From Dillenia suffruticosa (taxonomy: Eukaryota; Streptophyta; Magnoliopsida; Dilleniales; Dilleniaceae): a stretch of DNA of 64,000 nt. Below are positions 1-64,000 of the stretch, piece by piece. The stretch lies in the NCBI GenBank assembly GCA_033439265.1, contig JAVTVX010000031.1, forward strand, positions 667,501 to 731,500, in the 5' to 3' direction. Under the pieces are notes generated by a model. It did not search any database and was not told where the DNA came from. It was given only the letters and a program-made list of their open reading frames with translations. Each line of letters begins with the position of its first letter. Position 1 is the stretch's first letter. The position numbers and the translations under genes are program-made.

Positions 1-479
1 TGGTCTTTTTGGACTGCACTTTGAGATTACCATTTTGAAATGAAAGAACCTGTGTTATCTCCGTGGTTCTGTTCTTCTAAGATGAAAATCCATGAGATGT
101 GAATTTCTGAAAAAGACATACGTTAGTTAATGGCATACACTAATTTTGAAAGAAAAAGGCTATTCTCACATGCATCATATTTAAGAAATACAAGGATTGG
201 TCTTTCTCATTTGTGTGCTTGAAAACCCCCTCATTTGACTCCAATTCTCCCATATTCAAGTGTTTCTCCTTTTTCCAAAAGCCGCTTTTATAACACCGAA
301 AATTCAGTATTAGAAAATTTTATTTAAGTTATTGTAAAATATAGGGAAGAATCAGAGTTGTAATCGATATTTTGGATATGAAACGTAAAAAATTGAAAAT
401 TTAGTGTTTGAATTTTTCAATTTATTATTTCCTATAATTACCAAGTGTTGGAATTTTCAAATTGTTTGTGTAAATAAAT
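1..479. other. AT-rich sequence, no gene recognised
   Basis: This stretch is AT-rich with many stop codons in all frames. I see no conserved coding motif, RNA gene or repeat boundary. It may be sequence flanking the family-C LTR that follows, or part of it, because the 5' edge of that LTR cannot be fixed here. Confidence 0.4.
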
Positions 480-1243
480 CATAAGGTATTAAATAGCTTG
501 ATGGTGCAATAACATTTTAGAAAACTTGAAATTATGGGTTCAAATCTCCTTGGAGACAAAGGACGAGAGATATTTCTTCCATTTATAAGTGACAAGAGGC
601 TTTGTGGTTGGATGAGTCGACTTGTGGACATGGAGCTTGTGAGAGGCAAGGGGACTTGTGAAAAATTTGGGTTGGCTTGTGCAGGGGTGAGGCACCTTGT
701 GAGTGTAGGAGAGATGCTTTGCATGTGTGCAGAGAAGGACTTCTGAGCCTTGGAGTTATTGAGTCGCTTTGCATGACATGATAAGGCGACCCAGGACTTA
801 AGAAATTCCATCAAGGCGACCTGAGGAGTTTGGCCTTAGAATTCTTGTGTCTGCACATAAACAAGTCACATTGTCTCAAAGACAGGATGACTTATGCTAC
901 TGGCCTTAGGTTTGGTAAGGCGACTTGTCGCCAGCACAAGGCGACCTGCCATATTCAAGCCTCAGAAAAACATGTCCACAGTAAAAATAATGTGACTCAC
1001 CAAGGAGCAAGGAGACTTGGGAGTTATACAAAAAGGGAAATTAGGTTGCCTTAAGCCAATTTTGAGGCGACTTGAGGGCTCAATGAGACAAAAGCAAGAC
1101 GACTTGTTGGACAACAAGGTGACTTGTACTCTATTTCAAGTCGACTCATAAATGTGAAATATTGCGAAATAACAAAAATAAGCAATCAAAGTTGAACAAA
1201 ACCTAAAACTAATAAGGGACAGAAGTAAGATTTCATATTCTAA

Positions 1244-1251
1244 TATAAATA
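1244..1251 (+). promoter_or_regulatory. Probable TATA box of the family-C LTR
   Basis: TATAAATA lies about 30 bases upstream of a CT-rich tract beginning near 1275. That is the usual spacing of a plant TATA box and a pyrimidine-rich start region. If correct, the R-U5 part of this LTR is about 1.9 kb and includes the proposed leader introns. Confidence 0.45.
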
Positions 1252-1522
1252 GGATTGAATAAAGCCCCATATCTCATTCTCTCCCTCTCTATCGCACGAA
1301 CACTCTCTCGACTCTCATCTCCTTCACCCCTTACTCTCCCCCTCTTTCTTCTGTGAAATCGATCAATACTCTCTCCCAAACCCGTAGATTTGAGCTCCTT
1401 AATTTCAAGCAAACTTGTGAAAGAATGGGGTGTTGAAAGAAATCTAGGGTTTGCCGAAGAAAGAGAAAATCTAGGGTTTTTGAAACCTGACAGTCAAAGC
1501 TCATTCCAACCCGAAAATTGAG

Positions 1523-1812
1523 GTAATCTCTTCCATCTAAACTTGGATTTAACTTCCTTGTTAGTGAATTTAAATTTGTTATTGAGATTTGAGGGATTGG
1601 TTAGGGAATACAAAATTAGGGTTTGTGAATGAGAAAGAATTGGAAAAATTTGTAAATGGAGATTATATATAAATGCAAATGACATGTAAATGATGGATTG
1701 AAAATATAGAATCATGAATTTGAGAAATTAGGGTTACGCTAAATTTGGGAGAAAACTCATAAGCCCTAATCATTGGCATGATTTAACATATAGTTTATGT
1801 TTATTAATTTAG
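1523..1812 (+). other. Putative leader intron in family-C LTR (equivalent of intron II)
   Basis: Donor TTGAG^GTAATC at 1523 and acceptor ATTTAG ending 1812 enclose an AT-rich 290-base stretch. The acceptor is followed by a 75-base exon-like segment and then a consensus donor AAAAG^GTAAGT at 1888. Families A and B have the same order of signals and a similar exon length (60 and about 75 bases). Predicted from sequence and comparison only. Confidence 0.4.
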
Positions 1813-3228
1813 GATAAATCAATTGGAATCCAAGAAGGAATTATCTTGGAATTGATTGAGAATTTGGGAGTGTTCACCCTCCCAAAAGGTAAGTGGATGA
1901 TTATGTTGAATGTGGATGATAAAAATGTTTTCAATTGTGATTTGTAAATTGAATTTTGAAAGGAAGTTTGAAATGGATTTGAAATGATTTGTAATTGTGG
2001 TGTGCCCAAAATGAAATGTTGATAAATGCATGACTCTTGTATTGATCTTAGAATTTATTTGCACTATGTTACAACTGAAACATTATTATGAATTGTGAAA
2101 TTGCTTTCCTTTGTACATGAGTACAAACGCTAAATGATGAAATGAATTTCTTGTAACATGGTGCTGGGAAAAAGACTATAGTCTGGTGATAAGTCTTTCA
2201 CGGACAGAGCCAATGGGATGGCGTGATCAAGGCTGGTTTATAATGATTGCTTGGAGGTAGGAGGGATGGAGCCCCTCAAGCCAGTTGTGATGACGAGGTA
2301 GCACCCCACAAAAACTCCATGCCAACGCCAAGACTGGGTAAATGTTTATATGAAAAATTGTGGGAAAAATCCTTTGGCGGGTTCTACCAATGGCCATTGG
2401 TAGAATAATAGTTTCTGGCAAATCCCAAAAATAATTGAAAGAAAGTTAAATTTGTTTATTGATTTGGGATATATGAATCATGGTGAATTTGAGCTGAAAT
2501 TGGTTTATGCAATTGGTTTTACTGAATGCATTTGAATATATCTGACATATATGTTTGGTACCACCACCCTCACCCCTCATTTATGTTCAGCATGCCATTG
2601 CACTCCACTCACTGAATATTTTTATACTCACACCTCACTTTCAAATTTTTCAAAAGAAGTCTAGATTGGAGACGTAGACGTTATCTAATACCGTTGAAGA
2701 AAATATATTTTGTTGGCTTTCAATAGGTAATAAACATGAGAATATTTTTGGTGAACTATGTTATGTGATTCATGAAAGGAAACTTTTTGTACATTTTGTT
2801 AAATTTGAATTTGACAAATACTTGTTTGATTTTCTTTGGGCAAGTATTGAAAAATACCTACTTTTATGGTGTAAAAATTTTAGTTAAATTGTTTAAAAAT
2901 TTCTTTTGCAAGAAGTATTACTTTCATTGGGATATTTGGATTTATGTGGAGAATTATGAGTATATCTTGAACGTGTGAACTTATCTAAATGCTTGAGAAT
3001 TTTTGGAACAGCCGGGTTGGCCCGATGCATACATGTTTGAGTAGGGATGGGTCGAGCTGGTCCTTGATTGTGCGAATGAATGTATGTTGGTTTAATTTGA
3101 TGGTTTGATTAAGTTGAAAAAAATAGGTAGATATTGGAATGTCTTGTGCTACCTCGGAACACGGGTGGGGTTTATACGTGTTTTGGGATAACGAGGCGGT
3201 TGCCGCGGTCGGGGCGTAACAATTCTAC

Positions 3229-3240
3229 TGGTATCAGAGC
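3229..3240 (+). other. Primer binding site (initiator tRNA-Met type)
   Basis: TGGTATCAGAGC is the standard plant retrotransposon primer site complementary to the 3' end of initiator tRNA-Met. It lies 7 bases after the LTR end and fixes the plus-strand orientation of this element. Confidence 0.85.
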
Positions 3241-3485
3241 ATGGACTCATAATTTTAAATGTTTTAATTGTTTGAGAATACTTCCAAATATCCCCAAAAG
3301 TTTTTCCACGATTTCAAAGTAACTTTTATTTTTGAATATTCGGATTTTGAAAGATTTTTCCAGGAATTCTCAAAAAACCTTCCATGGATCTTAGGGACTA
3401 GGAATCATTTATTTTAGATGGTTAAGTACCTAGTCCGAATCCTGATTTAGTGAGCTAAGAATATTATGTCTCTTTGAATAGGATC

Positions 3486-3626
3486 ATGCCTCTTAGACGA
3501 CGGTTGAGAAATGTAAACGAAATTCCTCTTTCTGAGCACGAGGATGGATCATCCTCACATGTTCATTCTTCTCCCTCGGCAGCTACTAGCAATTACCTGG
3601 CTTCTTCAACCGGGATTCCTCCTTAA
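3486..3626 (+). pseudogene. gag: 5' fragment of Tekay-like gag
   Basis: A 46-codon frame starts at the ATG at 3486 with an Arg-rich MPLRRRLRN start, comparable to the MPP-R-GRRG start of the gag genes at 12189 and 56875. It stops at 3624-3626 and I see no further gag or pol sequence downstream, so the element is truncated. The ATG is preceded by TTTGAATAG^GATC, an acceptor-like site placed as in the two family-A elements. The assignment rests on position after the primer site and the basic N-terminus, because there is too little sequence for the capsid domain. Confidence 0.5.
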
Positions 3627-4661
3627 ACTGTTGAAACTCCTTTTACTTGATTCCATTTATTGAATTTGATAGTAGCACTCCCATCCTTTTATCTGTCTAA
3701 CAGTAGCAGCTTGTATTTCATTGTTCGAACGTATTAGGGCCAATTATCTGGGGCTGGTTGTTGCAAAAGTATGCTGTGTTGACAGTTGCCATTTGTTGGA
3801 CCTTTGGTGATATGCAACTCTAAGATGCCACAAGTGGGAGCAACGATAGTAATTTTCATATATCATAGTTGAGTGGCCTTATAAAAGGTTCTGCTTTATC
3901 GTTAGTAAACTAGGAAACATACAATCCCTTCATGTATGATGCAGATGTGTTATATTTGACCTTTGTTGTCTTTTTGAATTTAGCATCTAACAAAGTTCTT
4001 GTTTTCTGTTTTGTGACCTCTGACTTGCTTTGCAACTGAATTGAGTGAAGGAGCTGGGCTGTATGGCATTGACCCAAAACCGGATGAATCTTGGGGTTCC
4101 TTTGCAAGATGCAATCTACAGAGATATCTTAACAGCGACAAGCTATGGTCGGTGGTGGGTTTCCTTTATAACTAGATTATACTTTTGCTAGATAAAGATA
4201 TATCTATTTTAATTTTATAGCCTTGGATAGGAAAGCATGCGTTTTGCCATTATGATGGAGGAGATGACTAATTTACAGTTCCTTGTAGTCAGATTTCTCA
4301 AATAGTCCATAATAACTGCAAAACAGCATGTAAAACATTCAATGTCCAGAAGTGAGGGTAAATAAAATACCAAATTAAAAGAAAAATGTGAACTTCAAGA
4401 TCATCATATCCTGGATTTCATCACAATGTGAATGAGTTGTGCCTTATAATTAAAGAGTTCATTAATTCTGTAAATAGACGTGGTCCAGTGTTGTTGTATT
4501 CGTCTCTGAAACCCATTTTGGAATTTATTGAATAAAAATTAAGGTTGTGGCTACAAAGATCATCAGCACATAACAGCAATTTTAGGCCCACTAGTGGAGA
4601 AATCACGATATTTTGTGCCAGATATATTAATTTGCAATTGTTAAAAAATTCTCTTCCCAGG
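3627..4661. other. Unassigned non-coding DNA with a locally duplicated segment (3861-4225)
   Basis: No convincing gene. The part from about 3861 to 4225 is repeated in the same orientation at 41126-41400: both have GAGTGGCCTTA, then ACAATCCCTT, then a run ending in TAGATAAAGATATAT. The copy at 3861 has extra sequence (about 4079-4130) that is absent from the other. Short frames here carry no recognisable domain. Confidence 0.5.
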
Positions 4662-4666
4662 GTGTA

Positions 4667-7068
4667 TGTCACGCCCCAAACCGGGATCGTGAACAGCCGC
4701 CCGTTGCCCCTGGATACCGGCTATATTTTTTACAGAAAATCAAACAGAACCTCCCAATAAATCGGATGTTTCCCGTGTACAATTAAACCTGTATGATCAA
4801 AATCATTCAGTATAATACACAAATGGCCATCCCGACCTCTCCAAAATCAACAAACACCACAGCCAACATTCAGAACAACGCAAGGCTATAAACAAACCTA
4901 ACCACAGACCTCTACTGTCTTACCCAACTAGAGCATGAGCAGCTGCTATACCAAGCGGATCTAAGCTTATACAATGTATAACACATTTCCCAAGTAACAT
5001 TCAAATACGTACAATCGCCTCAATGCAAATGAAATATGAGAGTTAAACTATACAGTCATCCCAAAATAAGTACATGGCCAACTACGGACCTCAATGTCAA
5101 GACCTCACAGGGTCGAAACTAAATTAGAAGTAAATCTCACCGTCAGAACACCAAATCCGCTCTAGAGCCTGTAATATCGCTCTATCACAATCAACCTGTC
5201 TGAGGAAGGAAAAGAGAGAAGTGAGTATCATGGGAAGATACTCAGTGAGTGAGGGGGATAATATCAAGCATAAATAGTATAGGTGAACAATTGGAGTGTC
5301 AAATAATATAATTTGAAACAAAAATTTACATTTCGCAGCAAAACATGATATATTTATCAATTTGAAATCAGTTAATCAAACACACGATAGCAAACATGTA
5401 TGCATCCATTTAAAATCAAATAATGTCAGAGCGAGCCAAAAATAGTCCTGGCAAAGGTCAACCGTGACCAAGGACAGGCGCTTCGGGGGTTTTATTATAC
5501 ATAAACTTTGAAATGCTCTCTACCCCGACGTTGGCCATGAGTTCGCTGAGGCTAACTCATCAACGTGTATAGGATCCCGCCCGGTGCTAGACGGTGGCGT
5601 CACACACGTCCTCCCCCTACGTGGGTTCAACCGGCCGCGCCTATAGCTTTTAGAATAAATGACGTTTGCGGATATCTCCTGCAGAAGGGTATCCGGGCAA
5701 CCCGTGCCTCTACAAACGCCCTTCGTAGCTACGGAATCATCATAGTATCACAAAGGGCACAACGTCCCAGGGCACAACGTCCCACAAGTAATATCATATT
5801 ATCGCATAACTAGTGGGCATCCAACCCACATAGCTCATCAAAAACATTTTAAATTTGCGTGCCAATACGTTTCATCAATTCATTTCAAAACAGCATATCA
5901 ATGCAACAGTATAAAAATGAAATTTATACATTTTCAAGTAATGACACGATTATTGTTTCATTTGAAACTATGGATGCATAGTCATTGTAAATATAATTCA
6001 ATACACTCCAATAATCACAAAATAGATTTTAAATTTAATATCATACGTCAAACGAATACATATCAAAGCATGTTTTATTGAAAACACGACAGAAAACACG
6101 TTTTACTATTTTATGCAAGAGATTAGAGTTCCATTCACAGTATACGGGAGGGTGGTCACTCCCTATTTTTCAAAAAGTCTTCAAAAGACAAATCTAATCA
6201 AATTATCAAATTTTTATATCATATAAAACCCTAATAAGGGATTTTATCAACAAAATCTATTCAAACTTTCATGTGAGTGCGTTTCTCTCACCTAGGGTTT
6301 CTCGGATTTTGGATCTAGTTTTCGTTCACCCGTCAACTTAGTCTAAAACCTGTAATGTTTACCATTTGAAACATAAGTGAGAAATTTAAGTTAAATTACC
6401 AATAATTTTCGAAACTCTAGTACGTACATGAAATCGAGAATTCATTTACCTACGCAGAGGGTCACGGGTCGTCGTAGGTTCGCGGGCCGTAGGTCAGACT
6501 GGGCCGCGGGCCGAACTAGGCCGGGCTGGGGGCCTGAACTAGCAGGCTGGCCTGGGCTTCGCGGGCTGCTAGTGGGCTCGCGGCTGGTGGGCTGGCCCGC
6601 TCACGGGCTAAGGCTCACGCTCGCGAGCTGAGCCGCGCTCAGGACAGGATCGCGCGCTGTGAGGCACGCGCGCTCGCACAGATGGGTCGCGTGCTCTGCG
6701 CACTGTGCTCGCGCAGGGGCGCCCAGGTTGGGTCACGGGAGATCTCGCACAGGCTGGGTCGAGGGAGATCGCGTGCTGGCTGGGTCACGGGGGATCGCGC
6801 GCTGTGGCGCGCTGGGCTTGCGCGCTGGCTCGCGGGATATCGCGAGCTATGGCGCGTTGGGCTCACGCGTTGGCTCGAGGGAGATTGCGAGCTGTGGCGC
6901 GCTGGCTCACGGAAGATCGCGCTCGCGCGAGGAGGCAGTGCTCGCATGAGGAGGCAGTGCTCGCGTGGAGGAAGGAGCTGCTCACGGGAGGGCATTGCAA
7001 CATTGGGCGACGAGCGGTGGCGGGAGAGAGAGGCCGTGGCGAAGAAGAGAAAGAGAGAAAGAGGGAAA

Positions 7069-7105
<37 letters not shown>

Positions 7106-7159
7106 GGAGAAAATTAGGGCTTTAAGCCCTAATTAAAATTTTTTTTTTATGGTGTTACA
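4667..7159 (-). repeat. 3' LTR of element 1 (family A)
   Basis: 2493 bases, bounded by TGTCACGCC and GTGTTACA on the plus strand. On the minus strand it contains the AATTAGGGCTT/AAGCCCTAATT dyad (7112-7134), a CT tract seen as GA repeats near 7075-7101, a GC-rich block (about 6450-7000), and donor and acceptor signals for leader introns I and II. The intron III donor is degraded to CTGTGAATGG. The GAGTATC/GATACTC hairpin lies at 5223-5243. It is more complete than its partner LTR. Confidence 0.92.
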
Positions 7160-7174
7160 TTTTCTAACCCCCTA
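7160..7174 (-). other. Polypurine tract of element 1
   Basis: On the minus strand TAGGGGGTTAGAAAA abuts the 3' LTR. The same tract precedes the 3' LTR of the element at 54029 (61898-61911). It primes plus-strand DNA synthesis in retrotransposons. Confidence 0.75.
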
Positions 7175-7207
7175 AAAATAAGTTTCGTCCTCGAAACTAA
7201 AAGAAAA

Positions 7208-10200
7208 TTATACAGAAAATAGATGGGAGTACTGTTTCCTAATGGGTTCCTCAGGCTCCCACGTTTGTTCCTCGACATGGTCGTTCCTCCACAAAACTCT
7301 AACAAGGGGAACTTCTTTGCTCCGAAGCTTTCTGACTTGTCGATCCAGAATAGCCACTGGTTGAACAGATAAGCTCAAGTCCTCTCGAAGCTCAACTGGC
7401 GGAGCCTCTAAAACGTGTAAGGGGTCTGGCTGATATCTCTTAAGTACTGAGACATGAAATACATCGTGAATACGCGATAGGTTTGCTGGCAGTTTCAATT
7501 TATATGCTACACTTCCGACCCTCTCGAGGATACAGAAGGGCCCAATATACCTGGAGCTCAACTTCCCTCTCTGCCCAAATCAAATGACTCCCTTTAAGGG
7601 AGATATCTTTAGGAATACCATATCTCTCACAGTAAACTCTAGAGGTCGCCGCCTACGATCTGCATAGGATTTCTGTCTATCCTGGGCGGCTTTCATCCGC
7701 GTACGGATAATCCTCACTTTCTCCTTCGTCTCCTCTACCAGCTCAACATTGGTGAGTCGTCGCTCACCAACCTCATCCCAGCACAACGGGGTACGACACT
7801 TCCTCCCATACAATGCCTCGTAAGGTGGCATGCCAATACTCGCCTGGTAGCTATTATTATAGGCGAACTCCATTAAAGAAAGATGCCGATCTCAACTCCC
7901 CCGAAAATCCATAACACATGCTCTAAGCATGTCCTCTAAAGTCTGAAGGGTCCTCTCTGACTGACCATCCGTTTGGGGTGATATGCTGTGCTGAAATTCA
8001 GTCTAGTGCCTAAAGCCTCCTGCAGACTTGGCCAAAAACGGGATGTAAATCTGGGGTCTCGATCTGATACTATCGATACTGGAACCCCATGCAGTCTCAC
8101 AATCATATCAATATAGAGGCGTGCCAATGCCTCAAGTGAGTAATCACTCCTAATCGGGATGAAGTGTGCGGACTTAGTAAGTCGGTCAACTATCACCCAA
8201 ATAGCATTATGCTGTGCCGAAGTCCGCGGTAATCCCATTACGAAATCCATCGTGATATGCTCCCACTTCCACTCAGGAATAGGAAGGGGCTGCAGTGTGC
8301 CCGCTGGACGCTGATGCTCGGCTTTCACCGCTGGCACACCAAGCATCTTGCCACAAACTCTGCTATATCTCTCTTCATGCCTGACCACCAGTAGCTACCT
8401 CTGATGGTCCGATACATCTTCGTACCCCCAGGATGCATAGCATATGTAGAAAAATGTGTTTCCTCAAGGATAGCACGCCGAAGATCACTATCGGCCGGAA
8501 TACACACTCTGTCTTTGAATACCATGAGTCCATCATCACGGACTCTGAAGTCTCCACCCTCAGCTCTGCGAACTCTATCTGCAATACCCTGGATCTCCTC
8601 ATCCGTACTCTAGAGCTCCCTGATACGGTCGAACAAAGTCGGCCTGACCTCAAATCTGGCTAATAAGCCTCCCTGATCATCGTTAGTCAAACTGACTCCT
8701 AAGGCTCGGAGTCCCACTAAACAAGAAAGGTAGGCTTTCTCTGTCGACTGTGAGGATGATGCTGACTTCCGACTCAAGGCATCTGCTACAACGTTTGCCT
8801 TGCCCGGATGATAGTCAATAATGAGATCATAGTCTTTCAATAACTCCAACCATCTCCTCTATCTCAAATTCAGCTCTTTTTGGGTAAACAGATATTTTAA
8901 ACTCCTGTGGTCGGTAAATACCCTACAGGTTACCCCATAAAGATAATGCCGCCATATCTTCAACGCGAAAACTATGGCTGCCAACTCTAAATCATGTGTC
9001 GGGTAATTAACCTCGTGTTTCTTCAGCTATCGCGAGGCATACGCAATAACCCGACCATCCTGCATCAGAACACAACCCAATCCCTGTCGGCTAGCATCAC
9101 TGTACACTGTATACTCCCGACTACTAGTGGGAAGGGCTAAAATAGGAGCGGATGTTAACCGTTGTTTGAGCTCCTGGAAGCTTGCCTCACAACGGTAATC
9201 CCAAACAAACTTGACCCTCTTTTGGGTCAATCTCGACAACGGAGCAGCTATCCGGGAGAATCCTTCTACAAATCTGCTGTAATACCCGGCCAAATCGAGA
9301 AAACTACGAATCTTGGTAACTGTTTGTGGCTGCTCCCACTTCACTATAGCCTCAACCTTCCGCGGATCAACATAAATACCTTCCGCGGAGACAATGTGCC
9401 CCAAGAATCCAATTTATCTTAACCAAAACTCACATTTTGAGAATTTGGCATATAGTTGTTTCTCACGAAATATCTGCAATACCACCCGAAGGTGCTGAAC
9501 ATGATCTTCATCACTCCATGAATATATCAAGATGTCATCGATGAATACGATGACGAACCGATTCAAATAGTCGTAAAAAACTCGATTCATCAGATCCATA
9601 AAAGCAGTTGGGGCATTAGTCAGCCCAAACGGCATGACTAGAAACTCGTAATGGCCGTATCGGGTACGAAAAGCTGTCTTGGGCACATTTTCGGCCTGAA
9701 TTCTCAACTGATGATAACCCGAACGAAGATCAATCTTAGAGAAAACCTTAGCTCTCTGCAGTTGATCAAACAAGTCATCGATACGTGGCAGGGGATATCG
9801 GTTCTTGATGGTGGCTTTGTTCAATTGCTTGTAGTCCACACAAAGCCAAAATGTACCATCATTTTTCTTTACAAACAGTACCGGAGCACCCCAGGGTGAA
9901 GTGCTCGGGTAGATAAACCCCTTATCCAGAAGTTCCTGTAACTGAATTTTAAGTTCTCTCAGTTCAGCAGGTGCCATTCTGTATGGCAGAATAGAAATAG
10001 GATTAGTCCCCGATGCTATATCAATCTCGAAATCGAACTCCCAAACTGGTGGTAATCCGGGAAGCTCCTCGGGGAATACATCCGGAAACTCCTGCACCAC
10101 AGGGACATCTTCAAGTCTCGGTCCCTCAACGGTGGTGTCGACAGTATAAGCCAGATAAGCCGTACAACCATGGCGTATCAAGCGTCTGGCCTTCATAACA

Positions 10201-10583
10201 GATATAATGCTACGGGGCAATACTCGTCTCTCACCCTGGAATACTAACGGTGGCTGTCCGGACCTCTGAAACTCAACTTCCTTCGTGAAACAATCTACAG
10301 AAGCCCGGTGTAAACTCAGCCAATCCATCCTTAGGATGACATCAAAATCCGTGATAAGGAGCGGAATCAGATCTGTTTCTAATATCGCCTCCCCAATACC
10401 GACTTCACAGCCCCTATAGATTGCATCTCGAATGATATGCTTGTCAAGAGGAGTGACAACCATAATCTCCTCATCAAGTGGCGAGAGAGATCTATCAGAA
10501 TGGTGAGCGAACGTAGCGCTCACATAGGTAAAATTTGACCCGGTATCAATAAAAATACGGGCGTCGAAACCGAATATTCGCAT
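7208..10583 (-). pseudogene. pol: Decayed pol of element 1: protease, reverse transcriptase, RNase H, integrase, chromodomain
   Basis: On the minus strand the region reads in order: aspartic protease (IDTGSNF near the start), reverse transcriptase with the [10 protein letters not shown] catalytic motif (about 9560-9530), RNase H (YSDAS near 9100), integrase zinc-binding and DDE core (8500-7900), GPF segment and C-terminal chromodomain (about 7350-7210). By comparison with the intact frame at 58486, five nonsense codons arose by C-to-T change: four Gln codons (stops near 9414, 9027, 8850 and 8610) and one Arg codon (near 7577). Single-base deletions near 8332 and 7972 shift the frame. The protein cannot be made whole. 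Confidence 0.92.
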
Positions 10584-10588
10584 GGTAC

Positions 10589-10775
10589 CTAAAAGTAAGA
10601 AAAATATCAATAGAATTTGAAATGTACGAAGAAAAGTGAACAAATATATATATCAAACTAGTTAAGCTTCTAAAACTTTAACTAGTCAAAACTGTACATC
10701 GACATCATGATATACAAAAAGCTCAAAAGAAAGTACATCCAAAGAACTACACTGAGGGGTCTGCGGGAGGATTAC
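10589..10775 (-). other. Putative intron between gag and pol of element 1
   Basis: On the minus strand a donor ATGG^GTAATCC at 10775 and an acceptor TTCTTACTTTTAG ending 10589 enclose 187 bases. Excision would fuse the gag and protease frames directly, placing a Gly-Thr-Met junction before the protease. Both sites match the element at 54029 exactly around the splice points, although the middle of the intron has diverged. No transcript evidence is available. Confidence 0.6.
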
Positions 10776-12189
10776 CCATAATAACATCAGGGTTTGCCTG
10801 TGCGTCCTCCTGTGTCATCGCAAACACACGAGCCTGGGCCCTAGACTGCTGTCGCGACGATCTTGGCACTGTATTACTCCCGGCTGCAGTCCGAGGAGTA
10901 GTAAAAACTGAGTGCGCAGGTGCCTCCTGCTGGCCTGTGCCAGAAGTACCAGTACGACTCTGTAAAGTCGATCCTCCTCGACCTAAATCGGGACAGACAG
11001 TCCTAACGTGACCTTGCTTCCCACACTGAAAGCAAGTAACTGGTACTCTACATGCACCAAAGGCATGGTGGCTGCTGCATCTATGGCAGAAGGGCGGTCT
11101 CTGTGTAGTAGATTGTGTAGAGACACTAGGGGCTGGTGCCCCAAAACCCTGTGGTCGAGGTCCCTGTCCCGAGGCTGCTGGTCTGAAGCTAGAAAAACCT
11201 CCGGGATATCCAGAACCTTTACCCCTCTTCGAAGACTGTCCACCCTGTGACCCAGTCTTCCTCTTCTGGTGACTCTCCCTCTGTCTCGCCTCCGCTCGGA
11301 CGATCTCCTCCGCCCGATACGCTAAATCAATCACCTCCGATAGTGTAAAAGAGGGAGTCACCGTTATATATTTCCTGATGCTCAGTTGGAGGCCATCTTC
11401 AAACTTGAACCTCAATTGAGCTGGTGTAGCCATATCGGGGACAAAGGCCGCTAGTTGTCTAAGCTCAACCTCGTATTCTGAAACTAACCTCGTCCCGTGG
11501 CGTAAGTGTAGGAACTCCGTCCTCATCCGGTCCTGCTGGAACGGGGTGAAGTACCTGCGGTCGAACTCTCGTAGAAAGTCCTTCCACCGTAGGGTCTGTA
11601 TAGCACTGTCACGGATAGCCTCCCACTATGAGAGGGCATCTCCGTCGAGGAGTCTCTCAGCAACTCTCAATCTGAGCTCCTCTGACAACCCCAAATCCGT
11701 AAGGATCCTACAAATCTTGTTGATCCAGTGTTTCGCCGCTACTGCATCACTGGATCCTGAAAAGTCTGTGCATCCGAGCTGTCGAGACTCTTTTACCAAC
11801 TGAGTGAGCTCGTAGATGCGCCTCAAAGTAGCCGACGTCTCATCGGTCGGAGTAGAAACGGAATAACCGGCCATCGAAGGAGGAATCGGTGCCGAAGGAG
11901 CAGGTACGGCAGTAGGTGCTGTCGCTAGAGTCTGTAGTGGGGGTGGTGGCATCGGCGCCCCATATCTACTGCACTACTCCTGCCACTGTCTCAAGGCATC
12001 GAGTGGTGGTGGAGGAATCTCGGCTGTAACAGCCGGTGGAGGTGCTGAGGGTGGCGCTGGTGAGCGTGCTCGAGTAGAGGAAGCAACCTCTGGTACTCGT
12101 GGTGCCTCAGGTGCCCTAGGTCTATCAGGCACTGTAAGACCCTCAAGTGAGGCGAATTTAGCACCTCTCCTACCACGTCCAGGTGGCAT
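10747..12189 (-). pseudogene. gag: Decayed gag of element 1
   Basis: The frame starts at the ATG at 12189 (MPPGRGRRG) and ends at 10747. It has a Pro/Ala-rich N-terminal part, a retrotransposon capsid-like middle and a nucleocapsid CCHC knuckle (CFQCGKQGH...C, about 11035-10990), preceded by a second Cys/His cluster. Two Trp codons have become TAG at 11974-11976 and 11626-11628 (G-to-A on the coding strand). Otherwise the frame is continuous, including at the place where the young element at 56875 is frameshifted. An acceptor-like TTTTTTTGGCAG^AATT directly precedes the ATG. Confidence 0.9.
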
Positions 12190-12440
12190 AATTCTGCCAA
12201 AAAAATACATTGTTATTAGATAGAAATCAAGAATTAGGGTTAGTTGGTCAGTAACTAACCCCCTAAAAATCAATAAACTATGATTCAAAACATTCGACTA
12301 CGAAGTAATGAGTTAGACGCGTTATGTATCCAACTCCATAAAATAGATGAACTTAATGACTGTATGAAACTCTCTAATGCATTAAGGACTTTTCATATAC
12401 TTGGGAAGACGTTTACGACTATCTTGTCTCTAACCTAGAC

Positions 12441-12452
12441 TCTCTGATACCA
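12441..12452 (-). other. Mutated primer binding site of element 1
   Basis: On the minus strand TGGTATCAGAGA differs from the tRNA-Met primer site TGGTATCAGAGC at the last base. It lies 7 bases inside the 5' LTR, the same spacing as in the other two elements with a primer site. Confidence 0.8.
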
Positions 12453-12459
12453 ATAGAAC

Positions 12460-14245
12460 TGTCACACCACAAACCAGGATCGTGAACAGCCGCCCGTTGC
12501 CCCTGGATGCCGGCTGTATTTTTTACAGAAAATCGGACAGAATCTCCCTATAAATCGGAGGTTTTCCGTGTACAATTAAACCTGTATGATCAAAATCATC
12601 CAGTATAATACACAAATGGTCATCCCGGCCTCTCCAAAATCAACAAACACCACAACCAACATTCAGAACAACGCAAGGCTATAAACAAACCTAGCCACAG
12701 ACCTCTACTGTTATGCCCAACTAGAGCATGAGCAGCCGCTATACCAAGCGGATCTAAGTTTATACAATGTATAACACATTTCCCAAGTAACATTCAAAAA
12801 CGTACAATCGCCTCAATACAAATGAAATATGAGAGTTAAACAATACAGTCATCCCAAAATAAGTACATGGCCAACTACGGATCTCAATGTCAAGACCTCG
12901 CAGGGTCGAAACTAAATTAGAAGTAAATCTCACCGTCAGAACACCAAATCCGCTCTAGAGCCTGTAACGTCGCTCTATCACAATCAATCTGTCTGAGGAG
13001 GGAAAAGAGAGGGGTGAGTATCATGGGAAGATACTCGGTGAGTGAGGGGGATAATATCAAGCATAAATAGTATACGTGAATAATTGGAGTGTCAAATAAT
13101 ATCTTTTGAAACAAAAATTTACATTTCGCAGCAAAACATGATATATTTATCAATTTGAAAACAGTAAATCAAACACACGATAGCAAACATGTATGCATCC
13201 ATTTAAAATCAAGTAATGTCAGAGCGAGCCAAAAATAGTCCTGGCAAAGGTCAACCGTGACCAAGGACAGGCGCGTCGGAGGTTTTATTATGCATAGACT
13301 TTGAAATGCTCTCTACCCCGACGTTGGCCATGAGTTCGCTGGGGCCAACTCATCAACGTGTATAGGACCCCGCCCAGTGCTAGACGGTGGCGTCACACAC
13401 GTCCTCCCCCTACGTGGGTTCAATCGGCCGCGCCTATAGCCTTTAGAATAAATGACGTTTGCGGATATCTCCTGTAGAAGCGTATCTGGGCAACCCGTGT
13501 CTCTACAAACGCCGTTCGCCCGTCATCTTAGTCTAAAACCTGTAATGTTTACCATTTGAAACATAAGTGAGAAATTTAAGTCAAATTACCAATAATTTTC
13601 AAAACCCTAGTACGTACATGAAATCAAGAATTCATTTACCTACGCAGAGGGTCACGGGTTGTCGTGGGTTCGCGGGCCGTGGGCCGGACTGGGCCGCGGG
13701 CCGAACTGGGCCGGGCTGGGGGCCTGAACTAGCAGGCTGGCCTGGGCTTCGCGGGCCGCTAGTGGGCTCGCGGCTGGTGGGCTAGCCCGCTCATGGGCTA
13801 GGGCTCACGCTCGCGAGCTGAGCCGCGCTCAGGACAGGATCGCGTGCTGTGAGGCACGCGCGCTCGCACAGATGGGTCGCGTGCTCTGCGTACTGTGCTC
13901 GTGCAGGGGCGCGCAGGCTGGGTCGCGGGAGATCGCGCGCAGGCTGGGTTGCGGGAGATCGCGCGCTTGTTGGGTCGCGGGGGATCACGCGCTGGGCTTG
14001 CGCGCTGGCTCGCGGGATATCGCGAGCTATGGCGCGCTGGGCTCGCGCGCTGGCTCGAGGGAGATTGCGAGCTGTGGCACGCTGGCTCGCGGAAGATCGC
14101 GCTCGCGCGAGGCATCGCTCGCGTGAGGAGGCAGCGCTCGCGTGGAGGAAGGAGCTGCTTGCGGGAGTGCGTTGCAGCAGTGGGTGGCATACAGTGGCGG
14201 GAGAGAGAGGCCGTGGCGGAGAAGAGAAAGAGAGAAAGAGGGAAA

Positions 14246-14305
<60 letters not shown>

Positions 14306-14375
14306 AAATTAGGGCTTTAAGCCCTAATTTAATTTTTTATTTTTTTTATTTTTTTATTTTTTTTCAGGTGTTACA
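12460..14375 (-). repeat. 5' LTR of element 1 (family A, internally deleted)
   Basis: 1916 bases, matching the partner LTR at 4667 except for a deletion of about 605 bases at the junction near 13515-13525 (partner coordinates about 5720-6325). The lost part includes intron II, the intron III donor and the short minisatellite. Still present are the hairpin at 13016-13036, the intron III acceptor, the intron IV donor at 12933 and a long (GA)n run (about 14250-14300, seen as CT on the element strand). The dyad lies at 14307-14329. Confidence 0.9.
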
Positions 14376-14380
14376 GTGTA

Positions 14381-15236
14381 TCTTTAAAATTCTGCTCCCT
14401 CTACATTTTTCCTTTTCCTCATCGAAGGATCAATCATATTAATGAGACAGAGGGATTGAAGAATAAATGCAAATGAAAAGACATATTCTTAAAGGAACAA
14501 ACATACAAGGGAAAACCTTAGAAAGTCCCCACCTTTTCAATAATATGAATTTTGGTATTAGTACTGTTATGTCTTATCCATTTTAGTTAATATTTTGTTC
14601 CTCGCCTAATGCCCGTACAGCATGGATGTCTCATCCACTAATTATGAATATGTAAACTTTTGCTACTTAGTTTTAGAAATTAATTGCGAGGGTCATATGA
14701 CACTCAGTGATATGCCAGTTTTAGTGCATTAGTATATTGATTCTTCTCCGTCTACTTTTCAATTTGAGTGCTATGCTGTGCTGCTGTCATTTTTGTCAAT
14801 TGAAGTTGATTTCTAGCATTTATGCTTTATCTATTAGGACTTATCAGATGGCAAAAGAATTTCCAAACCTTTTTCTCATTTCTCTATTGATAACGGTGGG
14901 AAGCGTACCCATTGGGTTCACAGTGATAAACTCATCGGATTATGCTATTGCTGATAAACAAAGAGCCGCCGGCTCACAATCCAGGCACACTAGGCAAGAA
15001 CCCTGGGCAATTGTGCGAACAAAATTTCACTAATGCAGTTCTCAAGAGTTGAAACCTTGGACTTTGCTTATGGAGAGGTGCATATCTGACTAGAGTTAGA
15101 ATTTTGGATGCAAGAATCACGGAAACTTGAAACCAGACAAAGTATCGGATTATACCAGAGGAAACCACCTGGAAATTGAAGATCTGTATATTCAAACAAC
15201 CTTTGTCTCCTGGAATTATAAACTCAAGTCTAGATG
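14381..15236. other. Non-coding DNA flanking element 1
   Basis: This continues the sequence interrupted at 4661. No conserved coding frame, RNA gene or repeat edge is visible. Homology to the other inverted arm begins only near 15237. Confidence 0.4.
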
Positions 15237-15691
15237 AGGAGATTCTTGCTCCTTTAACCATGGAAGTTGGCCTCTGAGCATAAAAATGTATGTGATTGTG
15301 TCTAAAAATGTCTGGAGAGGCGATTCTTGGCTTTTCTCTGATCCTTGTCATGTGTGGTCATTGTCAATAGTGTGTTTTGGGTGGCTCGGCTTGCGAAGGA
15401 ATGAGAAAAAGGAGACCAGAAAAATCTTGTCATGAGAATCACGTTGGGAAGACTTGGAGAACAAGCTTATTTCTATTGGGGAAGTAGTTGAGTAAAGATG
15501 TTAAAAAGAAGAAACTTGGTCTTGGGAAATGCTTTAAGTGGCACAAGAAAGGAATTTGAAGTGCCCACCAACAGCAATTGGTCGCCCATTTGTTCCAAAT
15601 TCCAATCACAAGTCTCAACTAAACCTTAATCAACGCAAAGCATCTATTGTACATTGATTTGAACTTCTTCAAACAATGAATGGATCGTAAA

Positions 15692-18648
15692 TGTCACGCC
15701 CCGAACCGGGATCGTGAACAGCCGCCCGTTGTCCCTGGATGCCGGCTGGATTTTTACAGAAAATCGGGCAGAATCTCCCCATAAATCGGAGGTTTCCCAT
15801 GTACAATTTCACCTGTATATGACATTCATCCAGTACAAATAAACAATTGGCCATCCCGGCCTCTCCAAAATCAACAATATCCACAGCCAACATCCAGAAC
15901 AACGCAAGGCTATAAAGTTTCTAACAGTCCTAGCAACAGACCTCTACTGTCATGCCCAACTAGAGCATGAGCAGCCGCCACACCGAGCGGACTTAAATTC
16001 TACGCATATATAAAATAAATTCCCAAGTTATTTTTTTTATATTTACAAATGCCTCAATGCAACGAAATAATCAACACGCGAGTTTCGCGAAATAAAGTCC
16101 ATAATTTATACATTCATCCCAGAAAATTTATATAAATACATTGGTCAATCTAAAACCTCCAATACATAATAATATCACCAATCATCATAGCGGAAGAGAT
16201 GGAAAATATTCATACCCAATCCCAGTGGTATCTCCTCGATCCAACACTAATCCTGTGGGAAAGAAAGTGAGGGATGAGTATCTATGGGAGGATACTCAGT
16301 AAGTGAGGGGATTGACATCATGCTATCAATATCGAGGTGAATTTGAAGTGTCAAAGCATAAAATAAGAAAATATCCACAGTGTGCAAACCGATCATGTTA
16401 TTTCAAAATCATATATAATACGCACACATCAGAAAGCAAGATATGCATCCCAAAATTTTACATCAATGTCATGAAGAACCGGCCAATGAAATATTCTCGG
16501 CAATGGTCTACCTCGACAAAGGACGGTACATTGGGGGTTTTTCCAAATGCAAGTATTAAAGAATGGTTCTCTGCCCCAATGTTGGCCACAGACTACCCCA
16601 ACTAGCCTGTAAAAAGTATATAGTGTACATATAACTAGTCGGCCGTGTATGGTGCCCCCGCCTGGTGCTAGACGGAGCCGTACTCAACGTCCTCTCCGAT
16701 GAGGGTCAACCTGGGACACCCATACACACGACAATCTGGCGGATACCTCCGGCCGAAGCGTATCCGGACACAAGGGGTGCCTCTACCAGATGTCCTTCGT
16801 AGCTACGGATCACAATATCAAATCGGCCGGGCACGTAGCCCCATGCATCCCATCACCAGTCGGCCGGGCATATAGCCCCATGCATAATATCATAACGTTG
16901 GCCGGGCATACAGCCCAATGCATAATATCATAAAGTCGGCCGGGCATACAGCCCAAAACATAATATCCTAAAGTCGGCCGGGCATACAGCCCAAAACATA
17001 ATATCATAAAGTCGGCCGGGCATACAGCCCAAATGTGTAAGTAAATCCATTTAAAACCATGTGCCAATGCAGTGGAAGCATTAAAACATATCAATATATC
17101 GAAAATGTGGCACAATATACGTTTATCAAAACTCATGGATGCATATCAATAAGGTCAGCAGTTAAGACACTCCAAAGGTCACAAAATATTTCATCAAATA
17201 TTGGAAAGTCATAACAATCATACATTTTGCAGAAACATGTCATTTAAAAGATATTTTTGAAACATGGTTTTCAATCAATAGCGAATGTCAAAGTCCCACT
17301 CACAGTTCTACGGGAGGGAAGTCACTCCCTACTGACAAGCCAACTCGGATCTGACCGCTCGAGTCTCCAAAAGATCAACCTAAATCAGATCATCAAATTT
17401 CTGTAACATTCTATACTTAACCTTCAATTCATATATAATCATTTCATAATTTGTATTCTATCTGCATTCCACTTACACTCTAAACATATACAAAACCTTT
17501 CATCTTAAATTCAATCCTAGATTCGTCCAATTTATCAATTAGAGTCGAAATCTCCTCACCTAGGGTTTTCTCGAAGCGCCGAGTCTCGTCCGAAAGTCGC
17601 TTCGGTCACTCCAAAGTCTGTAGGGTTTCCTATCAAAACAAGGTTTATTTGTTAGATCTAAACACATAGATCCGAAGCAAAACCCTAAGTCATTTACCTG
17701 CGTGGAGATTCGTGGGCTGTCACGGGCTCGTGGGTCGTCACGGGCCGTCGCGGGCTCGTGGGCCACGGGCCGAACTGGGCTCGTGGGCTACAGCTAGCGG
17801 GCTCGCTGGTCTGCGGGCCAGCGGGCTGGCGGGCCAATGGGCCGGTGGGCCTGCAGCTGATGGGCATGCGGGCTGACAGTGGCTCGCGGGCTGGTGCTCG
17901 CCCGTGTGCTGGCGCGCCGTGCTGGTGCGTGCTGGTGCGCCGGCTCGCGCGCGCTCGTGCGCCGGCTCGCGCGCGCTCGTGCCCCGGCTCGCGCGCGCTC
18001 GTGCGCCGGCTGGCGCGCGCTCGTGCGCTGCTGCGCGCTGGGCCGCGCGCCCGTGCCCACTCGTGCGCTGGGCCGCGCGCCCGTGCACGCTGGCTCGCGC
18101 GCTCGCGTCCTGGGCTCTCGCTCGCGGCCTGGGCTTGCACTCGCGGCCTGGGCTTGCGCTCACGGACTCAGTCCTGCTCGCGGCCTGGGCTCGCGCTGCG
18201 GCTGGGTCCTGCTCGCGGCCTGGGCTCGCGCTGCGGGCTGGGTCCTGCTCGGGGCCTGGCTCGCACACGCGGCCTGGGCTCGCGCTGTTGCTGGGAGATC
18301 GCGCTGCAGAAGGCCTTGCAGTCGCGTGTGGTGGCGGAAGGCAGTGCGCGCGGAGGCTCGCGGCGGTGTGCGGCGAGGCAGAGAGAGCGATCGTGGGAGA
18401 TCGCGAGAGGGAGAGAAGACAGAGTGAGGTAGAGAGAGAAACCGAGAAGGAAGGAAGAAGAAGAAGAAAAAGAAGAAGGAGAAGAAGAAGGAGAAGGATG
18501 GCGGCGGCGGTGGCTGTGGCGGAGGAAGCCGAACGGCCGCGGAAGAAGAAAGGTCGGGAGAGAGAGAGAGAGAGAAAAGAGGGGAATTAGGGCTTTTGCC
18601 CTAATTCAATTTGGGGGGCCAAAACGGTGCGTTTTGGCTCTCCCCTCT

Positions 18649-18690
<42 letters not shown>

Positions 18691-18703
18691 GTTTGGTGTT
18701 ACA
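15692..18703 (-). repeat. Solo LTR, family B, inserted in the DUF247 pseudogene
   Basis: 3012 bases from TGTCACGCC to GTGTTACA, flanked by a 5-base duplication GTAAA (15687-15691, 18704-18708). There is no internal retrotransposon sequence, so this is a solo LTR left by recombination between two LTRs. In minus orientation it carries poly-A, dyad GCCAAAACG/CGTTTTGGC (18618-18638), dyad GAATTAGGGC/GCCCTAATTC (18584-18607), a CT tract, a GC-rich block (17700-18400), leader-intron signals, a minisatellite (16824-17032) and the hairpin (16276-16297). Long open frames in the GC-rich block are compositional. The matching position in the right arm is empty. Confidence 0.92.
16824..17032 (-). repeat. 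Minisatellite inside the family-B LTR
   Basis: About six units of 37-41 bases, each beginning with CGGCCGGGCATACAGCCC or a close variant and ending in an ATAATATCATAAAG-like linker. The family-B LTR at 45590 has five such units (47236-47408). It lies inside the proposed leader intron III. Confidence 0.85.
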
Positions 18704-18708
18704 GTAAA

Positions 18709-20283
18709 TGTTAAAATGTTTATGAAAAATACAACAACGGAGGAGACCCGGAAGAGACCATCCATATACAGGAGCTAAACGAGAAAGCCTATGTGGCACA
18801 AACTGTCTCCTTTGGTCCTTACCACCATGGAGAGCCAGATTTGCAGCAATTGGAGGTTCACAAGGGCAGAGCTCTTCTTCAATTTCTTAGACGATCCAAC
18901 AAATCTCCCGAGGATCCTCTAAAGAAAGTTGTGGAGGACTTGAAAGAATCCTATCATCCCCTTGATGATCCATGAGTAAGCAATACTGACAAATTCTTGA
19001 AGTTAATGATCTTTGATGGCTGCTTCATGCTAGAAATCTTGCACTTTGGCGCTCAAAAGCTGGAAGATTATCCTGTAGATGACCCAATCTTCAGCAGCCA
19101 TGGACGGCTCCATGTCATGCCATATATTAAACGTGACATGTTGATGCTGGAACACCAGTAGCCTATGCTTGCACTAAAAAAACTGTTTGAAGTTGGACAT
19201 CCCAAACATCAGCTCACATTTCCTGTAGACTATTTTACTTTTGATACACAAATGATAAAATTTATTCAAAAGTGCAGAGGTTGCACAAAAACATGCGAGA
19301 AATCTACACCTTTGGCACCTTTGAAATATCCAGAAACAAGGATCTAACTCTAAGGAGCTAGTTTCGTTTGGATCTGTAGATCTGCATCAGTAAATTCTTT
19401 GCCCAATTTTGCTAATACTAAGGAGTACCCTCAACTAAAGCATTATGATAAATTTATTTATTCATCAGAAAATGGCACATTTGTTTGCTTTTCCCCATCA
19501 ACATTTATTTTAGTTTCTCTGAATAACTGTGCATGTAGGTTAAGGAATTGAACCAGCTTACAATCGAGCTTTGCTTTCCTAATGCGACCTACAAGCCAAA
19601 GGAAGAATCCTTGCATATAGAAAATGCCTGCTGGTAAGACCAAAACCAGCAGAAGCAAGCATGAAAACTGCAGATACTACTGGCAAGCCAACTCTGACTC
19701 CAAAAGCTGAGATCATACGCTCCGCAATAGAGCTCAATGAGGCTGGTATCAAATTTGAGTCAACCAAAGAGTACTTTCTTGATCAAATAACATTTGAAAA
19801 TGGGGTTCTCAAGCTCCCCATGATAGTTATCGATGACACTACAGAGTCAGAGTTGTTGAACCTAATAGCTTTGGAGCGACTACATGTGGGGGAAGGCCAC
19901 AAACAAGGGACAGGCGGTGAAGTGGCTGCATATTTTTTTTTCATGCATAATATTATAGACAGTGAGGAGGGTATTAGCCTCCAGCATAAAAGCGGGATAA
20001 TATAAAATGCCATGGGAAGCAATAAAGCGGTTGCCAGGCTATTCAATTCAATCTCCATGGATCTGACTCTTGACCCACACAGCAGGTTAGGCAAAGTGCT
20101 TGCAGACATGAACAGGTGCTGCAAGCAGAAGTGGAAAGTAAAGTTGAATGCATGGCGCGCAAATCTCATGCACACCTACTTTACAAACCCCTGGGCAAGT
20201 ATATCATTTGCTGCAGCAATTTTCCTCTTTGCACTCACAACGCTTCAGACCATTTATACCATTTGTACCATTTACAAGGAATG
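18709..20283 (+). pseudogene. DUF247 (UPF0481) family pseudogene
   Basis: Degenerate copy of the gene at 49582-51273. Family motifs remain: VSFGPYHHGEP near 18811, DMLMLE near 19135, then PMIVIDDTTESELLNLIALE and the C-terminal membrane segment (about 20190-20280). It is broken by a Trp-to-stop at 18973, a stop in the ENQLP motif near 19160, a Gln-to-stop near 20005 and several small deletions. The 5' end is cut off by the solo LTR, which inserted in the codons for the DEWIVS segment. The promoter and ATG region found in the intact copy is missing upstream of the LTR (the left flank ends near 15691). Confidence 0.88.
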
Positions 20284-21146
20284 ATTCCTACCTCAACACC
20301 TACTGGGAAAGCTCTAAGTCTACTGTCATCTTCTGGTCTTGCGAGTTTTTAATTTTCTTTCTTTTCTTTAGTTTCTGGGTTTTGTTTTGCTTGTTTTGAT
20401 ATTGGTGCCTGTTTTGAACTGTTCTCTATTGGCTGTGATTTGCATCATCGATTGTTGTGGCCATGGTTGATTGACCACAATTGATGATATTTTCATTCAA
20501 TAGTGGGACCAATTAGAGACTGTCACGTGATAGATGATAACCAAGTATGGCCTCGGGTTACAAAATTGTGTTTTTCAATAAATTGCTTGCATTTTATTCT
20601 CAATGTCCCTTGGATGGAGTTCGAAATTTAATAAAAAGAATAGCAACAGAAGAACAAATCTGGTAGGCCTAGAAATCTAGAAAACCGCAGAAAAATGGAA
20701 GAGAATTATTCTGTCAACCAAGTGGCTTTGTTCTCCTGTTGCATAGGGCTGGCCGCCAATAAGACTAAAAGTAGAAAGTAAGAACGCTTGTCTTGGCGCT
20801 GAGAGATAAGTTGACATTGAAGGTGAAGCTGCTTCTTTCCCTATGCCAAAATAAACCCCCACCCCCAAAAAAGAAAGAAAGAAAAAGAACACAGTAGAAA
20901 ATGATTAGTAGGCTTACCCATGTAAGAGTACACTAAAAAATTCAAGAGTTTATGCAGTTCTTAGAGTATTTGTAGCTTCAACATCCCCGTCCGCAACGTG
21001 ATAATATAAGCACCCAGTTTATTTTGACATAGTGCTCATGGTCATGAAAGCTCTCCGAGTTTCCAATATTTTTGACATTTAGTAAGGCTTAAAGAGGATG
21101 TAGGTAATTTTTGTAAGAGCACTCGCTATTTTTGTAAGTCAAGAAA
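20284..21146. other. Intergenic DNA of the left arm, with an unoccupied insertion site at 20758-20762
   Basis: No gene is visible. AATAA at 20758-20762, within GGCCGCCAATAAGACT, is the reverse complement of the TTATT target duplicated around the family-C LTR at 43315-49102 in the other arm. This copy therefore shows the site before insertion. Confidence 0.7.
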
Positions 21147-22240
21147 ATGATTGACAAAAGTAAATCAAGATGCAGAAAGAAAGTACGGGAAATGGCAGAG
21201 ATGGTGGGGATTAAAGAGAATTGTAATAAGAAGGAGGTCCTAAAAATGATCATGAGTTATTGGGACCCACAAATTCAACTTGGTAGAATTTGTACCAAGT
21301 GGCTGGATTTCATTATGATTCAAGAAAGCAAAATGAGAGGAACAAAATTTTGTCTTTATCGGGTACCGGGGAGGTGGATTGGAATGATATGAAATCTCGA
21401 AATTTTTAAAGAAGGAAAAGGAGATTTTTTTTTTTTTTTTTATTTATTGTCTGTGGCGTATGGGGTGTAACTGGGTGGATGTCTATGGAACTAGTAATCA
21501 AGAGGGATAGAGAATAGTAAGGGAGGAGTTGTGGTGCGTAGGGGATAATTTCATCCCAATCCACACCAAGGAAAGAAACGGATGCCGAGGTAAGGATAGG
21601 GAAACGGATGATTTTACAAGTTTTGTGTGGCTTTGAATGGGTTTGTTCTAAACTGAGTAGCTTGGATAGAATCCTGGTGAATGCCAATGAGTTTCAGCTC
21701 AAATAGCACCAATCCCCCTCCTCTTTATAATAAGTTCAAACCTCACTATGAATCAAAAAAAAAAAAAAAGAATCCTGGTGAATCGCTAATGGATGGATCA
21801 GTAGGGGCATCAAACACAATTAGGCATTAAAAGGTCTGCGTGGAATCATTCCCCAATCATGTTGGTAGACTGTGTGGATTGGCCAGGCCTTAAACCTTTT
21901 AGGGTTTTGGATGGCTGGTGGGGTAAAGGATTCAAGAAAGTGAAAAATGGTGGAAAAACTCTTTATTGATGGGTGGCATGGTTTCAAGCTGGAGATTGAA
22001 TGCAGAGGCACTTCCAACGATTGACAATTTAGGAAGAAGGGCATTGTTATTCCCAATCAGGTCTGTCCTCTATGTTGCAAAGAAAATGGATTCATTGACC
22101 ACCTTTTGTGTAATTTGGTCAATATGGTTGCAGAGAAATGACAATTTTTCCATCGAAAACAAAATGCAAAAGATAGTGTCTTCAAATCTCTTAAAAACAA
22201 GTTCACAAGATTTGTAGAGTCAATATATGACTTGTTTCAA
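21147..22240 (+). pseudogene. LINE (non-LTR retrotransposon) relic, endonuclease region
   Basis: The first frame (81 codons) shares KSRCRKKV, MIQESKMRGTKF and WIGMI with the right-arm copy. After frameshifts come fragments resembling plant LINE endonuclease text: VYG, a DDFTSFVLALNGFVL-like stretch, then VDCVDWPGLKPFRVLDGWW. In plant LINEs that last part follows the SDH motif and precedes the reverse transcriptase. No catalytic reverse transcriptase segment is visible in this copy, which appears deleted after about 22010. Confidence 0.6.
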
Positions 22241-23542
22241 GAGCCCATTACAACAGCTGCAGAAGACGATAAGCAAAGTAAATCGGGACAGAAGAGGGAT
22301 TTGTCGGGATGATGTAAAATGTGTGGTACTTTTGTGCTATCTTAACACACATTAATATAAAATTCCTATTTTTGCAGATAAAAAAAGAAAAAGAGTTGCA
22401 AAGAGAAAGTGAAAACATCCCGCCCCACCAAATCATTAGCCCAGTATGCTCATAGGAATTCATAGGCTAGTAAACATCCATCTTTGACTTTGCTCCCTGT
22501 TGATGCTATAGAAGGAGAGAGAAAGGAAAACAAAGAGTGCTTCTTGGATATCGTAAGAAAGAATTAATAGGAAATAGGAGAAAATTAATAAATACTAGGA
22601 AATATAAATAGTCACCATAGCAAATAGCTAGAAGTTAATGCTCATAGGAAAGTGGTTTACTCTTTTGCAGTATTATGTGCGGTGAGTGCTAGCCTCTGAA
22701 GCCACCTTTCTGAATATAGTCCCTTAAGCAACCTTTTTGACCATTCAATCTCTCTCTCTCTCTCTCTCTCTCAAATCAATTAAGCAATTCACTGAACAGT
22801 GCTGAACATTTTTTTACATCATACATGTATATCTCCAGAATTCTCTCTCTCTCTCTCTCTTTCCCTCTCTCTCTCCCTCCCTCTTTTGTTCGTTCTTTTT
22901 TTCTTTTAATTCCTTTTTCATCCTTACATATTTTACATCATACACGTATATCTCCAGAATTCTCTTACTCTTTTTTTTTTTCTTTTTTTTCCCCTCTTTT
23001 GTAACACTCGACAATGAAGAACCATAAAGGGAAGAGCTTCACATGGGTTGACATGACAGTAACTTGTAATAGGCTAACCTTTGCTAACCTTTGCTTGAGG
23101 CAAACTTCACATGAATTTCAACTTCACTGACAAAATGGAATTTGGTGCTTTGGTTTCCCGAGGTGACTAGGATTTTAGCAATAATAGTGGCATATTTGCT
23201 ATCGTAGAATAGCTTAGTGGGTTACCGCTCTCCTTGTCCCATGTCTGACTAAATTCTTCTAAGGAAAATGTATGGATTCTCCGCTAAACAAGGGACAATA
23301 TTCTCAGCCTTAGCATTTGATTGAGCCACTGTTCCTTGTTTCTGTGAAAGTCATGAAATGACTCAATTACTAAAGGTCAAAGCATAATGGAAAGTACTTT
23401 TTATGCCTTCAAGTGAACTAGTCGGTTTTGCTGGGCTATACCATATTCCATAATTGATTGTGCATTTAATATAGCTCAGTAGCATTGTAGTGATTTTGAC
23501 TTGGCGTTTGCATGAATCACAAACTTGTAACCAAAATGATGT
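22241..23542. other. Non-coding DNA with microsatellites and a short direct repeat
   Basis: (TC)n runs lie at 22749-22771 and 22842-22862. A segment of about 35 bases containing TACATCATACA and GTATATCTCCAGAATTCTC occurs twice, near 22815 and 22930. Runs of T follow near 22970. No conserved gene is visible. Confidence 0.5.
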
Positions 23543-23791
23543 GTGGCTCAGTTGTTGTCAAGTGCAATAAACTCTCAATTAAGCCTCTGTTCTGCCTTTC
23601 ATACTGGACCCATATTTTTTCAACTTGACCACAGATTATATGTTTTGGATAATGATCTAGCTAAAATTGACAACCTTGTGCCTCGTCTGTTGCATTCTTA
23701 TGTTGAGGATAACAAGGCAAGCAAGGATAGGTATAACATTCTAAGAGTGGTGAAGAATCACAGGAGAGCCTTGAGGAGCATATCTGTCTAT
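23543..23791 (+). other. Short open frame of unknown nature, interrupted by the CACTA element
   Basis: An open frame of about 83 codons runs into the CACTA element, which adds the last seven codons. The peptide is moderately hydrophilic and contains NLVPRLLHSYVEDN and a Lys/Arg-rich RVVKNHRRALRS. I do not recognise a family. It could be an exon fragment of a host gene or chance. Sequence right of the element (26529 on) does not continue the frame convincingly. Confidence 0.25.
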
Positions 23792-26525
23792 CACTACAAA
23801 AAAACAAGTATTTAGCCACAAATTTTGCGACAAAAATTTAAGAAAAATTCGTCGCTAATTTATTTTGCGACAAATTTTTCGACAAAAATGAATTTGTCGC
23901 TAATAACTCGTCGCAAAATTTTGCGACAAAAATATGATATTTGTCGCAAATTAGCAACAGATTATATTTCGTCGCTAAATTCGTCGCAAAAATTAGTAAC
24001 CAAATCTTTTTAGTTGCAATTTTCCGACAAAATTTGCGACGAAATAAATCGTGGGAAAAATTTCCAACAATAAAATATTTGTTGCAAAAATTGTCGCAAA
24101 AATTATCAACGAATATTTTTTGTTGCAATTTTCCAACCAATTTTGGTCGCAAAATTCGTCGGATAAATTAGTATCAAAAAATTTTTTGTTGCAATTTTGC
24201 GAAGAATACAGCGACGAATATTTTCTGTCACAAATTAGCGACGAATTTTGTCATTGCAAATTTCCAACAATAGTTTTTGGTTGCTAAAATTTGCAACAAA
24301 TTTTGCGACAAAATTTGTTTCGTCGCAATTTGCGACAAATTTTATTTGTTGTGCAATTTGTCGCAATTCTGCGACAAATTCGACGACGTTTTTCACAACG
24401 AAATGTTAAAAATTCAGCAACAAATTTTACGACGAAAATCAAAATCAGCGACGAATTTAGTGACAAATCTAGCAAATTTACGACAAAAAAATTTGATTTG
24501 TTTAATGTTTGCACCAAATTTCCATATATATCATATTTCTCCCTGATAGTCTTAACCAACCAGTTTATGAACTAAACCGCCAACATCATCATCAACAAAT
24601 CATCCAGGGTACCATCCAACAGTCAATAATACGAAATTTATGTAGTCTCTACTCATTCAAACAACTAACCATCTAATTGTATCAATCAAATAATAATTAT
24701 AAAAACACTACCATCATCATGAAATAATAATAAACAGTAATAAATAAGTTACAGAATATGAAATTTGTAAAAGTATAAATGAAATTCTAATGAGAAGTCT
24801 AATTAAATATAAACGTGAAATAAAAATTGTTTCAAGAAACATTATCACCATCATCGTCACCATCACCATTACCGTCACCGACACCATCACCGTCACCAAA
24901 TATGTCATAATCATCATCACCATCATTCGGAGGAGATAGAAAAGGGGGAATCGAATTTGAAGCGGAGACTAACTGAAGATGCTGCATTATAAGCCTCTGT
25001 TGTGCGAGAAACTCTTCAAATTCATTGTCTCTTCGCTGCTGTTCTACACGTATGGCTTGAAGTTCATTGTGCGCAAACCTTGAGTTCGTCGCTGAAACCA
25101 GCGACGAACCTTGAATCCAATGCCAAACCTTTGAATTACTATTTAGAGTAATTGGTGCAACTAAGTATTGTTGTATTATTTACTTTCCATTAAAATCTGA
25201 CAATACACGCACCATTAGTTTATTGGTGACCATGCATTTCATTATGTGGGATAATTTATGCAGTTTGGTATTGGATTGCCAGTTTAAGTGCCACTAGCCT
25301 TGTTAGCGACCAAAAACCAAAAGAAAACCATAAGTTTGGGGTAAAATCAAGTGCTACTAACCTCGTTAGTGATCAACAGGAATGAAGAGACCTTAAACTT
25401 AAACACCACTAGCATTTGCTAGCAATCATAAAAAGCAAAATAAGAAAAATTCAATATTTTTCTAATTGAGATAATTTTACTATAATTCGATTCTTAGCTC
25501 ATGTGTTATATTATGCTTATCTCCATGAATTCAAGTATAACTCATAGTAATGTTCAAGTTGTCTTAATTTTTACAAAATAACGATGACTTACTCATTTTC
25601 CCTCATTTCTTAGGTTATTAGGAAAATGACTCTTTGCCTATAGGCTTGGTTGGGTAGTGAAAAGTTATCACCCTGCCAAATGACATAGAGAAACCTATGA
25701 CCTTACCTATTCACAAAGAAACTTTGTTCAGACATTGTATGATAAAATAAGGTTTTCTACTCTGAAATTGGACTATATAGGTTTGACTCTCCTATTCACA
25801 AAGAGACCACTCGTCCATCGTCAAATTCTGGTTACACTTGGCACGGTATCTTGGAGGGAAGGAAGGTTGAACTCTAGAACCGACTTCGATTCTCTCTCCT
25901 AAATAATGAAGTAGAAAATCCACTAATAGAAAACAAATTTTTAGCGACGGAATAATTCATCACTGAAAATCCCTTTTCCGTCGTTCAAAGACATCAACGA
26001 CCGATTTTTTTCATCACGAACCATGTTTCGTCACACATATCAGGGACATTTGTCACTTCGTGGTCAAATTTTAAAATTCAGCAACAAATATTAATTTTGT
26101 CTCTAAAATCAGTGACGAAACATGTTTTCGTCGCTGAAATCAGCGACGAATATTGTTTTCGTCGCTCAAATCAGCGACCAACAAGATCTTCGTCGCTGAA
26201 ATCACCGACAACTTTTGTTTTCGTCGCAGAACTCCGCCACAAACTATTTATTCGTCGCTGAAATTAGCGACGAAATAGTCATTCGTCGTTGAAATCAGCA
26301 ACGAACCAGATATTTGTCGCTGAAATCTGCGACGAAATACTTTTTTGTCGCAACATCAGCCACGAATTTGTTTTTGTCACTAAGTTAGCTACGAAGTTTT
26401 TGTCGTCGCTAATATTGTTGTAAAATGTCTATGAAAATTATTTTCGTCGCTAAATTCATCGCAAAATAGCAACAAAAAATGTTTGTCGCAAAGGTCCGTC
26501 ACAAAAGCCGTGTTTTTTTGTAGTG
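23792..26525. mobile_element. Non-autonomous CACTA (En/Spm-type) DNA transposon
   Basis: 2734 bases with terminal inverted repeats CACTACAAAAAAACA (23792-23806 and its complement at 26511-26525) and a 3-base target duplication TAT (23789-23791, 26526-26528). Both ends carry dense subterminal repeats of GCGACAAA/TTCGTCGC type, mostly 23815-24480 and 25945-26500. CACTA termini, 3-base duplications and subterminal repeats are hallmarks of the superfamily. No complete transposase is present. Confidence 0.9.
24940..25080 (-). pseudogene. Remnant resembling the C-terminus of an En/Spm-type plant transposase
   Basis: On the minus strand a short frame reads VEQQRRDNEFEEFLAQQR followed by LIMQHLQ. 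This glutamine-rich helical pattern resembles the C-terminus of plant En/Spm (Ptta) transposase-related proteins. It is followed on the same strand by an Asp/Val-rich simple repeat (24840-24925). It fits the surrounding CACTA element, but identification from such a short stretch is tentative. Confidence 0.4.
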
Positions 26526-26528
26526 TAT

Positions 26529-26949
26529 GCTTTTTCATGTTACATGGGGCCTGTCACTAAATGAAATTTGTCTTCATCAGGATTCTGTTTCCTAATTACT
26601 ATACTTGCACAAACAATGAGAGTTAACAACATTCACAAATTTCACATGAATTGTCTATTGCTATTTACACACTCTATACGCTTTGTGCTTTGGCCGTTAT
26701 TTAGCTTGAAAACAACAATAAAAAGGTGTAAAAAAGAATTACTGGAAGTCTTGTGGAGAGGAATTTATTGAATGGTGCTTTGTAGTGCTAAGGTATCTGG
26801 AAACAAATACACATACATGTACATATATATATATAGAGAGAGAGAGAGTTGTGGATTAGCTGGTACTTCAAATCATTATACTCAAATATGCCTTGCTTTG
26901 TATTTGTGGACTTGGACTTGCAGGTTTTCAAAAATCTAGATCTGCGTGT
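26529..26949. other. Non-coding AT-rich DNA
   Basis: No gene seen. A short (TA)n/(GA)n run lies at 26822-26848. Confidence 0.4.
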
Positions 26950-27730
26950 GGCATTTTTGTGAAAAGACAAACGGCAAGTGGAGGATGTATGTCAATTTTA
27001 TAGATTTTAATAAGGCATGCCCAAAATATAGCCATCCACTACCCAACATTGACATCAAAAACAATTCATCGGACCATCAAATTCTAAATTTCATGAATAC
27101 ATACTCCAGAAACAATCAGGTACGCATGGCCCCAGAAGACGAAAAAAAAAAACCAACTTCATTTCGGAGTTCGATACCTATTGTTATAAGTTCATGCCCT
27201 TTTGGTTTCCTTTGATTTGAAGAACACAGGGGTGACCTTCCAATGACCAGTCAACAAAGTTTTTAGTAAGCAACTTGGCAAAAACGTCAAAACCTATGTA
27301 GATGAAATGCTAGTTAAAAGTACTAGTCTAGAGAGCTGTATAGCACATCTTGAAGAAATATTTTAAACATTGGAGTATTACAACATGAAGTTAAACCTGG
27401 CCAACTGTACCTTTGAGTTATGTTGGACAAATTCCTAAGGTTCATGATCACCTATCGAGTAATTAAGACCAATCCAAAAAAGATACAAACCATTTTAGAC
27501 ATGGTGCTACCTAGAATGACGAAAGAGGTGCAGCACCTTACAGGACGGATTGCGGCCCTGAGCTAATTCATGTCAAAAGCAGGGTAAAAATACAAACCCT
27601 TCTCTGATGCTCTAAAGAAGTCTCAAAAGTTTGCATGGGTGCCAAAATGTCAGTTCGCCTTCAATCGGCTAAAGGAGTACCTTTCATCATCTCCCTCTGG
27701 TGAGAAACTCTATCTTTAACCTTCTATTTC
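26950..27730 (+). pseudogene. Tat-lineage Ty3/gypsy reverse transcriptase relic
   Basis: The first part reads NGKWRMYVNF...NKACPK, a degenerate form of the WRMCVDF-D-LNKACPKD-YPLP motif typical of Tat/Ogre/Retand reverse transcriptases. Downstream in other frames come VMPFGLKN, YVDEMLVKS (degenerate catalytic YVDD) and HLEEIF. Stops and frameshifts are frequent. The sequence ends in LKEYLSS-like text near 27700. A matching integrase tail lies at 38140, so other repeats probably inserted into or rearranged this element. Confidence 0.7.
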
Positions 27731-28423
27731 TGATCAAGCCTTTTGTTTTGTACTCGTTAGATAGGATGCCAAAGTGTAAAAGTCGATATATTACATTTTA
27801 CACTGTGAAGCATAAATTAACTACAGCCCACAAAGAAGGTAGTATTCACCCTTGTTATAACCGTGTGGCGCCTCATACCATATTTCCAAGCACACACTAT
27901 TGTAGTACTGATAGACCATGCCCTGAGGCAAATTCTATAGAAAAGAGACATCTCAGGTTGGCTCATCAAATGGTGTAAAATTGGAACTCAATGTTTATTT
28001 GTACTAATGTATTATATCCTAGAAGGTGAACTTTGGTAGTGTAAATTTAATTTATGAAATTAAAAATTATAGAGTCCAATTCTTTGAACCCATGATGGAG
28101 CCCAATCTTTGAATTAAAAGTCTCGACATTTGAACCCAATTTTGTCTTCTTTCCATTTATTTTTGTTCTTTTTTCTTTTATTGGCCAACAAAGGACAGAA
28201 AAGTCAAAAGAGTATTTAAGGGTTGCATTAAATATAAGACATGTGTGAGGTGTGTCTGGTGTAGCTTCAAGTAGGAAACAAGAGTTGTGTGTGTGTGACC
28301 ACAAGTGTAAGGGGCTCATATTCTTGAATCTGTATTAACCAAGCGAGGGAGAGATGAATTATTGAATCTTCTATAAAATCTTTATGCGTATGGAACCAAG
28401 AAAGAAAAAAAGAAAGAAAAAGA

Positions 28424-28463
<40 letters not shown>

Positions 28464-29560
28464 AATGTACTTCTCTTCTTCCCAAAATCTAGCAACGAGT
28501 TCCATTTCTCTCCACCACAAAACTATCTCAAATTTCAACAAAATCGACATTTAAACTTGAAATAAACTATCTCCATCTATGTATACCTTATACATAGCCT
28601 CTAGAAAGTATAAAATGGTGTAAAAAGTTTTTAAATCAAGCTGAAAACATTAAGAGAACAAAGAAACCGAGGAAGCAAAATGACAAGTGAATTTTAGAGT
28701 TTAGGAAGCTAAGTTCAAAGTAAGCTTAAATTTATGCTTTTGGTTTTGATTTATCTTTAAAATCATGGAGAATAACATGTTTAATGATCTGAACTTAGAA
28801 GTATATTGAAAAGTTAGAACAAACATGGAACCCTTAATTTTTTGCAAATAGAACAATTTGACCTTATTGTAAATTTTTATTCATAACTACTTTTGCATAT
28901 ACGAAAATAAAGTGAGTTTTCTTGATATGAAATTAGACTTTCAGATCTTGAAAATGACAAATTATTTGTAGGATTCTGATAAGAATTGGATTTTTAATAA
29001 TTTTTTAAATTGATATGTTCTGTGGAGGAATACCCTCTTCTACCCTGTTTCGATTGAGTAATTTGCTTCAATTTTGGGATGCCTTTTAAACTGAATTAGA
29101 CTAAACTCTATATACAAAATTTGTAAATCTAAGTCTTCTCTTTAATTTGAAACTTGAGTCACATAATTTGGATATATATAACGAAAGTTATGGTTGTTTT
29201 CTCGTGACTGTGAAAATTAGAGTTATGCAGTTAGGGTAATTGCATTATGCAGTTAAATGTTTTAGCCGGATCGGAATGGATCTAGGTTATAAACATAAAA
29301 ATTATCGTTTCATGTCTCATCTTCAAATAAAAATTGGAATCCAGAAATTTTAGTCTGCGATTTGATCATTCCTCTGAGGTATATAGGAGTTGAAAGCTTG
29401 TAATATTGGTTATAATTGTAGAATTTGGAATGAAAATGGATGTTAAGTAGTGCCAAAGTAATAGAGACACATTTTTCATTTGCACCATCATGTATTTAGA
29501 TTCATACTTGCATTGAATGAATATCTAATGCTAATTCTTTGTTGTGATTTATATAATATT
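27731..29560. other. Non-coding, AT-rich DNA with a (GA)n microsatellite
   Basis: (GA)n of about 32 bases at 28428-28459. No coding motif seen. The right part may belong to the decayed LTR described at 29564. Confidence 0.4.
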
Positions 29561-29563
29561 TAG

Positions 29564-29660
29564 GCGAAAGTCTTTCAACCAAGGATAAAGTTAAGATTTT
29601 GAACTAATGGAAGAGCATACCCTCTCTTAACTGTGAGTGGGATTTTTATGTCTTATTTAA
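29564..29660 (+). repeat. Relic of a Tekay-type LTR leader module
   Basis: AATATTTAG ends at 29563, followed by a 68-base segment with GTCTTTC near its start and a decayed CCCTCTC before GTGAGTGGGA at 29632. This matches the intron II acceptor, short exon and intron III donor of LTR families A, B and C. No LTR edges could be fixed, so the extent is unknown. Confidence 0.35.
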
Positions 29661-29783
29661 TAAGAAATAATTTTATATGTTTTGAAATCTTATATTGAAA
29701 AAAAATGGTTTAATAATTCAGTTTAAGTGTGATATGTTATTGGTCGGGTTGTCAAAATTCTCAAATTAATACTGATCCCCCAA

Positions 29784-31071
29784 TGCAAACAAATTTGTAG
29801 CAATAGCGGTATCAGATCAAATCCCACGGAATCTATATTAGCTTAATTTTTTAGTTATTGCTAAAAGAAAATGGGATTTATAGAATAAATTCCTAAAATC
29901 AAAAATTAATAACCTAAAAAAAAATAAATCAACAACGCAAAAATACTAAAAATAAGAGAAAAAAATTCAATATGCTAAATTTTGATCCAAGGGTTCACAT
30001 ATTTGATTGTTTCACTGATCATCAGTTAAAAATATTATTCTTACGATTTAAGTATCTAATTTTAAATTTATTAGGATAGCCGTAATAAATTTTACATTTT
30101 TCTAAATTAATTGACAAAACCTAGCATTCAAAAAAAAGTTATTATTAATCGACTGGATACTATAGTGTTCCATATCAATATAATGACAGTATTAAGTTCT
30201 GTGAAAACAATTAAACTAAAATATAAATAACCGGGATAAGCGCACAATTATTTAATTTTATTCTATCGATTTTTATGTTAAAATAAATATCGGTAAAAGA
30301 CCCATAAACATAAATAATCTATTTGCTATTTGTACTATTCATTCATTATCATTACGGATCATTGAAATTCTAGATAGTAATAGAAAAATTAATATTGAAT
30401 TAAATTGTTAGATTAATTAATACCAATTTTCATGATACTTGAATTAAAAGGGCAAAAAATTAAATGAAACATATAATCTCACAGTGAAAACAATCGATAA
30501 AATTCGCCTCGAATCAGAAGAATGAATTTAGCCACTCATGGTGGTGAGTATGTTTCTCCAATAAACAAGAAGTAAAAATAAATGAAAAGAAAACTACAAC
30601 CTAGAAAGAAGGGAAAAAAAATTTGTGATGTGCTTGCTGCTGCCTACGTCTTTCTGCCGCCAATTGAAGAAGCATATATATAGGAAAACAAATGTGCTTT
30701 CCGCTACATTGAGGCTCCCAAAAAATTAGAAATTTTCTCTTGTTGACCTAGATTTAAAAAGATTCTCCAACCAAAGGTTATGGTAATACTTCAAAATTAG
30801 GAAACAATTGACTCCTTTAAACAATTTACTTGAAGTATAATTTCTATGACAAATAAATTTTCCACTCTAAATGCTTCTTCCTTCTTTTATAGGCCCAATT
30901 GATATCTTAAACTATTTAGCACCAAAATTGCCTCCTTAGACCCATTCTGATCTAATCTCCAATTTTTTATCTATAAAAATAAAAAGTTATAAAAAACATT
31001 CATTAGAGCACATAATCAATCTAAAATCATACCATAATATCAATAATAAAATTGATATTTTGCACATATCA
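29784..31071 (-). repeat. Probable 3' LTR of the Athila-type element
   Basis: The inner edge is well supported: on the minus strand a purine tract GTATGGGGGAATT is followed by TGATATGTGC at 31071. The outer edge is proposed at TGCAAAC (29784), giving 1288 bases, but no partner LTR or target duplication confirms it. Confidence 0.5.
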
Positions 31072-32621
31072 AATTCCCCCATACCAAACCAACGCTTGTC
31101 CTCAAGCATTTACTAGATTAATATCACACAATTATTCTCTTTTTCACTCCTTCCCCTCCTTCAATTCATTTTCAAACAATCCCAAATCAGCACACATCGA
31201 AAAATCCAAGCCAAAACAACAATCCGGAGAGCAAGTGATCATAATAGCATAACCTTAAAAGAAAATATAAGCATCCCATCAAAATTAATAATCTCATCAA
31301 AATTAATAATCTCATCAAAATTTAATGTATCAAGATCCAATACTCTCATAAGGAATTCACTCTTACACTCTAAGTGTTGAAGGGAATTTATCAATAATTC
31401 TCAAAATCAAAGTATAGTATGTTATTACCATAAGTTTGCTTATTTATCAAATTTTCATTACCACTTCTATGAATTCAAAACAAAAATCTGAGCCTTTATA
31501 AGGGTTTTAACGTGGTTTGGGTAAAAGGTATGATAAAAAGATAAATATGATGTATAATACATATATCAAAAGAAACATGTCAAGAATCACAAGATCATAT
31601 CCCCTATTCCATATCATGAAATACAATCAACTTATAGAAAGATAACCCAATCAAGAATATCTCATTCCTCATTCAAACTTTTATATTTTCCCAAATTCAA
31701 TTTCTAGGAATTTTCTTTCTTCCCCCTTTTTTTTCTCTTTTTTTTTTTTTGAATCAGAAGAAGCTAAATGAGGATGAATGAAAATACGGAACATATACAA
31801 CTCATCCCAATCCTATAATGACTTCCCAAAAATACGTCCCACAATAGAAGTATCTCATTCCCTTTACAAATAACCACTTAATTTATACTCAAATCACATG
31901 TTTCTTTGATATAAGGACCAAAAAGAAGATTAAGCGTAAAAGAAGATTATGTGTTAATTAATGAGGTTAAAGCAAAGAAAATGGGTATAAGTTCAAAGGG
32001 TTTCACTAGGGGAAATATTATGCACGGGAAGGTCTTTTTTTGAAAGCTAAAATAGATAAACCTAAGTGACCCCATCATATCAATGCATGAACTCATGGAT
32101 GTGGTCTCAAAAAGTATAGCAAAATAAGTTCTAGAATAAACATACTATGATTGATTAACAATCATCAAAGAAAATTTAGAGCAAGGTGATGTATGCTCTT
32201 AAGAATAAAAAACTCACAGAAAGAGCTTAACTTTGTATTAAATCTATCCCATTTTCAAATGACTCAATCATCAAAATCAATGAGACACTTAAACAATTTA
32301 TTCAAAAACAACTAATCGTACTTGTCTCTTTCATGCATTCCAACTCAAATCAACAATACATATTAACTCAAAATCATTATCGAATAAAATCCAAAGAGTA
32401 CGAAATTCCAAAGAAGAATAAAAGAAATGACATTGGCATGAAAAATCCTCCCCCATACCTAAATACTACATTGTCCTCAATATATGCAAAAGAGAAGAAA
32501 ATTTGAGAACAAAGCCTATGCAACTCTCAACCAACACAAGTGTAAACCAATCTCAGAAATGAAAGATGTTTGGCAATGAAAAGGGATAATGAATAGAAAG
32601 ATAAAGAACAAGAGAACTCCC
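31072..32621. other. Non-coding 3' region of the Athila-type element
   Basis: AT-rich with no open frame of note. On the minus strand GCTTGAGGACAAGCGTTGG lies close to the purine tract, a GAGGACAA-type sequence common before Athila 3' LTRs. A poly-T run lies at 31737-31751. Confidence 0.5.
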
Positions 32622-33318
32622 CTAAGGTGATGGCGGGAGCGAAAGTTGAAAGCCCATAAATTCGGCTAGTGCTTGAATGTTCCTTTCCAACCTCGATATA
32701 TGTTGTTGCATGTCTTGCACAGTTTGAGCCAGAGAAGTGAAGGTAGTTGTCTCAAAGTTTCTGAAGGACCTGCAAAATTGAGTTTGTGTTTTGCATAAGT
32801 GAATTTGAGGTAGCCTCCTAACTTCGATGGTTGTGGAGGAAATCGCCTTCCCTTTAGCAATTTGGGACCACGACTTTGATCTTCTGGAAGAAGATGGTTG
32901 CTGTTGGTCTGTAGGAGTTGGATCTCCATATTCCAGTGAAGGATTTTCAAGTTGTATTGAAGGGTTGTAAGATTCCATTGAAGGGGAAGGGGCTTCCGTA
33001 GCAGGATGTTTAGTTGTAGCGTTGGCACTCGAGGAGGTTGTAGTCGACCGCGGAAGCACATACGAGGTTGTCTCTGTGAATCCTTCGGTTTGGGTATTCA
33101 CACCCGAGATCCGATATGCGATTCTGGACACTGTGGAGATGTCGCATTTGTTCATGGGGATGATTGCATAGAGGAGGTTGGTGAAGGCGATGATTGATTG
33201 TCTGAAGAGAGAGAAATTGGTTCTCTGCTAGGGTTGGCGACCCATGCTCAATCAGATAGGGCTTCGCGTGAGGAAGAAGCACCCTGTCGATCCCAAAGCC
33301 CATATCTATGTCCAGCAA
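32622..33318 (-). pseudogene. Athila-type 3' ORF remnant (post-integrase frame)
   Basis: Two overlapping minus-strand frames (33318-33010 and 33155-32622) lie between integrase and LTR, where Athila elements carry an extra, poorly conserved 3' gene. The second frame is Ser/Thr/Pro-rich and ends with a heptad-like coiled coil containing TVQDMQQHISRLERNIQAL. There is no visible membrane segment. The identity rests on position and on the C-terminal coiled-coil pattern; it may be a fusion of frames broken by mutation. Confidence 0.4.
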
Positions 33319-34015
33319 CTCACTTCTTCCCCATCGATGGAATTAGTCATAGCTATTTGAAGTATGGGTGCAGACCTTCGATCGATTTGGAACTGATGAC
33401 GATGGAGACTCACAAGGCGAAACTTAGGGTTACAATCGAAATAGGGGAACTACAAAAGGGAAAATCTTCAAGTGATTAGGGTGGTGATCGATTGATGGGT
33501 AGGCGAAGCAAGCCTTCGGTCGATGATTATGCTTGAAGAAGGAAAGTTAGGGTTTTGGTTTTTTGGGCTCAATTTGGGAGAGTCGAAAGGGAAAGGCACA
33601 AAACAATGGAGAGCTTCTTCAGAACCGACTCTCTCCCTTTTTTTTTGTCCAAAACCGCGTGATCACGCATTGAGTAGAGGACTGCTTCTGTCTGCCATTT
33701 GAACTTCCTTTCTAAAAACTGCGTGATCATACCTTAACAAGTAGACTGCTTTTGTCCATTTTTGTTTTTTTGTTTTTGCACTTCATTGCTCTGTCTATCT
33801 CTTAACTTGAATAACTGTAACTTTTAGAATTCTCTTTCTTAGGCACCTAAAAAAAACATTAAATCTATAAATAAAAGAAACAAATGTTACTAGATAACAC
33901 CCAAAATAAAAATTTACAATCAAAGAAAACAATCTCTAAAAAAAAATTGTTTGGATTGCCTCCCAACAAGCACAGTTGTTTAAAGTCATTATGTTCAACG
34001 GTCTTCATTGGTGAC
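33319..34015. other. Non-coding part of the Athila-type element with a small direct repeat
   Basis: GCGTGATCA followed about 20 bases later by GACTGCTT occurs twice (near 33657 and 33720), the first within the palindrome GCGTGATCACGC. No gene is visible. Confidence 0.4.
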
Positions 34016-35641
34016 TCAGTTTGATGAATAATCAGGAAGCTTTATTGCAACGTCCAATGTTGTAGAGATCACCATATCATCTTGAAATATCTTTAACCTA
34101 TGTCCATTTACCTTGAATATCTTATTTGTGTCAAGACTTCTAATTTCCACTACACCATGGGAATACAACAAATAGACCAACCAACCGAGAACGTAACTTA
34201 CCCAGCATAAGTTTGAATTGAGAATTGTACAAAAGCACCATTTTTCCAACCTCAAACTGTTTCCTCAATATTAAACCATTGTGAAACGATTTGGTTTTTT
34301 CCTTATAAATTCTGAAGATCTCGTAGGCTTCCAATCTCAACTCCTCCAACTCTTGCAATTGCAATTTCCTTCACTCACCGGCTTTATCTAACTTCATATT
34401 GCAACGTTTGATCGCCCAATATGCCTTATGCTTAATTTCCACCAGTAAGTGACTAGATATGCCAAATACTAGCCTATAGGGGGACATCCTTGTTGGTGTT
34501 TTGAATGTTGTCCGATATGCTCATAGCGCATCATCTAGACGTAAACTCCAATCCTTTTGGCCCGGATTAACCATCTTTTCCAAAATAGATTTAACTTCCC
34601 GATTGGAAACTTCAGCTTATCCATTTGTCTGTGGATGATATGCTGTAGCGACCTGGTGATGTACCCGATACTTCTTCGTCAATGTTTCAATTGCTCGATT
34701 ACAAAAATGGCTCCCTTGATCACTTATGATGGCTCTAGGAATCCCAAACTTGTTGAAAATGTTAGCTTTGATAAAAGCTACAGTAGATTTAGAATCGTCA
34801 GTCCTGGTGGCTTTTGCTTCCACCCATTTCAAAACATAATCAACTACTAAAAGTATGTAAGCATACCCATAAGAGGAATAGAAGGGACCCATAAAATCAA
34901 TACCCATATATCAAATATTTCACAAACAAGAATAGGAGTTTGGGGCATCTCATTCCTATGGGACAAATTTCCTGTTCTCTGACATTTATCACAACTCTTA
35001 CAAAATAAGTAAGTATCCTTAAACAAAGTTTTCCAATATAGTCCACTATCCAAAACCTTCCTAGCAATTTTCCTTGTCCCAAAATGTCCTCCATAAGCAA
35101 AACTATGGTAAAATGCTAAGATGGATTTATGTTCATTTTCTGGAATGCACCTCTTAATTATTTGGTCAGAGCACAATTTCCACAAATAAGACTCGCCCCA
35201 CACATAATATTTTGTTTCACATAGAATTTTTTCCTTTCTTGACTTACTAAGGTAATTAGACAAAATACGAATGACCAAATAATTCACAATATCTGCATAC
35301 CAAGGGGTCGTACCTTTCAAGTGAAACAACTGCTCATGAAGAAAAATTTCAGAAATGGGTAGTGGTTCTTTTTCCCTTATCGACTTGCTTAGATGCTCAG
35401 CTACCATGTTTTTAGCTTCTCTACGATTCTTGATTTCCAGATCAAACTCTTGCAACAAGAGTATCCATCTTATCAGTCTTGGTTTCGACTCCTTTTTTGC
35501 CAATAGATATTTCAAACTTGCATGATCAGAATACATAATCACTTTAGAACCAAGTAAATATGATCTGAATTTATCTAAAGCAAAACAAATTGCTAAGAGC
35601 TCCTTTTCAGTGGTGGTGTAGTTGCATTGAGTAGCATTCAA
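34016..35641 (-). pseudogene. pol: Athila-type RNase H and integrase, broken
   Basis: The main frame (35641-34847) begins in RNase H ([15 protein letters not shown], then [14 protein letters not shown]) and passes into the integrase zinc finger ([19 protein letters not shown]...[12 protein letters not shown]) and GIDFMGPF. The catalytic core continues in a second frame (34907-34617) with VDYVLKWVEAKA and IISDQGSHFCN. C-terminal pieces (34364-34140 and 34255-34016) show GAVEI-like VVEIRSL and FKVNGHRLK. Frame changes lie near 34900 and 34250. Confidence 0.85.
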
Positions 35642-35656
35642 TCTCCTTGAAGTATA

Positions 35657-37061
35657 TTAGATGATGTGACTTCTCTTATCAATCCGTTGGCCCAAAACAG
35701 CGCCTACAGCAAAATTGCTTGCATCGCACATGATTTCGAAAGGCAAGTCCCAATTAGGTGGTTGAATGATTGGGGTTATGGTCAATAGATGCTTGAGTTT
35801 ATCAAATGCTTCCTTGCATTGTTCCCCGAACTCAAAGGATACGTCCTTTTGAAGCAACTTAGACAATGGCAAAGCAATCTTTGTGAAATCTTCAATGAAC
35901 CTACGATAAAAACCTGCATGTCCAAGAAAGGCACATATTTCCCTAACATTTGTAGGGTAAGGTAAGCTTTTGATCAAATCAACCTTTGTCTTATCTACCT
36001 CTATACCTCTAGAAGAAATCACATGCCCTAGCACAATGCCTTCCTTCACCATGAAATGACATTTTTCATAATTTAGGACCAAGTTCGTTTCCATGTATCT
36101 TTTCAGAATTTCTATCAAATGTCCTAAGCAATTATCAAATGAGTCTCCATAAACAATGAAGTCATCCATGAATACTTCAATGCACTGCTCAATATATTTA
36201 GAAAATATACTCAACATGCATCTTTAAAATATACCTGGGACATTGCATAGGTCAAAAGGTATCCTCCTATAAGCAAACGTCCCAAATGGGCTTGTGAATG
36301 TGGTCTTTTCTTGATTTTCTTGTCCGATCACAATCTGATAATAACCTAAAAAACCATCAAGAAAACAAAAGAATGATTTCCTAGCTAATCTCTCTAACAT
36401 TTGATCAATATATGGTAAACAGAAGTAATCCTTTCTAGTGGCTAAATTGAGCTTTCTAAAATCAATAACCATTCGCCAATCATTTTGCACTCGCATGAGA
36501 ACCAACTCATTATCTTGATTTCTTACCACCGTGATCCCCGTTTTCTTTGGTACCACATGGATTGTACTCACCCATTTGCTGTCCGAAATTGGGTAGATTA
36601 TTCCTTCATCCAAAAGTTTAAGAATTTCTTTCATTACCACTTCGTTCATGATTGGATTTACTTTTCCTGTATGATTCCTTCACCGGTTTGGCTCCCTCCT
36701 CCAAGTGAATTCGATGCATACAAATTGAAGAACTAATACCCTTTATATCAGCTAAAGTCCAACCAATTGCTATCTTGTATTTCCTTAAAACTTGGAGTAA
36801 CCAAGTTTCTTGTTCATCTATCAATTCTTTTGCTATGATCACGAGCAAGGTTTCTTCATCACCTAAGTAAACATACTTAAGATGATCCGGTAAGATCTTA
36901 AATTCCAACTTTGGAGCCTGTAAAATAGAGGGTAACAATTTTTTATGAGAAATAGGCAATAATGCACTCGAATTCAATGAACTTAGTGGTGGTTCTAATA
37001 TTGGCTCTGAAATTTCACAAGTCTCAGTCATCTCCTCCTTAATGTTCAATTGTGCATCCAA
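35657..37061 (-). pseudogene. pol: Athila-type reverse transcriptase, broken
   Basis: The frame at 37061-36618 holds the protease-reverse transcriptase linker, with LKYVYLGDEETLLVIIA and GWTLADIKGISSSICMH, hallmarks of Athila. The next frame (36649-36224) starts VMKEILKLLDEGIIYPISDS-like and includes WRMVIDFRKLN and GYYQIVI. A stop precedes the frame 36217-35657, which has the catalytic region as EVFMDDFIVYGDSF (Met-Asp-Asp in place of the usual Tyr/Val-Asp-Asp, common in Athila) and CHFMVKEGIVLGH. Confidence 0.88.
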
Positions 37062-37227
37062 TTCAAGATTTGTGTCATTTTCTTCTTCAAAAATTCCTAC
37101 ACAATTGAATCAATGAAGTTAGCAGAACAAATCGAATGACATTCATATAGGTACCTCATGGCCTAAAAAATATTGAATTTAATAATCGCGCCATCAAACT
37201 CGACTGAGAGAGTACCCTCATTCACAT

Positions 37228-38031
37228 TTATTTTTGTTTTTGCGTCTTCATGAATGGTCTCCCTAGTAGTAGTGGTGCTGAATTCGTAACAGTATTTTCC
37301 TCCATTTTCAAGATCTCAAAATCTGCTAAAAAAATTAACTTGTTAACTTGCACCAAAACATCTTCTACAATCCCTTCTGGATACACAACATAATGGTCAG
37401 CTAGTTGAATAACCACTCTAGTTTCCTTCAAAGGACCTAGGTTTTGAGCAATGTAAATAGAATATGGCATGAAGTTGATTGATGCATGCTCAAACTTCCT
37501 TATACCAATGACACATGGTAAAGTAAACATACCTGGATCCTTACCTTTCTTGGGTAGAGATCTCTTGATGACAACAGAAATATTCTTCTCCACACTTTTT
37601 TTCTCATCACCTCTCAACTTTCTTTTATTTGTACATAATTTCTTCAAAAATTTTACATATTTTGAAATTTGCCTAATGGCATCCAATAGTGGTATGCTTA
37701 TTTTTACTTTCTTAAAAGTTTCCCAAACCTCCTTCTTATAGTTTTCCCTCTTGGACCTCTCTAACCTACTGGGGAAAGGCAGCACAATTGGGTTAGAATT
37801 CATCAAAGAAGGAGAATCGGACTTTACCTTAATAGGATTTTCATTGGTAGCTTCATCCTCATCCTCTTCATCCTTCTTTTCAGCTACCTTCTTGGGCGAT
37901 GATGGGGTTGATCGCAACTCCTCTCCATTCGTCAACACCATTGCACTAGCAATTTCCTTAGAATTTACTACTGTTTCTGAAGATAGTTTCCCTGAAGTTT
38001 GAGCTTCCAAGTTGCTAAGCGAGGTTGCCAA
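37228..38031 (-). pseudogene. Athila-type gag C-terminus and protease remnant
   Basis: A 267-codon frame. The N-terminal half is charged linker text. The C-terminal half carries Athila protease features: GMFTLPCVIG, SINFMPYSIY, LGPLKETRVVIQLAD, VVYPEGIVEDVLVQV and LLLGRPFM. The usual catalytic DLGAS motif reads EHASINF, so the active-site Asp is lost. The capsid part of gag is missing to the right. Confidence 0.85.
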
Positions 38032-38139
38032 TTAAGTGATTTGATTGCCCAAGTTCTGTATGCTTATTCTCATTTCGTGTTGAATTTGTTGAATGTTAGT
38101 TGCAAGAGTTTTCACTATATCCTCCAGCAGCAATAGCCC

Positions 38140-38345
38140 AATGCTACAATAGGAGAATTAAAGCTAGAATATTCAAATCAGGAGACTTGGTTCTCCGAAA
38201 AGTGGAAACCACAGGACATCCTTATCCGGGAGGCAAACTCGAGCCGAATTGAGAAGGCCCCTACTAAGTCCGCTTGATTGTCCACCTAGGAGCATATCTC
38301 CCCAATCACTTAGATGGCTCTACTGTAACCCAAACACAGTATGCC
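38140..38345 (+). pseudogene. Tat-lineage integrase C-terminal fragment
   Basis: The plus strand reads, with a few stops, GDLVLRKVET-like text, then GGKLEPN and a WEGPYKV-like segment, then VHLGAYLPNHLDG. These correspond to the GPF/Y-type end of Tat integrases. It has the same strand and lineage as the reverse transcriptase relic at 26950, so both may be ends of one element split by the Athila insertion. Confidence 0.6.
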
Positions 38346-38589
38346 AAAAATTTATGCATCTGCCTGCTATTAGTAATCTTCATCACTTTCATCACTACTG
38401 ATAATTGTTATATTTTAATTTATTAAACTATGACATCATTACATTTGTAAGTTACTACATATCTAAAGCAATAACAAGTAGCTTGGGCCCTTGCGGCCAT
38501 GAGCTCCTAGTCTACCAGTTCTCTTTTGTAGACCCAGGCTCTCTTGACTTTATGCCTTTAAGTGTCATCAATACATTGAACCAAACAAA

Positions 38590-38900
38590 CACGACTAATT
38601 CTCGGTGCAATGCCAACGAGCACTCTCAGCGCAATGCCTTCAAATACTTTCTTCGTACAATGCTAACAAGCACTCTTGATACAATGTTTTCAAGTTCTCT
38701 TTTGACACAATACCAACAAGTACTCTCGGCATAATGCCATCAAATCTTCTCTTGGTAGAATGCGAACGAGCACTCTCGGTGCAAAGCCATCAAATTCTCT
38801 CTTGGTACAATGCCAATGAACCCTCTCAATGTCATGCCATCAAACTCCTTCTCGACACCATGCCCTGGAGCGATTTTGGTACAACACAGTAAAGGGTTCC
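38590..38900 (+). repeat. Degenerate tandem repeat array in a Tat-type 3' region
   Basis: About ten units of 28-30 bases, each like CTCTCGGTGCAATGCCAAC or ..GCAATGCCATCAAAT, alternating to give a higher-order period near 57 bases. Tat/Ogre elements are known to carry variable tandem repeats after pol, and the array lies directly downstream of a Tat integrase tail. Confidence 0.65.
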
Positions 38901-41125
38901 ATACCCTCATTTTTTTGGCTCTGTGCCTCAACCAAGTTCCATACCCTCTCTTATACTCTCTCGACTATACAAGCTAAAAGGGTCCTGCAATTTCACTCTT
39001 TGTCCAATGTCATAAGCCAGCAACAAGGCATTATTCTAGCCTCTCAGCATACAAAGGCCATTGTGCAAATTAAAACTTAACTTTCAATATTTCAATTCGG
39101 GCATGTCAGAAAGGTCCTAACACACAATCTCTCAATTACGAGCCAATTACAGACAAATCGATAAATAGTTTCGACATGCCACGAAAACACAATTATGACG
39201 AACTTCATACAAAAAGAAATCAAAGAATTGGGCATTCAAGACTATTAGCGCTATAGAGTAACAAAAGCATCTGGTGCAAGAAAATAGCCTTTGATTTATC
39301 CGTAAGATCTATACAGAGCAAGTCAGAATTCATACAAATGGAAGCAGAAGCAACATAATGTTAACATATTAAGAATATATAGAAAACAAAATATACAAGT
39401 AGGAAGTTATGAAGAAAGAGGAGGCACTCATTCAGGTTTGATCTTTTCTTGAGTCATAACCTTACAAAGCAAATTCGTTCTTCCAACTCTACCCTTGTAT
39501 ATCTAGTCCTCCTATTCTCTTTACACCTCCCATAAGACGCTAACATTACGCCTAGTGCTTGACCGTCTCCATCAGATCTCACATGAAGAAACGCCTCCGC
39601 CTTCCAATACAAGAAGGGGGAAATGTCTCCAACTACTACAAAGTCCCTTGAGACCACCAATGCAAGCCATCACAGTATCAGGTTACCAAATGACGTGATG
39701 GAACCTCGCATTGGTAGTTCCCTCACTAATGAAACCTCATATCGATAGTACTTGCACCCTTTTCAAAATCATTCCGTTAACAACAAGACACAAAAGAACC
39801 ACCATACAAAACCACTTATTTTTGAACTTATCAATACCAAAGTATTACTGTAATGGAAAACCTCCTACGATCTCTATTTTTCATGTATTTCATCACCAAT
39901 GAATCAAAACTCTAGTCTATAACTTTGGCTCATCCAATAAACTTTAGAAACTTTACCACTATCCTATACTATTTATAGCATCGGATATAGTCTTGAATAC
40001 AACTCCCAGAGAATGAAGCAGTGTGCTTCGAAACTGAAATGGTTGGTTCCTTATTTAATGCCACTCACATCCTATTTCCGCGACCTTTACGTTCCATTAA
40101 CATATACTAATTCTCAGTCCTTTCTATTCCCAACCTTTAGAAACAACCATAAGACCGGAATCACCCAAGTCCATTAGATCATAAAACCCAAGAATAGTCA
40201 AATACGCTCTCGGTCCCTTGACTGGGTGCTTTCTCTGTCAAGCACCTTAACTTACATCTTTCGACACTCTCGGTCTTACTCTCTTGGGGAGCCAACTACT
40301 CCCATACCTCTCAGTCAATCCAACTCTTGGCTCCTAGACCTCTCGATTATCCTACTCCTTAGTGAATACAACAACAACAACAATCTAGATCTTGATCCTA
40401 AATTTTGGGATCGGCCATTCGAGAGACAAACACAAGAGAGATGAAAAATATATATAGAATTAAAATCATCCGATAAATAACACCACTCCTCAGTGGATAC
40501 ATTTCATTAATATGGAAGTAATTCCATTATGTGATAAATTCGACTTGAAATTATCTAGTGAAAAAAAGAAATCTTTAACATTTAAAGCTTTCATAATCGG
40601 ATAGGAATCTTCGTTGGTCTCCAGGAAGTCTTTATCAATAAGGAAATAAATCTTGGTAGTTACTTCCGATAAGGTATAAAATCTCCATGACAACTTGAAC
40701 TTGTCTTAGCCAACAGAATTTTAAATCTCTTAGAAATCTCTAACCATAGTTCCTGTGATCTCAAAAAAAATTTAACAATCTATCTATAAGAAAACTAGGA
40801 TTTCTACACTTCTAAGCACATATGCGATTTGCCATATAGGCATGCTATATATATATTCAATATAAGTAACCAGTCAGATATTCATTAACTCAACACTTAA
40901 CACACAAAGACAATATCAAACTATCTTACGGCTCTTCTTAGTCTGTTTCTCATTCTCTTATAACCACTTTTTTTGACTTCAGTGTCAGAGCCTTCAAACA
41001 CCCTCTGATGGTATTTGCAGGTCTCATCGCTCACAAAAACCCTGAAGAGTTCTCAACACACTGGTTCCACATTTGGGTTAATAGAGCTGGAATTTGTGGA
41101 GCACACCCACCTCCATCATATACAT
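38901..41125. other. Non-coding DNA, probably remaining 3' region and LTR of the Tat-type element
   Basis: No open frame of interest. Further CTCTCGG-type motifs occur at 40208-40345. A purine-rich AAGAAAGAGGAGG near 39413-39425 could be a polypurine tract. The right edge near 41125 is suggested because duplicated host-like sequence begins there. LTR limits could not be established. Confidence 0.35.
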
Positions 41126-41400
41126 GGTTGAGTGGCCTTAATGTTCATACAATCCCTTGATGTATGATGCATATGTGTTATATTTGACCTTTGTTGTCTT
41201 TTTTAATTTAGTATCTAACAAAGTTCTTGTTTTCTGTTTTGATACCTCTGACATTCTTTGCAACTGAATTGAGTAAAGGAGCGAGCTGTATGGCGTTGAC
41301 CCAAAATCTCAACAGCCACAAGGTATGGTCAGTGGCAGGTTTCCTTTATAAGTAGCTTATACTTTTGCTAGATAAAGATATATCCATTTTAAGTTATAGC
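41126..41400 (+). repeat. Second copy of the segment at 3861-4225
   Basis: Begins with GTTGAGTGGCCTTA and ends in TAGATAAAGATATATCCATT, matching 3866-4210 with two internal deletions. Same orientation as the first copy, and therefore separate from the inverted duplication. Confidence 0.7.
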
Positions 41401-41869
41401 TTTGTTTTCATCTCTCTTTTACTCATATTTGCTCATAAGTAAAAATACATTTTCACCAAAAAAAAATTAAGTAAAAATACATAGCCCCATTTTTGTTGGT
41501 TTACATTTCCAACCACATAGCAACATCTTTGTTTACAGAAACCAACCCAACTTATGTCAATTTTCTATTGAACCTTTGTCTTAATTAACATTAGGAGATA
41601 GTTTTTATTCATTTTGCATCATCCCAACAAAATCTATGGTGTCTGTGGTAGAAACTGTCAGCCCTATGTTAAGAGTTGCACCCAGAGAGAATGTGTTTTG
41701 ACCGTAAAATGGTGTTTTGGAGTTTCTAAGAGTTTCAGTTGTATACTCAATTTTACTTCTTTCATACTGAAATTTCTCCATAATCTACTCGTAAATGTAG
41801 GTTTTAAGTGGAACCACATTAATTCTTGTCTACGTTACTTATTTATGCACTTGTTTTTAAAATTTCCTT
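41401..41869. other. Non-coding DNA
   Basis: No conserved feature. A 152-codon frame starting at 41614 overlaps the antisense of the LINE relic and is not considered a gene. Confidence 0.4.
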
Positions 41870-42930
41870 CCAATTTTCTTGATCAATGGGGGGAAGTTGC
41901 TTTTGAACAACCACAAACCTGCACACCGTCTTTGATTTCCGCTTCATTAAAACCTCCTCTAATATGGCTTCAACTCGCTTTCCATCTTCTTAAATTCTCT
42001 CCTCTTTTCTCGGGATTTTCCATCGTTCATTCTGCACTTCACATATTCACTGTTTCAGAACAGAACTATTAAGCACCGAATTTCTGTTTTCTTGTCTAAC
42101 ACATCCAGTACCTCTCTTCTTGTTTCTATTTCATTAGAAATATTTCCAAACTCCTTCCTCTTCCACTCCTTCAATTTCTCCTCCAGCTTGAAACCATGCC
42201 GCCCATTAATAAAGAGTTTCTCCACCATTTTTCAACTTTCTTGAATCCTTCACCCCACCAGCACCCTAAAAGGCTCAAGGCCCGGCCAATCCACAGAGTC
42301 CACCAACATGATTGGTAATGATCCGATGCAGACCTTTTAAGGCCTAATTGAGTTTGATGCCCCTAATGATCCATCCATTAGCGATTAACCAGGATTCTAT
42401 CCAAGCTACTCATTCGAGAACAAACCCATTCAAAGCCAACACAAAACTTGTAAAATCATCCATTTCCCTGTCCTCACCTCTGCTTCCGTTTCTTTCCTTG
42501 GACTGAATTGGGCTAAAATAAACCCCCACGGACCACAACTCCTCCCATAGTCTTCTCTTTCCCTCTTGATTACTAGGTCCATAGACATCTGCCAAGTTAC
42601 ACCCCATACGCCACAGACAATCAAAAAAAAAAAAAAACTCCTTTTCCTTCTTAAAAATTTCTAGATTCCATATTACTCCAATCCACCTCACCGGTACCCC
42701 ACAAAGATAAAATTTTGTTCCTCTCATTTTGCTTTCTTGAATCATAATGAAAACCAGCCACTTGGTACAAATTCTTCCAAGTTGAATTTTCTGGTTCAAA
42801 CAACTCGTGATCATATTTAGGACCTCCTCCTTACTACAATTCTCTTTAATCCCCATCATCTCTGCCATTTCCCATACTTTCTTTCTGCATCTTGATTTAC
42901 CCTTGTCAATCATTTTCTTGACTTACACAA
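41870..42930 (-). pseudogene. LINE relic, endonuclease to start of reverse transcriptase
   Basis: The minus-strand frame 42913-42410 carries KSRCRKKV, IQESKMRGTKF, DVYGPSNQEGKRRLWEEL and DDFTSFVLALNGFVLE, typical of plant LINE endonucleases. Further frames continue with WPGLKPFRVL, KVEKWWRNS, an FKLEEKLKEWKRKEFGN-like stretch and, near 41950, text like EIKDGVQVCGCSKATSP that matches the start of plant LINE reverse transcriptase. It is longer than the left-arm copy at 21147. There are many stops. Confidence 0.7.
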
Positions 42931-43314
42931 ATAGCAAGTGCTCGAACAAAAATTATCCACATCCTCTTTAAGCCTTACGAGTCAAAAATATTGGAAACTC
43001 AGAGAGCTTTCATGACCAAGAGCACTATGTCAAAGTAAACTGGTTGTTTATATTATCACGTTGTGGACAAAGGATGTTGAAGCTACAAATACTCTAAGCA
43101 CTGCATAAACTCTGAATTTTTTAGTGCACTCTTATATGGGTAAACGTACTAATCATTTTCTACTGCATTGTTTTTCTTTCTTTTTTGCTTTCTTTTTTTT
43201 GGGGGGGGGGGGGTGGTTGATTTTGGCATAGGGAAAGAAGCAGCTTCACCATCAATGTCAACTTATCTCTTAGCGCCAAGACAAACGTTCTTACTTTCTA
43301 CTTTTAGTCTTATT

Positions 43315-45701
43315 TGTCACGCCCCGACTCTCCCGTTGAGCACGAAACAACCGCCGCGTTATCTCGGCAAACGCGCATGACCTCCCCATATACCGAGACA
43401 GCACAAGGCATTCCAATTGTATAATAAATCTTCCAATACACAAATCCCTCAAATAAGAAAATCATAAATATACAGCCCACATGCAAAGGATCCATCTGGT
43501 CCATCACTGTACACACCAGCATGCGTCGGCACACACATTTGGAAAGCGAGTTCCTGTACATGCACGCATGCAGTGTGGCCATCTCAACCAATTTAGAATT
43601 TTCAGTACAAATAAAACATTCCAAAGATATTTCAAATCAAAATGAAAGAAGACTCAAATTATAGTTGTTGATTTAACATTTCAATCCAAATGTTCCAGTA
43701 TAAGATAAAACATTTTTGCAAAAATGGTTCAATAAAAATAATGAAATCCAAAATCATAATCGTCGGCTTTTACTAATACTTGACGAAAAACTCAACCAGT
43801 ATCAGTAAAATCCGCCTGGTATGAGATGTACAAAACTTCCTTTCTATGGTTCTACGTTCTACAATTCCCAAAAATCCTACACTACTAAATACCTATACAA
43901 ATCAGCAAAATATCCTTCGCAAGCTCCAACGTTCGATCTCTGAACTAAGTATTCTCTGAAAAATGTGAGAGATGGATGAGTATTGGGGAATACTCAGTGA
44001 GTGGAGTACAATGGTATGATTGTGTGATTAATGATGAGTGAATTTGTGGGTGTCAAAGTATATCTCAAACAATACTTCATATATATCGAAACATTTTCAA
44101 TAAATCAGATAATTCACAAAGTATGCATCCATATCAAATATTTTTTCAGAAAATCACAAGGGTCCCATCGAAATTACTTCCATCTTGCGTTTGGCCGAAT
44201 CAAGAAAGAAGCCCGCCAAGGGGTTTTCCATATCAGTATTTCAAACACTACCCCCTTCCTTGGCGTTGGCTCGGACCTCTCCGGGGTGCAATCCGGATAG
44301 TCCGACGTGGCATAGAAGAGGCCGCGTATACCTCTCTCGCAATGAAACCCCAACCATGCCACCCCGTCAGGTCGCTCCATGGAGGGAATGACTATAGCCA
44401 TTAACTACTAGCACCATGCATTTCTCAAATATGTCATTTCTCAAGTTATGCGTCATAATTTCTAGCAAACAATCATCAATTTCATGTCATAGCAATTTAT
44501 AGAGTAATATCAAATCACATATGGTACATATGCATTTATAAATATAATGGATGCATTCATACTTTACAATCCAGTTCGGACATCCCACAATCACAAAACA
44601 ATTTATATAAAATATGTAAAAATCTTACAAAATCATTTATAAAACAATTTTAAACTCATTTTGCATATTTATAATACAATGGACCATCCACTCACCTTTA
44701 GAGACGGTATCCACTCCCTATTTCCATAATTCAGTCCAATAAAATCTTACTCTGACCCTCAATTGATTTTCCTAAATCCACAATCACAATTTTTATCATC
44801 AATTTTCCAAATATTTTCAGGGTTATCAATTTTTCCAAATTTTGTACAAATCTTACTTTTCCAATTTATGAATACCCTCTAATGTCATCAATTGCATTTC
44901 ATTATAGATAAATAACATGATCAAAGTCGAGTCTAATTCAACCTAAAAGACCACTCAAAGTAAAAAACAAGCATGAATAGTTAGTCTTCTACAAGGTAAA
45001 ATTTTTTTGAAAAATCATAAATTTTTTAATTCTCATCCAAACGTTTCAAACCATACTTCATTTTCAAGGTGTGAAAATCTAGTTTCATAATACGGAGATT
45101 GTATTTGAATTACCTATATACAAAACAAATTATTATGAAAATGCTATATCAATCCTTAAGCTCTAATCCCGATTTTTAAACTATCCTTCCATATACATAC
45201 CGTTATGCAATTAGCAACTCAAAAACAACCTAAGAAAGATATTGGATGCAACAGTATCCTTCATTCTGCAGAATATTCCATTCTAACCTCAAAATTCTAA
45301 TATTTTCATGCACATTCCAATCGGACTTCAAGAAAAGCTATTTAAACCAACCCAATAAGGTTTTATTATCCTCTAACATGTTCTCTCATACTAGACAACC
45401 TAAATTCGTATAGAATTTCAGACTTAACTCTAATAATCATATATAGAATTTTATAAATGCATTTTATTCAGATCCAACATACATTCTAGGCATATATAGA
45501 ATTTCTCATTCTAAATTAACCCTAGATTCATTCAACTTATCGAAAGGATCAGAAATCCCCTCACCTAGGGTTTCTCGGTTCGCAGACCTAGCTTCACACC
45601 AAGCTTCAAAAAAAAAAAAAAAAAAAACAATATTGGAGACGCAGCGTTTTGGGACAAAACGCTGCGTCCCCAATTGGGGATTAGGGTTAAAACCCTAACC
45701 C

Positions 45702-45745
<44 letters not shown>

Positions 45746-48700
45746 CCCGACGTTCCCTCTCCTGCGGCCGTTCGTCTTCTCCCGCGGCCGTTTGGCTTCC
45801 TCCACCACAGCCGCCGCCACCGCCATTCTCCTCCTTCTTCTTCCCTCTCGGTCACTCTCTCTCCCTTCGCGATCCCTCTCGCGATCGCTCTCTCTTCGTT
45901 GTTCTCTGCCCTCCTCCGCGCGCCACCGCGCGACCCGCTTCCCTGCACAATCGCACCACCCGTGACCTTCCGCAGGCACCACCACCACAGCAACAGTGAT
46001 TCCCTCCCTCGTGCGAGCGTGCGATCACCCGAGCACGCCGTAGCGCGAGCGCGACTGCTCGCGAGCGCGCGACCTTTCTTGCGCGAGCGTGAGCCCGAGT
46101 GCGCCTCAGCCTACGCGGTCCGTGCCCCAGCGTGCACAAGAGCGCGCGGCCCAGCGTGCACGGGTGCGAAGCCCAGAGTGCACGGGCGTGCACGGGCGCG
46201 CGACCCAGCTCACGAGCGCGCGCGGCCCAGTGCACGAGCGTGCGGGGCCCAGCGCACGAGCGCGCAGCAGCGCGCGAGCGCACGCGAGCGCACGCGAGCC
46301 AGCACAGCGGACGGGCGCGCACCAGCGGACGGGCGCGCACCAGCACACGGGACCACCAGCCGCAGGCCCATCAGCCGCAGGCCCGCCAGCCTGCAGGCCC
46401 AGTTTAGCCCATTGGCCCGCCAGCCAGCAGGCCCATCAACCGCCGACCCGTCGACCCGCTAGCCCGTTAGCCCACTGGCCCGCAGACCAGCGAGCCCGCT
46501 AGCTGTAGCCTACAAGCCCTCGATGGCCCGTGACGGTCCGTGAGTTCGTGACAGCCCACGAACCTCCACGCAGGTAAATGACTTAGGGTTTTGTTTCGGA
46601 TCTATGTGTTTAGATCTAACAAATGAACTTTGTTTTGATAGGAAACCCTACAGACTTTGGAGTGATCGAAACGACTTTCGGACGAGACTCGACGCTTCGA
46701 GAAAACCCTAGGTGAGGAGATTTCGACTCTAATTGATAAATTGGACGAATCTAGGATTGAATTTAAGATGAAAGGTTTTGTATATGTTTAGAGTGTAAGT
46801 GGAATGCGAATAGAATACAAATTATGAAATGATTATATATGAATTGAAGGTTAAGTATAGAATGTTACAGAAATTTGATGATCTGATTTAGGTTGATCTT
46901 TTGGAGACTCGAGCGGTCAGATCCGATTTGGCTTGTCAGTAGGGAGTGACTTCCCTCCCGTAGAACAGTGAGTGGGACTTTGACATTCGTTATTGATTGA
47001 AAACCATGTTTCAAAAATACTTCTAAATGACATGTTTCTGCAAATGTATGATTGTTAGACCTTTCCAATATTTGATGAAATGTTTTATGACCTTTGGAGT
47101 GTCTTAACTGCTGACTTTATTGATATGCATCCATGAGTTTTGATAAACATATATTGTGCCATATTTTCGACATATTGATATGTTTTAATGCTTCCACTAC
47201 ATTGGCACATGGTTTTAAATGGATTTATTTACACATTTGGGCTGTATGCCCGGCCGACTTTATGATATTATGTTTTGGGCTGTATGCCCGGCCGACTTTA
47301 TGATATTATGCATTGGGTTGTATGCCCGGCTGACGTTATGATATTATGCATGGGGCTATATGCCCGGCTGATCTGGTGATGGGATGCATGGGGCTACGTG
47401 CCCGGCTGATATGATATTGTGATCCGTAGCTACGAAGGACATCTGGTAGAGGCACCCCTTGTGTCCGGATACGCTTCGGCCGGAGGTATCCGCCAGATTG
47501 TCGTGTGTATGGGTGTCCCAGGTTGACCCTCATCGGAGAGGACGTTGAGTACGGCTCCGTCTAGTACCAGGCGGGGGCACCATACACGGCTGACTAGTTA
47601 TATGTACATTATTATTATTTACAGGCTAGTTGGGGTAGTCTGTGGCCAACATTGGGGCAGAGAGTCATTCTTTAATACTTGCATTTGGAAAAACCCCCAA
47701 TGCGCCGTCCTTGGTCGAGGTAGACCATTGCCGGGAATATTTCATTGGCCGGCTCTTCATGACATTGATGTGAATATTGGATGCATATCTTGCTTTTTGA
47801 TGTGTGCGTGTGACATATGATTTTGGAAATAACATGATCAGTTTGCACACTGTGGATATTTTCTTATCTTATGCTTTGACACTCCAAATTCACCTCGATA
47901 TTGATAGTACGATGTCAATCCCCTCACTTACTGAGTATCCTCCCATAGATACTCATTCCTCACTTTCTTTCCCACAGGATTAGTGTTGGATCGAGGAGAT
48001 ACCACTGGACTTGGGTATGGATATTTTCCATCTCTTCCGCTATGATGATTGATGACATTATTATGTATTGGAGATTTTAGATTGACCAATGTATTTATAT
48101 AAATTTTCTGGGATGAATGTATAAATTATGGACTTTTATTCGCGAAACCTTCGTGTTGATTATTTCATTGCATTGAGGCATTTGTAAATATTTAAAAATA
48201 ACTTGGGAATTTATTTTATATATGCGTAGAATTTAAGTCCGCTCGGTGTGGCGGCTGCTCATGCTCTAGTGGGCATGACAGTAGAGGTCTGTTGCTAGGA
48301 CTGCTAGAAACTTATAGTTTTGCGTTGTTTTGGATGTTGGCTTTGGTATTTGTTGATTTTGGAGAGGCCGGGATGGCCATTTACTTATTTTTCAGGATGA
48401 ATATGATATACAGGTGAAATTGTACTCGGGAAACCTCCGATTTATGGGGAGGTTCTGTCCAATTTTCTGTAAAAATACAGCCAGCATCCAGGGACAACGG
48501 GCGGCTGTTCACGATCCCGGTTTGGGGCGTGACACTGTGCGCTGTTCAATTTAGTCTGGAACCTGCAATGCTTCCAAATTGAAGCAAATTTTAGCAATTA
48601 AACCTAATTACTATTCGAAGCCCTAGAGATAGCATTAGGAACCCATCCTGACTTGTGCATAGAATGGGGTTCGGTCTCGATCTAAGGTTCTGAGGATTTG

Positions 48701-49102
48701 CAGCTAATTGTCGCTTAGGGCTTCGGTGGAGGTCGCAGCAAGGAACGCCGCGCGCAAGTGAGCGAGCGAGGGAGAGGGAGACAATGTGCTGCTATCGCGT
48801 GCGAAAGAGAGAGACAGTGAGTCGCAGGAGAGAGTAGAGAAAAAGAGAGAGAAAAGAGGCGGGACAGTTGTTTGCGGTGGTGGCTTGCCGATGATCGAGG
48901 GAGACGCGGCGCAGGAGGGAGGCGGAGAGTGAGAAACAGAGAGAGAGTGACGAACGAGAGAGAGAGACGGGAGGAAGAGAGAGAGAAATTAAGGCTTTTT
49001 GCCCTAACTTCACACTTGGGAAGAAAGTGCAACATTTTGGTCCAAAACGTTGCGCTTCCTTCCCCCTCTCCTTATTCTCTTTTTTTTTTTTAAGGTATTA
49101 TA
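43315..49102 (-). repeat. Solo LTR, family C, interrupted by a nested LTR
   Basis: Starts TGTCACGCC at 43315 and ends ..GGTATTATA at 49102, flanked by a 5-base duplication TTATT (43310-43314, 49103-49107). Without the nested insertion it is about 2.84 kb (43315-45589 plus 48535-49102). The end base is mutated (TATA for the usual TACA). On the minus strand it contains imperfect dyads near 49029-49053 and 48987-49010, a CT tract, the intron II donor CCCTAG^GTGAGG (near 45568), the intron III donor CTAAAG^GTGAGTGG (near 44698), an acceptor near 43960 and the hairpin (43978-43995). Confidence 0.85.
45590..48534 (+). repeat. Solo LTR, family B, nested in the family-C LTR
   Basis: Ends GGGGCGTGACA at 48534 and matches the solo LTR at 15692 in opposite orientation. 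The 5' edge is worn: TTCACACCAAGCTTC then poly-A stands where TGTAACACCAAACT is expected, so the start is approximate and no target duplication could be confirmed (CTGTG follows the 3' end). It carries a 31-base dyad (45638-45668), dyad TTAGGGTT/AACCCTAA (45681-45698), CT tract, GC-rich block, putative introns I (46574-46641) and II (46712-46891), minisatellite (47236-47408) and hairpin (47933-47954). Confidence 0.85.
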
Positions 49103-49107
49103 TTATT

Positions 49108-49581
49108 GGCCGCCAGCCCTATGCAACAGGAGAACAACGGCACTTGGTTGAAAGAATAATTCTCTTTCCATTTTTCTGCGGTTCTCTAGATTTCTAGGCC
49201 AATCAGATTTGTTCTTCTGTTTCTATTCCTTTTATTCAATTTAGGACTCCATCCAAGGGACATTGAGAATAACTTGCAAGCAATTTATTGAAAAACACTA
49301 TTTTGTAATCCAAGGCAATACTAGGTATCATCTAACGCGTGACAGTCTCTAATTGGTCCCATTATTGTACGAAATAGCCATCAATTGCAGTCAATCAACC
49401 ACGGCCATGACAATTGATGATGCAGATCACAGCATATAGAAAACTGCTCAAAACATACACCAATATCAAAACAAGCAAAACAAAACCCGGAAACTAAAGA
49501 AAAGAAAGAAAATGAAACACTTGCAGGACCAGTAGATGACAGTAGACTTGGAGCTTTCCTAGTTGGTGTTGAGGTGGAGAA
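49108..49581. other. 3' flank of the DUF247 gene
   Basis: Non-coding. On the minus strand this is downstream of the DUF247 stop codon and matches 20284-20750 of the left arm. No clear polyadenylation signal could be chosen. Confidence 0.45.
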
Positions 49582-51273
49582 TCATTCCTTGTAAAGGGGA
49601 TATATGGTATAAATGGTCTGAAGAATAGTAAGTGCAAACAGGAAAATTGCTGCAGTAAATGATAGACATGCCCAGGGGTTTGTAAAGTAGGTGTGCATCA
49701 GATATGCGCGCCATGTATGCAACTTCCGCTTGCAGTATTTGTTGATGTGTTTTTGCACTTTACCTAAGCTGCTGTTTGGTTCAATAGTCAGATCCTCAGA
49801 GATTGAATTGAATAGCCTGGCAACCGCTTCATTGCTTCCCATGGCATTTTGTATTATCTTGCTTTCATGCAGGAGGATAACATCCTTCTCACTGTTTATA
49901 ATATTATCCATGAAAAAAACATATGCAGCCACTTCACCGCCTGTCCCTTGTTGGTGGCCTTCCCCAACATGTAGTCGCTCTAGAGCTATTAGGTTCAACA
50001 ACTCTGACTCTGTAGTGTCATCGATAACCATCATGGGGAGCTTGAGAAGCCCCTTTTCAAATGTTATTTCATCAAGAACGCACTGCCTGGTTGACTCAAA
50101 TTTGATACCGGCCTCATAGAGCTCTATTGCGGAGGGTATGATCTCGACTGTGGAGGGTATGTTCTTGGTCCTTTGAGTCCGAGCTGCCTTGCCAGCGGTA
50201 TCTTCTGTTTTCCCGCTTGCTGCTGCTGGTTTTGGTTTTTGCAGCAGGCATTTTCTATATGCATCCAATATGTGCAAGAATTCTTCCTTTAGCTCTTCTG
50301 GTTTTGGCTTATCTGGTTTTCCTTTTCCCAGCAGCCATTTTCCACATGCTTCCAATATAAGTTCCTCAACCTACATGCACAGTTAAGCAGAGAAACTAAA
50401 ATGAATGTTGATGGGGAGAAACAAAGAAATGTACCATTTTGTGATAAATAAATAAATTTGTCATAATGCTTTAGTTGAGAGTTCTCCTTAGTATTAGCAA
50501 GATTATTTGGAAAGAATTTACTGATACATATCTACAGATCCAAATGAAAGTAGCTTCTTAGAATCAGATCCTTTTTTCTGGATGAAGTCAAAGGCGCCAA
50601 GGGTTTCCTCATATGTTTTTGTGCAACCTCTGCACAGTTGAATATATTTTATCTTTTGCATATTAAAAGTAAAATGGTCTACAGGAAATGTTACCTGCTT
50701 CTCAGGATTTCCAACTGCAAAAAGTTTTTTTAGGGCAAGCATCGGCAACTGGTTTTCCAGCATCAACATGTCACGTTTGATATATGGCATGACATGGAGC
50801 TGTCCATGGTTGCTGAAGATTGGGTCATCTTCAGGATAATCTTTCGGACTTTGAGTGAAAACATTCAAGATTTCTAGCATGAAGCAACCATCAAAGATCA
50901 TTAACTTCAAGAATTTGTCAGTATTGCTTACCCAGGGTTCATCGAGTGAATGGTAGGATTCTTGCAAGTCCTTCACGACTAACATTAGAGCATGCACAAG
51001 ATCCCTGGGAGATTTTTTGCATCGTCTAAGAAATTGGAGAAGGGCTTTGCTCTTGTGAGCCTCCAATTGCTGCAAATTTGGCTCTCCATGGTGGTAAGGA
51101 CCGAAGGAGACAGCACGTGGCACATAAGCTTTCTTGTTTAGCTCCTTAACATAGACCGGTACTTTGTATATGGATGGTCTCTTCCGGGTCTCCTCCATTG
51201 GCGTATTTTCCAAAGCCTGTTCAACACTTACGATCCATTCATCTTCTTCAATATTAACTACCATCTGATCCAT
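49582..51273 (-). CDS. DUF247 (UPF0481) family membrane protein, apparently intact, two exons
   Basis: A plant-specific family of proteins anchored by a C-terminal membrane segment; the molecular function of most members is unknown. The first exon starts at the ATG at 51273 (MDQMVVNIEE) and has VSFGPYHHG at residues 55-63, FLKLMIFDGCFMLEIL and DMLMLENQLPMLALKKL near residues 168-184. The second exon (about 50370-49582) has LKLPMMVIDDTTESELLNL, then a hydrophobic C-terminus (NPWACLSFTAAIFLFAL). The first frame stops at 50518-50520 and the second is open from 50370 with an acceptor TGCATGTAG^GTTGAG. The donor is unclear: CA^GTAAAT gives the wrong phase, while TCT^GTAGAT upstream keeps frame but is weak. 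Length (about 500 residues) suits the family. The copy at 18709 is broken. Confidence 0.8.
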
Positions 51274-51364
51274 TGGATCCCTGGCAGCTGAGCTAGTAGC
51301 AGCTCAATGAATTTCTTCTGTCCAACGAACAGCACTATAAAACCAAAAACACCAATATCCTTTT

Positions 51365-51372
51365 CTTTTATA
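51365..51372 (-). promoter_or_regulatory. Probable TATA box of the DUF247 gene
   Basis: TATAAAAG on the minus strand lies 92 bases upstream of the ATG at 51273, allowing a leader of about 60 bases. In the left arm the region from here to past the ATG is missing, which would silence that copy. Confidence 0.5.
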
Positions 51373-51373
51373 C

Positions 51374-51936
51374 TGTTCGAAGAAGTTCAAATCAATGTAC
51401 AATAGATGCTTTGCGTTGATTAAGGTTCAGTTGAGACATGAGATTGGAATTTGGAACTAATAGGTGACCAATTACTGTTGGTGGGCACTTATTGTTCCTT
51501 TCTTGTGCTACTTAAAGCCTTTCCCAAAGGCCGAGTTTCTTCTTTTTTACAGCTTTACTCTAACTACTGACCCAATAGAAATAAGCTTGTTCTCCAAATC
51601 TTCCCAACGTGATTCTCATGACAAGATTTTTCTGGTCTCCTTTTTCTCATTCCTTCGCATGCCGTGCCACCCAAGACTCACTAATGACAATGACCACACA
51701 TGACAAGGATCAGAGAACTGCTGAAGCCAAGAATCTCCTCTCCAGACATTTTTTGACACAATCACATACATTTTTATGCTTAGAAGCTAACTTCCATGGG
51801 TAAAGGAGCAAGGAGCTGAGAACAAGCTCACAGAAACCTAACCCATGAGTACACCCAAGATGCCATGAGAATGGCTACCCAAAATCCTAGCAAACTACAT
51901 AGATACATGACCAAGAAAAGCATCTAAATTGGATTA
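51374..51936. other. Upstream flank of the DUF247 gene
   Basis: Non-coding. Matches 15237-15660 in reverse orientation up to about 51815. No second gene is visible before the LTR edge at 51937. Confidence 0.45.
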
Positions 51937-54028
51937 TGTACCGTCAAGCCCCGACTCTCGGATCAAGTATGTGACAACCGTCACGTCACCCTGGCATACG
52001 GGCAAACCCTACCCGTGTACCAAGATAACATGACATAAGGCATTCATCGATATCTATCATGTTTTCAAAATAACACAACAATATCCAAATGACTCACTCA
52101 ATCCATCCCTGTCTCAAAAGCATACATATAGTCAACCCAATCATTTCAAAATCTAATTAAATTTCATAATTTCAAAAAAAAATCTAATAATATAAAATAT
52201 AAAAGATTCAAATACAGTTTAAAATTTAAAAATCTAAATGGGGTGACAATGTGGAGTTTTAATTACAATTAAAAAAAATACCCTCCCTATGATTCCAACT
52301 AATCTTCTCAAAAAAATCTCATCCAAAGCAAGAACTAGTACTGGTAGTAGGAATCTCCACAAAATTAGCATTCGACAATAATTCGGCAGTAGGGTTAGCT
52401 AATACTCTAAATTCAAGATTCTTTTGAAAAATGAAAGTAAAATGAGTTTAAAAATATATAATGAATGGAGTGTAATAATATAATTGTGACAATAAATGAG
52501 AGATGAGTGTGAGAATGTCAAATCATAAAATTTAAACAATTTACCTCCTGAGGGGGTGTAAATGAGTAGATTGCGGGTTCGACACCAAGGCCCTGCAGGG
52601 ATGCGAAGAGTCGAATGGCCGGCCTACAGAGACAATACCTTGAGTGAAGGTACCCGCCCGAGGGGGGTAACCTCTCACAAATATAGTTTAAAAAATCATT
52701 ATAATTAAAAAAAATACACCCATAATTTTCATGTTTTCCAAAGATCATCAAGTCTCCCTAAATAAACCACTTCTATCCAAAATTTGACCGAATCTAGGTG
52801 GAAACCCACCAAGGGGTTTTCAGTTCATTTTATTCACAACATTATCTCTCCCTTCCTTGGCGTTCACTCGTACCTCACCGATGGTGCAACCTGATAGTAT
52901 GATGGGGGCATAGGAGGCCACGCCTACTATCCCTTGCCAATAACTCCTAACCACGGCATCCCATCGGATCACTCCGTGGAGGAAATGACTATAGTCGTTT
53001 AGTATACATGTACCAACATTTCACAAACATTCCAATTTTATTCAATGTGCCATCATTTTATCAAAAAGTTACCAACCAATTTCATAATATTTATAAATAA
53101 AATAACAATATATGGCACATACTCATTCATAAATCCAATGGATGCATATATATTTCAAATTCTCATTTTGGGACATCTCACAATTACAAATATGATACAA
53201 AATCATTTAAAACTATTTATAAAAGAATTTTGAAATCATTTTTCTCATTTAAAGGCACAATAGTCCATCTACTTATCTCTTGGGATGATAATCACTCATA
53301 AATTTCAAACCAAACAAAATCCAACCTCTTTCTTGATTCCGAATGTCTTAACCTAAGACAGTAGTCACAAATTAATCATTAAATCATATAGCAACTCTAG
53401 AGTAAATTGGTTTTTCTCAATATATCACAATTTCTAACTTTCTAAATACAACATATCATAGCAAAATCACCGTATCTTGATCTATATTTCTCGGATCGTG
53501 AAAATTCTAATTTTTACTTAAAGATTAAACATTAAACTACAATTTTTATTTTTATGTCCCAAACCCATTCAATTCATATAAAAATATCCAAGTCTATGAA
53601 TATTATAATCCAAAATTCATGATTCACATTTGCGCAGCCACAAATTTTTTTTTTCATAATTTTCACTACATGTATTAGATTTGAGTAATTCAAATCTCAA
53701 ATTAAAGATCAATTTTCATGTTCAAAGTCTAGTCTAATTCAACCTAGAAAGCCTCTCAAAGTCAAAGAAAACACGTAGCTGAAACAAAGCAGAACATGGT
53801 ATTTTTCTGCACCACTCATTTTTTTGAAAAATCATAAAAAATTTAATTAGCATCCAAATGCTTCGAATTATATGTAATTTTCAAGGGATGGAAGTCTAGT
53901 TTCATGAGAAGAAAATCTTAGTTAATTTTCCTTTACGTAGAGGAAGTTATGATGGAAAAATCACAACATACTTGAACTGTCTATTATACAAAAAAATCAA
54001 AGGTTTTAACTTAATCTAACATTCTACC
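51937..54028 (-). repeat. Family-C LTR, interrupted at its right side by the young Tekay element
   Basis: Begins TGTACCGTCAAGCCCCGACTC, a mutated version of the family-C start at 43315, and runs to the insertion point at 54028. The rest of this LTR should lie beyond 64429, outside the window. It carries a SINE-like insertion (52545-52690). The GAGTATC hairpin is not recognisable here. Whether this is a solo LTR or part of an element cannot be seen. Confidence 0.65.
52545..52690 (+). mobile_element. Possible tRNA-derived SINE in the family-C LTR
   Basis: About 145 GC-richer bases absent from the aligned position of the LTR at 43315 (near 44070). It contains GCGGGTTCGACACC, which fits a polymerase III box B (GGTTCGANNCC), followed by a GC-rich body and an A-rich tail (52698-52710). 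Box A is not convincing. It could also be a degraded tRNA fragment. Confidence 0.4.
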
Positions 54029-54041
54029 TGTAACACTGCAC

Positions 54042-54072
<31 letters not shown>

Positions 54073-54803
54073 AAAATTAGGGCTTAAAGCCCTAATTCTT
54101 TTTTTTATTTATTTTCTCTCTCTCTCTCTCTCCCTCTCTCCCTCTTTCCCTCTTTCTCCCTTTCTCTTCTCCGCCGCGGCCCCTCTCCCGCCACCGCACG
54201 CCGCCCACTGCGCCACCTTTCTCCCGCGATCCCCGCCGCTGCAGCGCCTCCCGTGAGCAGCCCCTCTCCTCCGCGCAGCGCGATCTCCTACGAGCTGCGC
54301 TAGCCCAGCCGAGTGCGCGACTGTCCGAGCGCTCCACTGCGCGAGCCCACGCCTGCTCGGGAGCTCACTTGCGCACCGCGATCTCCTGCGAACGCTGCCA
54401 CCTCGAGCCATCGCGAGCCTTGTGCGCGATCTCCCGTGAGCCAGCACGAGCTAGCGCACGAGCCAGCGCGCGACCCAGCTCGCGTCCCAGCACGAGCCAG
54501 CGCGCGACCCAGCGCGAGCCAGCGCGCGACCCAGCGCGAGCCAGCGCGCGACCCAGCTCGTGACCTAGAGCGAGCCCTAGCCCGTGAGCGGGCCAGCCCA
54601 CCAGCGGCCCAAGGCCCAGTCCAGCCGCGGCCCACTGCATCCCGCGAAGCCCGCTGCGACCAGCAAGCCGGGCTGAGAGCCCGTGAGCCACCAGCGGGCC
54701 AGCCCGCTAGCAGCCAGCCCACCGGCCCGCGAGCCCGTGACGGCCCGCGAGCCCGCGACCGGCTTTCCCCTGTGAGAGCTCACCTGCATCTTCTGTACTG
54801 CAG

Positions 54804-54890
54804 GTAACGACTGTATTGATTGAAGTTCTATGGTTTGCTGGTAGAAATTTAGTGGTTTCTAATACATCTGAAGTTTGGGAAATATTACAG
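54804..54890 (+). other. Putative leader intron I
   Basis: Donor CTGCAG^GTAACG at 54804 and acceptor AATATTACAG ending 54890, 87 AT-rich bases directly after the GC-rich block. Element 1 has ..GTAG^GTAAATG and ..ACATTACAG^GTTTTAGAC at the same place, and the family-B LTR has CGCAG^GTAAATG and TTTTGATAG (46574-46641). Confidence 0.5.
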
Positions 54891-54948
54891 GTTTTAAACC
54901 AACCCGACGGGCGAACGACAACTAGGTCTGAAACCCGAGGAACCTTAG

Positions 54949-55024
54949 GTGAGAGATGAATAAATTTTATTGATAGAATCCCTTATTAGGGTTTTAATCG
55001 TTATAAATTTGACGATTTGATTAG
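54949..55024 (+). other. Putative leader intron II
   Basis: Donor CCTTAG^GTGAGA at 54949 and acceptor GATTTGATTAG ending 55024, 76 bases, AT-rich. Donors CCCTAG^GTGAG are shared by element 1 and by LTR families B and C; acceptors GATTTAG or GATTAG are shared by element 1 and family B. Confidence 0.5.
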
Positions 55025-55084
55025 GTTTGTCTTTTGGAGAGTCGTTGAAAAAAAAATAGGGAGTGACCACCCTCCCTAGATAAG

Positions 55085-56050
55085 GTGAGTGGGACTCTAA
55101 TCTCTTGCATAAAATAGTAAAACGTATTTTCTGTCGCATTTTCGATAAAACATGCTTTGATATGCATTCGTTGACGTGTGATATTAAATTTGGAAATCTG
55201 TTTTGTGATTTTTGGAGTGTCTTGAATTATATTTGCAATGACTATGCATCCATGGTTTGAGATGAATCAATAGTTGTGCCATTTTTTTGAAAATGTATAA
55301 ATTTCATTTTATACCAATGTAGTGATATGCTGTTTTGAAATGAATTTGATGAGACGTATTGGCACGCAAAATTTAAAAATGTTTTTGATGAACTATGTGG
55401 GTTGGATGCCTACTAGTTGTGCGATGATGTGATGATACTCGTGGGACGTTGTGCCCGGGGACGTTGTGCCCTTGTGATACTATGGGACGTTGTGCCCTTG
55501 TGATATTATGATATTCCGTAGCTACGAAGGGCGTTTGTAGAGGCACGGGTTGCCCGGATACGCTTCTGCAGGAGGTATCCGCAAACGTCATTTATTCTAA
55601 AGGCTATAGGCGCGGCCGGTTGAACCCACGTAGGGGGAGGACGTGTGTGACGCCACCGTCTAGCACCGGACGGGGTCCTATACACGTTGATGAGTTGGCC
55701 CCAGCGAGCTCATGGCCAACGTCGGGGTAGAGAGCGTTTCAAAGTCTATGCATAATAAAACCCCCGACGCGCCTGTCCTTGGTCACGGTTGACCTTTGCC
55801 AGGACTATTTTTGGCTCGCTCTGACATTACTTGATTTTAAATGGATGCATACATGCTTGCTATCGTGTGTTTGATTAAATGATTTCAAAATGATAAATAT
55901 ATCATGTTTTGCTGCGAAGTGTAAATTGTTGTTTCGAATGATATTATTTGACACTCCAATTGTTCACCTATGCTATTTATGCTTGATATTACCCCCCTCA
56001 CTCACTGAGTATCTTCCCATGATACTCACCCCTCTATTTTCTCTCCTCAG
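55085..56050 (+). other. Putative leader intron III
   Basis: Donor AGATAAG^GTGAGTGG at 55085 is close to the ideal plant donor; acceptor TTTTCTCTCCTCAG ends 56050 after a strong pyrimidine tract. The preceding exon-like segment is 60 bases and contains GGGAGTGACCACCCTCCC. The 966 bases removed include the short repeat array and the GAGTATC hairpin, whose right arm overlaps a possible branch point (ACTCAC) about 24 bases before the acceptor. Confidence 0.5.
56007..56027 (+). promoter_or_regulatory. Conserved hairpin near the intron III acceptor
   Basis: GAGTATC, seven-base loop, GATACTC. Equivalent hairpins occur in every well-preserved LTR here: 5223-5243, 13016-13036, 16276-16297, 43978-43995, 47933-47954 and 63854-63874, always next to CACTCACTGA and just upstream of a CT-rich acceptor. 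Confidence 0.7.
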
Positions 56051-56109
56051 ACAGGTTTATTGTGATAGAGCGGTGTTACAGGCTCTAGTGCGGATTTATT
56101 GTTCTGACG

Positions 56110-56870
56110 GTGAGATTTACTTCTAATTTAGTTTCGACCCTGCGAGGTCTTGACATTGAGGTCCGTAGTTGGCCATGTACTTATTTTGGGATGACTGTAT
56201 AGTTTAACTCTCATATTTCATTTGCATTGAGGCGATTGTACGTACTTGAACGTTACTTGGGAAATGTGATATATATTGTATAAACTTAGGTCCGCTCGAT
56301 ATAGCGGCTGCTCATGCTCTAGTTGGGCATGACAGTAGAGGTCTGTGGCTAGGTTTGTTTATAGCCTTGCGTTGTTCTGAATGTTGGCTGTGGTGTTTGT
56401 TGATTTTGGAGAGGCCGGGATGGCCATTTGTGTATTGTACAGGATGATTTGGATTATACAGGTATAATTGTACATGGGAAACCTCCGATTTATGGGGAGG
56501 TTCTGCCCAATTTTCTGTAAAAATACAGCCGGCATTCAGGGGCAACGGGCGGCTGTTCACGATCCCGGTTTGGGGCGTGACAGTTCTATTGGTATCAGAG
56601 CGTCTAGGTTTGAGAAAAGATCAAAGTTTTCCCAAGTATACGCAAAGTTCTCAATGCATTAGAGAGTTTCATACAGCCATTTAAAGTCCCGTACTTGGCC
56701 ATAGGCATATAAGTTCGCCTATTTTATGGAGTTGGATACATAACGCATCTAACTCATTACTTTGCATTCGCATGTTTTAAATCATAGTTCATTTATTTTT
56801 AGGGGGTTAGTTACGGAGTAACTAACCCTAATTCTTGATTTCTATCCGTTGACAATGTATTTTTTCGCAG
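56110..56870 (+). other. Putative intron IV from LTR end to gag start
   Basis: Donor TCTGACG^GTGAGA at 56110 (also in element 1 at 12933) and acceptor TTTTTTCGCAG ending 56870, five bases before the gag ATG. The acceptor position is conserved in element 1 and in the family-C element at 3481. Splicing here would remove the primer site, so the product could be translated but not reverse transcribed. Confidence 0.45.
56590..56601 (+). other. Primer binding site of element 3
   Basis: TGGTATCAGAGC, initiator tRNA-Met type, seven bases after the LTR end. Confidence 0.9.
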
Positions 56871-56874
56871 AATT

Positions 56875-58316
56875 ATGCCACCTAGACGTGGTAGGAGAGG
56901 TGCTAGATTCGCCTCACTTGAGGGTCTTACAGTGCCTGATACACCTAGGGCACCTGAGGCACCACGAGTACCAGAGGTTGCTTCCTCTACTCGAGCACGC
57001 TCACCAGCGCCACCCCCAGCACCTCCACCGGCTGCTACAGCCGAGATTCCTCCACCACCACTCGATGCCTTGAGACAATGGCAGGAGTGGTGCAGTAGAT
57101 ATGGGGCGCAGATGCCACCACCTTCACTACAGACTCCAGCGACCGCACCTGCGGCCGTACCTGCTCCTTCGGCACCGATTCTTCCTTCGGTGGCCGGCCC
57201 TTCCGTGTCTACCCCGACCGACGAGACGTCGGCTACTTTGAGGCGCATCCATGAGCTCACTCAGTTAGTGAAAGAGTCACGGCAGCTCGGATGCACAGAT
57301 TTTCGGGATCCAGTGATACAGTAGCGGCGAAACACTGGATCAACAGGATTCGTAGGATCCTTACGGATTTGGGGTTGTCAGAGGAGCTCAGATTGAGAGT
57401 TGCTGAGAGACTCCTCGACGGAGATGCCCTCTCGTGGTGGGAGGCTATCTGTGACAGTGCCACACAGACCCTGCGGTGGGAGGACTTTTTACGAGAGTTC
57501 GACCGCAGGTACTTTACCCCGTTCCAGCAGGACCGGATGAGGACGGAGTTCCTGCACTTACGTCAGGGGACGAGGTCAGTTTCAGAGTACGAGGCCGAGC
57601 TTAGACGACTAGCGGCCTTTGTCCCCGATATGGCTACACCGGTTCAGTTGAGGTTCAAGTTTGAAGATGGCCTCCAATTGAGCATCAGGAAATATATGAC
57701 GGTGACTCCCTCTTTTACACTATCAGAGGTGATTGATTCAGCGTATCGGGCGGAGGAGATCGTCCGAGCGGAGGCGAGACAGAGGGAGAGTCACCAGAAG
57801 AGGAAGACTGGGTCACAGAGTGGACAGTCTTCGAAGAGGGGTAGAGGTTCTGGATATCCCGGAGGTTTTTCTAGCTTCAGACCAGCAGCACCGGGACAGG
57901 GACCTCGACCACAGGGCTTTGGGGCACCAGCCCCTAGTGTCTCTACACAGTCTACTACACAGAGACCGCCCTTCTGCCGTAGATGCAACTGTCACCATGC
58001 CTTTGGGGCATGTAGAGCACCAGTTACTTGCTTCCAGTGTGGGAAGCAAGGGCACGTTAGGAGTGTTTGTCCCGATTTAGGTCGGGGAGGATCGACTTTA
58101 CAGAGTCGTACTGGTACGTCTGGTACAGGCCAGCAGGGGGCACCTGCGCACTCAGCTCTTACCTCTCCCCGGACTGCAGCCGGGAGTAACACAGTGCCAG
58201 GATCGTCGCGACAGCAGCCTAGGGCCCAGGCTCGTGTGTTTGCGATGACACAGGAGGACGCACAGGCAAACCCTGATGTTATTATGGGTAATCCTCCTGC
58301 AGACCCCTCAGTGTAG
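56875..58316 (+). pseudogene. gag: Gag of element 3, frameshifted once
   Basis: The structural polyprotein that forms the particle. The first frame (56875-57324) is Pro/Ala-rich after MPPRRGRRG. The second frame (open through 57291-58316) holds the capsid-like domain (AAKHWINRI, LSWWEAI, FDRRYFTPFQQ, LRQGTRSVSEYEAEL) and the nucleocapsid knuckle CFQCGKQGH...C at residues 247-260 of that frame, with a second Cys/His cluster (CRRCNCHHAFGAC) just before. Compared with element 1, one base is missing at about 57298-57305, so the first frame ends in an unrelated tail and stop. No canonical slippery heptamer is present. The last codons (NPPADPSV) are read only if the following intron is retained. 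Confidence 0.9.
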
Positions 58317-58480
58317 TACTTTTGTGTACTTTCTGTATGAGCTTATTGTATATCATGATGTCGATGTACAGTTTTGACTAGTTAAAGCTTTAGAAGCTCA
58401 ACTAGTTTGATATATATATATATATTCGTTTACTTTTTCTTCGCATTTTAAATGCCGTTGATCTTCTTTCTTACTTTTAG
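58288..58480 (+). other. Putative intron between gag and pol of element 3
   Basis: Donor ATGG^GTAATCC at 58288 and acceptor TTTCTTACTTTTAG ending 58480 enclose 193 AT-rich bases with a (TA)n stretch. Joining puts the G at 58287 with GT at 58481-58482 to make one Gly codon and continues in frame into the pol ATG at 58486. The unspliced RNA stops at 58314-58316, giving Gag alone. The same arrangement exists in element 1. Confidence 0.65.
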
Positions 58481-58485
58481 GTACC

Positions 58486-61400
58486 ATGCGAATATTCGGT
58501 ATCGATGCCCGTATTCTCATAGATACTGGGTCAAATTTTTCCTATGTAAGCGATACGTTCGCTTGTCATTCTGATAGACCTCTCTCGCCACTTGATGCGG
58601 AGATTTTGGTAGTCACTCCTCTTGACAAGCATATTGCTCGAGATACAGTCTATAGGAGCTGTGAGGTCGGAATTGGGGAGACAGTATTAGAGGCAGATCT
58701 TATTCCGCTCCCTATCACGGATTTCGATGCCATCCTAGGGATGGATTGGCTGAGTTTACACCGGGCTTCCGTGGATTGTTTCACGAAGGAGGTTGAGTTT
58801 AGGAGGTCCGAGCAGCCACCGTTAGTATTCCGAGGCGAGAGACGAGTGTTGCCTCGCAGTATTATCTCTGTTATGAAGGCCAGACGTTTGGTACGCCATG
58901 GTTGTGCGGCTTACCTGGCTTATGTTGTCGACACCACCGTTGAGGGACCGAGGCTTGAAGATGTCCCTGTGGTGCAAGAATTTTTAGATGTGTTCCCCGA
59001 GGAGCTTCCCGGATTACCACCAGTTCGGGAGTTCGATTTCGAGATTGATTTAGTACCGGGGACCAATCCTATTTCTATTCCGCCATACAGAATGGCGCCT
59101 GCTGAACTGAGAGAGCTTAAAACTCAGTTACAGGAACTTCTTGACAAGGGGTTTATTCGTCCGAGCACCTCACCTTGGGGCGCTCCGGTACTGTTTGTAA
59201 AGAAGAAGGATGGTACATTTCGGCTTTGTGTGGATTACAGGCAATTGAACAAAGCCACCATCAAGAACCGATATCCCCTGCCTCGTATCGATGACTTGTT
59301 TGATCAGCTGCAGGGAGCTAAGGTTTTCTCTAAGGTTGATCTCCGTTCGGGTTATCATCAGTTGAGGATTCAGGCCGAAGATGTGCCCAAGACAGCTTTT
59401 CGCACCCGATACGGCCATTACGAGTTTCTAGTCATGCCGTTTGGGCTGACTAATGCCCCAGCTGCTTTTATGGATCTGATGAACCGAGTTTTTCACGACT
59501 ATTTGGATCGGTTCGTCATCGTATTCATCGATGACATCTTGATATATTCACGGAGCGATGAAGATCATGTTCAGCACCTTCGGGTGGTATTACAGATACT
59601 CCGTGAGAAGCAGCTATATGCCAAATTCTCAAAATGTGAGTTTTGGCTAAGACAAATTGGATTCTTGGGGCACATTGTCTCAGCGGAAGGTATTTATGTT
59701 GATCCGCGGAAGGTTGAGGCTATAGTGAAGTGGGAGCAGCCACAAACAGTTACCGAGATTCGTAGTTTTCTCGGTTTGGCCGGGTATTATCGCAGATTTG
59801 TAGAGGGATTCTCCCGGATAGCTGCTCCGTTGTCGAGATTGACCCAAAAGGGGGTCAAGTTTGCTTGGGATGACCGTTGTGAGGCAAGCTTCCAGGAGCT
59901 CAAACAACGGTTAACATCCGCCCCTATTTTAGCCCTTCCCACTAGTAGTCGGGAGTATACAGTGTACAGTGATGCTAGCCAACAGGGATTGGGTTGTGTT
60001 CTGATGCAGGATGGTCGGGTTATTGCGTATGCCTCGCGACAGCTGAAGAAACACGAGGGTAACTACCCGACACATGATTTAGAGTTGGCAGCCATAGTCT
60101 TCGCGTTGAAGATATGGCGGCATTATCTTTATGGGGTAACCTGCAGGGTATTTACCGACCACAGGAGTTTGAAATATCTGTTTACCCAAAAAGAGCTGAA
60201 TTTGAGACAGAGGAGATGGTTGGAGTTATTGAAAGACTATGATATCATTATTGACTATCATCCGGGCAAGGCAAATGTTGTAGCAGATGCCTTGAGTCGG
60301 AAGTCAGCATCATCCTCACAGTCGACAGAGAAAGCCTACCTTTCTTGTTTAGTGGGACTCCGAGCCTTAGGAGTCAGTTTGACTAACGATGATCAGGGAG
60401 GCTTATTAGCCAGATTTGAGGTCAGGCCGACTTTGTTCGACCGTATCAGGGAGCTCCAGAGTACGGATGAGGAGATCCAGGCTATTGCAGATAGAGTCCG
60501 CAGAGCTGAGGGCGGAGACTTTAGAGTCCGTGATGATGGACTCATGGTATTCAGAGACAGAGTGTGTATTCCGGCCGATAGTGATCTTCGGCGTGCTATC
60601 CTTGAGGAAGCACATTCTTCTGCATATGCTATGCATCCCGGGGGTACGAAGATGTATCGGACCATCAGAGGTAGCTACTGGTGGTCAGGCATGAAGAGGG
60701 ATATAGCAGAGTTTGTGGCACGATGCTTGGTGTGCCAGCAGGTGAAGGCCGAACATCAGCGTCCAGCGGGCACACTGCAGCCTCTTCGTATTCCTGAGTG
60801 GAAATGGGAGCATATTACTATGGATTTCGTGATGGGATTGCCTCGGACTTCTACACGGCATGATGCGATTTGGGTGATTGTCGATCGACTCACCAAATCC
60901 GCGCATTTCATCCCTATCCGCAGTGACTATTCTTTAGAGGCGTTGGCACGTCTCTACATTGATACCATAGTTCGACTTCACGGGGTACCTGTGTCGATTG
61001 TTTCAGATAGGGACCCCAGGTTCACATCTAGGTTTTGGCCCAAATTGCAGGAGGCATTGGGTACTAGATTGAATTTCAGTACGGCATATCACCCTCAGAC
61101 GGACGGCCAGTCTGAGAGGACCATTCAGACCCTTGAGGACATGCTGAGAGCATGTGTGATGGATTTCCGGGGTAGTTGGGATCGGCACCTTCCACTAGTC
61201 GAGTTCGCATATAATAACAGTTATCAAGCCAGTATAGGGATGCCCCCGTATGAGGCACTATATGGCAGGAAGTGCCGCACCCCGATATGCTGGGATGAGG
61301 TCGGAGAGCGACGTCTCAACAGCGTTGAGTTGATTGAACAAACAAAGGATAAAGTTAAGGTTATCCGTGAGCGGATGAAAGCCGCCCAGGACAGACAGAA

Positions 61401-61863
61401 GACGTATGCTGATCGTAGGCGGCGACCTCTTGAGTTTGCTACGGGAGATATGGTTTTCTTGAGAATATCTCCCTGGAAGGGAGTTATACGGTTCAGGCAG
61501 CGGGGCAAGTTGAGCCCTAGATATATTGGGCCCTTCCGTATCCTTGAGAGGGTCGGGAGTGTGGCATATAGATTGGAGCTGCCAGATGAACTATCCCGCA
61601 TTCACGACGTATTCCATGTCTCAGTACTCAGGAAATACTTGACCGATCCTTCTCATGTACTTGAGCCTCCACCTCTTGAGTTGCGAGAGGATCTTCGTTT
61701 TCCAGTTCAGCCCGTGGCTATTCTAGATCGACAAGTCAGGAAGCTACGGAGTAAGGAAATTTCATTAGTCAAAGTTTTGTGGAGAAGTGATCAGGTCAAG
61801 GAGGAGACCTGGGAGCAAGAGGAAGCTATGAGGAGTCAATACCCCCATTTATTTACAGTGTAA
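58486..61863 (+). CDS. pol: Intact Tekay/Del-type Pol polyprotein
   Basis: 1125 residues without a stop. Domains: aspartic protease with DTG at 13-15; reverse transcriptase about 170-400 with [11 protein letters not shown] and catalytic FIDD (Asp349, Asp350); RNase H about 485-605 with Asp496, Glu533 and Asp558; integrase with HHCC zinc finger (His710, His717, Cys747, Cys750) and catalytic Asp780, Asp841, Glu877 in D-D35-E spacing; GPF-type segment near 1015; C-terminal chromodomain about 1077-1123 ([12 protein letters not shown]...ETWEQE). The chromodomain lacks some cage aromatics of classical chromodomains, as in other plant chromoviruses. The chosen ATG may never be used as a start if the gag-pol intron is spliced, since reading would enter from gag. 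Confidence 0.95.
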
Positions 61864-61897
61864 ATTCTCTTTTAGTTTCGAGGACGAAACTTGATTT

Positions 61898-61911
61898 TAG
61901 GGGGTTAGAAA
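61898..61911 (+). other. Polypurine tract of element 3
   Basis: TTAGGGGGTTAGAAA-like tract directly before the 3' LTR at 61912, matching element 1. Confidence 0.8.
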
Positions 61912-64000
61912 TGTAACACTGCACAAAAAAAAAAAAAAGTCAAAATTAGGGCTTAAAGCCCTAATTCTTTTTTTTATTTATTTTCTCTCTCTCTCTCTCT
62001 CCCTCTCTCCCTCTTTCCCTCTTTCTCCCTTTCTCTTCTCCGCCGCGGCCCCTCTCCCGCCACCGCACGCCGCCCACTGCGCCACCTTTCTCCCGCGATC
62101 CCCGCCGCTGCAGCGCCTCCCGTGAGCAGCCCCTCTCCTCCGCGCAGCGCGATCTCCTACGAGCTGCGCTAGCCCAGCCGAGTGCGCGACTGTCCGAGCG
62201 CTCCACTGCGCGAGCCCACGCCTGCTCGGGAGCTCACTTGCGCACCGCGATCTCCTGCGAACGCTGCCACCTCGAGCCATCGCGAGCCTTGTGCGCGATC
62301 TCCCGTGAGCCAGCACGAGCTAGCGCACGAGCCAGCGCGCGACCCAGCTCGCGTCCCAGCACGAGCCAGCGCGCGACCCAGCGCGAGCCAGCGCGCGACC
62401 CAGCTCGTGACCTAGAGCGAGCCCTAGCCCGTGAGCGGGCCAGCCCACCAGCGGCCCAAGGCCCAGTCCAGCCGCGGCCCACTGCATCCCGCGAAGCCCG
62501 CTGCGACCAGCAAGCCGGGCTGAGAGCCCGTGAGCCACCAGCGGGCCAGCCCGCTAGCAGCCAGCCCACCGGCCCGCGAGCCCGTGACGGCCCGCGAGCC
62601 CGCGACCGGCTTTCCCCTGTGAGAGCTCACCTGCATCTTCTGTACTGCAGGTAACGACTGTATTGATTGAAGTTCTATGGTTTGCTGGTAGAAATTTAGT
62701 GGTTTCTAATACATCTGAAGTTTGGGAAATATTACAGGTTTTAAACCAACCCGACGGGCGAACGACAACTAGGTCTGAAACCCGAGGAACCTTAGGTGAG
62801 AGATGAATAAATTTTATTGATAGAATCCCTTATTAGGGTTTTAATCGTTATAAATTTGACGATTTGATTAGGTTTGTCTTTTGGAGAGTCGTTGAAAAAA
62901 AAATAGGGAGTGACCACCCTCCCTAGATAAGGTGAGTGGGACTCTAATCTCTTGCATAAAATAGTAAAACGTATTTTCTGTCGCATTTTCGATAAAACAT
63001 GCTTTGATATGCATTCGTTGACGTGTGATATTAAATTTGGAAATCTGTTTTGTGATTTTTGGAGTGTCTTGAATTATATTTGCAATGACTATGCATCCAT
63101 GGTTTGAGATGAATCAATAGTTGTGCCATTTTTTTGAAAATGTATAAATTTCATTTTATACCAATGTAGTGATATGCTGTTTTGAAATGAATTTGATGAG
63201 ACGTATTGGCACGCAAAATTTAAAAATGTTTTTGATGAACTATGTGGGTTGGATGCCTACTAGTTGTGCGATGATGTGATGATACTCGTGGGACGTTGTG
63301 CCCGGGGACGTTGTGCCCTTGTGATACTATGGGACGTTGTGCCCTTGTGATATTATGATATTCCGTAGCTACGAAGGGCGTTTGTAGAGGCACGGGTTGC
63401 CCGGATACGCTTCTGCAGGAGGTATCCGCAAACGTCATTTATTCTAAAGGCTATAGGCGCGGCCGGTTGAACCCACGTAGGGGGAGGACGTGTGTGACGC
63501 CACCGTCTAGCACCGGACGGGGTCCTATACACGTTGATGAGTTGGCCCCAGCGAGCTCATGGCCAACGTCGGGGTAGAGAGCGTTTCAAAGTCTATGCAT
63601 AATAAAACCCCCGACGCGCCTGTCCTTGGTCACGGTTGACCTTTGCCAGGACTATTTTTGGCTCGCTCTGACATTACTTGATTTTAAATGGATGCATACA
63701 TGCTTGCTATCGTGTGTTTGATTAAATGATTTCAAAATGATAAATATATCATGTTTTGCTGCGAAGTGTAAATTGTTGTTTCGAATGATATTATTTGACA
63801 CTCCAATTGTTCACCTATGCTATTTATGCTTGATATTACCCCCCTCACTCACTGAGTATCTTCCCATGATACTCACCCCTCTATTTTCTCTCCTCAGACA
63901 GGTTTATTGTGATAGAGCGGTGTTACAGGCTCTAGTGCGGATTTATTGTTCTGACGGTGAGATTTACTTCTAATTTAGTTTCGACCCTGCGAGGTCTTGA
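61912..64000 (+). repeat. 3' LTR of element 3 (family A), cut by the window end
   Basis: 2089 bases present, about 430 expected beyond the window. Matches the 5' LTR except for a shorter poly-A run (14 against 28) and one fewer minisatellite unit of about 22 bases (near 62400). Contains the dyad at 61944-61966 and the hairpin at 63854-63874. Confidence 0.95.

What the first reader, a model, noticed from the sequence alone, without database searches (positions are those of the whole stretch)
58284..58490. Conserved, frame-exact putative intron between gag and pol in Tekay-type elements
Gag ends with its own stop and pol begins 170 bases later, which would normally look like two separate genes. 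However, ATGG^GTAATCC and a pyrimidine-rich TTACTTTTAG^GTACC join gag to the protease in frame with no residue lost. Element 1 (10775-10589, minus strand) has the same donor and acceptor although the intervening bases have drifted. Retention would yield Gag and splicing Gag-Pol, a way to set their ratio in place of frameshifting. Spliced introns are known in Ogre elements (protease-RT) and spliced gag RNA in BARE; I know of none described at this junction in Tekay elements, but cannot search.
Basis: partly seen in the sequence, partly recalled or inferred. Interest (0 to 1): 0.8.

Follow-up and report, generated by a model that had tools for sequence, protein, structure and literature searches.

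The report
Spliced intron splitting retrotransposon gag-pol
A group of plant retrotransposons carries what looks like a true splice intron exactly between its coat-protein gene and its enzyme genes, and the same genome holds dozens of copies with the intron cleanly removed, which is DNA-level evidence that the RNA gets spliced, perhaps to set how much of each protein is made.

Summary
The gap between gag and pol in the window's young element is a 193-nt GT-AG intron (58288-58480, phase 1). Gag's tail and pol match adjoining positions of Pfam RVP_2 with no offset. Element 1 has the same intron (187 nt).

Added here: (1) Five further families in this 596-Mb genome are split at the same codon by introns of 134-353 nt; all 16 split copies fetched have GT and AG at the homology-defined ends. 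F5 and F6, one copy each, have introns that align with no other. (2) Intronless copies: 14 against 510 acceptor-bearing places (F1), 43 against 266 (F2), one F5-like. With flanks free to lie 0-30 nt apart, 9 of 9 and 15 of 15 are exact; 31-60 nt gave none in F1. (3) They are scattered among intron copies; one clade is rejected in F1 and F2. This looks like spliced RNA that was reverse-transcribed. Uninterrupted relatives suggest the intron was gained.

Retention giving Gag and splicing giving Gag-Pol remains inference: no RNA was available, and Tekay membership was not tested.

The parts
57291..58316 (+). gag ORF (341 aa) with retained-intron tail; exon 1 ends at 58287
   Evidence: Pfam Retrotrans_gag 60.7 bits, Ty3_capsid 38.4 bits, weak zf-CCHC
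58288..58480 (+). phase-1 intron, 193 nt; 33% GC and 44% T against 53% and 26% in 150-nt flanking exons
   Evidence: homology-fixed ends; exact loss in other copies
58288..58289 (+). 5' splice site GT (GTAATC, no G at +5)
   Evidence: 30 of 30 close and 12 of 17 older copies keep GT
58314..58316 (+). TAG that ends Gag if the intron is retained; in one representative of each of six families an in-frame stop comes 6-14 codons after the start of the split Gly codon
58458..58462 (+). branch-point-like TTGAT (A at 58461, 20 nt from the intron end); in 55 copies its second T and its A are invariant while the base between them varies
   Evidence: the consensus yTnAy is recalled
58463..58478 (+). pyrimidine-rich tract
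58479..58480 (+). 3' splice site AG
   Evidence: 30 of 30 close, 16 of 17 older copies
58481..61863 (+). exon 2 with pol (ATG-to-stop ORF 58486-61863, 1125 aa): protease, RT, RNase H, integrase zinc domain, Tf2-1-like SH3, weak integrase core and chromodomain matches
54056..56587 (+). 5' LTR (ends approximate); 0 mismatches and one 22-nt gap to the 3' LTR over 2098 aligned columns
56590..56601 (+). primer-binding site TGGTATCAGAGC (initiator tRNA-Met type, recalled)
61925..64000 (+). 3' LTR, cut by the window end
10589..10775 (-). the same intron in element 1, 187 nt, same donor and acceptor

Best explanation
The gap is a spliceosomal intron that an ancestor of this chromovirus group gained inside the Gly codon at the gag-protease junction, and it is still spliced. 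Unspliced RNA is translated to Gag only, because a stop follows within 6-14 codons of the split codon, and it is also the RNA normally copied into new elements, which is why the intron persists. Spliced RNA reads straight through as Gag-Pol. Now and then spliced RNA is reverse-transcribed and integrates, leaving intronless copies. Shown here: the exact intron, the same split in further families, its exact and recurrent loss. Inferred: splicing in living cells today, which RNA makes which protein, and that partial splicing sets the Gag to Pol ratio.
For: Zero-offset protein contiguity. Same codon split in five other families with GT...AG in 16 of 16 split copies fetched; the F5 and F6 introns align to no other above shuffles. 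Exact empty sites: F1 14; F2 43; reversed-pattern controls 0. A similarity search with an intronless query scored 40 places: 15 without spacer (13 already known, 2 new, both exact) and 25 with a spacer, none intermediate. Searches with free spacing and no mismatch: 9 of 9 (F1) and 15 of 15 (F2) exact; F1 at 31-60 nt gave 0. Losses are scattered: one clade rejected for F1 (p 0.00026 and 0.00013) and F2 (p 0.0002; label no more clustered than shuffled). Eight intronless places lie in one open frame of 1290-1611 codons with no stop in the match; others are broken. Introns of F1-F5 (one copy each) are T-rich, 0.40-0.44 against 0.23-0.27. The window's intron-bearing element is very young.
Against: No RNA evidence. 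F5 and F6 rest on one split copy each (L109, L118), and every split copy comes from one genome. F6's intron is not T-richer than its exons (0.33 and 0.33). F3 gave 0 empty sites; F4 and F6 were not searched for them. Eleven older intronless F1 copies are not rejected as one clade on the upstream piece (p 0.15; downstream 0.023), well-supported branches alone force only 4 and 3 changes in F1 and 2 in F2, and some intronless copies may have multiplied. Exon columns show little codon-position bias, so selection on the frame could not be read from these mostly dead copies. None of the six donors has G at +5: this fits partial splicing but could also mean poor splicing.
Confidence: 0.85

Rival explanations
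1. The intron is real and spliced, but it does not set the Gag to Pol ratio: it is a tolerated passenger, kept only because the RNA that is copied is the unspliced one, and the ratio is set otherwise (for example by a Gag-only RNA with an early end).
For: Persistence of an intron needs only that unspliced RNA is the usual template. The weak +5 position could be drift.
Against: An in-frame stop 6-14 codons on in each of six families makes any retained RNA a Gag-only message automatically; the split codon is kept in families whose introns do not align.
Confidence: 0.12
2. Gag and pol are separate genes on one RNA, with pol started at ATG 58486 by re-initiation or internal entry; the spacer is not an intron, and spacer-free copies arose by deletion between short repeats (GGTA in F1, GGTACTC in F2) or by recombination with uninterrupted relatives.
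For: A 4-bp (F1) or 7-bp (F2) direct repeat does flank the spacer, and such a deletion would give the same product as splicing. Uninterrupted relatives exist in the genome, though distant ones.
Against: In F1 the repeat is one of 200 direct-repeat pairs of 4 bp or more that could give 60-300 nt deletions, yet no other large loss was met among 40 scored places, 75 intron copies (shortest of the 55 measured there 164 nt) or F1 spacings of 0-60 nt; losses that ate into the flanks would have been missed by the last two. The young F1 losses L032, L033, L038 carry the alleles of intron-bearing L020 at most diagnostic columns, the nearest being -121 and +17; exceptions are -238, and +385, where the three do not agree. 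Zero-offset protein contiguity and GT...AG at the homology-fixed ends. ATG 58486 is not kept as a start: F2 has Leu there.
Confidence: 0.03

Closest known systems
Ogre (Ty3/gypsy, Tat lineage) intron between gag-pro and RT ORFs
   Same: Partial splicing of an intron between two ORFs is reported to allow translation of the whole polyprotein; average spacer 274 bp (PMC6317226, section 13 read).
   Different: Ogre is a non-chromovirus and its intron lies after the protease; here it lies between gag and protease, so unspliced RNA gives Gag alone.
BARE1 (barley Ty1/copia) spliced Gag RNA
   Same: A small (104-nt) alternative intron near the end of gag in a plant LTR element (PMC3735527, passages seen).
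   Different: Direction is reversed: in BARE1 splicing causes a frameshift and makes Gag only. That paper says DNA copies of spliced BARE RNA could not be amplified; here exact intronless copies are found by the dozen.
EVADE/EVD (Arabidopsis Ty1/copia) shGAG
   Same: Splicing tunes Gag to Pol in a plant LTR element (PMC12786077, passages seen).
   Different: Splicing removes the protease domain and gives a short Gag RNA; different superfamily and logic.
Bianca (Ty1/copia) two ORFs with 172-bp spacer
   Same: Two ORFs separated by a short spacer (PMC6317226).
   Different: Different superfamily; splicing is not stated in the section read.
CRR (rice centromeric element) spliced RNA
   Same: A plant Gypsy element with spliced RNA (one sentence in PMC3735527); that it is a chromovirus is recalled.
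   Different: There splicing removes rt and creates two ORFs.

Membership tests
Spliceosomal (GT-AG) intron | GT and AG at ends fixed independently by protein homology | tested here: met
   Window and 16 of 16 spacer-bearing copies of F2-F6 among 18 loci fetched
Spliceosomal (GT-AG) intron | Branch-point-like site and U-rich, GC-poor intron (plant type) | tested here: met
   Met for the window. One copy per family: T-richer than exons in five of six, F6 is the exception; a yTnAy motif 15-50 nt from the end in all six, a weak test because so loose a motif is often met by chance
Spliceosomal (GT-AG) intron | Spliced product exists | tested here: met
   Only at DNA level: exact intronless copies, recurrent
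Spliceosomal (GT-AG) intron | Junction-spanning RNA reads | not testable with these tools
   no RNA data held
Plant chromovirus | Domain order PR-RT-RH-INT with C-terminal chromodomain | tested here: inconclusive
   PR, RT, RH, integrase zinc domain and Tf2-1-like SH3 clear; rve 17.6 bits and Chromo 21.0 bits lie below their curated cut-offs 32.6 and 25.1, rve being cut by my piece boundary
Tekay clade | RT placed in the Tekay clade against Reina, CRM, Galadriel references | not tested
   no reference set held; long LTRs (about 2.5 kb) and a tRNA-Met-type PBS fit (the fit is recalled)
Ogre-type intron | Intron between protease and RT | tested here: not met
   intron lies before the protease
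Ogre-type intron | Splicing joins the upstream ORF to the rest of the polyprotein in frame | tested here: met
   at DNA level: eight intronless places lie in one open frame of 1290-1611 codons
BARE/EVD shGAG splicing | Spliced RNA encodes Gag only | tested here: not met
   removal fuses gag to pol in frame in L105, L106 and L133

The most novel reading that the evidence does not exclude
A whole sub-lineage of plant chromoviruses gained one intron at the gag-protease junction and turned it into its Gag to Gag-Pol switch. It has kept the split codon while the intron sequence turned over beyond recognition, and it survives each replication cycle because unspliced RNA is the chosen template, as in retroviruses. 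Leakage of spliced RNA keeps generating intronless, fused gag-pol copies that may themselves move or compete.
Probability: 0.6. Interest if true: 0.75.

Novelty: new variant of a known kind. Interest (0 to 1): 0.64.

Why it matters
How LTR elements with one long gag-pol reading frame make more Gag than Pol is an old question. A 2025 review says plant LTR elements generally lack introns, with Ogre and EVADE as exceptions (PMC12786077, passages). Here an intron placed exactly where the two proteins divide is carried by six families, as far as one genome shows. An intron in an element that replicates through RNA should be lost quickly; its persistence says that replicating RNA is mostly unspliced, and the genome itself gives a rough count of the failures (14 against 510 and 43 against 266 by patterns of like length, neither corrected for copies that multiplied afterwards), so template choice can be studied from DNA.

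Tried and rejected
Deletion by short repeats and recombination with uninterrupted copies as the cause of exact loss: held unlikely on spacing, repeat counts and sister alleles, though a short conversion tract between the nearest diagnostic columns (-121 to +17) cannot be excluded for the young F1 losses. That all intronless F1 copies are one ancestral intronless lineage: first trees allowed it for nine old copies; denser sampling rejected one clade for the 15 used, not for the 11 oldest on the upstream piece. Codon-position test of constraint: no clear signal, dropped. Acceptor conservation in L045-L074 is not counted as evidence because those loci were chosen by an acceptor pattern. Viral-contig scans for relatives in other plants found none. 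F3 empty-site search: 0. F4, F5 and F6 empty sites were not searched by pattern.

Dropped rows: L057-L060 and L094 (no full junction), L047 and L037 (long branches), 20 near-identical loci left out of the trees and columns. Of the eight loci, L080, L081 and L082 were not used: the first two are other kinds, open through the region, the third showed no readable element there.
Full report
What is there. The window's second element (about 54056 to beyond 64000, plus strand) is a young Ty3/gypsy element. Its two LTRs show no mismatch and one 22-nt gap over 2098 aligned columns. It has a tRNA-Met-type primer site at 56590 (tRNA type recalled), a gag ORF 57291-58316 and a pol ORF 58486-61863 with protease, RT, RNase H, integrase zinc domain, Tf2-1-like SH3 and a weak chromodomain match. 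Between them lies a sequence with GT at 58288 and AG ending at 58480, 193 nt long, phase 1. Element 1 on the minus strand has the same at 10775-10589.

Frame exactness. I compared the two sides with Pfam separately instead of joining them. The 63-residue end of Gag gives one match, RVP_2 at positions 4-25; pol hits the same profile at 28-134. Counted by codon, the split Gly is profile position 24 and the next residue after the acceptor 25. The Gag-side match is weak on its own (E 0.011), but it is the only one listed at E up to 10 and falls where expected. Intronless copies give the same answer by nature: eight intronless places lie in one open frame of 1290-1611 codons with no stop in the match; many other intronless places have shorter or broken frames.

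Other families in the same genome. The window lies in a 596-Mb assembly. A protease query from an uninterrupted relative gave 150 scored places; I fetched 18 of these. Two are intronless. I sorted the other 16 into five families (9 copies of F2, 2 of F3, 3 of F4, 1 each of F5 and F6) with protease identities of 54-75% to the window's. All 16 are split at the same point, and all 16 have GT and AG exactly at the positions set by protein homology. Donors are GTACTC (F2), GTAACC (F3), GTGCTA (F4), GTAAAT (F5), GTAATA (F6) and, in the window's F1, GTAATC. Lengths are 205-246, 207-217, 169, 134, 353 and, in 55 F1 copies, 186-203 with one of 164 and one of 211. Taking one copy per family, introns of F1, F2 and F3 still share sequence; F4 does so marginally; F5 and F6 match no other above shuffles. 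A stop in the Gag frame follows 6-14 codons on in all six. Five of six introns are T-rich against their exons, F6 is not. None has G at +5.

Intronless copies. A 30-nt empty-site pattern (up to 3 mismatches) gave 14 F1 places against 0 for the reversed control; an acceptor pattern of like length gave 510. For F2 the numbers are 43 and 266, controls 0. These patterns could not see inexact loss, so I searched with free spacing and no mismatch: where F1 flanks lie 0-30 nt apart, 9 of 9 places have exactly the spliced spacing, and 31-60 nt gave none; for F2 at 0-30 nt 15 of 15. A similarity search with an intronless query scored 40 places: 15 without spacer, two of them missed by the pattern and both exact, and 25 with a spacer of 186-203 nt (one reads 173 because its match was incomplete), none between. 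L133, an F5-like copy, is also fused exactly. F3 gave none; F4 and F6 were not searched.

Independence. On 69 F1 rows, 15 intronless copies need at least 6 (upstream piece) or 11 (downstream piece) changes on the best tree, of which well-supported branches alone force 4 and 3, and one clade is rejected (p 0.00026 and 0.00013). The 11 oldest alone are not rejected upstream (p 0.15) and are downstream (p 0.023). The young trio L032, L033, L038 sits inside intron-bearing copies, next to L020/L021 on the downstream piece, and carries L020's alleles at most diagnostic columns. In F2, 10 intronless copies are spread among 9 intron copies no more clustered than by chance (7 changes, shuffled mean 6.6; supported branches force 2) and one clade is rejected (p 0.0002). 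L105 is 98-99% identical to intron-bearing copies and L106 97-98% to others. Caveats: low branch support, and template switching between RNAs can also scatter the trait.

Direction. Five uninterrupted copies of four kinds, probably plant contaminants in bacterial assemblies (RT identity 63-74%), run through this point in one frame; one of them, L078, has a stop some way before and a frameshift after. So do five copies of a distant family in the own genome. On the protease tree the uninterrupted contaminants are one side of a branch and F1-F6 the other (95/98; long branches among the uninterrupted rows). So the intron was most likely gained, once, before F1-F6 parted. Root, single origin and timing are inference.

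How it works. Shown: a GT-AG intron at a codon kept across families, exact and repeated loss, fused frames after loss. Inferred: unspliced RNA yields Gag and is the usual template; spliced RNA yields Gag-Pol; weak splice sites keep splicing partial, setting the ratio. The logic is that of Ogre, but placed before the protease, and the reverse of BARE1 and EVADE, where splicing makes the Gag-only RNA.

What is in print. Nine searches of open-licence papers listed no paper whose title or abstract start describes an intron at the gag-protease junction of a chromovirus; two searches listed 15 of 48 and 15 of 16 papers. Read: PMC6317226 section 13 whole and passages; passages of PMC7730604, PMC12786077, PMC11963269, PMC3735527, PMC2864245. 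Subscription papers were not searched, and PMC2596294 (Ogre splicing) is not held.

Noticed in passing
own genome contig C4, 9.2-10.6 Mb and 18.0-18.5 Mb: F1 and F2 copies recur side by side at intervals of tens of kilobases, as if carried by large tandem segmental duplications.
   Followed up: no
window 15334-21628 and 42439-51717: Long inverted pairs of homologous segments (86-98% alike); the second holds a DUF247 gene read in two ORFs at 49582-51273 minus.
   Followed up: no
window 34847-36217 minus: Remains of another element with RT, RNase H and integrase zinc domain matches.
   Followed up: no
L075-L079 (records named as bacterial genomes): Short contigs in bacterial assemblies carry plant-type chromovirus sequence, probably contamination.
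   Followed up: partly
own genome, F2 empty sites: Several intronless F2 places share the same few differences, so some intronless copies may have multiplied after losing the intron.
   Followed up: partly
L088, L092, L096 (F1, older copies): Three older copies share a G to A change at the first intron base; whether shared descent or repeated deamination is open.
   Followed up: no
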